56,723 nt of DNA. Source: Candidatus Eisenbacteria bacterium (lineage in GTDB: Bacteria; Desulfobacterota; Binatia; DP-6). A model generated the notes under the pieces. It saw only the letters and a list, made by a program, of their open reading frames with translations. It had not been told where the DNA came from and made no database searches. Numbering within the stretch: the first letter of the stretch is position 1; each line of letters starts with the position of its first letter. Where the stretch lies: positions 1-56,723 of the forward strand of contig DATJZY010000043.1 of NCBI GenBank assembly GCA_035577985.1, in the 5' to 3' direction. The translations under genes were made by a program, and so were the position numbers. This document shows, piece after piece, positions 1-56,723 of the stretch.

Positions 1-237
1 GAGGCGCGGGAGGCGTTGCAGAAGGTGACGCCCGGGGAGGTGAACGCGCTCCAAGGCAAGGACGTTGTCTTCCAGCTCCGCGACTTCAAGCTGCCGTTCA
101 CGGCCGAGGGATTCCTCTTGTCGTTCTCGCTGCCCAACTTCTACTTCCACGCCACGACGGCGTACGACATCCTGCGTATGAAGGGCGTCCCGATCGGTAA
201 GCGCGATTACATGGGACCGATGCGGCTGAAGAGCTGA
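1..237 (+). CDS. DUF1993 family protein, 3' part
   Basis: The window opens inside this gene; the frame runs from base 1 to a TGA and gives the last 78 residues. The C-terminal signature of DUF1993 is clear: FLLSFSLPNFYFHATTAYDI followed by LRMKGVPIGKRDYMGPM. Members are about 170-residue proteins related to the DinB-like four-helix fold, often encoded near stress or metabolic genes; no reaction is established for them. The next frame starts 23 bases downstream, so the two may be co-transcribed. The true start lies outside the window; the TTG at 16 is not a credible start. Confidence 0.85.
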   Translation, partial: EAREALQKVTPGEVNALQGKDVVFQLRDFKLPFTAEGFLLSFSLPNFYFHATTAYDILRMKGVPIGKRDYMGPMRLKS

Positions 238-260
238 CCCGGTCACGAAGGAGCGCTCGC

Positions 261-503
261 ATGAATCCGAACAAGGCACTCTGGGAGAAGGGCGACTACC
301 CGGACCCGCCCGCCGAGCTCGTGGCGGCGTTCCGCACGTACTGCGGCCCGACGATGAACGCGTTCGAGGCCGCGGAGAAGAACGGTCGCGCGGCCGATCT
401 ACAGAAGGAGCTGGTCGCGCTCTTCGAGCACCAGAACCAGAGCCCCACGCCTGGGACCACGTCCATTCCCGCAACGTTCCTGCGCATCACGGTCAGGCGC
501 TGA
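261..503 (+). pseudogene. Class I SAM-dependent methyltransferase with the catalytic core deleted in frame
   Basis: An 80-codon frame that reads as the two ends of one known protein. Residues 1-12 (MNPNKALWEKGD) are the usual N-terminus of a class I methyltransferase group of about 260-270 residues. Residues 13-80 (from PPAELVAAFRTYCGPTMNAF to SIPATFLRITVRR) are the C-terminus of the same group. The whole Rossmann SAM-binding section between them, including the GxGxG loop, is absent, so no methyl transfer is possible. Start, stop and frame are intact, and an AAGGAG-type ribosome site lies at 247-252. This is either a genuine in-frame deletion of roughly 190 codons or an assembly collapse. Recognition of both ends rests on memory of the family. 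Confidence 0.8.
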
Positions 504-558
504 ACACGCGGGCACGGCGGATTGCCGTGGGCGCCACGAATCTCTTAAGAGACGATCG

Positions 559-1773
559 ATGGCGATCCCCGAGATGACCCCTTCGGCGCCGGCGCTGGAC
601 GACCCCGACTTCTACCTCGCCGATCCGCACGCGGCGTTCCGCTGGATGCGCCGGCATGCTCCCGTGTATCGGTGCGAGCGCGCGCGGCTCTGGGCGATCT
701 CCAAGCATGCCGACATCATGCAGGTCTCGCGCGACCCGGAGACCTTCTGCTCCGCGCGAGGCATCCTGATCCACGATGATCTGCGCGGCGAGACGCCGAT
801 GCAGACGCCGCCGTCGATCATCCACATGGATCCGCCGCAGCACAATCGCTATCGCAAGCTCGTGAGCCGCGCGTTCACGCCGGGGATGGTGGCAGGTCTC
901 GAGGGGCGCATCCGGGCGATCGCCCGAGAGAGCCTCGACGCCATCCGATCCGGCGAGACGCACGATTTCGTCGAGGCGGTCGCCGTCCCGCTGCCGATGC
1001 TCGTCATCGCCGACATGCTCGGCGTCGCGGCCGAGGATCGGGATGCCTTCAAGCGGTGGTCCGACGCGATCATCGCCGCTGCGGATACCGGGGCGTCGCC
1101 CGAGTCGATGGAGCACGTGGGCGCGCTGTTCGCGTACTTCCACGGGAGGCTCGGCGAACGCCGCGACCGGCCGCAGAACGACCTCCTCTCGGCGCTCGCG
1201 GCCGCGGAGATGGACGGCGACCGGCTCGCGGACCAGGAGGTCCTCATGTTCTGCATGACGCTGCTCGTCGCGGGGAACGAGACGACGCGCAACCTCATCT
1301 CCGGCGGCGCGAAGGCCCTGATGGACTTCCCGGACGAACGCCGTGCCCTCGTGGCGCACCCGGATCGCCTGCCGGGCGCCGTCGAGGAGATGCTGCGCTG
1401 GGTGACGCCGATCCGCAGCTTCGCGCGCACCGCGACCCGCGACACCGAGATCCGCGGTCAACGGATCGCAGCCGGCGACTACGCGCTCCTCCTGTACGCA
1501 TCGGGCAACCGCGACGAGGAGGTCTTCGGCCCCACTGCCGGCGTGTTCGACGTCGGCCGCCCCGCCGACGCGATGCACGTCGCCTTCGGGTTCGGCGAGC
1601 ACTTCTGCCTGGGCGCGAGCCTCGCACGGCTCGAGGCGCGCGTGCTGTTCGAGGAGCTCCTCGACCGCTTCCCCGACTTCTCGCTCGCGGGCGACATCGT
1701 GCCGCTGCGTTCGACGCTCATGAACGGCCTCGTCCGCATGCCCGTCACCTTCGGCGGACGGACGCCGAAATGA
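559..1773 (+). CDS. Cytochrome P450
   Basis: A 404-residue soluble bacterial P450, the usual length. The I-helix oxygen-binding segment LLVAGNETTRN, the K-helix ExxR (in VEEMLRW) and the haem loop FGFGEHFCLGA with Cys350 as thiolate ligand are all present, so it should be active. HMDPPQHNRYRKLVSRAF is typical of the CYP107/CYP125/CYP142-like group that hydroxylates sterols, fatty acids or terpenoids. It needs a separate ferredoxin and reductase, neither of which is adjacent. Its stop overlaps the start of the thiolase-like gene (ATGA), so they are translationally coupled. With the Ltp2-like and DUF35 genes this suggests side-chain oxidation and cleavage of a sterol-like substrate; the substrate is inference. 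Confidence 0.93.
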   Translation: MAIPEMTPSAPALDDPDFYLADPHAAFRWMRRHAPVYRCERARLWAISKHADIMQVSRDPETFCSARGILIHDDLRGETPMQTPPSIIHMDPPQHNRYRKLVSRAFTPGMVAGLEGRIRAIARESLDAIRSGETHDFVEAVAVPLPMLVIADMLGVAAEDRDAFKRWSDAIIAAADTGASPESMEHVGALFAYFHGRLGERRDRPQNDLLSALAAAEMDGDRLADQEVLMFCMTLLVAGNETTRNLISGGAKALMDFPDERRALVAHPDRLPGAVEEMLRWVTPIRSFARTATRDTEIRGQRIAAGDYALLLYASGNRDEEVFGPTAGVFDVGRPADAMHVAFGFGEHFCLGASLARLEARVLFEELLDRFPDFSLAGDIVPLRSTLMNGLVRMPVTFGGRTPK

Positions 1774-2948
1774 ACGCGATCGGCGACAAGGCGGCCATCG
1801 CCGGCATCGGGCAGACGCCGTTCTCCCGCAGTCTCGGTCGCTCCGAGTTCGACATGGCGATCGAAGCCATCTTCGCCGCCTGCGACGATGCGGGCATCTC
1901 CCCGCGCGCGATCGACGGCGTCGTGCGCTACGACATGGAGACGACGGACGAGGAGAATCTGCTGGCCGCCCTGGGGAACCCCCTGATCCGCTACCAGGCG
2001 AGCACGAGCTGGGGCGGCGGCGGCTCGGTCAGCGTGGTCGTCCACGCGGCGGTCGCGATCACGGCCGGCATGGCCGACACGGTGCTCGTCTTCCGCTCGC
2101 GAGCCCGCGGCAAGACGTCGGTCTTCGGCAAGGACGCGGTGCAGGGAGGGCGGTACTGGGAGCGACTGCCCGAGCGGCTCGCGGGCCTCAACCAGTGGCA
2201 CGTGCCGCACGGCCTCGTCAGCGCGTTCCAGGAGATGGCGATGATCACGCGTCGCCACATGATCGACTACGGCACGACGGAGGATCACCTGGCGGAAGTG
2301 GCCGTCGCGCTGCGCGCGCATGCCGAGCGCAACCCCAGCGCCGTCATGCGCCGGCCGATGACCGTCGCGGACCACCACGCCTCGCGCTACGTCGCCGAGC
2401 CACTGCGCCTGCTCGACTGCAACATCGAGACCGACGGCGCGTGCGCCCTGATCGTCACCTCGGCCGAACGGGCTCGCGACCTGCGCCAGCGTCCCGCCGT
2501 CATCCACGCCGGGGCGCTCGCGGCCGGCTCCCATCACATCCGCCTGTCGACCTTGTTCGCCCGCAATCGCGACGAGGACAGCGCCGTTCGGGTGGGGCGC
2601 CAGCTGTGGGCGAACAGCGGCCTCGCCCCGCGCGACGTCGACGCGTTCTTCTGCTACGACTTCTTCACCTCGTTCGTGATCATGGCGCTCGAGGACTACG
2701 GCTTCTGCCCCCGCGGCGAGGGAGGGCCGTTCGTGACCGGCGGCGCGCTGCGATTCGACGGCGGCCGCCTGCCGACCAACACGAACGGCGGGCAGCTCTC
2801 CGAAGCGTTCATCCACGGCGTCAACAACAACCTCGAAGCGGTGCGCCAGATCCGCGGCACCTCGACGTCGCAGGTGGCCGATTGCGAGCTGGTGCTGCTC
2901 GCCGGCGCAAACACCGACCCCACGGGGGCGGTCCTCCTCCGGAGATGA
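1770..2948 (+). CDS. Thiolase-fold lipid-transfer protein, Ltp2-like (probable retro-aldolase)
   Basis: A 392-residue member of the SCP-x thiolase/lipid-transfer group. The region that carries the nucleophilic Cys in true thiolases (NNACATG in the gene at 3790-4974) reads STSWGGGGSV here, so Cys is replaced by Gly at about residue 83. The HDCF motif is replaced by CYDFF (Tyr at about 296). This is the pattern of Ltp2, the aldolase that removes a C3 unit from steroid side chains and works with a DUF35 partner; Ltp2 enzymes use tyrosines in catalysis. The second expected tyrosine region reads SEAFIHG (Phe at about 347), a point to check. A DUF35 gene follows 6 bases downstream, and translation is coupled to the P450. 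Confidence 0.85.
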   Translation: MNAIGDKAAIAGIGQTPFSRSLGRSEFDMAIEAIFAACDDAGISPRAIDGVVRYDMETTDEENLLAALGNPLIRYQASTSWGGGGSVSVVVHAAVAITAGMADTVLVFRSRARGKTSVFGKDAVQGGRYWERLPERLAGLNQWHVPHGLVSAFQEMAMITRRHMIDYGTTEDHLAEVAVALRAHAERNPSAVMRRPMTVADHHASRYVAEPLRLLDCNIETDGACALIVTSAERARDLRQRPAVIHAGALAAGSHHIRLSTLFARNRDEDSAVRVGRQLWANSGLAPRDVDAFFCYDFFTSFVIMALEDYGFCPRGEGGPFVTGGALRFDGGRLPTNTNGGQLSEAFIHGVNNNLEAVRQIRGTSTSQVADCELVLLAGANTDPTGAVLLRR

Positions 2949-2954
2949 GCGGGA

Positions 2955-3389
2955 ATGGCCGACCTGCGTAGCCAGGTGATCACGCGCGGCCGTCCACTGC
3001 CGGAGCTCACGCTCGACAATCACGAGTTCCACGAGGCGGCGCGCCGCGGCGAGCTGCGCTTCCAGCGCTGCACCGACTGCCACGCGTGGCGGCACTACCC
3101 CCGACCGTCGTGCCCGCAATGCCTGTCGCGCCGCTTCGCCTGGGAGCGCGCGAGCGGCCGCGGGCGCATCTACACCTGGACGATCGTGCACGGGCCGACG
3201 CTGCCCGCGTTCGAAGGCGATACCCCGTACAACGTCGTCGACGTGCTCCTGGACGAGGGCATCCACTTCCAGAGCCAGCTGCTCGACTGCCCCCCCGAAG
3301 ACATCCACGCGGATCTGCGCGTGGAAGCCACCTTCTTGCCGGTGAGCGACGACGTGACGCTCGTCAAGTTCCGCCGCTCGGCGGAGTAG
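2955..3389 (+). CDS. DUF35 OB-fold/zinc-ribbon acyl-CoA-associated protein
   Basis: A 144-residue protein with an N-terminal rubredoxin-like zinc ribbon (CTDC and CPQC pairs at about residues 37-58), then the OB-fold (GRGRIYTWTIVHGPTLPAF, PYNVVDVLLDEG). Proteins of this family bind CoA thioesters and form complexes with thiolase-fold enzymes; the DUF35 part of ChsH2 partners Ltp2 in steroid degradation. Placement straight after an Ltp2-like gene predicts the same complex. The ATG at 2955 is the only good start and sits 6 bases after the previous stop. DUF35 domains also partner ordinary thiolases, so the exact reaction is inferred. Confidence 0.88.
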   Translation: MADLRSQVITRGRPLPELTLDNHEFHEAARRGELRFQRCTDCHAWRHYPRPSCPQCLSRRFAWERASGRGRIYTWTIVHGPTLPAFEGDTPYNVVDVLLDEGIHFQSQLLDCPPEDIHADLRVEATFLPVSDDVTLVKFRRSAE

Positions 3390-3513
3390 ACGTCGACCAG
3401 GGACGGGAACGGCGCGGCGACGGGACTCCGTCTGCCGCGCCCATCGACGCGCCGCGAGAGGCCAATCGGGCCTTGACCACCGGAGGGCTTTGGTCGAAAT
3501 CGCAGGTGGAGCG

Positions 3514-3786
3514 ATGAAGGCACAGGCCCTAGCCGTCGTTGCGTCCCTGCTGCTGGCCGGCGGCGCCGGGCTCGCGTCCGACACCGACCCGCTGTCCACG
3601 AAGCGCCCTGATCCGCTGACTCGCGGTCGACGGGAAGCGCTGCCGCACGTCAGCCGCCCGTCGGGTCACGACGACGCCAAGATGCACGAGGAGTCGAAGC
3701 AGATCGACGAGCTGCGCGCCGTCGGCCGCCACGAGGGCGGCCGCGGGGGACGAGGGGATGGGGACGGCGAGGGCGGCGACGAGTAG
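3514..3786 (+). CDS. Small exported protein of unknown function
   Basis: A 90-residue frame with a clear signal peptide (MKAQALAVVASLLLAGGAGLAS) followed by a hydrophilic mature part rich in Asp, Arg, His and Gly that ends in a GGRGGRGDGDGEGGDE tail. I see no domain. The ATG at 3514 has an AGGTGGAG ribosome site at 3504-3511, which decides it over an in-frame start at 3490. It converges with the thiolase gene on the other strand with only 3 bases between the stops. The low-complexity acidic/Gly end could bind metal, but that is speculative; it may also be a weakly expressed or spurious gene. Confidence 0.5.
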   Translation: MKAQALAVVASLLLAGGAGLASDTDPLSTKRPDPLTRGRREALPHVSRPSGHDDAKMHEESKQIDELRAVGRHEGGRGGRGDGDGEGGDE

Positions 3787-3789
3787 CGG

Positions 3790-4974
3790 CTAGGCAGCGT
3801 CTCGCCGGTAGAGGGTCACGACGGCGGCGCCGCCGAGACCGAGGTTGTGCTGGAGGGCGACCTTCGCGCCTTTCACCTGCCGCGGACCGGCCTCGCCCCG
3901 AAGCTGCCACGTGAGCTCGGCGCACTGCGCGAGCCCCGTCGCGCCGATCGGGTGTCCCTTCGATATGAGGCCGCCGCTCGGATTCACCACCCAGCGGCCG
4001 CCGTACGTCGTCGCGCCCGAGTCGATGAGCTCGGCCCCTTTGCCCGCCGGGCAGAGGCCGAGGCCCTCGTACGTGATGAGCTCGTTGGTCGAGAAGCAAT
4101 CGTGGAGCTCGATCACGTCGACGTTCTCCGGGCCGAGGCCCGACTGCTCGTAGGCGCGCTCCGCCACCGCGCGCGTGAGATTCGACCCGACCATCGCGAT
4201 GTCGCCGTCCGAGAACGTGCTCTGGAAATCGGTCGCCATGGCCTGTCCGACGATCTCGACGGCGCGGCCAGCGAGCCCGCGCTCGCGCACGAACCGCTCG
4301 CTCGCGACGACGGCCGCCGCCGCGCCGCTCGACGTCGGGCAGCTCTGGAGGAGGGTGAGGGGCGGGTAGAGCGGCGGCGACGCCATGACCTCGTCCAGGC
4401 TGAACTCCTTCCGGAACTGCGCGCGCGGGTTGTGGACCGAGTGCTTGTGGTTCTTCACGGCGATGCGTGCGAACGACTCGGGCCTGGTGCCGTAGCGCTC
4501 CATGTGCTCGCGGCCCGCGTTGCCGAACATCTGCGCCGTGATGAGCGCGTCGCTCGCCCCGTGGCGCGTCGCCATCGACGCGAGGTGCTTGTCGAGCGGG
4601 TAGGCGCGGTCGGTGTAGAAGTTCACCTTGCCCATCTTCTCGAAGCCGATGGCGAGCGCGCAGTCGGCCATCCCGGCGGCAACGGCGTTCCGCGCCACCA
4701 TCAGCGCCGTCGAGCCGGTTGCGCAGGCGTTGTTGACGTTCACGACGGGGACGCCCGTGTGGCCGAGCTCGTAGACGGCCCGCTGGCCGGCCGTCGTGTC
4801 GCCGAAGCAGTACCCGGCGGCGACGTGCTGGACGTCGGCGTACGCGACGCCCGCATCGCCGAGCGCCTGCGTGCCCGCGTCGCGCACCATGTCGGGATAG
4901 TCCCATTCCGGCCGGGACGACGGTTTCACGAAGTCGGTCATGCCGACGCCAACGACGAAGACGCGCTCACCCAT
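3790..4974 (-). CDS. SCP-x-type thiolase (acetyl-CoA acetyltransferase family)
   Basis: A 394-residue thiolase of the sterol-carrier-protein-x group. The nucleophile lies in [11 protein letters not shown] (Cys84). The catalytic His and general-acid sequence [10 protein letters not shown] and the C-terminal [11 protein letters not shown] loop are complete, in contrast with the Ltp2-like gene at 1770. It should catalyse CoA-dependent cleavage of 3-ketoacyl-CoA (or the reverse), probably the last step of a beta-oxidation cycle on a branched or sterol side chain. It is a single gene transcribed towards the P450 operon. The start is the ATG at 4974; no stronger upstream start is seen. Confidence 0.9.
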
Positions 4975-5317
4975 GGGGGGACGTTCTCACTCAATGCGTG
5001 CGGCGATCAAGGCCCAGGCGCGCCCAGCTCCGCGAAGGGCGCCGGCCTGGAGATGTTCGAGCGGCACGGCGGTCGACGCGGGCCGCCGGCGACGCTCACG
5101 CAACCGCGGCCGACGGCGCGGGCAGCGCGTTCGCCATGCAGCACCGCGGTTTGCGCCCGGAGGCACGAGCCAGTACAGTGAACCGTCACCTTGTTTGTGC
5201 GTCCGCTGCGGCATCCTCTCCACGAAGAGCCGCTCGCCCAGGCACCGCGACATTCACGTAGACGCGGTCCGGCTATCCGGCTGGAGCACGGCTCCAACAT
5301 CAGAAGGGTGGCAGCGC
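4975..5317. other. Intergenic region between divergent genes, no gene seen
   Basis: 343 bases separate the thiolase start (minus) and the small plus-strand gene at 5318. Open frames here are high-GC shadows without family resemblance. The only local structure noted is a short GGAGC/GCTCC hairpin near 5283-5295, just before the downstream gene. Promoters for both genes must lie here, but I cannot point to convincing -35/-10 boxes. Confidence 0.4.
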
Positions 5318-5665
5318 ATGCGATTGCGAGACATCTCGCCGGAACACCGTCGGTTGCTCGCGCAGCTGGCGAGCGGAATATCGGGTCGCCTCGAGGCCGA
5401 CTTCGTCGACCTTCCCGGGGGGGACGATGCCAACGTCGGAGTGGCATTGCGCGAAGGAACGCGAAACGTCGTCATCGAGCTCCCCATCGCGCTGCTGGCG
5501 CATGCCGCGGAGGATCGCGTCGAGCGCGAGCGGCTCCGTACCCGGATGAAGGCACGTCGTGACCGCATGATGGTCAAGACACCACCGGCACCCCTGCCGC
5601 AGAACATCCCTCCGATGTTCAGCGCCGGACCCCCGCGAGGCGGGTTCCGCGGTGGCCGGCGTTGA
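5318..5665 (+). CDS. Hypothetical protein with Gly/Arg-rich tail
   Basis: 115 residues, not recognised. The N-terminal 80 residues look helical with an amphipathic pattern (SPEHRRLLAQLASGISGRLE, VIELPIALLAHAAEDRVERE). A strongly basic helix follows (RLRTRMKARRDRMM), then a Pro-rich stretch and a Gly/Arg tail (GPPRGGFRGGRR). The basic end suggests nucleic-acid or membrane contact, but nothing fixes a function. An ATG at 5318 with a GAAGGGTGG stretch upstream is preferred over a longer in-frame extension to 4940, which runs antisense into the thiolase and has no domain. It may be co-transcribed with the zinc-ribbon gene at 5766. Confidence 0.55.
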   Translation: MRLRDISPEHRRLLAQLASGISGRLEADFVDLPGGDDANVGVALREGTRNVVIELPIALLAHAAEDRVERERLRTRMKARRDRMMVKTPPAPLPQNIPPMFSAGPPRGGFRGGRR

Positions 5666-5765
5666 TCACCACACGTTTCCTCCGTGGGGCACGGCTACGA
5701 TGCCGAGCGTACGCGTCCGATCGGAAGAGCCGGTGACTCGCATGATCGCCGCGAGCTGCGACAAC

Positions 5766-5936
5766 ATGAATCACCGCCGAGCGAACTCGCCCGTCGCCTA
5801 TTGCCCGCAGTGTGGTCGGGTGGTGAACGACCGGATCGGTCAAGGACGCTGCGAAGAGGAGCGACACGCAGCGGCGCGGCGCCGGCAGAGCGAGTACTGC
5901 GTCGATTGCGGGGAGCATCTGATCGTACGGCGGTGA
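5766..5936 (+). CDS. Short zinc-ribbon protein
   Basis: A 56-residue protein starting MNHRRANSPVAYCPQCGRVV with two CxxC knuckles (CPQC and CVDC) around a basic helix (EEERHAAARRRQ). This matches a small zinc-ribbon family that I recall from deltaproteobacterial and related genomes, which begins with the same MNHRR sequence; its role is unknown. The start at 5766 fits that N-terminus. In-frame starts at 5652, 5700 and 5742 would add a 10-38 residue unrelated extension. It faces another small zinc-ribbon gene at 6020-6217. Confidence 0.7.
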   Translation: MNHRRANSPVAYCPQCGRVVNDRIGQGRCEEERHAAARRRQSEYCVDCGEHLIVRR

Positions 5937-5973
5937 GCCGCGCCCGCGCCTGACCCGGTGGGGACCGGTCGCT

Positions 5974-5993
5974 CCACCATCTCGAACTGGTGG
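5974..5993. terminator. Stem-loop between convergent small genes
   Basis: A CCACCA/TGGTGG inverted repeat with an 8-base loop (extendable by one T-A pair) lies between the ends of the two convergent zinc-ribbon genes. There is no T-run after the stem on either strand, so it is at best a weak or Rho-assisted bidirectional terminator. Confidence 0.35.
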
Positions 5994-6019
5994 ATCGCTC
6001 GCCTTCTTGTTGGCGCGGG

Positions 6020-6217
6020 TCAGCGCGCCAGCGACTGTGGCGGCTTCTTCGGCTCGCGTGGCCGCGAATTGTCCGCCATGAGGAACGTCGCGCGATCGAC
6101 GGTGACGAGGGCCCCACAGCGCGGGCACTTGGGCGTCATCGTGCTGCCGGTCACACCTTCCAGGTACGACAACGCCGCATCGCAGTGCGGGCAGGGGCCG
6201 AATCGACCAGTTGCCAT
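6020..6217 (-). CDS. Small zinc-ribbon protein
   Basis: 65 residues, MATGRFGPCPHCDAALSYLE onward, with two CxxC pairs (CPHC and CPRC) forming a single zinc ribbon and a basic, Pro-rich tail (RPREPKKPPQSLAR). The start at 6217 is fixed by an excellent GGAGGA ribosome site a few bases upstream; the longer open frame to 6415 has no such site and no domain. Function unknown; such proteins may be transcription- or translation-associated. Neighbours give no further clue. Confidence 0.7.
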   Translation of the reverse strand: MATGRFGPCPHCDAALSYLEGVTGSTMTPKCPRCGALVTVDRATFLMADNSRPREPKKPPQSLAR

Positions 6218-6471
6218 GTGTCCTCCAATTCCATCGTAGCCTCTGACAGGCGCCGACAGCACGGAGGCCATACCGTGGAGGCGGTGGGCTCGCTCTGCAT
6301 CGCGAAGATCATCGCGGTCGCGGCTAAGCCAGATACCTACGGTATGGTGGCCGGCCTCCACTGTCAACGCGCTACCGTGGATGGTGCGGCGGCGTACGAC
6401 CCTGCGACCGCCCATCGCGCTTCATCGCGGCGCCGGCGATCAGCCACCGACCAACGCTGCCGGCGACGACT

Positions 6472-7494
6472 TCATGACCGCCGCACCACGAGCTTGATCG
6501 CCGGCTCGAGGTACGCGACTGCCGCCTCCTCCCAGTCGACGACCCGCGTCGTCACTTCCTCGGGACGCAGGCGTCTCTGCTGAATCAGTGACATCACTTC
6601 CGGCAGGAGCGCCGCCGAGTGGGCGCGTCCGACGAAGAACCGGATCCCCAACGTGTAGAGCCGCCCGAGCGGCATCGCCATGTCGCCACCGACATAGAAG
6701 CTGACGCTCTGGAGCGTGCCCTCCGGCGCCGTCGCGCGAATCGCATAGCGCAGGCCGGACGGCGTGAGCCCCGCGTCGACCACGATCGGGTAGCGGCGCT
6801 CGGGTTTCTCGAAGTCGGTACGGATGGGATGGGCACCCAGGCGCTCGGCCGACGCGAGCACTTCCGCATCGTCGCTCGCATAGTCGACGCGAGCCGCGCC
6901 GAGCGCGACGGCGGTCTGCGCGGCGTAGAGCGGCACGCTCTTCAGTCCGTGGCTGACGATCAGCACGTCGGCCCCGGGGAAGTCGGCCAGGTGCGGGGCG
7001 ACGGCGCGATAGCCGTCGAGCACGTTGTCGGACACGCTGCCGAGCGCCACCGAGTCGAGGCCGGCCGGAACCGGCGCGAGCATCGCCTCCGCGTGGGGGA
7101 CGCGGGCGACGTCGGCGAGCATGCCGCCGTACTCGACGCCCGAGAGCGGCTGCATGCCGTAGTCGGAGAGCACCGGGTATCTGTCGCAGTTCGCGGTGTG
7201 GCCCGCGCCACAGGATCGACAGGCGCCACACGAGACCTGGAACGCCACCACCACGCGCTGACCGACCGCGAGCCCACGGACCGCGTCCCCCAGCGCCACG
7301 ATCTCCGCGACGCATTCGTGGCCGAGCGCAAACGGTCCACGCGGGGGAAACAAGCCTGCGGTGAGGAAAGGATCGATGTCGCAGCGTGCGACGGCCAGCG
7401 GGCGAACCAGGGCCTCCCCATCCCCCTCGAGCCGGGGCTCGGGGACTTCTCGCCATTCGACGGTGCCGGGAGCGATGCAAGTGAGTTGTCTCAT
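6472..7494 (-). CDS. Zinc-dependent alcohol dehydrogenase-like (MDR family)
   Basis: 340 residues, GroES-like N-terminal domain then Rossmann domain. The catalytic-zinc region is present (ARCDIDPFLTAG in place of the usual CGTD, then GHECVAEIV), and the structural-zinc cysteines are seen in CGACRSCGAGHTANCDRY. The cofactor loop, VLIVSHGLKSVPLYAAQTAV, lacks the ordinary GxGxxG pattern, so nucleotide preference cannot be read. Similar proteins oxidise polyols or act on unknown alcohols. The LysR gene lies directly upstream on the same strand, about 80 bases away, and is its likely regulator. The start ATG at 7494 matches the family N-terminus (MRQLTCIAPGTVEWREV). Confidence 0.82.
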   Translation of the reverse strand: MRQLTCIAPGTVEWREVPEPRLEGDGEALVRPLAVARCDIDPFLTAGLFPPRGPFALGHECVAEIVALGDAVRGLAVGQRVVVAFQVSCGACRSCGAGHTANCDRYPVLSDYGMQPLSGVEYGGMLADVARVPHAEAMLAPVPAGLDSVALGSVSDNVLDGYRAVAPHLADFPGADVLIVSHGLKSVPLYAAQTAVALGAARVDYASDDAEVLASAERLGAHPIRTDFEKPERRYPIVVDAGLTPSGLRYAIRATAPEGTLQSVSFYVGGDMAMPLGRLYTLGIRFFVGRAHSAALLPEVMSLIQQRRLRPEEVTTRVVDWEEAAVAYLEPAIKLVVRRS

Positions 7495-7574
7495 GTGGGA
7501 GATCTTCCGGCGCCCGAGTCCCGACACAAACGATTTCCTTGCACGCGCGGTTGCGTGCGGCGCATCCGATCCGG

Positions 7575-8456
7575 CTACGCGAGCGCCTCGACCAGCCAGT
7601 CGCGGAACGCGGTGATGCGCGGGTCGTCGAGGCCCTCGGGTCGGCACACCAAGTGGTAGGTCGTGGGCGACGACGCGCGAAGGTCGAACGGCACGCACAG
7701 ACGTCCGGCCGCCAACCGTTGCTCGCACAGGAACTGGCTGGCGAGCGCAACCCCTCGGCCGGCCTCCGCGGCGCTGAGTGCGATCGAGAGGTGATCGTAG
7801 GTGATGGCGCGCGCCGGCTCGAGATCCGCCAGCCCGGCATACGTGAGCCACCCGCGCCACGCGTCGGGCGTCTGGCTCACATGGATGAGCGTGTGCGACC
7901 GGAGCCCCGCAGGCTCGCGCAGCGGTGGATCGCCGCGGAGCAGCGCCGGGCTGCAGACCGGGAAGTACGACATGTCGACGATCGGCTCGCTGTGGAGATC
8001 GCCCCACGGGCCGGTCCCGAAACGGATCGCGACGTCGACCGGGTCGCGCGTGAAGTCCGCGTAGCGGAGCGTCGCTTCCACCTGCAGCTCGATTCCTGGG
8101 CAGGCGCGCTCGAAGTCCGCCAGGTGGGGGATCAGCCAGCTCTCGGTGAACGATTCGAGCGCGCTCACGCGGAGCGGACCGGAGCGCGGGGCGGCGACCG
8201 CCTCCTGCCCACGGCGCAGCTCCGCCAATGCACGATTCACCGACACGAGGTAGCGTCGGCCCTCGTCAGTGATCTCCAGCCCCGGGTTGAGACGCCGGAA
8301 CAGCACGATGCCGAGGTGCGCTTCCAGTGCCTGGATCTGCCGGCTCAGTGCCGACGGTGACAGGCCGAGGTCGGCCGCCGCGTCCTTGAAGCTCAGCGTC
8401 TCAGCCGCGCGGGAGAAGGCGCGGAGGAACGCGACCGGCGGTAGCTCTTCGCGCAT
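7575..8456 (-). CDS. LysR-family transcriptional regulator, GcvA-like
   Basis: 293 residues. The winged helix-turn-helix is at residues 8-65 (FLRAFSRAAETLSFKDAAAD, LSPSALSRQIQALEAHLG), followed by a linker helix and the periplasmic-binding-protein-like effector domain (PLRVSALESFTESWLIPHLA, VDVAIRFGTGPW). Overall it resembles the GcvA subgroup. It sits upstream of and parallel to the dehydrogenase at 6472, which it may control; its effector cannot be read from sequence. Confidence 0.92.
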   Translation of the reverse strand: MREELPPVAFLRAFSRAAETLSFKDAAADLGLSPSALSRQIQALEAHLGIVLFRRLNPGLEITDEGRRYLVSVNRALAELRRGQEAVAAPRSGPLRVSALESFTESWLIPHLADFERACPGIELQVEATLRYADFTRDPVDVAIRFGTGPWGDLHSEPIVDMSYFPVCSPALLRGDPPLREPAGLRSHTLIHVSQTPDAWRGWLTYAGLADLEPARAITYDHLSIALSAAEAGRGVALASQFLCEQRLAAGRLCVPFDLRASSPTTYHLVCRPEGLDDPRITAFRDWLVEALA

Positions 8457-8630
8457 TGCGACCGACCCGCCACAGCGGGTAGCGCGCGGCGCGACTCCGA
8501 CGCAAGTCTGGCTGCGGCTCAGACGAGCGGCCCGCCTGACATGGAGCGGCGCCTCGAAGATTTGTGGCTGGCAAGCGCTCCAAGTGGCCGTAGATGGTCG
8601 CCCCGTCGACCTCGATGACGGCGGCGGATC

Positions 8631-10523
8631 CTACTGCCCGGCGTCGGGCTCGAGCGTCAGCTTCCAGGTCAACGTGTTCGTGATGACGATCGGGCTACCG
8701 CCGGGCCCGGGCGACTCCTGCCGGTCGACCTTCTGCCCTTCCGAGGTCGTCGGTATCGTGGGATCCGTGCGTCCCAGCGGGAGCTCGTGAGGGAATCGGT
8801 AGTAGTCCCAGCTCTCCCAGACGTGAAGGGATCCCCGAGAAGTTTCCTCGTATCCCAGGCACGTGACGCCGTGGCCCTCGGTGTCCTTGTACACGTCGCC
8901 ATTCGGCGGGACGCTCTGGCCCCCGGCCCGAGAGACGAAAAATTTGCTCTGGTCCGGCGAGATGCCGATCACGATGGCCGACGGGAAGGTGCCATCGATC
9001 TGGTCCTGCTCGGTCCCCGTAACCGTGCAGTTGGGGAACTCTTGGACGTAGAGATTGTCGACCGATGCAGAGCCGGTCCAGGTGGTCTCGAACACCCGGG
9101 ACAGGCAGTCGACGCAGGGAGGGTCTCCGATGACGTGCGGCATGATCTGCCATGTCTGCGTCCTGCGCAGCCGGGTGCGCCACGTGACGTGCGCGCCGGC
9201 CTCGTAGTAGTCGGCATCCACGTCGTACGCCCACTCCTGTGTGACGGTCCCGCTCCACAGACCCGAGCAGCGCCGCACCTTGGATGGGTCGAACACCTCG
9301 GGATCGCCGCCCAGGAGCTGGGCCTGTCGTGCCATCTGCACCACCTTCTGGACCTGGTAGGTATTGCCGTAGTCCAGGCACGTCCCGGTCGCCTCCGCCC
9401 AGCAATTCGAAACCGATCCGACCAGGGCGTTACCGACCGTCTGGTTCTCGCCCTGGAATCCCTCCTCGTTGAGCAGAATCTGGTTCGTCCGCGACCACGC
9501 GAGCACCTTCGGAATTCGGCTCGTGGCGTAGTCGCAGTCCTGCTGCATGCGCGGCAGATCGGGGGCGATGAAGAGGTCGTAGTAGGCGTGGAGCAGCTCC
9601 GCGAGCCGCGTGGCGTAGAACGGATCGTGCGGGTCGAGCGACGCGATCAGCTGCTCGAGCTGGGACTCCGTGATGGCCTGCGGCGGCGGATCGATCGGGG
9701 GAGGACAGAGCTCGACGCAGATGTTGGCTCCCGCGCCAGAGAAGTGGATCACGTGGAGGAGGATGCGCCCCCCATCCAGCGCAGCCGGATAGCGGTGGAG
9801 GTCGTCGCCGTCACCTTCGTAGGTGAAGCCCGCGATGTTGGCGGAGGGGCTGAGCTGCGGGGGGGCGATGCTCAGGTCCGCGAATTCGTATAGCCGCAGC
9901 CCCGACGGCTGCAGGTCGACCCCGAGCAGGGATGCACTGGGCAGATCCCCGCCCGAGATGGAGACGATCGGCGTCATGGTGATCGGGGTCTCGGCGAGCA
10001 GGGCGCCCGAAGGGATCGTGAGCGTGTAGACGGTGCCGTCCGCTCCCGTGGCCGTCAGGGTTCCGCCCCCGGGTGGAAACGTCTTGGTCGCGGCCCGGGC
10101 TTCGTCGACGCTGATGACCACTGCGGCCCCCCCTGCGAGGGTCGTCGTGGTGGTGCTGCTCGTCGTGGTCGCAGTCGCCTCGCACGCGACGTCCGCGAAC
10201 CGTTGCGTACACTTGTCGAGGCGGCGCAGGAGTCGCTGGCACCGCCCCGGCTTCGAGGTCGTCCCCATGCAGTGGCGCGCGAGGCGTTTGCAGGTACGGT
10301 GACACGATTGGCGGGTCGCCGCCTGGGATTCGGAGGCTGAGAGGGCCAGCGCCAGAATCAACGGCATCGCGGCTGCGACCCGGCCGCGTGCAACCCGTTC
10401 CAATGCCGTCCGTCTCTCGCGTATCGTCGTTTCCGTCGGAGTGGATTCAAAGTGTGGGTGATCGACTGTCGCTGGCGGCTCGATCCGCCTCGCCCGGTAT
10501 CGGGGTACTTCGCTGCTCGTCAT
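8631..10523 (-). CDS. Large secreted protein with Cys-spaced module, Thr linker and ZU5-like domain
   Basis: 630 residues. The signal peptide is internal (VAAAMPLILALALSASESQA ending near residue 68), so the true start may lie downstream of 10523, although a G-rich ribosome site precedes that ATG. After cleavage comes a six-Cys module (CHRTCKRLARHC then three more Cys up to about residue 113), a Thr/Ser linker (TTTSSTTTTTLAGG) and a beta-rich section resembling ZU5/autoproteolytic-type domains (DGTVYTLTIPSGALLAETPI). The remaining 370 residues are unrecognised but keep many paired Cys (CVELCPPP, CVDC). The Cys module plus Thr linker is a layout I associate with secreted proteins of Binatota-type genomes. 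A role on the cell surface is likely; activity unknown. Confidence 0.75.
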   Translation of the reverse strand: MTSSEVPRYRARRIEPPATVDHPHFESTPTETTIRERRTALERVARGRVAAAMPLILALALSASESQAATRQSCHRTCKRLARHCMGTTSKPGRCQRLLRRLDKCTQRFADVACEATATTTSSTTTTTLAGGAAVVISVDEARAATKTFPPGGGTLTATGADGTVYTLTIPSGALLAETPITMTPIVSISGGDLPSASLLGVDLQPSGLRLYEFADLSIAPPQLSPSANIAGFTYEGDGDDLHRYPAALDGGRILLHVIHFSGAGANICVELCPPPIDPPPQAITESQLEQLIASLDPHDPFYATRLAELLHAYYDLFIAPDLPRMQQDCDYATSRIPKVLAWSRTNQILLNEEGFQGENQTVGNALVGSVSNCWAEATGTCLDYGNTYQVQKVVQMARQAQLLGGDPEVFDPSKVRRCSGLWSGTVTQEWAYDVDADYYEAGAHVTWRTRLRRTQTWQIMPHVIGDPPCVDCLSRVFETTWTGSASVDNLYVQEFPNCTVTGTEQDQIDGTFPSAIVIGISPDQSKFFVSRAGGQSVPPNGDVYKDTEGHGVTCLGYEETSRGSLHVWESWDYYRFPHELPLGRTDPTIPTTSEGQKVDRQESPGPGGSPIVITNTLTWKLTLEPDAGQ

Positions 10524-10768
10524 GGAGATCGCCCCCCTGAAAAGGAGGGCGTGAAGGGGGATCTTACGGTGTGAAACGTCGCCGGATTGGTGCAGCGCCG
10601 GCCGCTCGGCACGCCGATCTGGACAGCTATCGACGTGTCACGTCATCGCTGACGGAGGCGGCTCGACGCGTTCGCGCACCGGCACCAGAGCCGGCACCGA
10701 CTGGCGTACACCGCCCCAGCAACCCGATGATGCCGTTACGACTGCGCGGCGCGTCTGGGGGAAAAAAG

Positions 10769-10813
10769 AGCGGGCGACCGGGGTCGAACCGGCGGCGTCC
10801 AGCTTGGGAAGCC
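10769..10813 (-). pseudogene. 3' half of tRNA-Gly(CCC)
   Basis: Reading the minus strand gives the 3' anticodon arm with loop TTCCCAA (anticodon CCC), variable loop of 5, a T-stem with five pairs (one G-T wobble) around loop TTCGACC, the acceptor strand CGCCCGC plus discriminator T, and then TTTTTT. Every element has the right length. The 5' anticodon stem pairs only over three bases, and no D-arm or GCGGGCG acceptor 5' strand exists upstream. It is therefore the 3' half of a tRNA gene, the part normally duplicated at integrase attachment sites or left after deletion. Confidence 0.8.
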
Positions 10814-10843
10814 TTCTCGGCCCTTGCGGGGAAATGGCTGCAT

Positions 10844-10888
10844 CGTCCCCCACGATCCCGCCCCGATCACGGTGACGTTCGGCGTCAC
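10844..10888 (-). pseudogene. gpsA: 5' stub of gpsA (glycerol-3-phosphate dehydrogenase)
   Basis: The first 15 codons starting with GTG at 10888 read VTPNVTVIGAGSWGT, the N-terminal NAD-binding loop (GAGSWGT) typical of GpsA. The start overlaps the plsC stop (GTGA), the normal arrangement for two phospholipid-synthesis genes. After GT the similarity ends, and within about 30 bases the sequence becomes the tRNA-Gly 3' half. The rest of gpsA (about 315 codons) and the tRNA 5' half are missing. Confidence 0.75.
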
Positions 10889-11820
10889 GGGTGCGATTCC
10901 TCTTCCGCGCCACGAGGTGAGGATCCGGAGCACGACGGCGATGCACCCGACGTGGTCCGGGCAGCCATGGCGCGCACCCCGAGCGCGTGGCCGGTGAAAG
11001 AGCCCAGGTCGCGTCGATCGGCGACTCCGCCGTCTTCCGGACGCAGAGCCTGGAGCAAGGCCGTGCGTACCCGCTCCTTGAGCCGATGGCGATCCTCGTA
11101 CGTGAGCCCGGCGGTCGCGATGGGGTCGAGTATCTCGACCACCACACGCCCACCGGGGATGGAGAGGTATCCGTGGGCCGGCATCACCTGCGCCGCGTTG
11201 TGGACGGCGACGGGAACGACAGGGATCTGCTGCTCGATGGCGAACACGAAGGCGCCCGCCTTGAACGGGAGCATCTGTCCGGCGGGGGCACGGGTGCCCT
11301 CGGGAAAGATCACCACCGACACCGACCTCCCGAGCTTTGCGGCGGCCTCGTCGAGCGTCCGTTTCGCGAGTGCCGGGTTGTCGCGGTCGATCGGGATCAT
11401 GCCGAGCGCCCGCATCGCCGCTCCGAGCACCGGCTCGTCGAACAGCTCCCGCTTGGCGGCGTAGCGTGCCGTCGGAAGCGCCGCCATGAGCGCCGTGATG
11501 TCGGCGTGGCTCCGGTGATCGGGCGTGAAGACGTAGGCCTGCGTCGCATCGAGCTTGTCGAGACCGGTCACTTCGACCCGGACGCCGATGAGCCGGTTCG
11601 TGAGCCTGGCCGACGCGGAGAAGATCCGCAGGCCAAGCCCCCGGTTCGGGCGGACCCGCTCGACCCAGACGATCAACGAGCTCGCGGTGAAGATGTGGGC
11701 GCGCCAGATGAGCCGGTTGAGCGGGATACGCCACCCCCGGTAGCGTGCCTCCCCCGCCGCGTGCGGGTCGTCCCCCGTGGTGAACGGGTTCTTCACGAGA
11801 CCTGCCGACTCTCGTTCCAT
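10885..11820 (-). CDS. plsC: 1-acyl-sn-glycerol-3-phosphate acyltransferase (PlsC-like)
   Basis: 311 residues with the two hallmark acyltransferase motifs: HX4D (HRSHAD, His102/Asp107) and FPEGTR (172-177). Family members transfer an acyl group to lysophosphatidic acid to make phosphatidic acid at the inner membrane; a hydrophobic segment near residues 40-53 could anchor it. The N-terminal 40 residues (basic, KNPFTTGDDPHAAGEARY) are an extension, and the C-terminus is an Arg/Ser-rich tail. It starts immediately after the stop of the 106-residue gene upstream and was coupled downstream to gpsA, now a stub. Confidence 0.9.
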   Translation of the reverse strand: MERESAGLVKNPFTTGDDPHAAGEARYRGWRIPLNRLIWRAHIFTASSLIVWVERVRPNRGLGLRIFSASARLTNRLIGVRVEVTGLDKLDATQAYVFTPDHRSHADITALMAALPTARYAAKRELFDEPVLGAAMRALGMIPIDRDNPALAKRTLDEAAAKLGRSVSVVIFPEGTRAPAGQMLPFKAGAFVFAIEQQIPVVPVAVHNAAQVMPAHGYLSIPGGRVVVEILDPIATAGLTYEDRHRLKERVRTALLQALRPEDGGVADRRDLGSFTGHALGVRAMAARTTSGASPSCSGSSPRGAEEESHP

Positions 11821-12141
11821 CTACTTCGGGCGTCTCCTGTCCGTCTCGCTCAGCTGCTTCTGGACGTCGACCTGCTCTTCGATTGCCTCGAACACCGAGG
11901 AGGCGAGCTCACCGACCTCGCGGTTGATGCGCCGGATCGCGTCGTAGACGACGCCGATCGTGGCTTCGTTTGCCTGCTTGCGCTCGTCGGCGTCCTCGGT
12001 CCGCAGCAAGCCGCGCTTCGCGAGCGCATCGAGCGGCATGCCGGCGATGACCTTGTGTATCTGCTCCACGGTGGTCGCCCCTTTGTCGACGGCCTCCTGG
12101 ATCAGGTCCTTGATGGCTTCGATGCGGGAGAGAATCGGCAT
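11821..12141 (-). CDS. Small helical protein, unknown function
   Basis: 106 residues, almost entirely predicted helix: MPILSRIEAIKDLIQEAVDK, GATTVEQIHKVIAG, then AIRRINREVGELASSVFEAI and a basic end. Heptad-like spacing suggests a coiled coil; it has the feel of phasin- or ESX-like accessory proteins, but I do not recognise a family. Its stop abuts the plsC start with no gap, and the desaturase gene is about 20 bases upstream, so it belongs to the lipid operon and may be a lipid-associated structural protein. No Cys, no signal peptide. Confidence 0.7.
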   Translation of the reverse strand: MPILSRIEAIKDLIQEAVDKGATTVEQIHKVIAGMPLDALAKRGLLRTEDADERKQANEATIGVVYDAIRRINREVGELASSVFEAIEEQVDVQKQLSETDRRRPK

Positions 12142-12164
12142 GGTGGCACTCCTCCTCTGGGGGG

Positions 12165-13268
12165 CTAGGCGGCACAGGCGTGGGTTGCTCTCGAGTGCGT
12201 CGTGGGCAGGCTGTAGCGGAAGATCCGCCGGATCACGCTCGCGAACTGCCGGGTGAACGGCCCGGTGTTGTAGTGCTGCCCGTAGCGGGCGCAGATCTCA
12301 CGGACCTTCTCGGCCATGTCGGCGTATCGCACGGCCGGCACGTCGGGAAAGAGGTGGTGTTCGATCTGGAGACTCAAGTTGCCGGACAAGAAATGGAATG
12401 CCGGTCCCCCGTCCAGGTTGCTCGAGCCCTTGAGCTGGCGGAGGTACCACTGGCCCCTGGTCTCACCCGCGAGCACCGCCTCGTCGAACGTCTCGACGTC
12501 GGCGGTGAAGTGTCCGCAGAAGATGATCGCGAAGGCCCACACGTTCCGCACCAGGTTCGCGGTCAGGTTGCCCAATAGCACGGGCGGTGCGGCGGGACCT
12601 GCGATCGCCGGGAAGAAGACGTAGTCTTTCAGCAACTGCCGCGCGCCCTTCTTCACGATCGCTCCGAGCTCCTGCCGGAGGCGGTGCCACGGCTTCTCGC
12701 CTCTCAGCGCCTGGTCGAATTCCAGATCGTGAAGCGCGACGCCCCACTGGAACAAGAGCGCCAACGCCGCCGCGGCGAGCGGCTGCAACACGTGCGCAGG
12801 CTGCCACGGGTGCGCGTCGGTGAGCCGCAGAATTCCGTAGCCCAGGTCGCGGTCCTTCCCTTCGACGTTGGTGTAGGTGTGGTGCATGTAGTTGTGCGAG
12901 TGGCGCCAGGCGTCGCCCGGGCATGCCGTGTCCCACTCGTAGCGCCGGCCGTCGAGCGCGGGATCGCGCATCCAGTCGTACTGGCCGTGCATGACGTTGT
13001 GGCCGAGCTCCATGTTCTCCACGATCTTCGAGAACGACAGCAGCGTCGTGCCCGCGAGCCAGGCCGGGGGCAGCCAGCCGAAGATCAGCAACCCACGACC
13101 CCCGATCTCGCCATAGCGCACGAAGGCTTGCACGCCGTGGACGTAGTCGGCCTCGCGCGCGCCGACGCTCGCCATGGTGTCGCGGCGCAGCGCATCGAGT
13201 TCGGCGCCGAAGGCGGCGACCTCGTCGGGGCTGAGTGGCCGGCTCCTGCACGTCGGGTTCGTAGTCAT
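12165..13268 (-). CDS. Membrane fatty-acid desaturase
   Basis: 367 residues with all three His boxes for the di-iron site: HNVMH (90-94), HSHNYMHH (123-130) and QIEHH (300-304), plus hydrophobic membrane blocks near 61-80, 160-178 and 220-250. This is the acyl-CoA/acyl-lipid desaturase family (DesA3- and linoleoyl-CoA-desaturase-like). It introduces a cis double bond using O2 and electrons. The ferredoxin-reductase gene 10 bases upstream is the obvious electron donor, as in the mycobacterial DesA3 system. Cluster and TetR regulator imply membrane-fluidity control. Confidence 0.93.
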   Translation of the reverse strand: MTTNPTCRSRPLSPDEVAAFGAELDALRRDTMASVGAREADYVHGVQAFVRYGEIGGRGLLIFGWLPPAWLAGTTLLSFSKIVENMELGHNVMHGQYDWMRDPALDGRRYEWDTACPGDAWRHSHNYMHHTYTNVEGKDRDLGYGILRLTDAHPWQPAHVLQPLAAAALALLFQWGVALHDLEFDQALRGEKPWHRLRQELGAIVKKGARQLLKDYVFFPAIAGPAAPPVLLGNLTANLVRNVWAFAIIFCGHFTADVETFDEAVLAGETRGQWYLRQLKGSSNLDGGPAFHFLSGNLSLQIEHHLFPDVPAVRYADMAEKVREICARYGQHYNTGPFTRQFASVIRRIFRYSLPTTHSRATHACAA

Positions 13269-13278
13269 CGGCGACTCC

Positions 13279-14337
13279 TCACAGGTCGAGCGTCACGGGC
13301 CCGACGGGCTCCGTGACGCATAGGCGGATGTCGCGACCGGGGGCGTCGTCGACCGCGCCCGTCGACAGATCGCGGACGGGGCCCTCGACCTTGCGACAGC
13401 GGCAGGTTCGACAAATGCCCATGCGGCAGCCGTATGCAGGTCGCAGCCCGGCGCACTCAGCCGCCTCGAGCAGCGTCGAACCGCCGGCGACGGCCACTAC
13501 GCCCGAGCGCGCATAGGTGACCGTGTGGGCCGTGCCCGCGACGGTCGGCGCCTTGCGGCCGAAGCGCTCGACCCGCAGCCAAGCCGACCGATCGGCCGCA
13601 GCGAACGTGGCGCCCACGGCTTCGAGCAGCGGTTCCGGCCCGCACGCGTACGCGAGCCGCTCGCTCCAGTCGGGGACGATCCGCGCGAGCGTCGTCGCGT
13701 CGCAGGGCGCATGCGACCGCCCGCCCGTCACGTAATCGATGCGTAGCGCCGGGCTCACGACCGCGAGCGCATCGAGCGCGGTGCGGAACACGAAGTCGCG
13801 GTCGCCGTGGGCGTAGTACAAGAGCGCCACGTCGGTGTTGCTTTCGCGCGCGAGGACATCGTGCACGAGGCCGTACAGCGGCGTGATGCCGATGCCCCCG
13901 GCGATCAGGAGCAGCTTTCCGGGTAGCACCTCGGGCAGGACGAAATCGCCCTGCGCCGGACCCAGCTCGACCACCGCGCCGACCCGCAGGCGATCGTGCA
14001 GGAAGCTCGAGACGATCCCGCCGGGTCGGCGTCTTATGGTGAGCTCCAGCGTCGTCGCCGACGGCGGGCCGGTCAGGGTATAGCACCGCTCGTGCACGAC
14101 CCCGTCGATGCGGACGCGCAGCGGTACGAATTGTCCGGGACGAAAGCCCTGCCAGCGCGAGTTCGGCTGCAGGACGAAGGTCGACGTGTCGGGTGATTCG
14201 CGGCGCACCTCGAGGAGGCGCGCCTTCGTTGCGACGACACTCCAGAGCGGGTTCACGTGGGCGAGCACGAAGTCGACCCAATGGCGGTCGATCAGGTGCA
14301 GGGACGTCTCGTGTGTTTGGCTGTTCGGGCTGGCCAC
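13279..14337 (-). CDS. Ferredoxin-NAD(P) reductase with C-terminal 2Fe-2S domain
   Basis: 352 residues in three domains: FAD-binding (RCYTLT at 84-89), NAD(P)-binding (GGIGITP at 147-153 and CGPEPLLEA near 232) and plant-type ferredoxin (Cys304, 309, 312 and 340; YGCRMGICRTCRC). It passes electrons from NAD(P)H through FAD and the 2Fe-2S cluster to an oxygenase or desaturase. It is placed first in the lipid operon, just ahead of the desaturase, for which it is the likely donor. Architecture and size are standard for the family. Confidence 0.93.
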   Translation of the reverse strand: MASPNSQTHETSLHLIDRHWVDFVLAHVNPLWSVVATKARLLEVRRESPDTSTFVLQPNSRWQGFRPGQFVPLRVRIDGVVHERCYTLTGPPSATTLELTIRRRPGGIVSSFLHDRLRVGAVVELGPAQGDFVLPEVLPGKLLLIAGGIGITPLYGLVHDVLARESNTDVALLYYAHGDRDFVFRTALDALAVVSPALRIDYVTGGRSHAPCDATTLARIVPDWSERLAYACGPEPLLEAVGATFAAADRSAWLRVERFGRKAPTVAGTAHTVTYARSGVVAVAGGSTLLEAAECAGLRPAYGCRMGICRTCRCRKVEGPVRDLSTGAVDDAPGRDIRLCVTEPVGPVTLDL

Positions 14338-14395
14338 CGCGCGTCTCTTTGATGTACGGACGCCCGCATACTGCCGCTTGGAGTTTCTGTCAACG

Positions 14396-14405
14396 AGTGT
14401 ACACT
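14396..14405. promoter_or_regulatory. Perfect palindrome, candidate TetR operator
   Basis: AGTGTACACT is a perfect 10-bp palindrome in the AT-rich gap between the divergent reductase/desaturase operon and the TetR gene. TetR regulators of desaturase genes (FabR/DesT type) bind palindromes starting AGTG or GTGA, so this is the best operator candidate. Not tested. Confidence 0.45.
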
Positions 14406-14420
14406 GAAATTTTTGGTTTT

Positions 14421-14434
14421 ACACCGTGTGGTGT
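14421..14434. promoter_or_regulatory. Second inverted repeat in the divergent promoter
   Basis: ACACC-GTGT-GGTGT, a 5-bp inverted repeat with a 4-base spacer, lies 16 bases beyond the first palindrome in the same promoter region. It could be a second regulator half-site pair or part of a promoter element. Confidence 0.3.
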
Positions 14435-14504
14435 GATTAAGCCTATTGGTTCAAGTACTTCCAACGGAGTACGAGTGTAGCTCGAATCGGTCCCCCTGAC
14501 CCCC

Positions 14505-15128
14505 ATGAGCACTCGGGACGAACGGAAGCAGCAGACGCGGCGCAGCCTGCTGAACGCGGCGCTCGAGCTCAGCCTCGAGGGCAAGGGATTCTCCGGCGTC
14601 GGCCTGCGCGAGGTCGCCCGCGCCGCCGGCGTCGTACCCACCGCGTTCTACCGTCACTTTCGCGATCTGGACGAACTGGGGCTCGCACTGGTGGACGACG
14701 TATGTTTCCAGCTGCGACGGCTCATGCGCGAGGCGCGCGCGACCGCGCGTGCGCTGCCGGACGTCGCGATTCGCGATTCGGTGCGGGGGTATCTCGGGTA
14801 CGTACGCACGCACGCGCGGGCGTTCGAATTCCTGCTACGCGAACGCAGCGGTGGGTCGCCCGTCCTGCGCGAGGCCATCGCCAAGGAGATCCGCTACTTC
14901 GTCCATGAGCTCACCACCGACCTGCGGCCGCTCGAACCCTTCGCGAAATTCAGCGCCTCGGACCTGGAGATGGTCGCGGACCTCGTGGTCACGACCGTCG
15001 TGAGTTTGTCCCTCGAGATACTGAGCCTGCCCCCGGGCCACTCGCGGCTCGAAGAAGACGCCGTCGCGCGCGGGGTCAAACAACTGCGTCTCATCTTTCT
15101 CGGTACGCGGGCTTGGCGGACCGACTAG
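14505..15128 (+). CDS. TetR-family regulator, FabR-like
   Basis: 207 residues. The DNA-binding domain is residues 5-58 (TRRSLLNAALELSLEGKGFS, GLREVARAAGVVPTAFYRHF), and the rest is an all-helical ligand domain. Overall resemblance is to FabR/DesT-type regulators of unsaturated fatty-acid synthesis, which sense acyl-CoA or acyl-ACP. It is divergent from the ferredoxin-reductase/desaturase operon across 167 bases containing two inverted repeats, so it probably represses that operon and itself. Confidence 0.9.
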   Translation: MSTRDERKQQTRRSLLNAALELSLEGKGFSGVGLREVARAAGVVPTAFYRHFRDLDELGLALVDDVCFQLRRLMREARATARALPDVAIRDSVRGYLGYVRTHARAFEFLLRERSGGSPVLREAIAKEIRYFVHELTTDLRPLEPFAKFSASDLEMVADLVVTTVVSLSLEILSLPPGHSRLEEDAVARGVKQLRLIFLGTRAWRTD

Positions 15129-15315
15129 CGCATCGTCGCCCGGCCCGGGAGATCAGTTCTCGCTGGACGCGAACGGGTCGATGCACCCTACGACAAGCCG
15201 CACCGTCGCGCACCCGATGGCAGGAGCCACCGCCTCGGGGCACACGGCCGGCCCTGTGTAGTAGACTTCGCGACGGCGGGCGGCGACATCTCGATCGACG
15301 CCGGGGGATCTGACG

Positions 15316-16020
15316 ATGGACGACACGAAGGACGCCTGCGGATTCCCGCTGGCGATGCCGATCGAAGAGGCGATGCGGACGCAGCGCTCGATCCGCCGAT
15401 TCAAGCCCGATCCGGTGGACGACGAGCTGCTCCTCCACTTGATCGAGCTCGCGACGAAGGCCCCGGCCGGTGGCGGACGCCGATACGCCGAGTTCATCAT
15501 CGTGCGGGACCGGAACGTCAAAGCACAGCTGGCGCGCCTGAACCGGGTCGCGTGGTCGAGCTATGGCAACCTCTGGCGTTGGTTCGCGCGCCACGACGAA
15601 GAGACGCTCCGGGCGCTGAAGGCGGTCGACTATCTCGTCGACCACTACGAGGAGGTCCCCGCCATCATCGTCGCCTGCGTCCGGTGGAACACCTATGGAC
15701 CGATCGTCAGCGGCCTGCGCCTCCCCTTCCCTCCCTTCATGGCGAGCATCTACTACGGCTCGATCTTCCCTGCCGTCCAGAACCTCCTGCTCGCCGCACG
15801 CGCTGCGGGCCTCGGCGCCTCTCTCACGGTCATGCCGTTGTGGAGCACCTTCCTCGCCCGGCGCGCGCTCGGCATGCCGCTCTGGTCGTCGCCCGTCGCG
15901 GTGATTCCGGTGGGCTGGCCACGGGGGCGGTACGGCCCGACGACACGACCACCGGTTTCGGAGTACGTCCACTACGACACCTACGGCAACCGATCCCGTC
16001 CCACCGTGGGGGATTCGTAG
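15316..16020 (+). CDS. Nitroreductase-family FMN protein
   Basis: 234 residues. The FMN-binding N-terminal segment TQRSIRRFKPDPVDDELL and the GLGASLTVMPLWS region mark the nitroreductase/FMN-dependent oxidoreductase superfamily. Members reduce nitroaromatics, quinones or enones, or act on specialised metabolites; the substrate cannot be told. The YYGSIFPAVQNLLLAARAAG helix matches the usual dimer-interface position. It stands alone with its own upstream gap of 187 bases, and the cytidylate-kinase-like gene follows closely. Confidence 0.88.
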   Translation: MDDTKDACGFPLAMPIEEAMRTQRSIRRFKPDPVDDELLLHLIELATKAPAGGGRRYAEFIIVRDRNVKAQLARLNRVAWSSYGNLWRWFARHDEETLRALKAVDYLVDHYEEVPAIIVACVRWNTYGPIVSGLRLPFPPFMASIYYGSIFPAVQNLLLAARAAGLGASLTVMPLWSTFLARRALGMPLWSSPVAVIPVGWPRGRYGPTTRPPVSEYVHYDTYGNRSRPTVGDS

Positions 16021-16043
16021 CGGAGCAACCAGCGGGGCCGGCT

Positions 16044-16769
16044 GTGCACCTCGGCCGCGAATGCGATAGGATCCCTCCCCTGCCGACCGATCGACTCATC
16101 CCCAGCGTCGCCCGCCGTCTGTCGGCATGGGCCGACGTGCAGGATCGTCTGCGCGAGCGTCCGCCGCGCGAGCCGAGGCCCACGCTCACGATCGCCCGCC
16201 AGTTCGGCTGCGAGGGGTATCCGTTGGCCGAGTGGCTGAAGGAGACCCTCGACGCCCGCACGGGCGCAGCCTGGACGATCTTCGACAAGGCGCTGATCGA
16301 ACAGGTGAGCCGTGAGACCCACCTCTCGGAGCAGCTCTTCGCAAATCTCGGGGACGAGTCGCGCGTTCTCGACGCGCTGGCGTCGACCATTCCGGGCTGG
16401 CGAACACACGCGGAGCGCTTCGAGCTGCTCGCACGCCAGATCGTGCGCATCGCGCGGACGGGTAATGCCATCATCGTCGGGCGCGGCGCCGCGGTGCTCA
16501 CGCAGGCGCTGCCGAACTGCTTCCACTTCCGGCTCGAGGCGACGTACGAGCATCGCGTGGCCTCGATTCAGGAGCGCCTTGGGCTCGACCGCCAGGCCGC
16601 CGATGCGCTCGTCCGCGAGAACGAGCAGCGGCGCGAGCGCTTTCTCGACGAGATGCTCCACTGCTCGATCGCCAACACCCGCTACTACCACGCGGTCTAC
16701 GACACCACCCGGAGCCCGATCGAGCGCGTCGGCGCGAGCATCTGCGCGCTGCTTCCCTTCCTCGGGTAG
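16044..16769 (+). CDS. Cytidylate kinase-like family protein
   Basis: About 241 residues. The P-loop-like entry TLTIARQFGCEGYPLAEWL is the degenerate form seen in the cytidylate-kinase-like family (not Cmk itself). GNAIIVGRGAAVLTQALPNC, followed by RLEATYEHRVASIQERLGLD, matches the family's central section. Function is unestablished; it may be a nucleotide or small-molecule kinase. The start is uncertain: I use GTG at 16044; an alternative GTG at 16137 lies close to the conserved part. It precedes the HTH-EIIA gene by 185 bases. Confidence 0.75.
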   Translation: MHLGRECDRIPPLPTDRLIPSVARRLSAWADVQDRLRERPPREPRPTLTIARQFGCEGYPLAEWLKETLDARTGAAWTIFDKALIEQVSRETHLSEQLFANLGDESRVLDALASTIPGWRTHAERFELLARQIVRIARTGNAIIVGRGAAVLTQALPNCFHFRLEATYEHRVASIQERLGLDRQAADALVRENEQRRERFLDEMLHCSIANTRYYHAVYDTTRSPIERVGASICALLPFLG

Positions 16770-16892
16770 CCCGCACCGGGCCGCAGCCGTCGAGCCGGTC
16801 AGCGGCGCCCATCGAGGTGATCGCGCCCGCCGAAGCCCGCGGTCGACCGCTGGTCAACCATCTGGAGCTCCGTGGGACACAGCAGGACAAAT

Positions 16893-16918
16893 GTGGACGT
16901 TGTCGTTGACAAGTCCAC
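16893..16918. promoter_or_regulatory. Inverted repeat overlapping a possible promoter of the HTH-EIIA/Ehr operon
   Basis: GTGGAC...GTCCAC arms continue inward as TTGTC...GACAA with a single-base bulge, giving 11 paired bases around a 3-base loop. A TTGACA (16906-16911) lies within it and is followed 17 bases later by TACTGG, a poor -10. It could be an operator for the HTH-EIIA protein encoded 37 bases downstream, or a leader hairpin. Confidence 0.4.
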
Positions 16919-16954
16919 GGTCGTCCAATACTGGCAGCAACCGGGAATCCGCTG

Positions 16955-17662
16955 GTGCAACTCGGCGTCCGCGACGTGTCGAAGCTGCTGAACGTCTCCG
17001 AGAAGACGATCTATCGCTGGATCAGCCAGGGCGTCCTGCCGGCCTACCGCATCAACGACCAGTACCGCTTCAACCGCGCGGAGCTCCTCGAGTGGGCGAC
17101 GTCGCGAAAAATGAACGTCTCGGCCGAAGTGTTCGACGAGCCCGAGAGCAACGCGGCGCCCATTCCGGGGCTCGTCGAGTCGCTTCAGGCGGGCGGGATC
17201 GTCTACCGGCTCGGCGGCACGGACAAGGAATCCGTCCTGCGCGCCCTCGTCGAGAACATGCGCCTGCCCGAGGAGGTCGATCGCGACTTCCTGCTCCGCG
17301 TGCTGCTCGCCCGCGAGGCGCTGCAATCGACGGGCATCGGCGACGGCATCGCCATCCCGCACGTGCGGAATCCCATCGTCCTCCACGTGTCGCGGCCGAT
17401 GATCACGCTGTGCTTCCTCGAGAAGCCGATCGACTTCGGCGCCCTGGATGGCAAGCCCGTGCACGTGCTGTTCTCGCTCGTGAGCCCAACGGTGCGGGCG
17501 CATCTCCGACTGCTCTCGCGATTGTCGTTCGCGCTCCACGACCCCGTGTTCAAGAAGGCCATCACGCAGCAGGCGTCGCGCGACGAGATCCTCGAGGCCG
17601 CGCGGCGCGTCGAGGAGAACCTCGACCACGCATCGGCCGACGGCAAGAAGGGGAAGCGTTGA
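16955..17662 (+). CDS. Excisionase-type HTH fused to PTS EIIA (fructose/Ntr type)
   Basis: 235 residues from a GTG start. Residues 1-52 are a MerR/excisionase-like DNA-binding domain (VSKLLNVSEKTIYRWISQGV, RINDQYRFNRAELLEW). Residues about 72-215 are an EIIA domain with the phosphorylatable His136 in GIGDGIAIPHVRN. The basic tail is KKGKR. Such fusions would bind DNA according to the phosphorylation state of a PTS relay; the complete set of PTS enzymes is not in the window. The stop abuts the GTG of the HyfB-like gene (TGAGTG), so it is the first gene of the Ehr operon and probably its regulator. Confidence 0.88.
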   Translation: MQLGVRDVSKLLNVSEKTIYRWISQGVLPAYRINDQYRFNRAELLEWATSRKMNVSAEVFDEPESNAAPIPGLVESLQAGGIVYRLGGTDKESVLRALVENMRLPEEVDRDFLLRVLLAREALQSTGIGDGIAIPHVRNPIVLHVSRPMITLCFLEKPIDFGALDGKPVHVLFSLVSPTVRAHLRLLSRLSFALHDPVFKKAITQQASRDEILEAARRVEENLDHASADGKKGKR

Positions 17663-19645
17663 GTGGCGATCCTGCTTGCAGCCCTCGGCGCTCCGCTCCT
17701 CGGCGGGCTCGGTGCGCTGCTGGTGCGGGGCTCGTGGCGGTGGGCGACCGCGTTCGGTGTCGGGGGTGTAGTCCTCGGGAGCCTCGTCGCGCTCGTTCCC
17801 ACGGTCGCCGCCTTACTCGGGGCGCCGGTGCTGGCACTCAGCCTGCCGTGGGACGTCCCATTCGGCGCGTTCGCCGTCGGACTCGATGCGTTGTCGGCAC
17901 TCTTCGTCCTCCCTGTTCTGGTCCTCTCCACCGTCGCCGCCGTATACGGGGGCGGGTACCTGCGCGCGCACCACGGCGACGACGAGTCTCCCGGCACGTC
18001 GTGGTTCTTCTTCGGCTTGCTCGTCGCGAGCATGGAACTGGTGCTCGTCGCGAGGAACGCCGTCCTCTTCCTCGTCGCGTGGGAGATCATGGCGCTCGCC
18101 TCGTTCTTCCTCGTGACGGCCGACGATCGGGACGCGAGCGTTCGCGAAGCGGGCTTCACCTACCTCGTGGCGACGCATCTCGGCACGGCGTTCCTGATCG
18201 CGATGTTCGTGCTCCTCGGCGGCGGCGCGGATCCCATGAACTTCGACCACTTCCCCCACGTGACAAACGTCGGAGCGATCGTGCTTCTCGCCCTCGTCGG
18301 CTTCGGCACCAAGGCGGGCTTCATGCCACTGCACGTCTGGTTGCCCGAAGCGCACCCGGCGGCCCCGTCGTACGTGTCCGCGGTGATGTCCGGCGTGATG
18401 ATCAAGACCGGCATCTACGGTCTCGTCCGCGTGCTGACGCTCGTCGGGCCGCTGCCGGGGTGGTGCGGGTGGCTGCTCGTCGCCGTCGGCGCCGCGTCGG
18501 GCGTGCTCGGCATCCTCTCCGCGCTCGCGCAGCAGGATGTGAAGCGCATCCTCGCGTACAGCAGCATCGAGAACGTCGGCATCATCACGCTGGCGCTCGG
18601 GCTCGGTCTCGTCGGCCTGCGCGCCGGGGCCAACGACGTCGCCGTGCTGAGCTTCGCGGCCGCGTTCCTCCACGTGCTGAACCACGCGGTCACGAAGGGG
18701 CTCTTGTTCCTCGGTGTGGGTGCCGTCGTGCAGCAGACGGGCACGCGACGGCTCGATACGCTGGGTGGGTTGCTCCGCCGGCTGCCTCGGACGGGCCTCG
18801 CGTGCTTCGTCGGCAGCGCGGCGATCGCGGGGCTGCCGCCGTTCGGTGCGTTCGCGAGCGAGTTCCTGCTCTACGTCGCCGCGTATCGTGCGATATTGGC
18901 GCTCAGCGGCGCGCGCGCGCTGCCCGCGGCCGCGACGATCGGGGCGCTCGCCCTCATCGGCGGGCTCGCGGCGGCATGCTTCGCGAAGCTCTTCGGCATC
19001 GCGTTTCTCGGCGAGCCGCGGAGCGAGCAAGCGGATCGGGCCCGGGAGCCCGGCCGCGCGATGCAGAGCGGGGTCGTCGTGCTGGCCGCCGGCTGCATCA
19101 TCCTCGGTGTGGCGTCGCCGCTCGTCGTGCGGAGTCTCGAGCCGGTTCTCACGCAAGTAACGGCGCTGCCGCACGACGCGGTCGACGGCGAGCTCGTCGT
19201 CGCGGTGACCGCGCTCTCGGCCGTCGTCGCGTCGTGCGTGGCCTTCGCGATCGTGGCGGGGGGCCTGGCGGCGTTGCGTCGCCGGCTCCTGGCGGGACGC
19301 GCCGTCACCGCGGGACCCACGTGGGACTGCGGATACGCCGCCCCGTCGCCGCGCATGCAGTACACGGGGTCGTCGTTCAGCCAGCCGCTCACGACGGTCT
19401 TCGCGCGCGTGCTGCGCGTGGAATCGGGCGGCGCGGCCCCGAAGGGCTTCTTCCCGGCGCGGGCGTCGTTCGCGAGCGCGACCCCGGACGTCGCTCGTGA
19501 GGGCCTCTATCGCCCCGTGTTCGGCGGCGTCAGGCGCGCGCTCGGGAGCTTGCGCTGGCTCCAGCACGGCGAGGTGCAGCTCTACGTGCTCTATGTCGCG
19601 CTCACACTGATCGCGCTCCTCGTGTGGAAGATCGGACCGGGATGA
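17663..19645 (+). CDS. hyfB: HyfB/NuoL-like proton-translocating membrane subunit of the Ehr complex
   Basis: 660 residues, about 14-16 hydrophobic segments, of the Mrp/NuoL/HyfB antiporter family. The conserved core is visible: MALASFFLVTADDRDASVRE (broken-helix Glu region), LVGFGTKAGFMPLHVWLPEA with the channel Lys and His, and VKRILAYSSIENVGIITLAL. In group 4 hydrogenase-type complexes this subunit moves protons or sodium across the membrane. The GTG start directly follows the regulator stop, and the end overlaps the HyfC-like start (ATGA). The C-terminal 100 residues contain the conserved TWDCGYAAPSPRMQYTGSSF typical of HyfB. Confidence 0.92.
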   Translation: MAILLAALGAPLLGGLGALLVRGSWRWATAFGVGGVVLGSLVALVPTVAALLGAPVLALSLPWDVPFGAFAVGLDALSALFVLPVLVLSTVAAVYGGGYLRAHHGDDESPGTSWFFFGLLVASMELVLVARNAVLFLVAWEIMALASFFLVTADDRDASVREAGFTYLVATHLGTAFLIAMFVLLGGGADPMNFDHFPHVTNVGAIVLLALVGFGTKAGFMPLHVWLPEAHPAAPSYVSAVMSGVMIKTGIYGLVRVLTLVGPLPGWCGWLLVAVGAASGVLGILSALAQQDVKRILAYSSIENVGIITLALGLGLVGLRAGANDVAVLSFAAAFLHVLNHAVTKGLLFLGVGAVVQQTGTRRLDTLGGLLRRLPRTGLACFVGSAAIAGLPPFGAFASEFLLYVAAYRAILALSGARALPAAATIGALALIGGLAAACFAKLFGIAFLGEPRSEQADRAREPGRAMQSGVVVLAAGCIILGVASPLVVRSLEPVLTQVTALPHDAVDGELVVAVTALSAVVASCVAFAIVAGGLAALRRRLLAGRAVTAGPTWDCGYAAPSPRMQYTGSSFSQPLTTVFARVLRVESGGAAPKGFFPARASFASATPDVAREGLYRPVFGGVRRALGSLRWLQHGEVQLYVLYVALTLIALLVWKIGPG

Positions 19646-20544
19646 GCGCGCTGCACACGCTCCTCGGTCTCGCGCTCGCGCCGCTGCTGCTCGGCGTGAT
19701 CAACCGCACGAAGGCGACGATCGGCGGGCGCATCGGGCAACCGTTGCTGCAGCCGTACCACGATCTCGTGAAGCTCCTCCGCAAGGGCGCCGTCTACAGC
19801 CACACGACGACATGGGTGTTTCGTTCGGGTCCCCTGGTGGGGCTCGCCGCCGTGCTGATCGCGTTCGGGTTGCTGCCGTTCGCGGGCGCGCCGGCGCTCT
19901 GGTCGTTCCCGGGCGACCTCGTCCTGCTCGTTTATCTCCTCGGTGTGATGCGGTTCGTGACCGTCGTCGCCGCGCTCGACACGGGATCGAGCTTCGAAGG
20001 CATGGGTGCCAGCCGTGAGGTGACCTTCGCCGCGCTGGCGGAGCCTGCCGTCCTCCTCGGCCTGGCGGCGCTCGCGCGCACGACGGGCACGCTGTCGCTG
20101 TCGGCGATGTTCGCCGGCGTGACCACCATGGCATGGATCCACGCCGCGCCGGCGCTCGCGCTCGTCGCCGCGGCGTTCGTGATCGTGTTCCTCGCCGAGA
20201 ATGGTCGCATTCCGATCGACGATCCCACCACGCATCTCGAGCTCACGATGATCCACGAGGTCATGGTGCTCGACCACGGCGGGCCCGATCTCGCTTTCAT
20301 CCTCTACGGTGCGGCGCTGAAGCTCTGGCTCCTCGGAAGCCTGCTCGTCGGCGTGGTCGTGCCCGTCCATACGGGGCGCCCGTGGCTCGACACCATGAGC
20401 GCCGTCGTCGCGATGTTCGTTCTCGCCGTCGCCACCGGGCTCGTGGAGTCGTCGATGGCGCGGTTGCGCCTGGTGCACGTGCCCCAGCTCCTCGTCGCGG
20501 CCGGGGTGCTGGCGACCCTCGCGCTCGTGCTGGTGCTGCGGTGA
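19642..20544 (+). CDS. hyfC: HyfC/NuoH-like membrane anchor of the Ehr complex
   Basis: 300 residues with about eight membrane segments. GRIGQPLLQPYHDLVKLLRK and the acidic loop FLAENGRIPIDDPTTHLELT are the NuoH/HycD/HyfC signatures that form the interface between the soluble redox module and the membrane arm. The ATG overlaps the previous stop, and the end overlaps the HyfE-like GTG. All charged residues expected in the quinone-chamber-like funnel appear present. Confidence 0.92.
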   Translation: MSALHTLLGLALAPLLLGVINRTKATIGGRIGQPLLQPYHDLVKLLRKGAVYSHTTTWVFRSGPLVGLAAVLIAFGLLPFAGAPALWSFPGDLVLLVYLLGVMRFVTVVAALDTGSSFEGMGASREVTFAALAEPAVLLGLAALARTTGTLSLSAMFAGVTTMAWIHAAPALALVAAAFVIVFLAENGRIPIDDPTTHLELTMIHEVMVLDHGGPDLAFILYGAALKLWLLGSLLVGVVVPVHTGRPWLDTMSAVVAMFVLAVATGLVESSMARLRLVHVPQLLVAAGVLATLALVLVLR

Positions 20545-21197
20545 CCACCGCCGTCGACGCGATCCTGGTCGGCGTGATCCTCACGAGCTTCGTGCTGCTC
20601 GGCTCGAGCCGCTTCGGGTCCTGCATCCGGGTCGTGGCCCTTCAGGGGGTGCTGCTCGGCGTGTTGACGCTCGCGGCGCGGCAGGACGAGGCGTCGCTTC
20701 GAACGACGCTGCTCGCCCTCGCGAGCACTGGGCTGAAGGGCATCGCGTTCCCGTGGTTGCTCGCGCGCGCGCTCCGCGATGCCGAGGTGCGCCGCGAGGT
20801 CGAGCCGCTCGTCGGCTATGGGCCATCGGTTCTGATGGGGCTCATGGGGCTCGTCGGCGCGCTCTGGCTCGCGAGCCGCCTTCGGCCGCCGGGTGCTTCG
20901 GTCTTGCCATCGCTCGTCGTGCCGGTGGCGCTCTTCACGATGTTCGCCGGCCTGTTTCTCATCGTCGGGCGCCGCCAGGCCCTGATGCAAGTGCTCGGCT
21001 ACCTCGTGATGGAGAACGGCATCTACGTCTTCGGCGTCGGAGTCGTGCAGGGAACGCCCGTGCTGGTCGAGCTCGGCGTGCTGCTCGACGTGTTCGTCGG
21101 CGTGTTCGTCATGGGCATCGCGATGTTCCACATCAGCCGCGAGTTCGATCATATCGATACGGAGCGTTTGCGGGCGCTGAAGGACTGGACGCCGTGA
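20541..21197 (+). CDS. hyfE: HyfE-like membrane subunit (NuoK/MrpC-related) of the Ehr complex
   Basis: 218 residues, GTG start overlapping the previous stop. Mostly membrane helices; the C-terminal half (VLGYLVMENGIYVFGVGVVQ, LGVLLDVFVGVFVMGIAMFH) carries the conserved Glu and Asp of HyfE and resembles NuoK/MrpC, while the N-terminal half is the HyfE-specific extension. It probably takes part in ion translocation at the arm next to the HyfC-like subunit. The stop overlaps the next GTG. Confidence 0.9.
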   Translation: MTTAVDAILVGVILTSFVLLGSSRFGSCIRVVALQGVLLGVLTLAARQDEASLRTTLLALASTGLKGIAFPWLLARALRDAEVRREVEPLVGYGPSVLMGLMGLVGALWLASRLRPPGASVLPSLVVPVALFTMFAGLFLIVGRRQALMQVLGYLVMENGIYVFGVGVVQGTPVLVELGVLLDVFVGVFVMGIAMFHISREFDHIDTERLRALKDWTP

Positions 21198-22660
21198 TCC
21201 TGGCGCTGCTGCTGTCGCCGCTGATTGCGGGCGCATTCGCCTACGTTCTGCGTCCCGACGGCCCGCGGCGAATGCTGCTGGTGGCGACGGCCGTCGGACA
21301 CGCGTTGCTCACGGGCGCGACCTGGGTGCACGATCCGGCACCCGCATGGGGAGGTTGGCTCGCGCTCGACGCCATGGGCCAGCTCATCCTCAGCATCACG
21401 AGTGGGCTCTTCCTCGCGTGCGCCGTCTACGCCGCGGGCTACCTCGGCCGCGAAGGTCATGGCACCCGCACCGACATCGGTGAGGGCTTCCTCTTCGACA
21501 ACGCGCCCGAGGCGACCTTCACGGCGTGCCTCCTCTTCTTCCTCGCGGCCATGACGCTCGTGACCGTGAGCCAGCGCTTCGGACTGCTCTGGGTCGCGAT
21601 CGAGGCGACCACGCTCGTGAGTGCGCCCTTGATCTATTTCCACCGCCACCATCGATCCCTCGAAGCGACCTGGAAGTACCTCCTCATCTGCTCGGTCGGA
21701 ATCGCGATCGCGCTGCTCGGGAACTTCTTCCTCGCGGTCGCGGCTGCGGGTGGTGGAACGCCGCTGCCGCTCGTCGTGCAGGATCTCGTGGGCGGCGCGT
21801 CGGGCATCGACAAGACCTGGCTCCAGGCGGCGATGATCCTTTTCCTCGTCGGCTACGGAACCAAGATGGGACTCGCGCCGCTCCACACCTGGTTGCCCGA
21901 CGCGCACAGCGAGGCGCCGTCGGTCGTGTCGGCGCTCCTCTCGGGGGCGCTCCTCAACTGCGCGTTCCTCGGCATACTCCGCGTGCAGCAGGTCTGCGCC
22001 GCGGCGGGCATCGCCGCCTTCGGCCAGGAGCTCCTCGTCGGGTTCGGGCTCCTGTCGATGGCCGTGGCGACCGTGTTCATCCCCGGCCAGAGCGACTACA
22101 AGCGTATGCTCGCCTACTCGAGCGTCGAGCACATGGGCGTGCTCGCGCTCGGGGTCGGTGTGGGCGGCATCGGTACCTTTGGCGCGCTTCTCCATGCCGT
22201 CGGCCATTCGGCGACCAAGGCGATGCTCTTTCTCACGGCGGGAAACATCCTCACGGCCTACCGGTCGAAGTCGATCCGCGAGGTGCGGGGCGTGCTGCGC
22301 GTCCTCCCCGTCACGGGTGGGCTCTGGATGCTCGGGCTCTTCGCAATCACCGGCTCGCCACCGTTCGGTCCCTTCTTGAGCGAGTTCACGATCCTGCGAG
22401 CGATGCTCGTTCAGGGCCACTCCGCGGTCGCATTGGGGTTCCTGGCGATGCTCGCCGTGATCTTCGTCGGCATGGCGGGCATCGTCCTCGAGATGGCGCA
22501 GGGCGAGCCGGGAATGGACACGGCCGACCGCCCGCGTCGCGAGCCGCTGTCGGCCGTGATGCCGGCGATCGCGCTCGCGGTCGTCGTCCTCGTGATCGGA
22601 GTGTACGTGCCGCCGCCGTTGCGGAGCGCGCTCGAACGAGCCGCGCACGCGTTGGATTGA
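21194..22660 (+). CDS. hyfF: HyfF/NuoN-like proton-translocating membrane subunit of the Ehr complex
   Basis: 488 residues, again of the NuoL/M/N antiporter family. LLWVAIEATTLVSAPLIYFH holds the helix-5 Glu, YGTKMGLAPLHTWLPDAHSE the channel Lys and His, and YKRMLAYSSVEHMGVLALGV the second Lys. It is the second antiporter-like unit, so the complex has two full pump-like subunits plus the HyfE-like piece. The GTG overlaps the preceding stop; the next gene starts 2 bases after its stop. Confidence 0.92.
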   Translation: MILALLLSPLIAGAFAYVLRPDGPRRMLLVATAVGHALLTGATWVHDPAPAWGGWLALDAMGQLILSITSGLFLACAVYAAGYLGREGHGTRTDIGEGFLFDNAPEATFTACLLFFLAAMTLVTVSQRFGLLWVAIEATTLVSAPLIYFHRHHRSLEATWKYLLICSVGIAIALLGNFFLAVAAAGGGTPLPLVVQDLVGGASGIDKTWLQAAMILFLVGYGTKMGLAPLHTWLPDAHSEAPSVVSALLSGALLNCAFLGILRVQQVCAAAGIAAFGQELLVGFGLLSMAVATVFIPGQSDYKRMLAYSSVEHMGVLALGVGVGGIGTFGALLHAVGHSATKAMLFLTAGNILTAYRSKSIREVRGVLRVLPVTGGLWMLGLFAITGSPPFGPFLSEFTILRAMLVQGHSAVALGFLAMLAVIFVGMAGIVLEMAQGEPGMDTADRPRREPLSAVMPAIALAVVVLVIGVYVPPPLRSALERAAHALD

Positions 22661-22662
22661 GC

Positions 22663-24135
22663 ATGGCAGACGGGACGTCACTCATCCTGCGCAACAGCGA
22701 GCCCGCGCGGGCGGGCGACGTGCCGGTGCTCGACGTCGAGGCCTTCACGACGGGCGTGCTCGATCGAGTGGACCGGGGCGGTCGCGTGGTGACGCTCTTC
22801 GGCCACGCGCTCGCCGGAGAGTCCGTGAGGCTCGTGGCGGTGGTCGCCGATGGCGAGGCGGGGACACTGGCGCTGACCGCCACCGACGTCCGCGGCGTCT
22901 ACCCCGCGCTCACGCCGCGCTGTCCGCAGGTCCACCGCTTCGAGTGCGAGGTCGCCGAGCAGCACGGCGTCCAACCGCTCGGGCATCCCTGGTTGAAACC
23001 GGTGCGCGGTGTCGAGCCGTCGACCGGCGCGGCGTTCTTCGCGGTCGGTGGTGACGAGGTGCACGAGGTGGCCGTCGGGCCGGTGCATGCCGGCGTGATC
23101 GAGCCCGGCCACTTCCGCTTCCAGTGCCATGGCGAGACCGTGATGCATCTCGAGATCGCGCTCGGCTACCAGCATCGTGGCGTCGAGCGCGCGCTCGTCG
23201 GGGGGCCGACGCCGCGCACCATCCACTACATGGAGACGCTCGCCGGCGACACGTCGGTCGGGCATGCGATGGCCCATTGCCAGGCGCTGGAGGCGCTTGC
23301 CGGATGTCGCGTGTCGGCACGCAGCGAGGTGCTGCGTGGCATCGCGCTCGAGATCGAGCGCCTCGCCAATCACACGGGTGACCTGGGCGCGCTCGCGGGC
23401 GACGTTGGCTACTTGCCCACGGCGTCGTACTGCGGCCGCATTCGCGGCGACTTCCTCAACATGAGCGCGCTCCTCTGCGGGAGTCGCTTCGGGCGTGGGA
23501 TGGTGCGTCCGGGCGGGGTCGGCTTCGACGTCGACGCCACCCGCGCAGCCGAGCTGGTGGCGCGGCTCGAGAAGGCCGTCGCCGACGTCGGTGAGGCGAC
23601 ACAGCTCCTCTGGGACGAGCCGTCCGTGCAGGCACGCTTCGAGGAGGTCGGGGCGCTCCTGCCCGAAACCGCCGAAGCCCTGGGCATCGTGGGCGTCGCG
23701 GCGCGCGCGTGCGGTATCTCGCGCGACGTCCGGCACGAGCTCCCCTCGGGCATCTTCCGCTTCGCCCACATTCCCGTGTCGACGTGGCACACGGGCGACG
23801 TCTTCGCGCGTGCCTACGTCCGTTGGCTCGAAATTCAACGCTCGGCCGCGTTCGTCCGGGAGCAGCTGACGGCGCTTCCCGACGGCCCGCTCCGCGCTCC
23901 GGTTGGTCGGCTCGCCGCCGACGCGCTCGTCGTGTCGCTGGTCGAAGGGTGGCGCGGCGAGATCTGTCACGTCATCCTCACCGACGCGGAGGGCCGCTTC
24001 GCGCGCTACAAGGTCGTCGACCCGTCGTTTCACAACTGGATGGGGCTCGCGATGGCGCTGCGCAACCAGCAGATCTCCGACTTCCCGCTCTGCAACAAGA
24101 GCTTCAACCTCTCGTACTGTGGCCACGATTTGTAG
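22663..24135 (+). CDS. Ehr large subunit: HyfG/NuoCD-like without NiFe ligands
   Basis: 490 residues: an N-terminal NuoC-like domain (about 1-130) fused to a NuoD/hydrogenase-large-subunit domain. In NiFe hydrogenases the first ligand motif is R-x-C-G-x-C; here the aligned segment METLAGDTSVGHA has Ala194 and Thr197 in place of both Cys. The C-terminal motif D-P-C-x-x-C is also absent: the protein ends FNLSYCGHDL with one Cys (486). It cannot hold a NiFe centre of the known kind. It is not a NuoD either, since the surrounding genes are HyfB/C/E/F type. This matches the Ehr (energy-converting hydrogenase-related) group, whose redox reaction is unknown. Confidence 0.88.
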   Translation: MADGTSLILRNSEPARAGDVPVLDVEAFTTGVLDRVDRGGRVVTLFGHALAGESVRLVAVVADGEAGTLALTATDVRGVYPALTPRCPQVHRFECEVAEQHGVQPLGHPWLKPVRGVEPSTGAAFFAVGGDEVHEVAVGPVHAGVIEPGHFRFQCHGETVMHLEIALGYQHRGVERALVGGPTPRTIHYMETLAGDTSVGHAMAHCQALEALAGCRVSARSEVLRGIALEIERLANHTGDLGALAGDVGYLPTASYCGRIRGDFLNMSALLCGSRFGRGMVRPGGVGFDVDATRAAELVARLEKAVADVGEATQLLWDEPSVQARFEEVGALLPETAEALGIVGVAARACGISRDVRHELPSGIFRFAHIPVSTWHTGDVFARAYVRWLEIQRSAAFVREQLTALPDGPLRAPVGRLAADALVVSLVEGWRGEICHVILTDAEGRFARYKVVDPSFHNWMGLAMALRNQQISDFPLCNKSFNLSYCGHDL

Positions 24136-24144
24136 AGGAGCCCG

Positions 24145-24927
24145 ATGCTGAAGGCACTTCGCGCGCGCGTGCACCAGGGACGGCGGACGATCTCGTATCC
24201 CGACGACGCGCCCGCGCTCCCGGACCGCTTTCGAGGGCTCCCGCGCCTGGACGCCGAACGATGCGGGCCCGACTGCGCGCGCTGCATCGACGCCTGCCCG
24301 ACCGGCGCGCTCGTGAAGCGCGACGGGCGGCTCGGCCTCGATCTCGGCCGGTGCCTCTTCTGCACCGATTGCGTGGAGGCATGTCCCGAGGGGGCGATCG
24401 CCTACGGAGGCGAGTACCGCATGGCGGCGAGGACGCGCGAGGAGCTCGTGCTCGACGGCCCCGCGCTCCCGCTCGTCGCGGCACTCGACGCGGAGACGCG
24501 CCGGCTCTTCGGCCGCTCGCTCAAGCTCCGGCAGGTGAGTGCCGGCGGCTGCAACGGCTGCGAGGCCGACGTGAACGTGCTCAACACCGTCGTCTTCGAT
24601 CTCGGGCGACTCGGCATTCAGTTCGTAGCATCCCCACGCCACGCTGACGGCCTGCTCATCACCGGCCCCGTTACCGAGAACATGCGGCTCGCGCTCCGGA
24701 AGACGTACGATGCGGTGCCGGGTCCGAAGATCGTGATCGCCGTCGGCGCATGTGCAATTTCGGGTGGTCCGTACGTCGACCATCCAGAGGTGCACAACGG
24801 CGCACACCGAGTCCTGCCCGTGGACCTCTACGTTCCTGGATGCCCACCGCACCCCTACACGATCCTTCATGGTCTGCTTGGCCTCCTGGGACGCATCGAC
24901 CAGCGCCCCGGTGGCCCTCGCACTTGA
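24145..24927 (+). CDS. Ehr small subunit: 2x[4Fe-4S] ferredoxin domain fused to HyfI/NuoB-like domain
   Basis: 260 residues. The N-terminal part is a bacterial-type ferredoxin: Cys40, 44, 47, 51 and Cys70, 73, 76, 80. The first set has C-x3-C at its start instead of C-x2-C. The C-terminal part is the small subunit with proximal-cluster ligands Cys136 and 139 (GGCNGCEADVN), Cys203 (GACAISGG) and Cys233 (PGCPPHP), all intact. HyfH-like and HyfI-like functions are thus joined in one chain. Electrons can run through three 4Fe-4S clusters towards the NiFe-less large subunit. A GAGGAG ribosome site precedes the ATG. Last gene of the operon. Confidence 0.88.
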   Translation: MLKALRARVHQGRRTISYPDDAPALPDRFRGLPRLDAERCGPDCARCIDACPTGALVKRDGRLGLDLGRCLFCTDCVEACPEGAIAYGGEYRMAARTREELVLDGPALPLVAALDAETRRLFGRSLKLRQVSAGGCNGCEADVNVLNTVVFDLGRLGIQFVASPRHADGLLITGPVTENMRLALRKTYDAVPGPKIVIAVGACAISGGPYVDHPEVHNGAHRVLPVDLYVPGCPPHPYTILHGLLGLLGRIDQRPGGPRT

Positions 24928-24989
24928 GGACGCGCTCGGCCAGATGGCCGATGCAGCCACGGCCGAGACTCTCCACTGGGGAGAGAAAA

Positions 24990-25118
24990 CGCGATCGCAG
25001 CTTGGCGGCCATCGATCTCACGGCCGCCGACCTACGCGACATCGACGAGGCCGCCTCGAAGATCCGGATCGAAGGGGCGCGCTACCCGGAGCAACTCAAC
25101 CGGCTGGTCGGTCGCTGA
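24990..25118 (+). pseudogene. 3' end of an aldo/keto reductase gene
   Basis: The frame ends AAIDLTAADLRDIDEAASKI then RIEGARYPEQLNRLVGR and a stop, the recognisable C-terminus of aldo/keto reductases (the helix after the barrel). Nothing upstream in any frame supplies the TIM-barrel or the Tyr/Lys/His/Asp active site; the preceding sequence is the end of the Ehr small subunit. It is therefore a 40-codon remnant. Confidence 0.65.
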
Positions 25119-25278
25119 AAGGCAGCGCGACCACTTCTGATGTCCAGTCTCGGAGACTGGGTGTCGAATCGAACTGGCGTGCGTCGGAGAAGAACCCTCC
25201 GGACGCGACATGGACTTCCGTTTCGCCCATTTTCGCTGCTCGACCGGGACCGCTACGGCACCAAGATCGGACGTGTCG

Positions 25279-25383
25279 ACGAAGAACGTCGTGAAGCTCG
25301 AGATGTACGACCGCCCGCGGGAACTCGAGCGCGCGATCGGGCGGTTCGTCGACCAGTGCCCTGCCCGTCGGCGGCACTCAGCC
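25279..25383 (+). pseudogene. Fragment of an IS3-type transposase integrase core
   Basis: TKNVVKLEMYDRPRELERAI then GRFVDQCPARRRHSA resembles the C-terminal end of the DDE integrase domain in IS3-group transposases (usually ...ELERAI..FV.YYNHRRYHEAL), including the position of the last acidic residue helix. Only about 35 codons remain, without ends or inverted repeats. The call rests on pattern memory. Confidence 0.5.
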
Positions 25384-25432
25384 CCCCGCTGTTCGCACCC
25401 CCTGCTTTCCATATAGTCCTGCAGGTCCGGTC

Positions 25433-28400
25433 ATGACCTGCCCTCTCTGCCAGCACGAGAACCGCTCCGGCGCCAAGTTCTGCGAGGAATGCGCGGCGCC
25501 ATTGCCGCGCCCCTGTGCGAGCTGCGGTGCCCACCTACGCGCCGCCGCGAAGTTCTGTGACGAGTGCGGCACCGCGACCGGCGCGGCGCCGGTGCCCACG
25601 CCCGGCGCCAATGCCGACGGGACGCGCAAGGTGGTCACCGTCGTGTTCGCGGACCTCGCCGGCTCGACCGCCCTGCACGAACGGCTCGACGCCGAGTCGG
25701 CCCGCCTCTTCATGGAAGGCTACTACCGCGCGATGCGCGGCGCCGTGGAGCAGAACGGCGGCCGGGTGGCCAAGCTGCTCGGCGACGGTGTCATGGCGGT
25801 CTTCGGCCTTCCGCAGGTGGCCGAGGACGATGCCATTCGCGCCGTGCGCGCCGCCGTCGACATGCAGCGCGTGTTCCGCGCGCTCGCCGAACGGCACAGC
25901 AATCTCGTCGGCAAGGTCGGCCTGCGCGTCGCGGTCAACACCGGCGAAGTCGTCGCCAAGGACGAAACCGAGCTGATCGGCGACCCGGTCAACGTCGCGG
26001 CGCGCCTCCAGGACCAGGCGCGCGACGGCGACGTCGTGATCGGCGAATCCACGCGGCGCCTCGTCGCCACCCTCGTGACCCTGGAATCGCTCGGAAGCCT
26101 GATCCTCAAGGGCCGCGACGAACCCGTGCGCGCCTACCGCGTCGTGTCGCTGGAGAAGCCGGCGATCGCGACGACCGCGGCGTTCGTCGGCCGCGACGAC
26201 GAGGTCGGGCGGCTCGGCGCCGTGTACGACGCCGCGGTCGCGACTCCGGCTGCGCGGCTCGCCGTGCTGCTGGGCTCCCCCGGGCTCGGCAAGTCGCGCC
26301 TCATCGACGAGTTCGCGCGCCGCCACGCGGAGACGGCGAAGATCCTCGTCGCGCACTGCGATGCCGCCGGCGGCGCCACGTTCGCGCCGCTCGCCAAGGC
26401 CATCCGGGCGGTCCTCGGCCTCGACGACGGCGCCACCGGCGAGCCGGCCCGCGCCGCGATCGCCGCCGCCCTCCCGTCCACCACCGACGACGCCGAGCGA
26501 GCACGCGTTGCCGGGGGCGTGGCGGCGCTCCTCGGCGGGTCACCCACGTCGCCCGAGGAGACGTTCTTCGTCGTGCGGCGGTTCCTTTCGGGTCTCGCCG
26601 CCGCGAGCCCCGTGATCCTGGTGATCGACGACCTGCACTGGGCGGAGCCGCTCCTCCTCGACCTGGTGGAGCACCTGGTGCAGTGGGGCGCCGGCGTGCC
26701 GCTCTTCGTGCTGGTCGGCGCGCGGCCGGAGCTGCGCGATCTCCGTTCCACGCTCGCGACGCCCGGCGGCCTCGTCGCCGACGTGGTGACGCTCGGCGGT
26801 CTCGACGCCGGCGCGGCGATGCGGCTCGCGGCGAACGTGATCGGAGCCGTAGACCTGCCGTCGGCGGTCGCGGTCAAGGTGCTCGCCGCGAGCGAGGGCA
26901 ACCCGCTCTTCGTGGGCGAGCTGGTGCGCATGCTGGTGCAGGAAGGCGCGCTCACGAAGGAGGGCAACCGCTGGACGATCGGCGCCGGGCTGGCCGCGCT
27001 GGAGATGCCCCCCACCATCCACGCGCTGCTCGCCGCACGCATCGAGCGCTTGCGGCCCGAAGACCGGACCGTGCTCGAGCGCGCCGCGGTCGTCGGCCGC
27101 CACTTCTCGCGGAGCGCCGTCGCGGCGCTGCTGGGGCGCAACGGCAGCGAGCTCGACACGCGCCTCGAGTCGCTCCGCCGGAGCGAGCTCATCGAGCGCG
27201 ACACGGGCTGGCTCCTCGGCGAGCCAGCGTTGCGCTTCCATCATGTTCTGATCCGCGACGCGGCGTATCGGCGCCTGCTCAAGGGGACGCGCGCCGAGCT
27301 GCACGAGCGGCTCGCCGACTGGATCGAGGCGCGGGTCGGCGACGCGCCCGAGCACGACGAGACGATCGGCTGGCACCTGGAGCAGGCACACCAGCACCTC
27401 CGTGAGCTGGGCTCGCTCGACGAGCGCAGCCACCGTCTCGGCGAGCGGGCGTCGCAACGGCTGGCCGCCGCCGGCCGGCGGGCGCTCGCCCGCGACGATG
27501 TCCCGCTCGCGGCGAGCCTCCTCGGGCGCGCCATCGATCGGCTCGCGCCGGACGCTCCCGAGCGAGCCGACCTGGCGCTCGACTGGTGCGAGGCCCTCTT
27601 GTCCGCCAGCGACGTGGGCCCGGCCGGAGCTGCCATCGACGAGCTCGGCCGCGGCGCCGGCGACTCCGCCCGGCTGCGCGCCTGGCACACGTGCTTCTCG
27701 GGCCAGCTCACCGTGCTCACCGCGCCGGAGGCGCTGCAGGCGACCGCCGATCGCGTCGGCGCCGCGGCGCGGGATCTGGCGGCGGTCGGTGATGCCGCCG
27801 GCGAAGCGAAGGCGCACTTCGTCCATGCGCAGGCGCTCGCGCGCCTCGGGAAGGTCGGCGCCTGCGAGGCGGCGCTCGATCTGGCGCTCGCCGCCGCCCG
27901 TCGTGCGGGCGATCGGCGCCGCGCGAATGCGGTCCTGGCGGGGGCACCGCTCGCGGCGCTCTGGGGACCGAGCCCGGTGACGCGCGCGAGCGGCCGCTGC
28001 CTCGACGTGGTGCGCGTGCTGCGGATCACGCAGGGGGCGCCGGCGGTCGAGGCCGTGGCGCTGAGTTGTCAGGGCGTGCTCGAGGCGCTCCGCGGGCGTA
28101 CCGACGCGGCCCGGCGCATGATCGGGTCGGCGCGCTCGATGGTGGAGGAGCTCGGCATCGCGCACCGGCTCTTCGAGGCCGACGCGTTCGCCGGGCGGAT
28201 CGATCTCCTCGAGGGCGACGCGGCGGCCGCCGAGCGCTCGCTCCGTGTCGCATACGATGGACTGCGCGACCTCGGGCTCGGGATCGACGCGGCCCGCGCG
28301 GCGGCGTTGCTCGCGCGCGCGCTCCTCGCGCAAGGGCGGATCGCCGAAGCGGAGGCGCTCTCGCGCGAGAGCGAGGCGCTCGCCGGCGACGATCTCCAGG

Positions 28401-31400
28401 CCGCGATCGCCTGGCGCGGAGCGCGCGCCGAGGCGTTGGCGAAGCGCGGCGACCACGACGACGCCATCTCGCTGGCGCAGGCCGCCGTGACCATCGCCGC
28501 CGCGACCGACGCGCTCCTCGATCACGCCGACGCGCGCGTGGCGCTCGCGGCGGCGCTGCGCGCGGCCGGACGTGGCGCCGAGGCCGACGGCGAGGAGCGT
28601 CGGGCGATCGAGCTCTGGGTGGCGAAGGGCGCGACGGTGCTCGCCGAGCGCGTGCGGAAGGAGGGAGCGGAGGTACCGCCGCTTCCCGGGGAATCCAAGT
28701 CCCGCGTCGGGCCTGCGCCGGCAGCGCGCCGGGACGTGCGCTCGAACGCCGCGACCGCGTGGCAGGCCCGCTTCGATGCTGCCCTGGCGGAGCGCGATTT
28801 CGACGCGCTCCTGGCGCTCCTGAGCGAGGACTACCAGGAGACCGATCACCCGACCGGGTCCTGCTACGGACGCGCGGAGGCGTTGGGCTCGCTCCAGCGC
28901 CTGTTCCGCTCGCGCGATCCGGTCTACCGCGAGGAGCCGTTCGCGACGCTCGGCGACGCCTTGTGCCTGCGGCGAAGGCTGGTGCGGGCGAGCGGCGCAG
29001 CCGGCAGGCGCTACGACGTCGGCGCATACGAGAACGAGGCGATCTCGCTGGTGGAGGTCGACGATCGCGGCCTGGCGCGGCGTCAGGAGGTCTTTGCCGT
29101 CAATCAACTCGGCGACGCTGTCGAGCGCTTGTACGAGCGCCACGCCGAGCTGCTGCCCGACGGCCCGGCGCGCGACCGCACGGCGGCGACGGCGCGCGCG
29201 ATGGGTACGACGAGCCGTGCGGTGAGCGGTCTCGATCGCTGGGCGGCCGTGCTCGCCACCGACTTCGAGTCGATCGATCACCGGCGGCTCGGAACCTGGT
29301 CGGTCCGGGGCGCCGCCGCGTTCCTCGAACACCTCCGCGCCCTGCGGGAGGTCGCCAGCGAGATCGTGTTCCGGCACCTCGCGGTTCTGGCGGTCGAGCC
29401 GAACGCCATGCTCGTCGAGAACATGCACTCCGGCAACGAGCGCCTCGGCGGCGGCGCCTACGAGCGGCTCTTTCTCGTGTGCTTCGCCACCGACGTCGAG
29501 GGGCGGCTCGCGCGTGCGGAGTGGTTCGACGCCGATGACGGAGCCGAGGCGCTCGCGCGCTTCGATGCGCTGGTCGCCGGTGCGGTGCCGAAGCGATCCG
29601 CCCGCCTCGTGCGTGCGAATGCCGCCGTGCGCAACGCGGAGCACCTCTGCGCCGCAGTCGAGACGCGCGACGAGGCGGCCCTGCTCGCCACCCACGCCGA
29701 GCCGATTGAAGTGATCCACCACCCGACCGGCGCGACGTATGGAGCGCCCGAGCTGCTCGCCATGTTTCGCGGGCTCTGGCGGGCTCGGAACGCCAGGTTC
29801 GCGCAGGAACCCCTCGGGACGCTCGGCGACTCGCTCGCGCTCCTGCGCCGTTCGTATACCCACGACGGCGTCGACTCGAAGTTCGGCTCCGTCGGACCCG
29901 TCGAGGCCGACTACTTCGTGGTCTTCGAGGTGGACCAGCGCGGACAGATGAAGCGGAGCGAAGTCTTCGCCGACGACCGCCTCGGCGAAGCCGTCGTGCG
30001 CCTCTACGAACGCTACGCCGAGCTGCTGCCTCCCGGCCCGGCACGAACCCGCGCCGCCGGCACGGCCCGCGCGGTCGCGGCGTTCCATCGCTCCGGCTCC
30101 GATCGAGATGGCTTCCTGGCCGCGTTCGCGCCGGGGATCGTCGCCATCGATCACCGCACCGTCGGGTTCGGGGAGTTGCACGGCCGGGACGCTCTGGTCA
30201 TCGCGATACGCGCGTTCCACGACCTCTCGGACGACATCGGGATACGCTACGACGACGTGCTCGCGCTCTCGGAGCACGCGGCCCTCATCCGCGCGACCCA
30301 GTTCGGACGCGCCCGCGCGAGCGGCGGCACGTGGGAGCGCCCGATGTGCACGCTGCGCGTCCACGACGCCGAGGGCCTCGTCGTACGCTGGGAGATCTTC
30401 GAAGCCGAGCAAGAGGCCCAGGCGCTCGCACGCTACGACGCGCTCGCCGGGAGCGCCGACCAGGTGTCGTCGGTGTCGGAGCACCCGTTCGCCAACGCCG
30501 CGTCGCGCGCGTGGTTGGCCGTCATCGATGCCTGGGGACGGCGCGACGCCGATGGCTTCGCAGCGCTCCAGTCGCACCTGCTCCGCTATCGAGACCATCG
30601 GCGCCTGTTGCATCTCGATCTCGATCGCGAGCAGTTCCTCGACTTCACCCGCCCGACGCTCGACATGGCGGTGGGCGGCTCCGTCGAGCTGCTCGCGACG
30701 CGCGGCGAGCGACTCGCGCTCAAGCGCTTCACCATGGACATGGCCGAGGATGCGGTCGGCCCGAGCGCGATCGACTCGCTCCTCTTGATCGAGACGGACG
30801 AGCGCGGCGACATCGTCGCGTACGATCGATTCGACCCGGACGACGTCGACGCCGCCTGGGCCGAGCTCGGCGCGCGCTGGGTCGCGGGTGAGGCGGCGGC
30901 GCACGGGACCACGGCCGGTGCCCTTCGCTCCATGGGCGACGCGGTCGCGAGGCGCGACTGGGATGCCTACGCCGCGACCTTCGCCCCGGACGTCGGTTTC
31001 CACGATCACCGCCTGCTCGGCTGGGGGACGACGCTCGGCGACGCGGCGACGCTCGTGCGAGCGCAACAAGCACTGGTCGAGCTCGCTCCCGACGTCCGCT
31101 ACCGCCTCGATCACCTCCGCCTCTCGGGCCGCATCCATCTGTACCAGGGAGCGCAGGTGGGCACGCGTGACGGTGGCCCGTTCGAGTCGCCGTTCATCAG
31201 CGTCGGGGAGCACGACGAGGCGGGCCGGCTGGTGCACTGGGACATGTACGACGTCGACCAGCTCGACCAGGCCCGCGCGCGCTTCGAGGCTCTCGCGGCC
31301 GCGGATCCGCTGGCGGAGATCGTCAGTCCCAACGCGGCAGTCTCGATGCTGGAACGCTGGCAGGCGGCGTTCGACGCAGCCGTCGCGTCGGACGATTGGG

Positions 31401-32977
31401 ACGCCATGCGTGACGTCTGCACGCCGGGGATGATCTTCGACGACCGGCGCCGCCTGGCACTGCTCTCGGGCGACCGGGACCTGATGATCGCGTCCGCTCG
31501 CGAGCGGGTACGAAACGGTGGCCGAGTCGAAAACCGGCTCGTGGGAATGGCTGGGGATCGCGTCGCCGTCACGCGCGCGCTCTGGTCCGGCGGTCCCCCC
31601 GAGGGCCGCTGGGAGGTCGAATATCTCGGTGTCGTCGAGATCGACGAGGCGGGGAGGATCGTGGCCATGATCTTCTTCGATCTCGCCGACGCCCGCGCCG
31701 CGCAGCGCGAGGCGTGGGCGCGCTGGGCGGCGATCGATCCCGCCGCGGCGCCGTGGGTGGCGGTCATCGGGGCTGCCGTCGAAAGCTTCGACGCGCAGGA
31801 CTGGAAGCGTCTGAGGACGCTCTTCGCCGACGACGTCATCGTCGACGATCACCGCCGGACCGGCTTCGGCCGGATCGAAGGCGCCGACGCGTACCTTTCG
31901 ACCGTCGCGGTATTGTGGGATCTCGCGCCCGACCAGCGCGTGGAACTCGGCTGGTTCTGGCCGGCGGTCGAGCGCCATGGGGTGATCACCAGGGGCCGCC
32001 GCTTCGGCTCCCTTGCCGACGGCGGCGCCTTCGAGAGCGAGTATCTTTGGCTCAGCACCGCGACGGGCGGCCGGATCACGCGCCTCGACCTGTTCGAGGG
32101 CGAAGACCTCGATAGGGCAAAAGCCCGCCTGGAGGAGCTGCGGCCCGATCCCCTGCGCATCCCGCCGAACGCGGTGACGCGCACCTGGGACCGTTGGTGG
32201 GGTGCCGTGGCGGCCAACGATCGTGACGCCATTCGCGGGCTGTACGCCCCCACCTATCGGTTCGATGATCGGCGGCGCTTGTTCCGCATGTCCGCGGATC
32301 TCGGCCAGACGTTGACCGGGGACCACCTCATCGTGGACGACGGGTGGCGGCCGGTGCGCACGCTGCTCGCGACCGCGGGCGATCGCCTCGCGCTGCAGCA
32401 CATTCTGTGGACGACGGGCGAAGCCGGCGCCACCTCGGAGATCGAAACGCTGATGGTGAGCGAGGTCGATCGCGACGGTCGCTTCGTCCACGGCGCCGCA
32501 TTCGATCCCGACGACCGTGCCGCCGCGAGCGCGGAGCTCTTCGAGCGTTACGTCGCGAGCGGCGACGACGGGGTCCCGTCGAACGTCATCGCGATCACAC
32601 GCGCGTGGAACGCTCACGACCTCGAGCGGCTGCGCGCGCTGCTCCCGGCCGATTTCTACCTCGACGACCGCCGCCGCACCGGCGTCGGCCGCCTCGAGGG
32701 CGTCGACGCCTACATCGACTCGCTCGCCGCGGTGTGGGACCTGAGCCGCGACCTCAGGATCGAGATGCTCCGCCTCATCGGCACGGCGCCGCACGGCATC
32801 CTCTGGGTCAACCGCTGGTCCGGCACCAACGCCGAGGGCGGCAACTTCGACGCCGTCTACGTCTGCATCGGGCTCCTCCGGGGCGACGAGTCCGCCGGTA
32901 TGGAGATCTTCGAGCTCGACGACTTCGAGCTGGCCCGCGCGCGGTTCGCGGAGCTCTCCGCCGGTCCGAAATTCTGA
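25433..32977 (+). CDS. Giant zinc-ribbon/class III cyclase/AAA ATPase/TPR protein with ten NTF2-like repeats
   Basis: 2514 residues in one frame. Residues 1-48: two zinc knuckles (Cys3, 6, 17, 20 and 28, 31, 42, 45). Residues 64-240: class III adenylate/guanylate cyclase, apparently competent: metal Asp74 (FADLAGST) and Asp118 (LLGDGV), base-contact Lys114 and Asp184, and Asn187/Arg191 (VNVAARL). Residues 250-650: AAA-type ATPase with Walker A GSPGLGKS (281-288) and Walker B VILVIDDLHWAE (Asp399/400), as in the cyclase-ATPase and LuxR-type sensors. Residues 660-1090: TPR-like helices. Residues 1105-2514: ten tandem SnoaL/NTF2-like domains. The first two-thirds of this plan is common in actinobacterial and deltaproteobacterial predicted ATPases; the repeat array is exceptional. 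Likely a cytosolic ligand sensor making a cyclic nucleotide; effector unknown. It is a single gene flanked by debris. Confidence 0.9.
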   Translation: MTCPLCQHENRSGAKFCEECAAPLPRPCASCGAHLRAAAKFCDECGTATGAAPVPTPGANADGTRKVVTVVFADLAGSTALHERLDAESARLFMEGYYRAMRGAVEQNGGRVAKLLGDGVMAVFGLPQVAEDDAIRAVRAAVDMQRVFRALAERHSNLVGKVGLRVAVNTGEVVAKDETELIGDPVNVAARLQDQARDGDVVIGESTRRLVATLVTLESLGSLILKGRDEPVRAYRVVSLEKPAIATTAAFVGRDDEVGRLGAVYDAAVATPAARLAVLLGSPGLGKSRLIDEFARRHAETAKILVAHCDAAGGATFAPLAKAIRAVLGLDDGATGEPARAAIAAALPSTTDDAERARVAGGVAALLGGSPTSPEETFFVVRRFLSGLAAASPVILVIDDLHWAEPLLLDLVEHLVQWGAGVPLFVLVGARPELRDLRSTLATPGGLVADVVTLGGLDAGAAMRLAANVIGAVDLPSAVAVKVLAASEGNPLFVGELVRMLVQEGALTKEGNRWTIGAGLAALEMPPTIHALLAARIERLRPEDRTVLERAAVVGRHFSRSAVAALLGRNGSELDTRLESLRRSELIERDTGWLLGEPALRFHHVLIRDAAYRRLLKGTRAELHERLADWIEARVGDAPEHDETIGWHLEQAHQHLRELGSLDERSHRLGERASQRLAAAGRRALARDDVPLAASLLGRAIDRLAPDAPERADLALDWCEALLSASDVGPAGAAIDELGRGAGDSARLRAWHTCFSGQLTVLTAPEALQATADRVGAAARDLAAVGDAAGEAKAHFVHAQALARLGKVGACEAALDLALAAARRAGDRRRANAVLAGAPLAALWGPSPVTRASGRCLDVVRVLRITQGAPAVEAVALSCQGVLEALRGRTDAARRMIGSARSMVEELGIAHRLFEADAFAGRIDLLEGDAAAAERSLRVAYDGLRDLGLGIDAARAAALLARALLAQGRIAEAEALSRESEALAGDDLQAAIAWRGARAEALAKRGDHDDAISLAQAAVTIAAATDALLDHADARVALAAALRAAGRGAEADGEERRAIELWVAKGATVLAERVRKEGAEVPPLPGESKSRVGPAPAARRDVRSNAATAWQARFDAALAERDFDALLALLSEDYQETDHPTGSCYGRAEALGSLQRLFRSRDPVYREEPFATLGDALCLRRRLVRASGAAGRRYDVGAYENEAISLVEVDDRGLARRQEVFAVNQLGDAVERLYERHAELLPDGPARDRTAATARAMGTTSRAVSGLDRWAAVLATDFESIDHRRLGTWSVRGAAAFLEHLRALREVASEIVFRHLAVLAVEPNAMLVENMHSGNERLGGGAYERLFLVCFATDVEGRLARAEWFDADDGAEALARFDALVAGAVPKRSARLVRANAAVRNAEHLCAAVETRDEAALLATHAEPIEVIHHPTGATYGAPELLAMFRGLWRARNARFAQEPLGTLGDSLALLRRSYTHDGVDSKFGSVGPVEADYFVVFEVDQRGQMKRSEVFADDRLGEAVVRLYERYAELLPPGPARTRAAGTARAVAAFHRSGSDRDGFLAAFAPGIVAIDHRTVGFGELHGRDALVIAIRAFHDLSDDIGIRYDDVLALSEHAALIRATQFGRARASGGTWERPMCTLRVHDAEGLVVRWEIFEAEQEAQALARYDALAGSADQVSSVSEHPFANAASRAWLAVIDAWGRRDADGFAALQSHLLRYRDHRRLLHLDLDREQFLDFTRPTLDMAVGGSVELLATRGERLALKRFTMDMAEDAVGPSAIDSLLLIETDERGDIVAYDRFDPDDVDAAWAELGARWVAGEAAAHGTTAGALRSMGDAVARRDWDAYAATFAPDVGFHDHRLLGWGTTLGDAATLVRAQQALVELAPDVRYRLDHLRLSGRIHLYQGAQVGTRDGGPFESPFISVGEHDEAGRLVHWDMYDVDQLDQARARFEALAAADPLAEIVSPNAAVSMLERWQAAFDAAVASDDWDAMRDVCTPGMIFDDRRRLALLSGDRDLMIASARERVRNGGRVENRLVGMAGDRVAVTRALWSGGPPEGRWEVEYLGVVEIDEAGRIVAMIFFDLADARAAQREAWARWAAIDPAAAPWVAVIGAAVESFDAQDWKRLRTLFADDVIVDDHRRTGFGRIEGADAYLSTVAVLWDLAPDQRVELGWFWPAVERHGVITRGRRFGSLADGGAFESEYLWLSTATGGRITRLDLFEGEDLDRAKARLEELRPDPLRIPPNAVTRTWDRWWGAVAANDRDAIRGLYAPTYRFDDRRRLFRMSADLGQTLTGDHLIVDDGWRPVRTLLATAGDRLALQHILWTTGEAGATSEIETLMVSEVDRDGRFVHGAAFDPDDRAAASAELFERYVASGDDGVPSNVIAITRAWNAHDLERLRALLPADFYLDDRRRTGVGRLEGVDAYIDSLAAVWDLSRDLRIEMLRLIGTAPHGILWVNRWSGTNAEGGNFDAVYVCIGLLRGDESAGMEIFELDDFELARARFAELSAGPKF
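28745..32974 (+). repeat. Ten tandem NTF2/SnoaL-like domain repeats in five dyads
   Basis: Repeat starts fall at residues of about 1105, 1255, 1396, 1546, 1688, 1825, 1967, 2107, 2246 and 2384, so each dyad spans 270-292 residues. Odd units open with NAAxxxW-like helices and carry HPTG or DDRRRL; even units carry (D)HRxxGxGxxxG. Nearly all end with a strand such as VVFEVDQRGQMKRSEVF, then a helix ARFEAL. Divergence between units is high, indicating old duplications of a two-domain block. Confidence 0.85.
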
Positions 32978-33173
32978 TCCGCGCGCCTTAGACCGGCCGC
33001 TCGCCGGCGACCGTCGAGCGATAGAGCTCGCGCCGATGGCCGTCGTAGTCGTCGAACGCTCCGCGATCTGCGATCGCGTCGGTTTCCACGAGTTTCACTG
33101 CTCAACCGGCACCACGGCTGGGCAACGCCGGACGGCGCGAAAACCACCCGCGCAATTGCACGAACCTCGGCAG

Positions 33174-33464
33174 CACGGCACCACGGTCTTCGTCGACGAT
33201 CGACTCGTGCCGTATGCCGATCAGTGGCCCTAGCTGGCGGCCGTACCACGGATCGCGCGCGCGACAATCGAAGCGATCGCCGAGGATGCAACCGCACGCG
33301 GACAGATCGTCGGCCTACGCATCGCGCCGACTGGTGAGGATGGAGCCGAGGCGCCGTGGGAGACGCCGCCGTCCAAGCGCCGGCGCTCCGTCCCGATTAC
33401 GGCTCGCTGCCCAGCGAGGTTCGTGCCGTGCTCGTCCAATCTCCTGTTCCGCCTGGCGCGGGAT
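33174..33464 (+). pseudogene. Fragment of a TOTE-type primase/helicase (DEAD-box) gene
   Basis: One frame reads HGTTVFVDDRLVPYADQWP, then TAG, then LAAVPRIARATIEAIAEDAT, RGQIVGLRIAPTGEDGAE, PWETPPSKRRRSVPI and NLLFRLARD. This matches the linker between the primase-like part and the helicase of DEAD/DEAH proteins of TOTE conflict systems, as I remember the family. The in-frame stop and lack of any motif I-VI make it a relic. It runs into the 3' end of the convergent TPP-enzyme gene. Confidence 0.55.
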
Positions 33465-35012
33465 TCACGCCAGCACCGCCTCGATCAGGTGCGGGCCGGG
33501 TTCGGCGTACGCGCGCTCCAATGCGCGCACCAGCCCGTCCGCGTCGTTCGCCCGGATTCCGGGGACGCCCATTCCGGCGGCGAGCTGCACCCAGTCGATG
33601 TCCGGGCCGGTCAATTCCGTCAGGCTGCGCGCCGCTCGCCCGGTGCGGGACACCCCTGCGCGCTGCAGCTCGATCTGCAGGATGCGGTAGGCGCGGTTCG
33701 CACAGACAATGGTCGTCACGTCGAGCGACTCGCGGGCCTGCGTCCACAGCGCCTGCATCGTATACAGTCCGCTGCCATCGGCCTGGAACGCGACGACGCG
33801 TCGGTCGGGGCACGCGATCGCCGCGCCAGTCGCACACGGCAACCCCTGGCCGATGGCGCCGCCGGTCAACGTGAGCCAGCTGTGCGGCGCCGCGGATGCG
33901 AGGGCCGGGTACAGAAACACCGACGCCGTCGCGCCTTCGTCGACCAGGATCGCGTGCTCCGGCATCGTCGCCGCCACAGCCGCGGCGAGCGCAGCACCAT
34001 CGAGCTTGCCGGACGGTCTCGGCGGCAGCTCGAATGGAGCCAGCGATCCGCGATCGACCGGCGCACCGAGCCCGGTCGCGACGGACGCAAGCGCAGCCAC
34101 GACGTCCTCTTCTGCGGTCGCGAGACACACCACCTCGACGTCCTCGGGCAGCATCCGGCTTCGCGCGCCGGGCCACCCGAACAAGGCGACCGGCGGCGGC
34201 GCGCCCACGACCACGACGCACGTCGTTCGGCCGAGCGTGTGGGCCACCTGCTCCGGAAAGTACGGGAAGCGCTCGGCGGATGGCGTGCCGGCGCCGCGCT
34301 CCATGCGTCCCGGGAACGTTTCGACGAACAGCCGGCAACCGCTCGCCGCGACGATCCGCGCCGCGTGCGAGAGCGGGACAGCCGCGCACGCCGGGCCGCC
34401 GACGTAGAGGGCCGTCGACGCTCCTCGGCGAAGGCGCTCTACGGCGGCCGCGGCACGCAACCCATCCGGTGGCGGCGGCGCAGTCGACTTCGACACGCGG
34501 GCCGGTGCGCCGGCGGCTGCGCTCTGCAGGTCCGCCGGCACGATGAGGGTGGCGACGTTCCCAGGCGGAGCCGTCGCCGCCGCGAGCGCGTCGGCGCAGT
34601 CGGCGGCCACGGCGCCCGCGCTCCTGCTGGTGCGGACCCATGCCGACATCGGCGCTGCCAGCGCTTCGATGTCGCATTCCAGGGCGGAATCGGCGCCGAG
34701 GTGCCAGGTCGCATGCTCCCCCACCACGTTCAGCACCGGCGAGCGGGCGCGGCGCGCGTTGTGTAGATTGGCGAGCCCGTTGGCGAGGCCCGGGCCGAGG
34801 TGGAGCAACGTCATCGCCGGTCGTCCTGCCATGCGGGCGAAGCCGTCCGCGGCGCCGGTGCAGACGCCCTCGAAGAGACCGAGCACGGCGCGGATACCCG
34901 GGACGGCGTCGAGGGCAGCCACCAGCGGCATCTCGCTCGTTCCTGGATTCGCGAAGCACGTGTCGACGCCGAAGGCGCGTGCCGTGACGACCAGGCTCTC
35001 CGCGGCGTTCAT
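33465..35012 (-). CDS. Thiamine-diphosphate enzyme, acetolactate-synthase/benzoylformate-decarboxylase-like
   Basis: 515 residues with the usual three domains. The Pyr domain carries the cofactor-activating Glu48 (LFEGVCTGAADGFAR). The C-terminal ThDP/Mg motif is ADGSGLYTMQALWTQARESL ending in CANRAY (G-D-G-S...N-N variant with ADGS and ANR). Length is on the short side, as in acetolactate-synthase-like or MdlC-like proteins, and no regulatory subunit is adjacent. It could decarboxylate or ligate a 2-oxoacid made in aromatic or side-chain breakdown. The start overlaps the TetR stop (ATGA). Last gene of the operon. Confidence 0.88.
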   Translation of the reverse strand: MNAAESLVVTARAFGVDTCFANPGTSEMPLVAALDAVPGIRAVLGLFEGVCTGAADGFARMAGRPAMTLLHLGPGLANGLANLHNARRARSPVLNVVGEHATWHLGADSALECDIEALAAPMSAWVRTSRSAGAVAADCADALAAATAPPGNVATLIVPADLQSAAAGAPARVSKSTAPPPPDGLRAAAAVERLRRGASTALYVGGPACAAVPLSHAARIVAASGCRLFVETFPGRMERGAGTPSAERFPYFPEQVAHTLGRTTCVVVVGAPPPVALFGWPGARSRMLPEDVEVVCLATAEEDVVAALASVATGLGAPVDRGSLAPFELPPRPSGKLDGAALAAAVAATMPEHAILVDEGATASVFLYPALASAAPHSWLTLTGGAIGQGLPCATGAAIACPDRRVVAFQADGSGLYTMQALWTQARESLDVTTIVCANRAYRILQIELQRAGVSRTGRAARSLTELTGPDIDWVQLAAGMGVPGIRANDADGLVRALERAYAEPGPHLIEAVLA

Positions 35013-35671
35013 CGCCTGCCTCCACGATCGGTGGTGTTCATCTCGCGCGCCAGGGCCGTGAGCGCGCGACGGAGCAGGCCGAACGAACGGCGAACGTCGG
35101 CCTGCCCGGGATCGATGTGCTGGGCGACGAACGCGCCGTCGGCGACCACGAGGACGAGTCGCGCGAACTCGTCAGCGATCCCGTGCACGTCTCGCAGGTT
35201 CAACGGCTCGAGCATGACGACCATCATCTTCCGGATGCGCTCGAGCGCGAGGTCCCTCACGCGTCGGATGACGGTGAGCGACGCGGCATCGACGTCGCGC
35301 CGCTCCAGTGCAATGAGCAGCAAGAGCCGAAGGAACTCCGGGTGCGACTCCAGCGACGCGTCCACGGCCTCGAAGAGCGCTGCGATCCGCTGGGCTGGGT
35401 CCTTCGGGAGGCCATCGATGCGCGGAAGCGCATCGAACCAGCGCCGAGCGCCTTCTTCGACCACCGCCGCGAGCAGTGTTTCCTTGCTGTCGAAGTGCCA
35501 GTAGATCGAGCCCGACGGCAACCCCGAGCGCTGGCTCACCGCCGCGATGCTGGTGCCCGCGAACCCGCGCTCGGCCATTAGCGTTGCGGCGGCATCGACG
35601 ATCCTCCGGCGCGACTCGGCCCCGAGCTCTTGCCGTCGGGACAGTTTCCGCACGGCGTTTGCCTCACTCAC
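35009..35671 (-). CDS. TetR-family transcriptional regulator
   Basis: 220 residues from GTG at 35671, which overlaps the previous stop by 8 bases; the open frame extends to 35764, but that part is antisense-like. The HTH is residues 17-60 (AESRRRIVDAAATLMAERGF, SIAAVSQRSGLPSGSIYWHF), and the C-terminal helices form the ligand pocket. Sitting inside the catabolic operon, it probably represses it, and the long palindrome at 38981-39014 in front of the operon is a plausible binding site. Confidence 0.88.
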   Translation of the reverse strand: MSEANAVRKLSRRQELGAESRRRIVDAAATLMAERGFAGTSIAAVSQRSGLPSGSIYWHFDSKETLLAAVVEEGARRWFDALPRIDGLPKDPAQRIAALFEAVDASLESHPEFLRLLLLIALERRDVDAASLTVIRRVRDLALERIRKMMVVMLEPLNLRDVHGIADEFARLVLVVADGAFVAQHIDPGQADVRRSFGLLRRALTALAREMNTTDRGGRR

Positions 35672-35972
35672 GTCGATACCCTCCGACGCGGTCGCGGAGC
35701 GTCGGCAGGAGCGAGAGCGCGTTGTCACGCTCGATTGCGCGGCGGGCGGCTTCGTCGAAAGCATCGTACCGTGCCAGCCCTGTGACGCTCAGATGGGTGA
35801 CCGGCTCGGGTGCAAACGGGACGTCGGACCCGAAGAGGATCTGTGTCGGCGGAACAAGCTCGCAGAGCGAGCGCAGCGCATGCGGGTTGGCCGAGAGCGC
35901 CGGCGCCGGCACCGACAGGTAGTCCGGCGGCAGGATGTGATGATGGACGCCGATGCGGTATGGCGCGGTCAC
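35664..35972 (-). pseudogene. Amidohydrolase (COG2159 type) with internal in-frame deletion
   Basis: 102 codons. The first part, VTAPYRIGVHHHILPPDYL, is the N-terminal strand with the HxH metal motif of amidohydrolases such as ACMSD-like decarboxylases. It passes straight into the C-terminus: LSANPHALRSLCELVPPTQI, LFGSDVPFAPEPVTHLSVTG and ERDNALSLLP, where GSD bears the last metal Asp. About 200 barrel residues, including the other metal His ligands, are missing, so no activity is expected. The GTG start overlaps the preceding stop and its own stop overlaps the TetR start, so operon coupling has been kept. Confidence 0.78.
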
Positions 35973-36883
35973 TGATTCTTCTCCGCGCAGAGCCCGCGGA
36001 GGAACGCGCGCGTGCGCTCGAATTCCCCGGGCGTCGCGCACAGAGCATTGACACGCAGGTCGGTCGCGCCGGCGATCTCGAACGCCGCAATGCGCCTTCG
36101 CACTTCGTCTTCCGTCCCCACCGCGAGAAGCCCCTCGGGGCCGGCGAGACCTTCGCGTGCAAGGGTGGCGCGATACGCGGGGAGAACGCCGTAGAGCTTG
36201 AGCCGCTCTGCGGCCACGGCGCGTGCGCGGTCGGGAGCGTCGGTCACGCATACCGGAATTCCGGCGAGGATTCTCGGCGATGAGCGACCGGCACGAGCCG
36301 CTGCTTCCCCGAGGCGCGGCGCGACGTAGTCGGTCACGGTGCGCGGTCCCACCATCCAGAGCGTCACCCCGTCGGCTTCCTGGCCCGCCAGGTCGAGCAT
36401 CTTCTCGCCGAGTGCGGCCACGAGGATGGGGCATGGTGGCGCTTCGATCGAGAGGCGGCCGCGGACGACGACCTCCTTGCCTTCGAGCGACACGGCGTCG
36501 CCAGCGAGCAGGCCCTTCAAGGCGAGCAACGTCTCCCTCACGCGCGTGAAGGCTCGCGCGTAGCGTTCGCCGAACATGCCCTCGACGAGGACCTGATGAG
36601 AGGCGCCGATGCCGAGGACGAGGCGACCGCCCGTCGCCGCTTGCGCCGTGAGCGCCTGCGCCGCGAGCGTGATCGGGTGGCGTCCGTAGACGGGCACGAT
36701 GGACGTGCCGAGCTCGATGCCCGGCGCGTCGGCCGCCACGGCCGCGAGCGCCGTCAGCGCATCGGGGCCGCTGATCTGCGAGAGCCAGAAGCTCGCAAAG
36801 CCGTCCGCGGCGGCGCGCCGCGCTTCGTCACGGATCGACTCCAGGCGCGTGTGATGGCCGCCGCCGTTCCAGCCGATCCGCAC
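35969..36883 (-). CDS. LLM-class F420-dependent oxidoreductase
   Basis: 304 residues, luciferase-like TIM barrel. ASFWLSQISGPDALTALAAV, GIELGTSIVPVYGRHPITLA and GRLVLGIGASHQVLVEGMFG are the LLM-class strands; the size and pattern fit the MSMEG_4879-type F420 group better than FMN luciferases. It would carry out a two-electron reduction or oxidation with F420. GTG at 36883 is chosen as start: it lies 2 bases after the dioxygenase stop, and the sequence then begins VRIGWNGGG like its family. Confidence 0.87.
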   Translation of the reverse strand: MRIGWNGGGHHTRLESIRDEARRAAADGFASFWLSQISGPDALTALAAVAADAPGIELGTSIVPVYGRHPITLAAQALTAQAATGGRLVLGIGASHQVLVEGMFGERYARAFTRVRETLLALKGLLAGDAVSLEGKEVVVRGRLSIEAPPCPILVAALGEKMLDLAGQEADGVTLWMVGPRTVTDYVAPRLGEAAARAGRSSPRILAGIPVCVTDAPDRARAVAAERLKLYGVLPAYRATLAREGLAGPEGLLAVGTEDEVRRRIAAFEIAGATDLRVNALCATPGEFERTRAFLRGLCAEKNQ

Positions 36884-36885
36884 GA

Positions 36886-37785
36886 TCAGGCTCCGCGCGA
36901 CGGCAGCGTGGCGGGCATGTGATGGCCCCAGACGCTCATCCGATCGTAGCGATCCACCTTCCACGTCGCGTCGTCGATCTTGCGACCGCCCCAGCCGAAC
37001 TCGACGTCGAAGCCGGACGGCGTCCGCGCGTAGAACGAGAACATGCGATCGTTCGGGTGCACGCCGAGCGTGTTCGCGATCTCGATGCCGGCCTTGAGAC
37101 AACGGTCGTACGCGTGGCCGACGTCGTCCATGGCACCCACCTCGAGCATGAAGTGATGCACCCGCTTCGGCATCGGCGCAGCGGCGAACGCCACCGTATG
37201 GTGCCGCGAATTCGCGTGGAGGAACGTGATGAGCAGCGAGAACCCGGGCGCCATCTCGACCTCGATCCGATCGGAGAGCCGCATGCCGAGGAGCTCGCAG
37301 TAGAACCGCTCGGTCGCCTGCGGATCCATGGCGGCGAACACCACGTGGCCGAGGCCCTCGTCACCGGTGACGAACCCGGAGGGGACGAGCGAGGACCGGA
37401 AGGGATCTGGCGCCCGCTCGGGCCCGTGGAACAGCTCGATCGGCACGCCGTTCGGATCCTCGACGCGCAGCACGCGCTTCACGCGGCGTGCGCGCGCGAC
37501 GTCGTCGCCCGGGTCCTTCGCCGGGAATCCGGCCTGGTTCAGCGTTTCGGACAAGCGGCGCAGCGTCGCCTCGTCGTCAACCTCGAACCCGGCGTACGCG
37601 AGATCGTCGGCAGAGCCCGGATGGACGACGATGCGCTGCGCCTGGTCGTCGATCCGGAAGGCGACGCTGCCGTCCGATCGTCGGTCGGACACGACGAGGC
37701 CCAGTGCGTCGACCGCGAACCGCTCCCAGGCGGCGACGTCGCCGACCTCGAAGCCGAGGTATCCGAGGCGTGAGATTGCCTCCAT
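36886..37785 (-). CDS. Extradiol ring-cleavage dioxygenase (BphC/HsaC-like)
   Basis: 299 residues, two-domain VOC fold. Iron ligands His147 (GLGHVVFA), His211 (VHHFMLEV) and Glu262 (FDVEFGWGG) are in place, so it should cleave a catechol next to the hydroxyl pair (meta cleavage). Closest in kind are biphenyl-2,3-diol dioxygenase and the steroid enzyme HsaC. It lies directly after the HsaA-like monooxygenase gene (18 bases), the natural order: ring hydroxylation then cleavage. No hydrolase (BphD/HsaD) gene follows, so the next step must be encoded elsewhere. Confidence 0.92.
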   Translation of the reverse strand: MEAISRLGYLGFEVGDVAAWERFAVDALGLVVSDRRSDGSVAFRIDDQAQRIVVHPGSADDLAYAGFEVDDEATLRRLSETLNQAGFPAKDPGDDVARARRVKRVLRVEDPNGVPIELFHGPERAPDPFRSSLVPSGFVTGDEGLGHVVFAAMDPQATERFYCELLGMRLSDRIEVEMAPGFSLLITFLHANSRHHTVAFAAAPMPKRVHHFMLEVGAMDDVGHAYDRCLKAGIEIANTLGVHPNDRMFSFYARTPSGFDVEFGWGGRKIDDATWKVDRYDRMSVWGHHMPATLPSRGA

Positions 37786-37803
37786 CGATCGTCTCCTTCG
37801 TCC

Positions 37804-38973
37804 CTAGAGGAAGAGCTCGGGCGGCGTGCCGCCCGGATGGAGCTCGGCGTAGCCGAACACCTGCGACGCCTTGTCCGGGTTGTTGAGCGCGTGTGCCCGC
37901 ATCGCGTGGACGTCGCGGAAGTAGCGTTGCATCGGGTTGTCGAGAAAGAGGGCCCGCCCCCCGCTCGCTTCGAAGAGCAGGTCCACCGCCCGCACTCCCC
38001 GGAGCACGATGTTGGCGGCGCTCCATCGCGCCCGCGCACGCGCCGACAGCGGGATGGTTTCACCAGCCTCGGCCTGCGCGCACATCCGATTCCAGGTGTC
38101 CTGCACGTCGGCTTCGGCCGCGGCGATCTCGACGGCCGCTTCGGACAAGCGTCGCTGCGCGAAGGGGTCATCGGCGACCTTCGAGCCGTCGTACGCCGCC
38201 ACCTTCGCCTGCATGTACGAGCGATACGCGTCGAGCGCACCCCGTGCCGCGCCGATCGCCGGCACGGCGATGGCGAACGCGAACAGACAACCGAACGGCA
38301 AGCGGAAGAGCGGTGCCGTGTTCACGGCCTGGCCGGGATTCTGGAACATGTATGCGTCGGCGAACCGATGCGTGCGATGCTCGGGGACAAAGGCGCCGTC
38401 GACGACGATGTCCTTGCTGCCCGTGCCCGCGAGGCCCGCGACGTGCCAGTTGTCGATGATGCGATAATCCGACCGCGGCAGCAGGAACGTCCGCATGTCG
38501 GGGATCGGGCCGTCGCCCGGAGCGATGCCCCCGAGGAACACCCACTGGCAGTGGTCGCAGCCGCTCGAGAACGACCAGCGGCCGGAGAGCCGGAAGCCGC
38601 CGTCCACGCGCTCGACCTTGCCGGTCGGCGCGTACGACGAGCTGATGAGGACGCTGGTGTCCTTCCCCCAGACGTCGCGCTGGGCTTGCTCCGGGAAGAG
38701 CCCGAGCTGCCAGTTATGGATCCCGACGACGCTGAGAAACCAGGCGCTCGACGGGCACGCGGCGGCCACCGCCGCGACGGCCTCGAAGAACGTGAGCGGG
38801 CTCAGCTCGAACCCGCCCCATCGGCGCGGCTGCAGCGCGCGCAGAAGGCCGGATCGCTGATAGCTCTCGAGGGTCTCATCGGGGAGCCGGCGCAGGGACT
38901 CGCATTCCGCCGCTCGGCCTCCAATGGCCTGCAACAACTGACGGGCGCTTCGAAGACACGTCTGGTCGTCCAT
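37804..38973 (-). CDS. Flavin-dependent monooxygenase of acyl-CoA-dehydrogenase fold (HsaA-like)
   Basis: 389 residues. The acyl-CoA-dehydrogenase fold is recognisable (ETLESYQRSGLLRALQPRRW, GGFRLSGRWSFSSGCDHCQW, GTGSKDIVVDGAFVPEHRT, LFEASGGRALFLDNPMQRYF). These are the marks of two-component phenol hydroxylases such as HsaA or HpaB-like enzymes using reduced FMN; the separate reductase (HsaB) is not nearby. With the dioxygenase it forms the hydroxylate-then-cleave pair. The start at 38973 follows a GAGAGG ribosome site. First gene of the operon, 7 bases from a long palindrome. Confidence 0.9.
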   Translation of the reverse strand: MDDQTCLRSARQLLQAIGGRAAECESLRRLPDETLESYQRSGLLRALQPRRWGGFELSPLTFFEAVAAVAAACPSSAWFLSVVGIHNWQLGLFPEQAQRDVWGKDTSVLISSSYAPTGKVERVDGGFRLSGRWSFSSGCDHCQWVFLGGIAPGDGPIPDMRTFLLPRSDYRIIDNWHVAGLAGTGSKDIVVDGAFVPEHRTHRFADAYMFQNPGQAVNTAPLFRLPFGCLFAFAIAVPAIGAARGALDAYRSYMQAKVAAYDGSKVADDPFAQRRLSEAAVEIAAAEADVQDTWNRMCAQAEAGETIPLSARARARWSAANIVLRGVRAVDLLFEASGGRALFLDNPMQRYFRDVHAMRAHALNNPDKASQVFGYAELHPGGTPPELFL

Positions 38974-38980
38974 TTTTTCC

Positions 38981-39014
38981 TCTCGGTCGATCGTTCTAGA
39001 TCGAACGACCGAGA
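38981..39014. promoter_or_regulatory. 34-bp near-perfect palindrome, candidate operator
   Basis: Between the HsaA-like start and the AraC gene lies a palindrome of 34 bases with 30 matching positions; outer arms are TCTCGGTCG and CGACCGAGA, inner arms CGTTC and GAACG. Length and symmetry fit a TetR dimer-of-dimers or AraC-type site. It ends 7 bases before the HsaA-like start codon on the minus strand, so binding would block transcription or initiation. Confidence 0.6.
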
Positions 39015-39200
39015 ATTGGCAGGTACGCCGAGCGAAGTCAAGAGGCAGACCGGGTGGTCGGACCATGTCGAGCAGCAGTCCGGAGTTTGCAGAACTGAGA
39101 CGTCGACTGGGGAAACCGAGATCAAGAGTCGGAATCGGAGCGAACTGGATGAGCTTTCGGACAAGCATGGCTTTTGCTGAATAGGAGTGACCACCGCCCG

Positions 39201-40337
39201 ATGACGTCCGCCGCCCTCACTCGCGCCGGCACGATCTCGCCCATCGTCTCCTTCCTTGATCGTGCCGGGATTTCGGTAGACCGCGTTCTCGCGAGGGCCC
39301 AATTGCCCGCCTGGATCACCGCGGAGAGCGAGGCGTTAATCCCGGCGACCAGCACCGTGCGTCTCTTCGAGGCAGCATTACAGGACACGGACATTCCGAA
39401 CCTCGGGCTGACCGCGGGTGAGGAGTGTACCATCGACGCCTTGGGCGTCTTCGGCCGTCTAATCCGCAGCGCGCCGACCCTAGGCGCCGCGCTGAAGACG
39501 GCCGTCCGGTTTCATAGGATGATCACTTCGAATCGGCCGCTGTGGCTCCGTCCACGGGGGGACCGAGTGGAGTTCTGCATGACCGTTGAGGACCGTTTCG
39601 ATCCGCGGGACGGCGCCTGGCAGCAGGACAATCACTTCTGCCTCGGGCTGATAATCTCGGTCGTGCGGGGCGCGGCGGGCCCGAGCTGGCGCCCCGCCGA
39701 GGTGCACCTCCAGACCGATGAGGCTCCCGGACTGCGAGACGCCGAGTCGCTCGCCTCCGCCCGTGTCGCATTCCGGCAGCCCGAAACGATGGTCGCCATT
39801 CCCCGTGCGCTGCTCGCCACGCGGCTCCCGCCCTTTCCGCCGGCCGAGATACCGACGGACGTCGAGGACTGGAAGGCGTCCGTGCCGGCCCCCGACTTCG
39901 TCGGGTCCATAAGACAGGCGGTCGAGACGCTGTCCTACGGAGAGAACTATCCGAGCGTCCGGCAGACCGCGGACTTCGTCGGCATGAGTGTTCGTACGCT
40001 CCAGCGCGGTCTCGCAGCGGGCGGGGTCAGCCACGAGGTCCTCGTCGCCCAGACGCGGTTCGCGACCGCCGCCGCCGTGCTCGAGCGGACGCAGGCCAAG
40101 ATCCTGGACCTCGCGCTCGACCTCGGGTACTCCGACCACGCCAACTTCACTCGCGCTTTCCGGCGATGGGCGGGATGCTCGCCGCAGGAGTATCGATCGA
40201 CCCGCGAGCGGTGGCGGCACGTCGGGAATCGCGCGCGAGCGGCACGGAAGCCGCGCCCCCTGACCGTTCGGACGTGCACGGGCACGAGCGGACCGCGCTC
40301 GCCACTCGCTGCGCCAGCTCACCCACGGCATGGCTGA
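39201..40337 (+). CDS. AraC-family transcriptional regulator
   Basis: 378 residues: an N-terminal arabinose-binding-like domain (ALKTAVRFHRMITSNRPLWL) and a C-terminal double HTH (SVRQTADFVGMSVRTLQRGL, LDLALDLGYSDHANFTRAFR, WAGCSPQEYR), then a basic disordered tail. It is divergent from the HsaA-like operon and probably activates it. The ATG at 39201 gives the family N-terminus; an AGGAG lies 13 bases upstream, rather far, and an in-frame TTG at 39174 is less likely. Confidence 0.9.
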   Translation: MTSAALTRAGTISPIVSFLDRAGISVDRVLARAQLPAWITAESEALIPATSTVRLFEAALQDTDIPNLGLTAGEECTIDALGVFGRLIRSAPTLGAALKTAVRFHRMITSNRPLWLRPRGDRVEFCMTVEDRFDPRDGAWQQDNHFCLGLIISVVRGAAGPSWRPAEVHLQTDEAPGLRDAESLASARVAFRQPETMVAIPRALLATRLPPFPPAEIPTDVEDWKASVPAPDFVGSIRQAVETLSYGENYPSVRQTADFVGMSVRTLQRGLAAGGVSHEVLVAQTRFATAAAVLERTQAKILDLALDLGYSDHANFTRAFRRWAGCSPQEYRSTRERWRHVGNRARAARKPRPLTVRTCTGTSGPRSPLAAPAHPRHG

Positions 40338-40439
40338 GCGCGGCCACGATTTTGCCATTGGCGCGTCGCGTTCATGGCTGTGGGGTCGAGGTGCGGTGCA
40401 TCGCGCGCTCCTGCGGCATACAAGTGTGAGGCGCATCCC

Positions 40440-40814
40440 ATGACAGAAACGCCAGAGAGCCTCGTGCGGAACGGCCAGGGCGAAATTCTTCCGGCGCAAG
40501 TCCCGAACCCGTCCATGGCGCAGCTGGAGCCGGTGAAGCGGCTGATGCTCGCCGTGCTCGAATGCGCCGTGAACGACTTCCAGACGTATACCACCGTGCC
40601 GACCGGACGCGGCAGGCGGCTCTTTACCGAGGTCGACGCATGGTTCCGTTCTTCGACAGACGGCCCGTTCGATTTCGAGACGATTTGCCAGGCGACTGAC
40701 CTCGATCCCGATTTCATCCGGAAGGGTCTGCGCTCCTCGTACGCAGCATGGTGTCGGCAGCCGTCGATCAGCATGGCACCAAAGGCCAAGATCGCGGCCT
40801 CCTCCGCTCGCTAG
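40440..40814 (+). CDS. Conserved small protein of unknown function
   Basis: 124 residues. The core QLEPVKRLMLAVLECAVNDF, FTEVDAWFRSSTDGPFDFET and ICQATDLDPDFIRKGLR matches a small protein family that I recall from deltaproteobacterial genomes, with no assigned role; the last part looks like a winged or helix-turn-helix segment. ATG at 40440 is used because TGAGGCG precedes it; a longer frame from 40374 adds unrelated residues. The C-terminal tail (APKAKIAASSAR) is basic. Confidence 0.65.
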   Translation: MTETPESLVRNGQGEILPAQVPNPSMAQLEPVKRLMLAVLECAVNDFQTYTTVPTGRGRRLFTEVDAWFRSSTDGPFDFETICQATDLDPDFIRKGLRSSYAAWCRQPSISMAPKAKIAASSAR

Positions 40815-41083
40815 TCGAGGCCACGCGAACGGTTTCCGTCGGACTGGCGGCTTTGCCCGTCGACGCCAGGCCTCGACGCGCGTCATCAGCTCGGTCACGC
40901 GGATACCGCGCGCCGGAAGCGCTCTAGTGACAGTGTTTCGCGAAACTGGCGCGAATGGACAAGAGCGGGAGGCGGTCAACCACGTAATCCACAGCATAGG
41001 TCCGCACGCACAGCGCCCTGCGGGAGATACGGTGAGTATGGCGAGGTGGATTGAAGTGCTGAGCGGCGAAGACGCGAGAGAAC

Positions 41084-41443
41084 ATGCCGAACCGGCGTGC
41101 ACAGTCGTTACGAGCCGCTCGGGTCGGTCGGGTCGACGTCGAGAAGCGCGTCGAGCGGCTGGCCCGATCGGTCGCGGAGATTGAGGTCGCGCTCCGCCGT
41201 GCGGAGGCGAGGATCGAAGCAGACGCCCGGGGGCGGATCCAGATGCTTCGCAAGGAAGCGCACGAGCAGCTCGCCCGACTGAGCGACCACCAGCGCGAGG
41301 CGACCCACCTCCTGTGGCAGCTCTCGACCGCCGCGGAAGGGTCGTGGGGCGACCTCAAGCAGGCTGCCGACCGGGCGCTGACCGAAGCGCTTACCGTCGC
41401 GGATTCGATGCTCGAACGCTTCCGACGCGCCGTCCCCCAGTGA
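41084..41443 (+). CDS. Basic coiled-coil protein
   Basis: 119 residues. After a very basic N-terminus (MPNRRAQSLRAARVGRVDVE) comes a long heptad-rich helix (RLARSVAEIEVALRRAEARI, RKEAHEQLARLSDHQREATH), then WQLSTAAEGSWGDLKQAADR, an amphipathic helix typical of small apolipoprotein-like or phasin-like proteins. Function unknown. The first 71 bases are repeated with about 87% identity at 42075-42145, showing that the gene start has a paralogous copy. Confidence 0.65.
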   Translation: MPNRRAQSLRAARVGRVDVEKRVERLARSVAEIEVALRRAEARIEADARGRIQMLRKEAHEQLARLSDHQREATHLLWQLSTAAEGSWGDLKQAADRALTEALTVADSMLERFRRAVPQ

Positions 41444-41536
41444 ACCACCGCCACGAGCGCGCTGTTTGGAGTGCTACACCGTATGTGCTCGCGATGGCGG
41501 TCGCCGACAGCAATACCTCGAGCGGAGGCTAAACCT

Positions 41537-41986
41537 ATGGATACCGCAATCGTCAGTGCAACGGCCGCCGTCTTCGGGTCGCTCGTCGGGGGCTCCGCCA
41601 CCGTCGCTACCGCCTGGGTCACGCAGAAGACGCTCAGTAGACGTGAGCTGATGGGCGCCGAGATCCGCCAGCGTGAAACGCTCTACGGAGAGTTCATTCG
41701 CGAATGCTCCAAACTCGTCGTGGACTCGTTGGAGCGTACATTGGACCAGCCGGAGACGTTGTCGTCCGCGTATGAGCTGGTCAATCGCATCCGGCTCTCC
41801 GCATCCGACGCGGTTCTCGCAGAGGCGGAACACGTGTTGAGACAGATCACGGAGCAGTATTTCTCGCCCAATCTTTCGGTCGAAGAACTTCGCGCGCTTG
41901 TTCGGTCGGGGAGTGGGGCCGATCCCTTGAAGTCCTTCGGCGAGGCGTGCCGCGTCGAACTCAAGTCGATGCGCGCCAAAGTCTAG
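41537..41986 (+). CDS. Conserved protein with N-terminal membrane segment
   Basis: 149 residues. MDTAIVSATAAVFGSLVGGS then ATVATAWVTQKT is a single membrane helix, followed by a cytosolic helical domain (RQRETLYGEFIRECSKLVVD, AYELVNRIRLSASDAVLAEA, FGEACRVELKSMRAKV). This matches a conserved family of unknown function. The start is fixed by GGAGG 9 bases upstream. Base composition is visibly lower in GC than the surroundings. Confidence 0.75.
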   Translation: MDTAIVSATAAVFGSLVGGSATVATAWVTQKTLSRRELMGAEIRQRETLYGEFIRECSKLVVDSLERTLDQPETLSSAYELVNRIRLSASDAVLAEAEHVLRQITEQYFSPNLSVEELRALVRSGSGADPLKSFGEACRVELKSMRAKV

Positions 41987-42074
41987 CTGGCCGATGGCGG
42001 AAGGTGAAAAGATGCGCGGCCGAATCGCCGGCACGCGCGGCGACGTAGGGGGGCCGACGAAGGCGGGACGACCC

Positions 42075-42145
42075 ATGCCGAACCGGCGTGCAAGGTCGTC
42101 GCGAGCCGCCCGCGTCGGTCGGCTTGACGTCGAAAAGCGCGTCGA
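42075..42145 (+). repeat. 71-bp duplicate of the start of the gene at 41084
   Basis: Aligns without gaps to 41084-41154 with about 9 mismatches; both encode MPNRRAxSxRAARVGRxDVE. After position 42145 the copies part, and the sequence continues in another frame as a Fis-type HTH remnant. Confidence 0.8.
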
Positions 42146-42303
42146 CCCCTACCGAGCGGGAGGAGATCGTGCGTGCGCTCGAGCAGGCGAACTGGGTCCT
42201 GTCCGGCCCGCGGGGAGCGGCCGCGCGTCTCGGCATGAAGCGGACGACGTTGCAGTCGCTGATGAAGCGACTCGGGATCGTGAAGCCCGACCGAAGCCGC
42301 CGC
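42145..42303 (+). pseudogene. C-terminal Fis-type HTH of a sigma-54-dependent regulator
   Basis: TPTEREEIVRALEQANWVLS, GPRGAAARLGMKRTTLQSLM and KRLGIVKP is the C-terminal DNA-binding helix-turn-helix found at the end of NtrC/FhlA-type activators. The receiver or GAF domain and AAA+ core are missing. It is joined to the duplicated gene start immediately upstream, so it is a stub created by recombination or deletion. Confidence 0.7.
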
Positions 42304-42373
42304 TCCGCGATCCCGACGCCACCGCTCCCAGTGCTGATCGCGGTTTCGCTGGAACTCGTGCCCGCCATCCGTT

Positions 42374-43651
42374 ATGCGCTCGGTGGGGATGATCGGGCGG
42401 GTTCGCCCGCATGCATGCGCGCTGCTCGCACTGACGGCGTTCGTCGGCTGCGTCCATGCGCCGTCGTGGATGGTGCGGCGTGCGGTGACGGGGGAGGACG
42501 TGGCACGCGTCCTCGACGAGCCGGCCGCCACGGAGCGGCCCCTCACGCCGTCCGACATCCCCGCGATCCCGGTGCGGAACGGGCTGCGTCCGTGCTGCGC
42601 GTTCGGGATGAGGCTCGGCGCGAGCATCGGACCCGTCCCCGTCCCTTTCTTCACGCTGAGCAACATCATCGGCCTCGATCAGGTCGGTCCCCATACGTAC
42701 GACGCCGAGCCGTTCTCGGCCTCGGCATCGTCGAAACTGGACGCCTTCATGCGCGAGAACGACGCGCTCCTCTACACGTGCCGCGGCGGCTTCATCGACC
42801 TCGCGCACGTACGCGACAACGCCGACTGGACGCTGTTCTGGTCCGCGGCCATCGCGCGAGCGTCGCTCACCGGCGCGACGATCGAGCTGCCGAGCGAGGG
42901 CGGTGCGCGTCGCGTCCACCTGCACCCGCTCCCGCCGGACCTGGTCGGGCGCTACGGCCTTCGGCGCGTGGCCATCACCGTGGCGCAGTGGCTCGCCTTC
43001 GAGCTGTCGGTCTGGCACGAGATTGCGACCACCTACGGCTGGTCGGCGATCGAGCTCTACCCGGAGTACCTCTCCGCATTCTCGCCCGAAGACCTCTACT
43101 CGAACCTGCTCGGGATCAAGATCGCCGGCGGACTCCTCATAAACGCGGGCGAGGAGGAGACCGACGTACTGTACGATCGGCACATGGACGAGTGGCTCCG
43201 GGCGACGCTCGCGTATCTCCAGCCGGTGAGCGCCGACGCCGGTGCGGAGGCGATGCGGCTCATCGACGGCGTCTGGTGGGACTCGCACGCCCGTCTGCCC
43301 GACCCACGCCTCGTGCTCCGCCGCTATACGGACGCTGGGGCGCAGCTGACGCCGTGGGTCGTGTCGCGCGCCTACGCATCACCGGCGATGCAGGCGTGGG
43401 TCGACCGCCACTGCGCCGGCGCCGAGCACCCGCTGACGCTCCGGCGCGGCTCCGCGATGGACGGGCACGAGGTCAAGGACATCGCCACGCTGGAGATCGA
43501 CGTCCACGTGCCCGATCCTTTTCCCTTCCCGCGGCTGGGGTCGACCCGGATCACGCAGGAGGACTTCCCGGTCGTGCTCCAGGCGGTTCGCCGCTACGGG
43601 ATCGACCGGCTCGGGCCAAACGCCCTCCGTCCGGAACGGACCGCCGAGTGA
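42374..43651 (+). CDS. DUF4056 family lipoprotein
   Basis: 425 residues, with a signal peptide and a lipobox-like FVGC (CALLALTAFVGCVHAPSW), so it is probably anchored in a membrane. The conserved block YTCRGGFIDLAHVRDNADWT is the DUF4056 signature. ITVAQWLAFELSVWHEIATT then YGWSAIELYPEYLSAFSPED resembles a membrane-bound enzyme fold (HE and DLYSNLLG), but no reaction is known for the family. The stop overlaps the GTG of the phospholipase-like gene. ATG at 42374 is used; an ATG at 42389 is possible. Confidence 0.8.
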   Translation: MRSVGMIGRVRPHACALLALTAFVGCVHAPSWMVRRAVTGEDVARVLDEPAATERPLTPSDIPAIPVRNGLRPCCAFGMRLGASIGPVPVPFFTLSNIIGLDQVGPHTYDAEPFSASASSKLDAFMRENDALLYTCRGGFIDLAHVRDNADWTLFWSAAIARASLTGATIELPSEGGARRVHLHPLPPDLVGRYGLRRVAITVAQWLAFELSVWHEIATTYGWSAIELYPEYLSAFSPEDLYSNLLGIKIAGGLLINAGEEETDVLYDRHMDEWLRATLAYLQPVSADAGAEAMRLIDGVWWDSHARLPDPRLVLRRYTDAGAQLTPWVVSRAYASPAMQAWVDRHCAGAEHPLTLRRGSAMDGHEVKDIATLEIDVHVPDPFPFPRLGSTRITQEDFPVVLQAVRRYGIDRLGPNALRPERTAE

Positions 43652-44082
43652 CGCGCCCGAGACTCACGCTCGCGGCGGTGCTCGCCTGCGCCTGCACGCC
43701 GACCGTCCACCACCTGGCTCCCTATCGCAGCGACCCCACGGCGGCGGAGGCGCTCGAGCGGCGGGCGGAGACCCGCTGCACGCACCTGCGTGGCGTGATC
43801 CCGCCACATCACTTCACGACGGACGGCTGCTCGATGTGGCCCGACGACGGATGGGTATGGTGCTGCGTCGAGCACGACATGGCGTACTGGTGCGGCGGCA
43901 CGAGCGCGGAGCGCAAGCGCGCCGACGCGACGTTCCGCGACTGCGTGTCAGCCGTGCACGGCGCGCCCATCGCGTGGCTCATGTACGCGGGCGTCCGCAT
44001 GGGTGGAGCGCCGTGGGAGCCGTTCCCGTGGCGTTGGGGCTACGGCTGGGACTACTGCCTCGGCGACAATGGACGCCGGTAG
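43648..44082 (+). CDS. Phospholipase A2-like lipoprotein
   Basis: 144 residues from a GTG overlapping the previous stop. A short signal ends in a lipobox-like LACAC. The motif TTDGCSMWPDDGWVWCCVEHDM contains CCxxHD (Cys72, Cys73, His76, Asp77), the catalytic signature of secreted phospholipase A2, followed by YWCGGTSAERKRADATFRDC, with Cys for disulfides. It may cleave phospholipids outside the cytoplasm; the calcium loop is not clearly conserved, so activity is uncertain. Coupling to the DUF4056 lipoprotein suggests a joint envelope role. Confidence 0.75.
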   Translation: MTRPRLTLAAVLACACTPTVHHLAPYRSDPTAAEALERRAETRCTHLRGVIPPHHFTTDGCSMWPDDGWVWCCVEHDMAYWCGGTSAERKRADATFRDCVSAVHGAPIAWLMYAGVRMGGAPWEPFPWRWGYGWDYCLGDNGRR

Positions 44083-44128
44083 GCCGGGCCGACGGCGTCT
44101 CATGTGAGGACCGGACAGGCGGAGATCG

Positions 44129-44522
44129 TCAGGTCAGCCGAAGCGAGCCGATCGCGTCCCGCAGGACGGTCACGCTGCGCTGCAACGATGCCCGCTCGAC
44201 GTCGTCGAGTGCCGGGGGAATCGTCGCGAGCGCGCCGCCCGAGGGTTGACGCCGACAGTGGATTCAGACGACGTAGCGCGCGTGGAGATGCCGGCGGAAC
44301 TCCTCGCGCTCCACCGGCGCCCCCGTCCCGCTGATGGCTTCGAGCTTCGCCAGCCCGGCGGCGAGGTCGGCATCGCCGAGCACGTAGCGCCATGCCGGCA
44401 CTGCACACGAGTGCGATGGCGCCGATGGCGTGCGCGACCACGTCCACGTCGTGGAGTCGGAACAGCGAAGCGAGCATTGCGTCAACCGCCTCGACGTGCG
44501 AGCTGCTCGGTGCGCCGCTCAC
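44129..44522 (-). pseudogene. Decayed gene coupled to the DACNV gene
   Basis: A GTG at 44522 overlaps the DACNV stop (GTGA). The frame starts VSGAPSSSHVEAVDAMLASL, FRLHDVDVVAHAIGAIALVC, then continues only after a shift to VPAWRYVLGDADLAAGLAKL, EAISGTGAPVEREEFRRHLH, ARYVV, a TGA at 44264-44266, and in the same frame PSGGALATIPPALDDVERAS up to LRLT and a stop. One frameshift and one internal stop thus break a gene of about 130 codons. No family recognised. Confidence 0.6.
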
Positions 44523-45844
44523 ACGTCGAGCACGCTCGTCGATACGTGGTCCCAGTACGTGACCTCGCCCTCGTGCCACTTGACGAAGCGCGCGGTCCCA
44601 TCCTGCGAGACCACGATCGCGAGCGCGTCGTGCACGAAGTTGCAGAGCCGGTAGGCCGAGCGGTGGCGGGTCCCGTCGCTCTCGACCGACTCGCGCACTT
44701 TCGCCGTGCCGTCAGCGTCGAGCGCGCGCGCGACGCAGCGCACCGGCGGCAGATCGCCCCCGATCTCGGCGCCGAACCCGATCAGTTCGAACCGTTTGTT
44801 GAGCACGACGGCGCCGTCCACCGTCGCCAGCACCGCGACCTGGTGCGCCAGCTCGAAGATGGCCTCGTCGATCTGCGCGACGTCGCCGTCGGTGCTGCTC
44901 ACGTACTCCTCCCAGCCGACCCTGCGACGCTCCGGGTGCGTCGGCTGCGCGGCGGCAAGTGCGTTGATCAGCGCGACGATGAGCGTGCGGAATCGTCGGC
45001 TCGGCTCCTCGGATGCGAAGCCGTACTTGGGCCGGACCCGGCCGTCGAGCTTCGCGATCGAGCCGTCGCCCTCCGGCGGCAGGAACAGGATCGCGCCGCC
45101 GTGGTGGCTGTTGCGCATGAGGCCGATGACGCTCCTCACGGAATGCTGCACGATCAGGCGCGTCACGTCCGGATCGACCTCCGCCCACGGCGTCGTCGCG
45201 CGGTCGCGCGCCTCGTGGTGCAGCGCGAGCACCTCGTCGCGCCACCCGGCGAACGTCGCCGGTAGCCACGTCGAGTCGAAGACGTCGAGCGACGGCTGCA
45301 CAATCCGGCCGCCGACCAGCGCTGCAAGCGTCACGAGCCCCTTGCACACTGCGATCCGGCCGGGTGCGGTCACGCGAACGACGAGGTTCGCCGGCAAACG
45401 CTGGAAGCTCTGCCGTCCGCCGTAGATCGCCTGCACCCAGCGCGGTCCGGTCGTCACCATACCCCACAGCATCAAGCCGCGCGGCTCGATCCGAGCGCCG
45501 ATCAGCGCGCGGTGGAAGTCGACCGCGGGCGCGAGCCGACGTAGCTCGTGGTGCGAGAAGGGACGCGGCTCGTCGAAGAGCAGCCGGTGCACGCCGTGCG
45601 GCGGTCCGGCGGGCGCCGGAAAGGTCGCGGGGTTCGCAACGATCAGGCGGAAGCGGACCACGCGCTCCTCCTCCCGCAGGAGGCTCGCCTGGTAGCAGGT
45701 GGAGAGGATGGTCTCGACGACGTCGGGCGGTGGCAGCTCGTCGTGGTCGTGCGCCGCGTCGCAGTAGTCGTCGCTCAACGCCGAGCCGTCGTGCCACGTG
45801 CGAACCAGCACCTCCGCGAGGTCGGCCGGATACGAATGGGTCAC
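44519..45844 (-). CDS. DACNV sensor / DisA_N-like (diadenylate-cyclase-related) protein
   Basis: 441 residues from GTG at 45844, overlapping the end of an open frame upstream (stop at 45841). The C-terminal part carries the two hallmark motifs of the diadenylate cyclase fold: DGA (DGAVVLNKRFELIGFGAEI, Asp343) and RHR (GTRHRSAYRLC, residues 391-395). A further segment, MRNSHHGGAILFLPPE, recalls the duplicated DACNV arrangement. DACNV proteins are predicted nucleotide sensors related to c-di-AMP synthases. Whether this one makes c-di-AMP or only binds nucleotides is open. Neighbours on both sides are fragments. Confidence 0.78.
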   Translation of the reverse strand: MTHSYPADLAEVLVRTWHDGSALSDDYCDAAHDHDELPPPDVVETILSTCYQASLLREEERVVRFRLIVANPATFPAPAGPPHGVHRLLFDEPRPFSHHELRRLAPAVDFHRALIGARIEPRGLMLWGMVTTGPRWVQAIYGGRQSFQRLPANLVVRVTAPGRIAVCKGLVTLAALVGGRIVQPSLDVFDSTWLPATFAGWRDEVLALHHEARDRATTPWAEVDPDVTRLIVQHSVRSVIGLMRNSHHGGAILFLPPEGDGSIAKLDGRVRPKYGFASEEPSRRFRTLIVALINALAAAQPTHPERRRVGWEEYVSSTDGDVAQIDEAIFELAHQVAVLATVDGAVVLNKRFELIGFGAEIGGDLPPVRCVARALDADGTAKVRESVESDGTRHRSAYRLCNFVHDALAIVVSQDGTARFVKWHEGEVTYWDHVSTSVLDV

Positions 45845-45968
45845 GCGCGCCCCCGTGCCTTGTAGAGGTTCACGACCGCAAGCGGCTGATCACCCCACTT
45901 CGGCGAGCTGTGCGTCTTTCTGGTAGATCTGCTGGTCCGCACGATCGCACCGTCGCGGAGATCAGCCC

Positions 45969-46406
45969 CTATTTCGTCTGGACCGAGATGATGTAGTCGG
46001 CGATCAGCGCCACCACACCGCGCGCCGCCGCCCCCTGCGAACTCGTGCCTGCCTGGGTGCTGCCCGCCTGGGCGTGGCGGATCTGTTCCCATACCTCGGC
46101 GTGGGGGGACGTGAGGTCGACGTGCTCGACAACGGCGATCCACTCGTGGGCGGGAAAGAGGCCGTTGTTCCGTGCGACGTAGCGCCGGAGGTCCACCTTC
46201 CCATCGGTCCGGCGATAGACCGCCGAGCCGGGTCCGCCGCCTGGTCCGTGGCATGGCGTGCAGTACTTGTCGTACCAGACACGCCCGGCGGCGACGTGTG
46301 CCTGGTCGATCGCGTTCTCGGCGGCATTCTTGGCCGACGCGACCGGCAAGCCGGCGATCAGGATGCCGATCGCCGCCGCGGACAGGCGACACCCCAGCCC
46401 GGCCAT
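45969..46406 (-). CDS. Single-haem c-type cytochrome
   Basis: 145 residues: a signal peptide (LSAAAIGILIAGLPVASA), then the haem site KYCTPCHG (Cys49, Cys52, His53). The start at 46406 is supported by GAGGA 5 bases upstream. No Met occurs after the haem site, so the usual Met axial ligand is absent; where relatives have SREMPVWG this protein has SPHAEVWE, suggesting His ligation or an open site. The frame continues upstream without a stop into the transaldolase stub, so a fused protein from 46526 cannot be excluded. Confidence 0.8.
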   Translation of the reverse strand: MAGLGCRLSAAAIGILIAGLPVASAKNAAENAIDQAHVAAGRVWYDKYCTPCHGPGGGPGSAVYRRTDGKVDLRRYVARNNGLFPAHEWIAVVEHVDLTSPHAEVWEQIRHAQAGSTQAGTSSQGAAARGVVALIADYIISVQTK

Positions 46407-46418
46407 TCGAGTCCTCGG

Positions 46419-46526
46419 GTTTCTCTCGATGTAGCGCGCGAGCGTGCCGTCGTTCAGGAGATCACGGGTGATGTTGTCGAGCCAGAGGCCCTGGCGGAGG
46501 TCGTGGAGCAATCCAGTCGCTCTCAT
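46419..46526 (-). pseudogene. tal: 5' stub of a transaldolase gene
   Basis: [20 protein letters not shown] then RDLLNDGTLARYIERN is the N-terminal segment of transaldolase (LHxLGQSxWLDNITRxLLxSGTLxRYI). The start overlaps the malQ stop (ATGA), as expected for a sugar-metabolism operon. After residue 36 the sequence becomes the upstream region of the cytochrome c gene, still in frame. The barrel, with its Schiff-base Lys, is missing. Confidence 0.78.
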
Positions 46527-48070
46527 GATGTCACCTCAAGTCGGTTCGATCTCCGCGTGAGTTCCCGCAGCCCTTCGAAGGTTTCCGGTGATAACGTCGT
46601 TTCGGTGCAGCGCCAACGCCAGTTACCCGCCGCATGACCGGGTACGTTCATACGCGCGTCGCTCCCTAGGTTGAGCAGATCCTGTAGCGGCGTCATCGCC
46701 AGCACCGCCGCAGACGACCACGCCAACTCCAACAATGCCGGCGCGACCTCACGACTATCGCCCGCGGGCCGCTTCAGGTAGGCCCACACGCGCTGCCGCG
46801 CTTCGTCCGGTAGGGCTTCGAACCACCCGCGCGTCGTGTTGTTGTCATGCGTGCCGGTGTACACCACCGAGTTGGCAACGTAGTTGTGCGGCAGGTAGGG
46901 ATTGTCCGCGCGACCATCGAAACCAAACTGCAGAACGCGCATTCCCGGGATCTGAAACTGGTCGCGAAGCGCACGCACATCCGGCGTGATCACACCCAAG
47001 TCTTCGGCGATTAACGGGAGGGTACCCAACTCCTTCTGGACCGCGCTGAAGAAGTCGGCGCCCGGACCGGGGACCCAATGGCCCGCTCGGGCTGTGAGCG
47101 CTGCGGACGGGACGTGCCACGCTGCGGCGAAGGCACGGAAGTGATCCAGACGGATCGCATCGACATGCTCCAGCAAGGCGCGCAGGCGATCGATGCACCA
47201 GCGATAGCCGGTGCGCCGCAGGGCGTCCCAGTCGTAGACGGGATTGCCCCACAGCTGCCCCTCCGCGCTGAAATCGTCGGGCGGCACACCGGCGACAAAA
47301 CGCGGGCGGCTCCGGTCGTCCAGCAGGAACAGCTCCGGGTGCGTCCACACGTCGCTGGAGTCGGCAGAAACGAAAAACGGCAGGTCGCCCATCAAGCGCA
47401 CGCCCTTGCCACGGGCATAGTCCTTGAGGCGGTTGCCCTGACGGAACAACAAGAACTGAGCGAAACAGACCTGGTCGATTCGCTCCGAGAGTTCCTGGCG
47501 GGCTCGATCCAACGCCGCCGGGACACGCTCTACCAGCGCCGACGGCCAATCGAGATAATACGCATCGTTGTGCTTTGCCTTCACTGCGCGAAATAGCGCG
47601 TAATCTTCTAGCCAGTGCGCCTGCGCGTGACGGAACTCATCAGAAGCGACCTGTAGATCCCGGCGGCCTACGTGCTTGAAGTTCGCCCAAGCCGTTTCGA
47701 GCAGCTGGTGCTTGAACGGGATGACGACGTCGTAGTCGACGGCCACCGCCGAAAACGAACGGGAATCGAACTCGCCGGCCCGCACCAAGCCGTCCTCGAT
47801 GAGAGCCTGTGGGCTGATCAAGACCCCGTTGCCCGCAAAGGACGACGACGATTGGTACGGGGAGTTGCCGTACCCCGTAGGACCGAGGGGCAGCGCCTGC
47901 CACCAGCTTTGCCCGGCGTCGTGGAGGCGGTCGATCCAGGCCCACGCGGACGGTCCGACATCGCCAACGCCATACGGCGAGGGCAGCGAGGTGACGTGTA
48001 GCAACACGCCCGAGGCACGGTAGCCGTCTGGGACCGGCGGAACGTTCGTCAGGCGGCCGTCCTCGCTCAT
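46523..48070 (-). CDS. malQ: 4-alpha-glucanotransferase (amylomaltase)
   Basis: 515 residues, GH77 family. Conserved blocks: [51 protein letters not shown] (nucleophile Asp), [14 protein letters not shown] (acid/base Glu) and [13 protein letters not shown] (transition-state Asp). It moves glucan segments between maltodextrins, feeding phosphorylase. It is coupled to pgm by an ATGA overlap and to the transaldolase stub by another. By eye its GC content (about 60%) is lower than that of glgP and pgm, hinting at separate origin. Confidence 0.95.
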
Positions 48071-49749
48071 GGTCGTGCTCCTCGCGATCCGCGGCTCGGC
48101 GCAGAGGTCCCTAACGCCGTGCTCACGATCGCTCGGGCTTCGGTCACGATGACATCGAGGTGGGCATGGTCCCTGAAGCTCTCCGCGTAGATCTTGTAGA
48201 TGTCCTCCGTGCCCGACGGCCGCGCCGCGAACCAGCCGTTCGCTGCCACGACCTTGAGGCCGCCGATCGGCGCGTCGTTCCCCGGCGCGGTGGTGGTGCG
48301 AGCGACGATCGGCTCACCGGCCAGCGTCGTGGTCGTGACCGCGGCCGGCGAGAGCGCCGCGAGCCGCGCCTTCTGCTCGGGGGTCGCCGGGGCATCGATG
48401 CGCGCGTAGCACGGCTCGCCCAGCTCGGCCGTTAGCGCCCGGTAGTGCGCGCCCGGGTCCTTGCCGGTGCGCGCCGTGATCTCGGCCGCGAGCAGGTTCG
48501 GCACGAGGCCGTCCTTGTCCGTCGTCCACACCCCGCCGTCGCGCCGGAGGAAGGTGGCCCCGGCGCTCTCCTCGCCGCCGAAGCCGATCGTCCCGCGCAC
48601 GAGGCCGTCGACGAACCACTTGAACCCGACCGGCACCTCGACGAGCTGCCGCCCGAGGCGCACCGCCACCCGGTCGATCATGCTGCTGCTCACGACCGTC
48701 TTGCCGACGGCGACCGCGTCCGACCAGCGCGGGCGATGTCGGAAGAGATAGTCGATCGCGACGCTGAGGTAATGGTTCGGCTCCACGAGGCCGGCGCTCC
48801 GGCTGACGACACCGTGGCGATCGGCGTCAGTGTCGTTGGCGCAGGCGACGTCGAAACGGTCCTTCAGGCCGACCAGACGCGCCATCGCGTACGGCGAAGA
48901 CGGGTCCATGCGGATCTTCCCGTCCCAGTCGACGGTCATGAAGCGGAACGTCGGGTCGACGGCGTCGTTCACGACCGTGAGGTCGAGTCCGTACCGCTCC
49001 GCGATCGCGTGCCAGTAGTCGACGCTGGCGCCGCCAAGAGGATCGACGCCGATGTGCACGCCGCTCGCGCGGATCGTTTCGACGTCGACGACCGAGGCGA
49101 GATCGGCGACGTAGGCGTCGCGGTACTCGAATGCGTGCGTGGTCGGCGCCGTGCGCGCGCGGTCGACCGGTATCCGGGCGACTTGGCGCACCCCGTCCGC
49201 GAGGAGCGCGTTGGCACGCTCCTCGATCCAGCGCGTCACGTGGGTGTCGGCCGGCCCGCCGTGCGGCGGGTCGTACTTGAAGCCGCCGTACTCCGGTGGG
49301 TTGTGCGACGGCGTGATGACGATGCCGTCTGCGATCCCGCTCCGGCGCCCGCGGTTGTATCCCAGCACCGCGTGCGACACGACCGGCGTCGGCGTGTATC
49401 CGTTCCGGGCATCGACCATGACGTCGACGCCGTTCGCCGCCAGCACCTCGAGTGCGGTCGCGAACGCGGGCTTCGAGAGCGCATGCGTATCGAAGCCGAG
49501 GAAGAGCGGCCCGTCGATGCGCTCCTGCTTCCGATGGAGGCAGATCGCCTGCGTGATCGCGACGATGTGGTCCTCGTTGAAGGTGCCGTCGAGCGAGGAG
49601 CCGCGATGGCCCGAGGTCCCGAACACCACCTGCTGCGCCGGCACCGACGCATCCGGGCGCTGGGTGTAGTAGGCATCGATCAGCCTCGTGACGTTCACGA
49701 GAACGGACGGCGGCGCCGGCTCTCCGGCGATCGGGCTGATCGCGGCCAT
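48067..49749 (-). CDS. pgm: Phosphoglucomutase (alpha-D-glucose-phosphate-specific)
   Basis: 560 residues. [20 protein letters not shown] at the N-terminus, the phosphoserine loop [12 protein letters not shown] (Ser148), the metal loop NDTDADRHG and the sugar-binding GFGGEESAG are complete; the last domain has the phosphate-binding [12 protein letters not shown]. It interconverts glucose 1- and 6-phosphate, linking glycogen phosphorylase to glycolysis. ATG at 49749 lies 2 bases after the glgP stop; the longer open frame to 50070 is antisense shadow. Confidence 0.96.
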
Positions 49750-49751
49750 GG

Positions 49752-52298
49752 TTACGTCACGATGCAGGGCTTCGCGTTCCAGATCCCGGCGGCGTACTCG
49801 GCGATCGTCCGGTCGCTCGAGAACCTGCCCGACGCCGCCACGTTGAGGATCGCCTTCCGCGCCCAGCCGTCCCGGTCGGCGTAGAGCGCGCCGAGCTGCC
49901 CGCTCGCCTCGAGGTAGGCGCGCAGGTCGGCGAGATGCATGTAGTAGTCGCCGTGCGTGAGGAGCGCCTCGCGGATCGGCTCGAACGCTCCCACCTCGTT
50001 CTGGCTGAACTGATTGGAGAAGATGAGATCGAGCGCGGCCCGCGTCTCCTGCTCGTGCTCGTAGTGCCATCGCGGGTTGTACCAGCCGCGGCTCTCCGCC
50101 ACCTGCTCCGCGGTCAGGCCGAAGAGGAAGAAGTTCTCCTCGCCCGCCTCCGCTGCCATCTCGATGGTCGCGCCGTCCCGCGTGCCGATGGTGAGCGCGC
50201 CGTTCATCATGAACTTCATGTTGCTCGTGCCGCTCGCCTCGTAGCCGGCCGTCGAGATCTGGTTCGACACGTCGCTCGCAGGGATGAGCCGCTCGGCGAG
50301 CGTCACGGAATAGTCGGGCAGGAAGACGACCTTGAGCCGATTCCTCAGCGCGGGATCCGCGTCGATCGTCCCCGCGAGGCCGTTCAGGAACTTGATGATG
50401 ATCTTCGCGAGGTGGTAGGCCGGCGCCGCCTTCCCCGCGAAGAAGAACGTCCGCGGGACCATGTCGAGCCGGGGGTTCGCGCGGAGGCGGTCGTAGAGCA
50501 CGACGATGCGGAGCGCGTTCAGGAGTTGGCGCTTGTACTCGTGGATGCGCTTCACGTGGCAGTCGAAGATCGTGTCCGGGTCGACGGCCTGGCCGGTCGT
50601 GGAGCGAACCCAGTCGGCGAACCGCACCTTGGCGTCGCGCTTGGCTCGCCGGAACGCGTCGCGAAGGCCGGCGTCGTCGGCGAGCGGCGCGAGCCGCGTC
50701 AGCTCGCCGAGGTCGGTCACCCAGCCCGCACCGATCGCGTCGGTGATCACGCTGGCGAGCGCCGGGTTCGCGAGCCGCAGCCAGCGCCGCGGCGTCACGC
50801 CGTTCGTCTTGTTGCTGAAGCGTTCGGGGAAGAGCTCCGCGAGGTCGCGGACGGTCGTCGTGCGCAGCAGCTCCGAATGGATCGCCGACACGCCGTTCGT
50901 GCTGTGCGAGCCGACGATCGCGAGGTTCGCCATCCGGATCTTGCGCTCCGAGCCCTCCTCGACGAGCGCCGCGCGCTGGACGCGTCCCTCGTCACCCGGG
51001 AAGCGCCCGCGGACGTCGTCGACGAGCCGCCGGTTGATCTCGAGGATGATCTCGACGTTGCGTGGAACCAGAATCGCGAACCAGTCGAGCGGCCACTTCT
51101 CGAGGGCCTCGGGCAGGAGCGTGTGGTTGGTATAGGCGATCGTCCGGCGCGTCAGGTCCCAGGCCTCGTCCCAGGGCAGGTGCGCGTCGTCGAGGAGGAT
51201 GCGCATCAGCTCGGGCACCGCCATCGCCGGATGGGTGTCGTTCAGCTGGATCGCGACGTGATCCGGCAACGCGCTCCAGTCCGCGTTCCCCCGCCGGAAG
51301 CGGCGGACCAGGTCGGCGAGCGCGCAGGCGACCAGGAAGTACTCCTGCACGAAGCGAAGCCCCTGGCCCATCGTCGTCGAGTCGTCCGGATAGAGGACGC
51401 GGGTCAGCGACTCGGCCCCGAGACTCTCGGCGAGCGCGCCGACGAAGTCGCCGTGGCTGAACTGCGCGAAGTCGAAGTAGTCCCGCGCCGCCGCGGCCCA
51501 GAGGCGGAGCGTGTTGATCGTCTTCCCGCCATAGCCGACGACGGGACGGTCGAACGGCATGCCGATCAGCGTCGACGGTCGGCCCGGGATCGGCTGGAGG
51601 GCGCCGGCGCGAACCTCGAACGAGCAGTTGAGGTTCACCTCGACGCATTCGTCCGGGCGCGCCACCTCCCACGGGTCGGGACGACGGAGCCAGTTGTCTG
51701 GCTGCTCCCGCTGCCAACCGTCCTCGATCGTCTGCCGGAACATCCCGTAGTCGTAGCGAAGGCCGTAGCCCATGGCGGGCAGCTGCATGGTGGCCATCGA
51801 GTCGAGGAAGCAGGCCGCGAGCCGCCCGAGGCCCCCGTTGCCGAGCCCGGCGTCGGGCTCCTGCTCCAGCAGCCCGAGCCAGTCGAGCCCCTGCTCCGCC
51901 GAGACGCGCCGGGCGATGGGGTCGAGCAGCAGGTTCATGACGTTGTTCGCGAGCGAGCGCCCGATGAGGAACTCGAGCGACAGGTAGTAGACCCGCTTCG
52001 GGTTCTCGCGTTCGTAGGTCTGCTCGGTGCGGATCCAGCGCTGCGACAGGACGTCGCGCACCGAGCGCGCGACCGCCTCGAACCGCTCGCGCGCCCCGGC
52101 CGACGCGACGTCCCGGACGCTGTCGAACAGGAGATGGCGCTCGTACAGCGCATCGGACGTGCCCGAGAATTGGACGGGGCCGCAGCCGTACTGCGCGAGC
52201 AGGTCCGCCGTCGCGGGCGTGGCGTCGCGAGGAAGATCGGTCGGATGACTCATGCGCTTCTGCTGGCCCTTCGCCTGGTCGCTTTTCCCCCTCGCCAT
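49752..52298 (-). CDS. glgP: Glycogen/starch phosphorylase
   Basis: 848 residues, GT35. The PLP-site block [20 protein letters not shown] holds the Schiff-base Lys; [20 protein letters not shown] and [15 protein letters not shown] (Asn-terminal regulatory and substrate region) are standard. It releases glucose 1-phosphate from alpha-1,4-glucan using phosphate. ATG at 52298 has a GGAGGGG ribosome site; an internal ATG at 52253 (MSHPTDL) lacks one. It lies 13 bases downstream of adhP. Confidence 0.96.
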
Positions 52299-52311
52299 CG
52301 AGCCCCTCCGT

Positions 52312-53340
52312 CTACATCAACCTGAGCACGATCCGACCGTCGACGTTCCCTGCTCTGAGGTCGGACAGCGCCCGGTTGATCTCTGCGAGGGGCGCCCCGT
52401 GAACGTGAGCACGCACCTTGCCCGCGGCTGCGAATTGGATCGCTTCGGCGAGGTCCTCCCGCGTCCCGACGATCGAGCCACGGATCGTGATTCGCTTCAG
52501 CACGACGTCGAAGATCGGCGTCGGGAAATCTCCAGGTGGCAGGCCGACCAGGCTCACTGTGCCCTTGCGCCGCACCATCCGAAGCGCCTGGGCGAAGGCG
52601 GCCGGCGACACGGCCGTCACGAGCACGCCGTGCGCGCCGCCGCCCGTCTGCGTGACGACCTGCTGCGCGGCATCCGGTGCCCTCACGCTGACGGTCACGT
52701 CGGCGCCGAGCGAGCGGGCGAGGGCCAGCTTCTCCTCGGTTACGTCCAGAGCTACGACGTGCAGGCCCATCGCCTTGGCGTACTGCACGGCCAGATGGCC
52801 GAGCCCGCCGATCCCGGAGATCGCGAGCCACTGGCCCGGCCTGGTATCCGTCTCCTTGATGCCCTTGTAGGTGGTGACGCCCGCACAGAGGATCGGCGCC
52901 ATCGCGACGAAGTCGGGACGGTCGGGGAGCCGCGCGACGTACGCCGCCGATCCGACTACGTACTCCGCGAAGGCGCCGTTCACGCTGTAGCCGCTGTTGT
53001 GCTGCGCCTCGCAGAGCGTCTCCCAGCCGGTGATGCAGTACTCGCACGTGCCGCACGCGTCGTGGAGCCACGCGACGCCGACGGGGTCTCCTTCCTTGAT
53101 CCCGCCGACGCCGGAGCCGACGGCCGCCACGACCCCCGCCCCTTCGTGACCCGGAACGAACGGCAGCGTCGGTTTCACCGGCCAGTCGCCGTCCGCCGCG
53201 TGGAGGTCCGTGTGGCAAACGCCGCACGCGGCGACTTTAACCAGGACCTCGCCGGGTTCCGGCGTCGGGATCGGGACGTCCTCGATCGTGAGCGGCGCAC
53301 CGAAGGCGCGTACCACCGCCGCTTTCATCGTCATCGCCAT
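52312..53340 (-). CDS. adhP: Zinc-dependent alcohol dehydrogenase, propanol-preferring type
   Basis: 342 residues. Catalytic zinc: CGVCHTDLHAADGDWP, GHEGAGVV and the later Cys; structural zinc: CGTCEYCITGWETLC; NAD-binding loop: GIGGLGHLAVQYAKAMG. All are intact, and overall similarity to AdhP is strong. It oxidises short primary alcohols or reduces aldehydes with NAD. The start MAMTMKAAV at 53340 follows GGAGAG. AdhP next to glycogen and polyphosphate genes is a common stress/fermentation grouping. Confidence 0.95.
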   Translation of the reverse strand: MAMTMKAAVVRAFGAPLTIEDVPIPTPEPGEVLVKVAACGVCHTDLHAADGDWPVKPTLPFVPGHEGAGVVAAVGSGVGGIKEGDPVGVAWLHDACGTCEYCITGWETLCEAQHNSGYSVNGAFAEYVVGSAAYVARLPDRPDFVAMAPILCAGVTTYKGIKETDTRPGQWLAISGIGGLGHLAVQYAKAMGLHVVALDVTEEKLALARSLGADVTVSVRAPDAAQQVVTQTGGGAHGVLVTAVSPAAFAQALRMVRRKGTVSLVGLPPGDFPTPIFDVVLKRITIRGSIVGTREDLAEAIQFAAAGKVRAHVHGAPLAEINRALSDLRAGNVDGRIVLRLM

Positions 53341-53416
53341 GTGACGCTCTCCGTATGTGGTCGGCGCGGCGCGTGGCTTGTCATCGCGCGCCAACGAGCC
53401 CCGGCAGGGCCGCCGT

Positions 53417-54247
53417 TCAGAACTTCTCCGGGACGAACTTATACGGGTAGTCGGGCTCACGGTAGCCGTGCGCCTTCTGGCGCTTCGGCAGCTCGATCGC
53501 GTCGCGCGGCAGCTTCTTGTACGGGATCCGGCTCAAGAGGTGCGTGATGACGTTCAGGCGCGCGCGCCGCTTGTCGTCCGAGCGGACGACGTACCAGGGC
53601 GCCCACGCCGTGTCGGTCGCCTGGAACATCTCGTCGCGTGCGCGCGAGTAGTCGTACCAGCGTCGGTAGGATTCGAGGTCCATCGGCGAGAGCTTCCAGA
53701 TCTTGCGGCCGTCGTGGATGCGCGCCTCGAGGCGGCGCGTCTGCTCCTCCATGCCGACCTCGAGCCAGTACTTGAGGAGGACGATCCCCTCGTCGACCAT
53801 GATCTTCTCGAAGGCCGGCGCGAGCTCGAGGAACCGCTTCGTCTCCTCCTCGGAGCAGAAGCCCATCACGCGCTCGACTCCGGCGCGGTTGTACCAGCTG
53901 CGGTCCCAGATCACGACCTCACCCGCCGCGGGGACGTGGTTCACGTACCGCCTGAGGTACATCTGGCTCTTCTCGCGCTCGGTCGGCGTGGGCAGCGCGA
54001 CGACGCGAAACACGCGCGGGCTCACCCGCTCGGTGATCGCCTTGATCGTCCCGCCCTTGCCGGCGCCGTCGCGGCCCTCGAAGACGATGCAGATCTTGAG
54101 CCCCTTGTGCTTGACCCATTCCTGCAGCTTCACGAGATCGACGTGCAGCTTGGCGAGACGCTTCTCGTAGTCCCTGCGGCCGAGCCGTTCCGATCTTTCC
54201 TTCCGGGCGCGGCCGCCGTCTTTGGACGCCTTCTCTCGTGATGCCAT
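53417..54247 (-). CDS. ppk2: Polyphosphate kinase 2
   Basis: 276 residues, one PPK2 domain. Walker A EGRDGAGKGGTIKA (about 57-70), lid QMYLRRYVNHVPAAGEV and Walker B VIWDRSWYNR (Asp115), followed by CSEEETKRFLELAPAFEKIM. It uses polyphosphate to phosphorylate nucleoside (di)phosphates; the single-domain size fits the class that phosphorylates diphosphates, but class cannot be proven by eye. The basic N-terminus (REKASKDGGRARKER) may bind polyphosphate. 76 bases upstream of adhP. Confidence 0.95.
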   Translation of the reverse strand: MASREKASKDGGRARKERSERLGRRDYEKRLAKLHVDLVKLQEWVKHKGLKICIVFEGRDGAGKGGTIKAITERVSPRVFRVVALPTPTEREKSQMYLRRYVNHVPAAGEVVIWDRSWYNRAGVERVMGFCSEEETKRFLELAPAFEKIMVDEGIVLLKYWLEVGMEEQTRRLEARIHDGRKIWKLSPMDLESYRRWYDYSRARDEMFQATDTAWAPWYVVRSDDKRRARLNVITHLLSRIPYKKLPRDAIELPKRQKAHGYREPDYPYKFVPEKF

Positions 54248-54272
54248 CTCGGTCCTCCTAAGCGCGCGGGCT

Positions 54273-54524
54273 TCAGCGGTCTTCCTGGCGCGCCGCCACC
54301 GCGGCGACGTTCCCGGGCGCGGCGCCGCTCAGCTCGCCGAGGAACGCCTCGAGCGCGGCGTGTACGGACGGACACACCGTACTCCGGTCGAGGTGCGCGC
54401 CGAGGCCGCGCCGTTCGACCTGCACGCGGACCGGCCGATTCGCCCGCGCGAACTTGAACGCGATGCCTTCCATCACGTCGCCGCGAAGCGATGCGCGGCG
54501 GCTCTCCGCCATCTCCGTGCTCAC
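54273..54524 (-). CDS. Small protein of unknown function
   Basis: 83 residues from GTG at 54524, overlapping the permease stop (GTGA); an ATG at 54512 is an alternative. It reads VSTEMAESRRASLRGDVMEG, IAFKFARANRPVRVQVERRG, then a Cys-containing middle (STVCPSVHAALEAFLGELSG) and ends ARQEDR. No family recognised and no membrane segment. Coupling to the ABC permease suggests a partner of that transporter or of PPK2, which follows 25 bases later. Confidence 0.55.
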   Translation of the reverse strand: MSTEMAESRRASLRGDVMEGIAFKFARANRPVRVQVERRGLGAHLDRSTVCPSVHAALEAFLGELSGAAPGNVAAVAARQEDR

Positions 54525-55642
54525 ACCATCGTGCCGATCGTGGCGCGAAAACGCGCCAGCGCGTAGCCGAACAGCGCTGCGCCAATGCCGAAGAGGACGA
54601 CGAACTGCCGCCACACCACATCCAGCCCCGCCCCGCGATAGAGGATCGCCTGCGCCAGCATCACGAAATGCGTCGTGGGAGCGGCCAGCATCACCGTCTG
54701 CACGAAGCTCGGCATGCTCTCGCGCGGCGTGATTCCGCCGGACAACATCAACAGGGGGATCAGGGTGATCATGAACAGCAGCCCGAACTGTGGCATCGAG
54801 CGCGCGATCGTGCCGAGGAACATGCCGAGCGACGTCGTCGCGAAGAGGTTCAGCGCTGCGCCGACGAGGAACAATGCGACCGACCCCTCGACCGGCATCG
54901 CGAGCACGCCTCGGATGACGAACGCGAGCGACAGGCCGCAGACCACGAGGACCACGAGGCCGTTCGCCCACACCTTGCTGGTCATGATCTCGAACGGCGT
55001 GACGGGCATCACGAGCAGATGCTCGACGGTGCCATGCTCGCGCTCGCGGATGAGTGCCGCGCCGGTGAGCACGACGGAGAGCATGGTCACCTGGTTGATC
55101 AGCTCCATGATGCCGCCGAACCAGGTCTTCGTGAGCTGCGGGTTGAAGCGCACCCGCTCGGCCAGGTCGACCGGGAGCGACATCCTGGACCGGTGGCGCT
55201 CGGCGAACGCCTGCACCTCGGTCGCGACGATCTCCTGGACGTAGACGCTGCCCGTGTACGCCTGCGACATGCGGGTCGCATCGACGTTGAGCTGCATCGT
55301 CGGCCGACGCCCGGCCAGGAGATCGCGCTGGAAATCCGGCGGGATGTCCAGCGCGAACGTGTCGTCCCCGACGTCCATCCTCGCGTCCATCTCCTGCTGC
55401 GTGATGAACGACGGCGGCGTGAAGTACGGCAGGTAGAAGGCGCCCGAGATGCGCGTCGAGAGCGGCGACCAGTCCTCGTCCACGATGCCGATCGACGCAC
55501 GATTGAGCGTCTCCGGCATCACCGTGGCGGCGGCGTAGACCGCGAAGGTGAAGCCCCAGAAGATCAGGAACAGCATCACGGGGTCGCGCGCGAGACTGCG
55601 CAGCTCCTTGACGCCCAGGTGAAGGATGTTCGACGCGCGCAC
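54521..55642 (-). CDS. ABC-2 type transporter permease (YhhJ-like)
   Basis: 373 residues. An N-terminal membrane helix (DPVMLFLIFWGFTFAVYAAA), a large extracytoplasmic domain of about 150 residues, then five helices, with the family motif LIREREHGTVEHLLVMPVTP before the second helix. This is the YhhJ/YhiI-type exporter permease. GTG start, 3 bases after the other permease stop. Together with the upstream ATPase-permease it should form an exporter for small molecules or drugs; substrate unknown. Confidence 0.9.
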   Translation of the reverse strand: MRASNILHLGVKELRSLARDPVMLFLIFWGFTFAVYAAATVMPETLNRASIGIVDEDWSPLSTRISGAFYLPYFTPPSFITQQEMDARMDVGDDTFALDIPPDFQRDLLAGRRPTMQLNVDATRMSQAYTGSVYVQEIVATEVQAFAERHRSRMSLPVDLAERVRFNPQLTKTWFGGIMELINQVTMLSVVLTGAALIREREHGTVEHLLVMPVTPFEIMTSKVWANGLVVLVVCGLSLAFVIRGVLAMPVEGSVALFLVGAALNLFATTSLGMFLGTIARSMPQFGLLFMITLIPLLMLSGGITPRESMPSFVQTVMLAAPTTHFVMLAQAILYRGAGLDVVWRQFVVLFGIGAALFGYALARFRATIGTMV

Positions 55643-55645
55643 GAC

Positions 55646-56723
55646 TCACTTCTCCTGCTTCTGGAGCAGCGCCCCGGTGAGCGCGAGCAGCACGGGCACG
55701 GTGATCAGCAGCGGAACGAACGACAGCCGCAGGGGGTAGAAGCCGAGCGCCTTCGAGAACGTGCCGCGGGCGATGGTGAGGTAGTGGGTGGTCGGGAAGA
55801 CGGCCCCGATGATCGCACCGAATCCCTGGAGCGAGGACACGGGGTTGATCATTCCGGAGAACTGTGAGGCGGGCAGGAACGTCATGATCGCCGTCCCGAA
55901 GATGGCCGCGACCTGGCTGCGAACGAACGTCGAGATCAGCAGCCCGATCGCCGTGGCGGTGCCGACGTAGATGAGCGTCGCGACCACCAGCGTCACGAAG
56001 CTGCCCTTCAGCGGCACGCCGAACACGGTGATCGCGAGCAGCACCATCGTGACGAAGTTGATCATCGCGAGCACGACATAGGGCAGCTGCTTCCCGAGCA
56101 GGAACTCGAGCCGCGTCGTCGGCGTGACGTAGAAATTGACGATGGAGCCCATCTCCTTCTCGCGCACGACGCTGAGCGCGGCGAGCATCGCCGGGATGAA
56201 CATCAGCAGCAGCGGGATCACCGCCGGCACCATCGCGACGATGCTCTTGACGTCGGGGTTGTAGCGATAGCGCAGCGCGATCTGGAACTGGTCCGCCGGA
56301 TTCGACACGCCGAGCTCGCGTGTCTTCTCCCGCAGCCACTCCGCGTGGATCTCCCGCATGTAGCCGCGGATCGTCTCGCCGCGGTTCGGCATCGCCCCGT
56401 CGATCCAGGCGGCGACCTGCACCGGCCGGCGCCGGGCGACGTCGCGACCGAAGCCGGGCGGCAGCTCGATCGCCAGGCTGAGCTCGCCGGATCGCATGCG
56501 GCGATCCAGATCGTCGTAGTCGGTGATCGGCGCGAGCTCCGTGAAGTAGCGGTTCGAGCCGAACAGGTTGAGCGCGTAGTCCCGGCTGATCGTCGTGTCG
56601 TCGCGGTCGAGCACGGCGAAGGTGAGATGCTCGACGTCGAGCGTGATCCCGTACCCCATGATGAACATGAGGATGACGGTGCCGAGCCCGGCCATGGTGA
56701 GGCGAACGGGATCGCGGCGCAGC
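55646..56723 (-). CDS. ABC-2 permease, C-terminal part of an RbbA/YhiH-type gene (cut by window end)
   Basis: The open frame runs off the right edge (LRRDPVRLT precedes MAGLG without a stop), so at least 358 residues of a longer protein are seen. First membrane helix [20 protein letters not shown], then the extracytoplasmic domain, then [20 protein letters not shown], the ABC-2 motif, and about five helices ending [20 protein letters not shown]. The two permeases in tandem match the yhiI-rbbA-yhhJ type of exporter, where this chain is fused to or follows ATPase domains. The ATPase part lies outside the window. Confidence 0.88.

Follow-up and report, generated by a model that had tools for sequence, protein, structure and literature searches.

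A STAND-type cyclase with an array of NTF2-like dyads belongs to a large protein family and may act as a small-molecule receptor

The sensors of known STAND receptors are of the TPR, WD40 or LRR type, and a nucleotidyl cyclase followed by an AAA_16 ATPase is the arrangement seen in the mycobacterial cyclase-ATPase-HTH group. Cyclase domains of class III are active only as dimers. The NTF2 fold is the one used by protein designers for steroid binders. We know of no cyclase-ATPase protein, the TOMM kinase-cyclase included, that carries an array of NTF2 domains. The gene described here joins all of these parts in a single chain and belongs to a real and large family in which an array of NTF2 dyads is joined to a cyclase or a predicted transcription factor of the STAND type; the parts are ordinary and the whole is unusual. 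The original prediction, made from the letters of this gene, had regarded the architecture as undescribed. Searches of the open-access literature listed no account of a STAND or cyclase protein that bears an NTF2/SnoaL array, and to that extent the claim stands; the protein is not a one-off, however, but one of many. The STAND-like switch core, the size of the family and the predicted transcription-factor output in some relatives are additions to that first account.

The gene occupies positions 25433-32977 of the forward strand of the window (the whole stretch of DNA analyzed, 56,723 nucleotides) and encodes 2,514 amino acids without internal stops; all features given below lie on the same strand. 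The protein begins with two zinc ribbons (residues 3-46, 25439-25570; Pfam DZR, 41.2 bits against a cut-off of 27.3) containing eight cysteines at 3/6, 17/20, 28/31 and 42/45. This region had been called zinc knuckles, which is corrected here to a pair of ribbons. The class III nucleotidyl cyclase follows at residues 67-230 (25631-26122), where Pfam Guanylate_cyc scores 63.4 bits (cut-off 21.9). All six catalytic residues are exactly where they had been placed: the metal-binding aspartates D74 and D118, the substrate pair K114/D184, and the transition-state residues N187 and R191. Among 180 core proteins these positions read DQDDNR in 93 and DKDDNR in 73 (166 together), position 114 being K or Q across homologues and the others being kept in nearly all.

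The ATPase with Walker A and B motifs that had been proposed was found as well. Pfam AAA_16 matches residues 251-418 with 72.2 bits (cut-off 32.6), and the STAND-type NTPase module as a whole was taken to run from residue 251 to about 640 (26183-27352), the latter boundary being our own. It contains a Walker A motif (GSPGLGKS, 281-288), a Walker B motif (ILVIDD, 395-400) and a GxP-type motif (GNP, 489-491) in the context SEGNPLF, which is the motif set of STAND ATPases. Over 98 homologues the mean identity of SEGNPLF is 1.0 and that of GSPGLGK 0.99. The predicted TPR-like helices correspond to helical hairpins in the model of the core, at residues of about 641-1095 (27353-28717). Its mean identity of 75% among the same 98 homologues exceeds that of every other large region of the protein, the values being 73% for the ATPase part, 68% for the cyclase and 48% for the first repeat. 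A conserved core is thus followed by a variable array, the reverse of the pattern that a mere tail would show. A near-invariant block (AALWGPSPVTRASGRCLDVVRVLRIT..., residues 841-877, 27953-28063) lies within the TPR-type region; its ASGRCLD motif is present in 178 of 180 core proteins, and the block overlaps a stretch of very low pLDDT (594-622 of the core model, equivalent to residues 840-868).

The core model itself was built with 50 sequences and has a pLDDT of 80.6, a pTM of 0.52 and several low-confidence stretches. When it was searched with Foldseek, the top match (E 5.5e-10) was 6mfv, a STAND protein whose sensor is of the TPR type, and an entry of the maltose system (MalT, 8bob) appeared at rank 15. 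The superposition on 6mfv is poor (TM 0.26/0.31, rmsd 16 over 843 columns, with a model pTM of only 0.52), and the motifs and the fold match together therefore provide support rather than proof. An effector at one end, as in STAND proteins, is found in the form of the N-terminal cyclase here and of an HTH-BTAD module in both of the two mycobacterial members scanned. On this model-based comparison, the part made up of ATPase and TPR resembles the switch core of STAND proteins.

Behind the core, a profile built from the repeat segments and iterated on homologues delimits ten domains at residues 1104-2512, each of 130-139 residues (about 140 had been estimated). They form dyad 1 (A1, 1104-1240, and B1, 1246-1384; 28742-29584), dyad 2 (A2, 1395-1531, and B2, 1537-1675; 29615-30457), dyad 3 (A3, 1687-1819, and B3, 1823-1958; 30491-31306), dyad 4 (A4, 1966-2101, and B4, 2102-2240; 31328-32152) and dyad 5 (A5, 2245-2376, and B5, 2383-2512; 32165-32968). 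Scoring with class profiles that had been trained on other proteins gave the order ABABABABAB, in full agreement with the ten alternating repeats and strict dyads proposed originally. Past residue 1100, Pfam reports DUF4440 at 1112-1183 and SnoaL_2 with 141.8 bits (cut-off 27), which places the repeats within the SnoaL/NTF2 profiles; at E ≤ 1 there are eight SnoaL_2 stretches, such that Pfam alone recovers 8 of the 10 domains. Chance or artefact was considered as a source of the array and rejected: 200 shuffles of the repeat region gave no match, and the homologues come from several data sources. A search for nine-base patterns within the window returned nothing informative.

Structure prediction bears out the proposed cone folds for the four domains modeled. 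AlphaFold2 gave confident cones for dyads 4-5 (552 residues, pLDDT 93.4, pTM 0.80), and among the matches listed the nearest solved folds include ketosteroid isomerases, steroid-bound Rv0760c, designed steroid binders and MonBI/Lsd19. In a profile search of the PDB, epoxide hydrolases of the MonBI/Lsd19 type were the only matches at E ≤ 0.01. The repeats are predicted to be cups, probably for small molecules.

A search with the repeat region detected 328 related proteins, of which 120 were listed. To assign repeat classes, A and B profiles were trained on half of the even-numbered proteins and the remaining proteins were scored. Alternation of A and B was observed for 1,897 of 1,912 neighboring domains over 128 proteins, namely the 120 listed and a further eight taken from the window and from fetched loci; three or more of these eight are additional copies in the window's genome that were already in the 120 and are counted twice. 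Of the listed homologues, 98 have the N-terminal part; even domain counts (8 to 22) were found in 84 of them, 83 reading exactly (AB)n, and the 14 with odd counts comprise 11 with one A-A slip, one with a B-B slip and two ending in A. The largest arrays in this set have eleven dyads (22 domains). A second, overlapping search aimed at shorter proteins gave 530 matches, and 117 of the 120 listed were new. The core is present in 80 of these 117, and 77 were counted after three with a long tail or no array had been dropped; 61 have even and 16 odd counts, with 1 to 10 domains, some of the proteins being labelled partial by their source. Alternation in this second set was 631 of 643 neighbors over 117 proteins. 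The homologue search and repeat count suggested with the original prediction thus revealed a family in which the number of dyads varies and repeats are gained and lost as dyads. For example, the nearest relative (P0001) is 79% identical over the array and matches dyads 1-5 in order with one extra terminal dyad, while another (P0117) is without the last dyad.

Whole dyads have also been duplicated recently, with identities of up to 86%; there are 78 within-protein entries of more than 60% identity, 49 of them between neighbors, and 9% of 688 dyads have their nearest relative within their own protein (1.2% expected at random). Concerted evolution is not supported, since dyads resemble each other hardly more within one protein (0.353) than between proteins (0.346; 688 dyads, 87 proteins). 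A family of stand-alone dyads was not recognized in a search of limited sensitivity with dyad 4, which returned 83 proteins, most of them on contigs shorter than 10 kb.

Within the class to which the window's genome belongs, the core was detected at E ≤ 1e-60 in 13 of 148 genomes and 10 of 72 genera. A phylum-wide draw of 297 genomes, which included few members of the class, gave the window's genome only. Where named, carriers are Candidatus Binatia, Myxococcota and Deltaproteobacteria. The window's genome itself has three more array genes: one on contig C70 (3,983 aa, 20 domains), one that seemingly begins on C70 and continues on C55 (3,403 aa and 18 domains on C55), the ends of these contigs having 141 bases in common, and one on C134 (3,067 aa, 14 domains). 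In another genome, two contigs with a common 141-base end carry 19 and 13 domains, and the two pieces may be one gene.

Relatives with a different front end were found by scanning named genomes with the TPR alignment. This gave 100 relatives, and the best 80 of the 100 (L058-L137) comprise 5 loci from metagenome-assembled genomes labelled Deltaproteobacteria and 75 from Mycobacteriaceae. In the two mycobacterial proteins scanned with Pfam, Trans_reg_C and BTAD are followed by a weak cyclase match (35-37 bits) and the ATPase, and in one of the two TPR and SnoaL_2 are also reported. An N-terminal motif of the same HTH-BTAD-like kind is present in 70 of the 75 mycobacterial members, and the cyclase changes D118E and D184R occur in all 73 that could be aligned. 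Since these proteins combine an HTH-BTAD front with a cyclase changed at two catalytic positions, their output appears, judging from sequence, to have been swapped toward transcription. Our own profiles find arrays in most of them, mainly of the form A(AB)n; counts are odd in 51 of 65 complete arrays, and 769 of 854 neighbors alternate. A family-wide look placed the core in 13 of 251 genomes, a figure that may be low given the few candidates scored per genome. Among seven further loci are four mycobacterial proteins of 10 or 12 domains that combine a zinc-ribbon-like front with all catalytic residues; the other three start in the HTH-BTAD-like way, the longest having 4,927 aa and 27 domains. 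Genomes G438, G490 and G635 have one match of each TPR type.

The columns lining the cavities were placed by sequence rather than by coordinates, through a weak alignment to one ketosteroid isomerase (14.7 bits for class A; 4.5 and 1.4 for class B). In the 688 dyads of the Binatia set, column 35, aligned to the general base Asp40, holds Asp in 95% of the B and 72% of the A domains. The oxyanion-hole residues Tyr16 and Asp103 fall on columns A11, A99, B11 and B101, all of them variable and with neither Tyr nor Asp dominant, a mapping that depends on the same weak alignments. In this set the mean entropy is 3.14 bits for the class A cavity columns and 2.22 for the other columns (p 1e-5), and the partly mapped class B columns show no significant excess (2.51 against 2.32, p 0.19). 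Several cavity columns are often polar, unlike a packed core.

In mycobacteria, 144 A and 151 B pairs of orthologue-like repeats served to compare the divergence of each column with its divergence between repeats within an array. For all mapped columns, three having been left out as too invariant, the ratio is on average 0.191 against 0.319 for matched columns in class A (15 of 17 usable, p 1.2e-5) and 0.236 against 0.337 in class B (10 of 11 usable, p 0.028). A strand-only version gave 0.143 against 0.307 for six A columns (p 2e-5) and 0.209 against 0.331 for five B columns, with column 103 added by its strand place (p 0.048). The cavity columns thus differ between repeats and are kept between orthologue-like repeats, which points to individually preserved pockets in this lineage, each repeat looking as though it had one of its own. 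The dN/dS of the mycobacterial cavity set, partly picked by its alternation, is 0.18 and 0.13 against 0.23 and 0.20 overall and is not relaxed, with similar values for out-facing columns (0.20 and 0.14). In the Binatia set, on the other hand, where distances are larger, this comparison gives no such signal (p 0.93 in either class), and change is fastest in the cavity columns even when close dyads are compared (0.53 and 0.51, with 0.35 for the other columns); relaxed constraint may therefore hold there.

Based on sequence, models and analogy, we consider it somewhat better than even (about 55%) that these proteins are STAND-type receptors in which the NTF2 dyad array is the sensor, and in which small, probably hydrophobic ligands switch on the cyclase. 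In the resting state the ATPase would hold ADP and be kept closed by the TPR region and the array. Filling of the array pockets by ligands would release this contact, allowing exchange of ADP for ATP and oligomerization of the kind seen in MalT and PH0952, which in turn would pair the cyclase domains and lead to cAMP or another cyclic nucleotide. In the mycobacterial relatives, where an HTH-BTAD front accompanies the changed cyclase, transcription would be the target of this switch. Individual dyads might respond to separate ligands or to variants within a single class of ligand, and it is the evolutionary pattern of the columns that suggests the multi-ligand character originally proposed. The failed orthologue test in the Binatia and the odd counts (14 of 98 and 16 of 77) weigh against this receptor model, as do the weak alignment behind the cavity columns, the lack of a significant excess of variability in class B, the low confidence and poor superposition of the core model, and the absence of a conserved neighbor gene from the neighborhoods scanned.

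Gene neighborhoods offer little guidance as to the signal. For the array genes of the class, 100 of 110 neighbors from 19 stretches, some of which are the two sides of one gene, were scanned; they contain 99 Pfam families at E ≤ 1e-8, the commonest of which occurs in four. Around the mycobacterial members, 102 of 208 neighbors contain 55 families, led by PE in seven and P450 in five. No conserved neighbor gene that would name the signal was found in either group. The window gene is located near genes for an HsaA-type monooxygenase and a BphC-type dioxygenase, and given the lack of a conserved neighbor these steroid/aromatic genes are recorded as a side note only.

Other functions for the dyads are conceivable. 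They could be covalent NTF2 dimers that provide a scaffold or oligomerization surface, partner proteins being the trigger of the STAND-cyclase. The NTF2-like hub of CaMKII is a precedent for such a role, repeat-built STAND sensors often bind proteins, and conserved and variable columns alternate on the sheet strands (B80, B96, B102, B115, B117), which fits a conserved outer face with domain-domain contact. A hub should vary on its surface around a stable core, however, and it is the mapped cavity columns of class A that are more variable; together with their preservation repeat by repeat in mycobacteria and the great freedom of array length (8 to 22 domains in 98 proteins), this makes the scaffold an unlikely, if still serious, explanation. 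The preserved general-base Asp, followed by H/R-R, raises the alternative that every domain catalyzes a reaction, as isomerase, hydrolase or cyclase of the SnoaL/KSI/LEH type, which would make the protein a multi-site enzyme of catabolism or biosynthesis under a regulatory head. Many of the top structural neighbors are indeed enzymes, including the tandem-NTF2 polyether epoxide hydrolases, and the catabolic genes beside the window gene would suit such an activity. But the oxyanion-hole columns are variable, a second conserved acid of the MonBI alignment is not visible by eye, the catabolic families do not recur among the 100 neighbors scanned, and mycobacterial members have the array on a predicted transcription-factor module. 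We regard an enzyme array as improbable.

Least probable of all, and in our judgment very unlikely, is an anti-phage receptor, i.e. a STAND/NLR-like defense protein whose output would be a Pycsar-like cyclase and whose sensor array would have diversified. Its appeal lies in the STAND-type core joined to a cyclase, the patchy distribution (13 of 148 class genomes) and the several paralogues in one genome. PADLOC, however, reports only PycC-type matches of 26-47 bits over the cyclase domain; no Pycsar effector model matched among the 100 neighbors, four other defense models matched in one or two members each, and a search with dyads 1-2 through 50,697 phage and 72,556 plasmid records gave no hit.

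We return to the receptor model in a bolder form, which is offered tentatively as a reasonable possibility: the family may be the bacterial equivalent of modular immune-type receptors, directed at small molecules, in which a STAND switch is coupled to a growable library of private NTF2 pockets that are acquired, lost and swapped as A/B dyads. If true, a single protein, with as many as 27 domains in its array, could monitor many hydrophobic compounds, with a cyclic nucleotide as output, or transcription once the head has been exchanged. The NTF2-cup array would then represent a new principle of sensing, recognition being the task of pockets instead of a flat repeat surface, and would provide natural, evolvable small-molecule pockets wired to a cyclic-nucleotide or transcriptional output.

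Each of the closest known systems shares part of this architecture. Lsd19 and MonBI-MonBII have two NTF2-like domains per chain, as in a dyad, and were the best Foldseek matches, but they contain one pair only and their two-domain superposition is poor (rmsd 12-18). Compared with ketosteroid isomerase and Rv0760c, the window repeats are in tandem and do not keep the equivalents of Tyr16 and Asp103. ECF41-type sigma factors have a SnoaL-like C-terminal domain that controls the activity of the regulator (PMC8999054), and differ in having a single domain, another effector and no ATPase switch. The TOMM kinase-cyclase model (TIGR03903) also has a cyclase followed by AAA_16 and scores 221 bits over residues 53-655, far below its curated cut-off of 705.75 bits. 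The mycobacterial relatives share with AfsR-type SARP-NOD-TPR proteins an HTH-BTAD module ahead of ATPase-TPR (PMC10936776), and differ from them by the changed cyclase between BTAD and ATPase and by the NTF2 array of up to 27 domains that follows. The STAND ATPases with a TPR sensor, MalT and PH0952, are the group in which the predicted core has its best solved-structure match, and according to PMC6468293 they likewise have an N-terminal effector, an NTPase with Walker A/B and GxP motifs, and a TPR-type solenoid. The window protein differs in that its effector is a class III cyclase and in the ten NTF2-like domains that lie behind the TPR region as a much longer second candidate sensor.

Across the family, the stretch that varies least is residues 841-877 of the window protein (window 27953-28063, forward strand). 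It lies in the TPR region, where it falls within a mostly non-helical, low-confidence part of the predicted TPR model, and could be a contact that keeps the switch closed. Some homologous proteins (P0063, P0093 and P0232) have a SAM domain (PF00536/PF07647) at the position occupied by the zinc ribbons in other homologues, making it a third kind of N-terminal module in the array family. Within the array, repeat-by-repeat identity is uneven, both between the proteins of loci L067 and L092 (0.5 next to 0.8-0.9) and between the homologue P0016 and the window protein (0.48 next to 0.68-0.78). This pattern looks as if dyads had been exchanged in a cassette-like manner. At loci L054, L166 and L163 (genomes G018, G032 (contig C31) and G373), the array genes are divided among several frames; these are broken copies or assembly errors.

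Adjoining the array gene of the window on the opposite strand (33465-39168, reverse) are genes that, judged by profile matches, make up a set for steroid or aromatic ring catabolism. An HsaA-type monooxygenase (461.7 bits, cut-off 450) and a TPP enzyme (PRK07586) matched above cut-off, and a BphC/HsaC-type extradiol dioxygenase fell slightly below it (347.5 bits, cut-off 366). A TetR regulator and an amidohydrolase-like frame complete the set. The set did not recur at other array loci among the 100 neighbours scanned with Pfam, of which 4 matched Guanylate_cyc and 4 matched AAA_16. Near the array gene at locus L160, and on the same strand, is a gene for a 1,120-aa zinc-ribbon protein (15332-18691, reverse), in which the array-family TPR profile found no match.

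Upstream of the window's array gene, on the same strand, are Complex I/hydrogenase-4-like genes (20753-24927, forward), including one reading frame (24145-24927, forward) in which a NuoI-like ferredoxin segment is fused to a NuoB-like segment. Farther along, a DACNV sensor-domain protein (44519-45844, reverse) has a weak, below-cut-off DisA-type DAC match at its end, and is perhaps a diadenylate cyclase carrying its own sensor.
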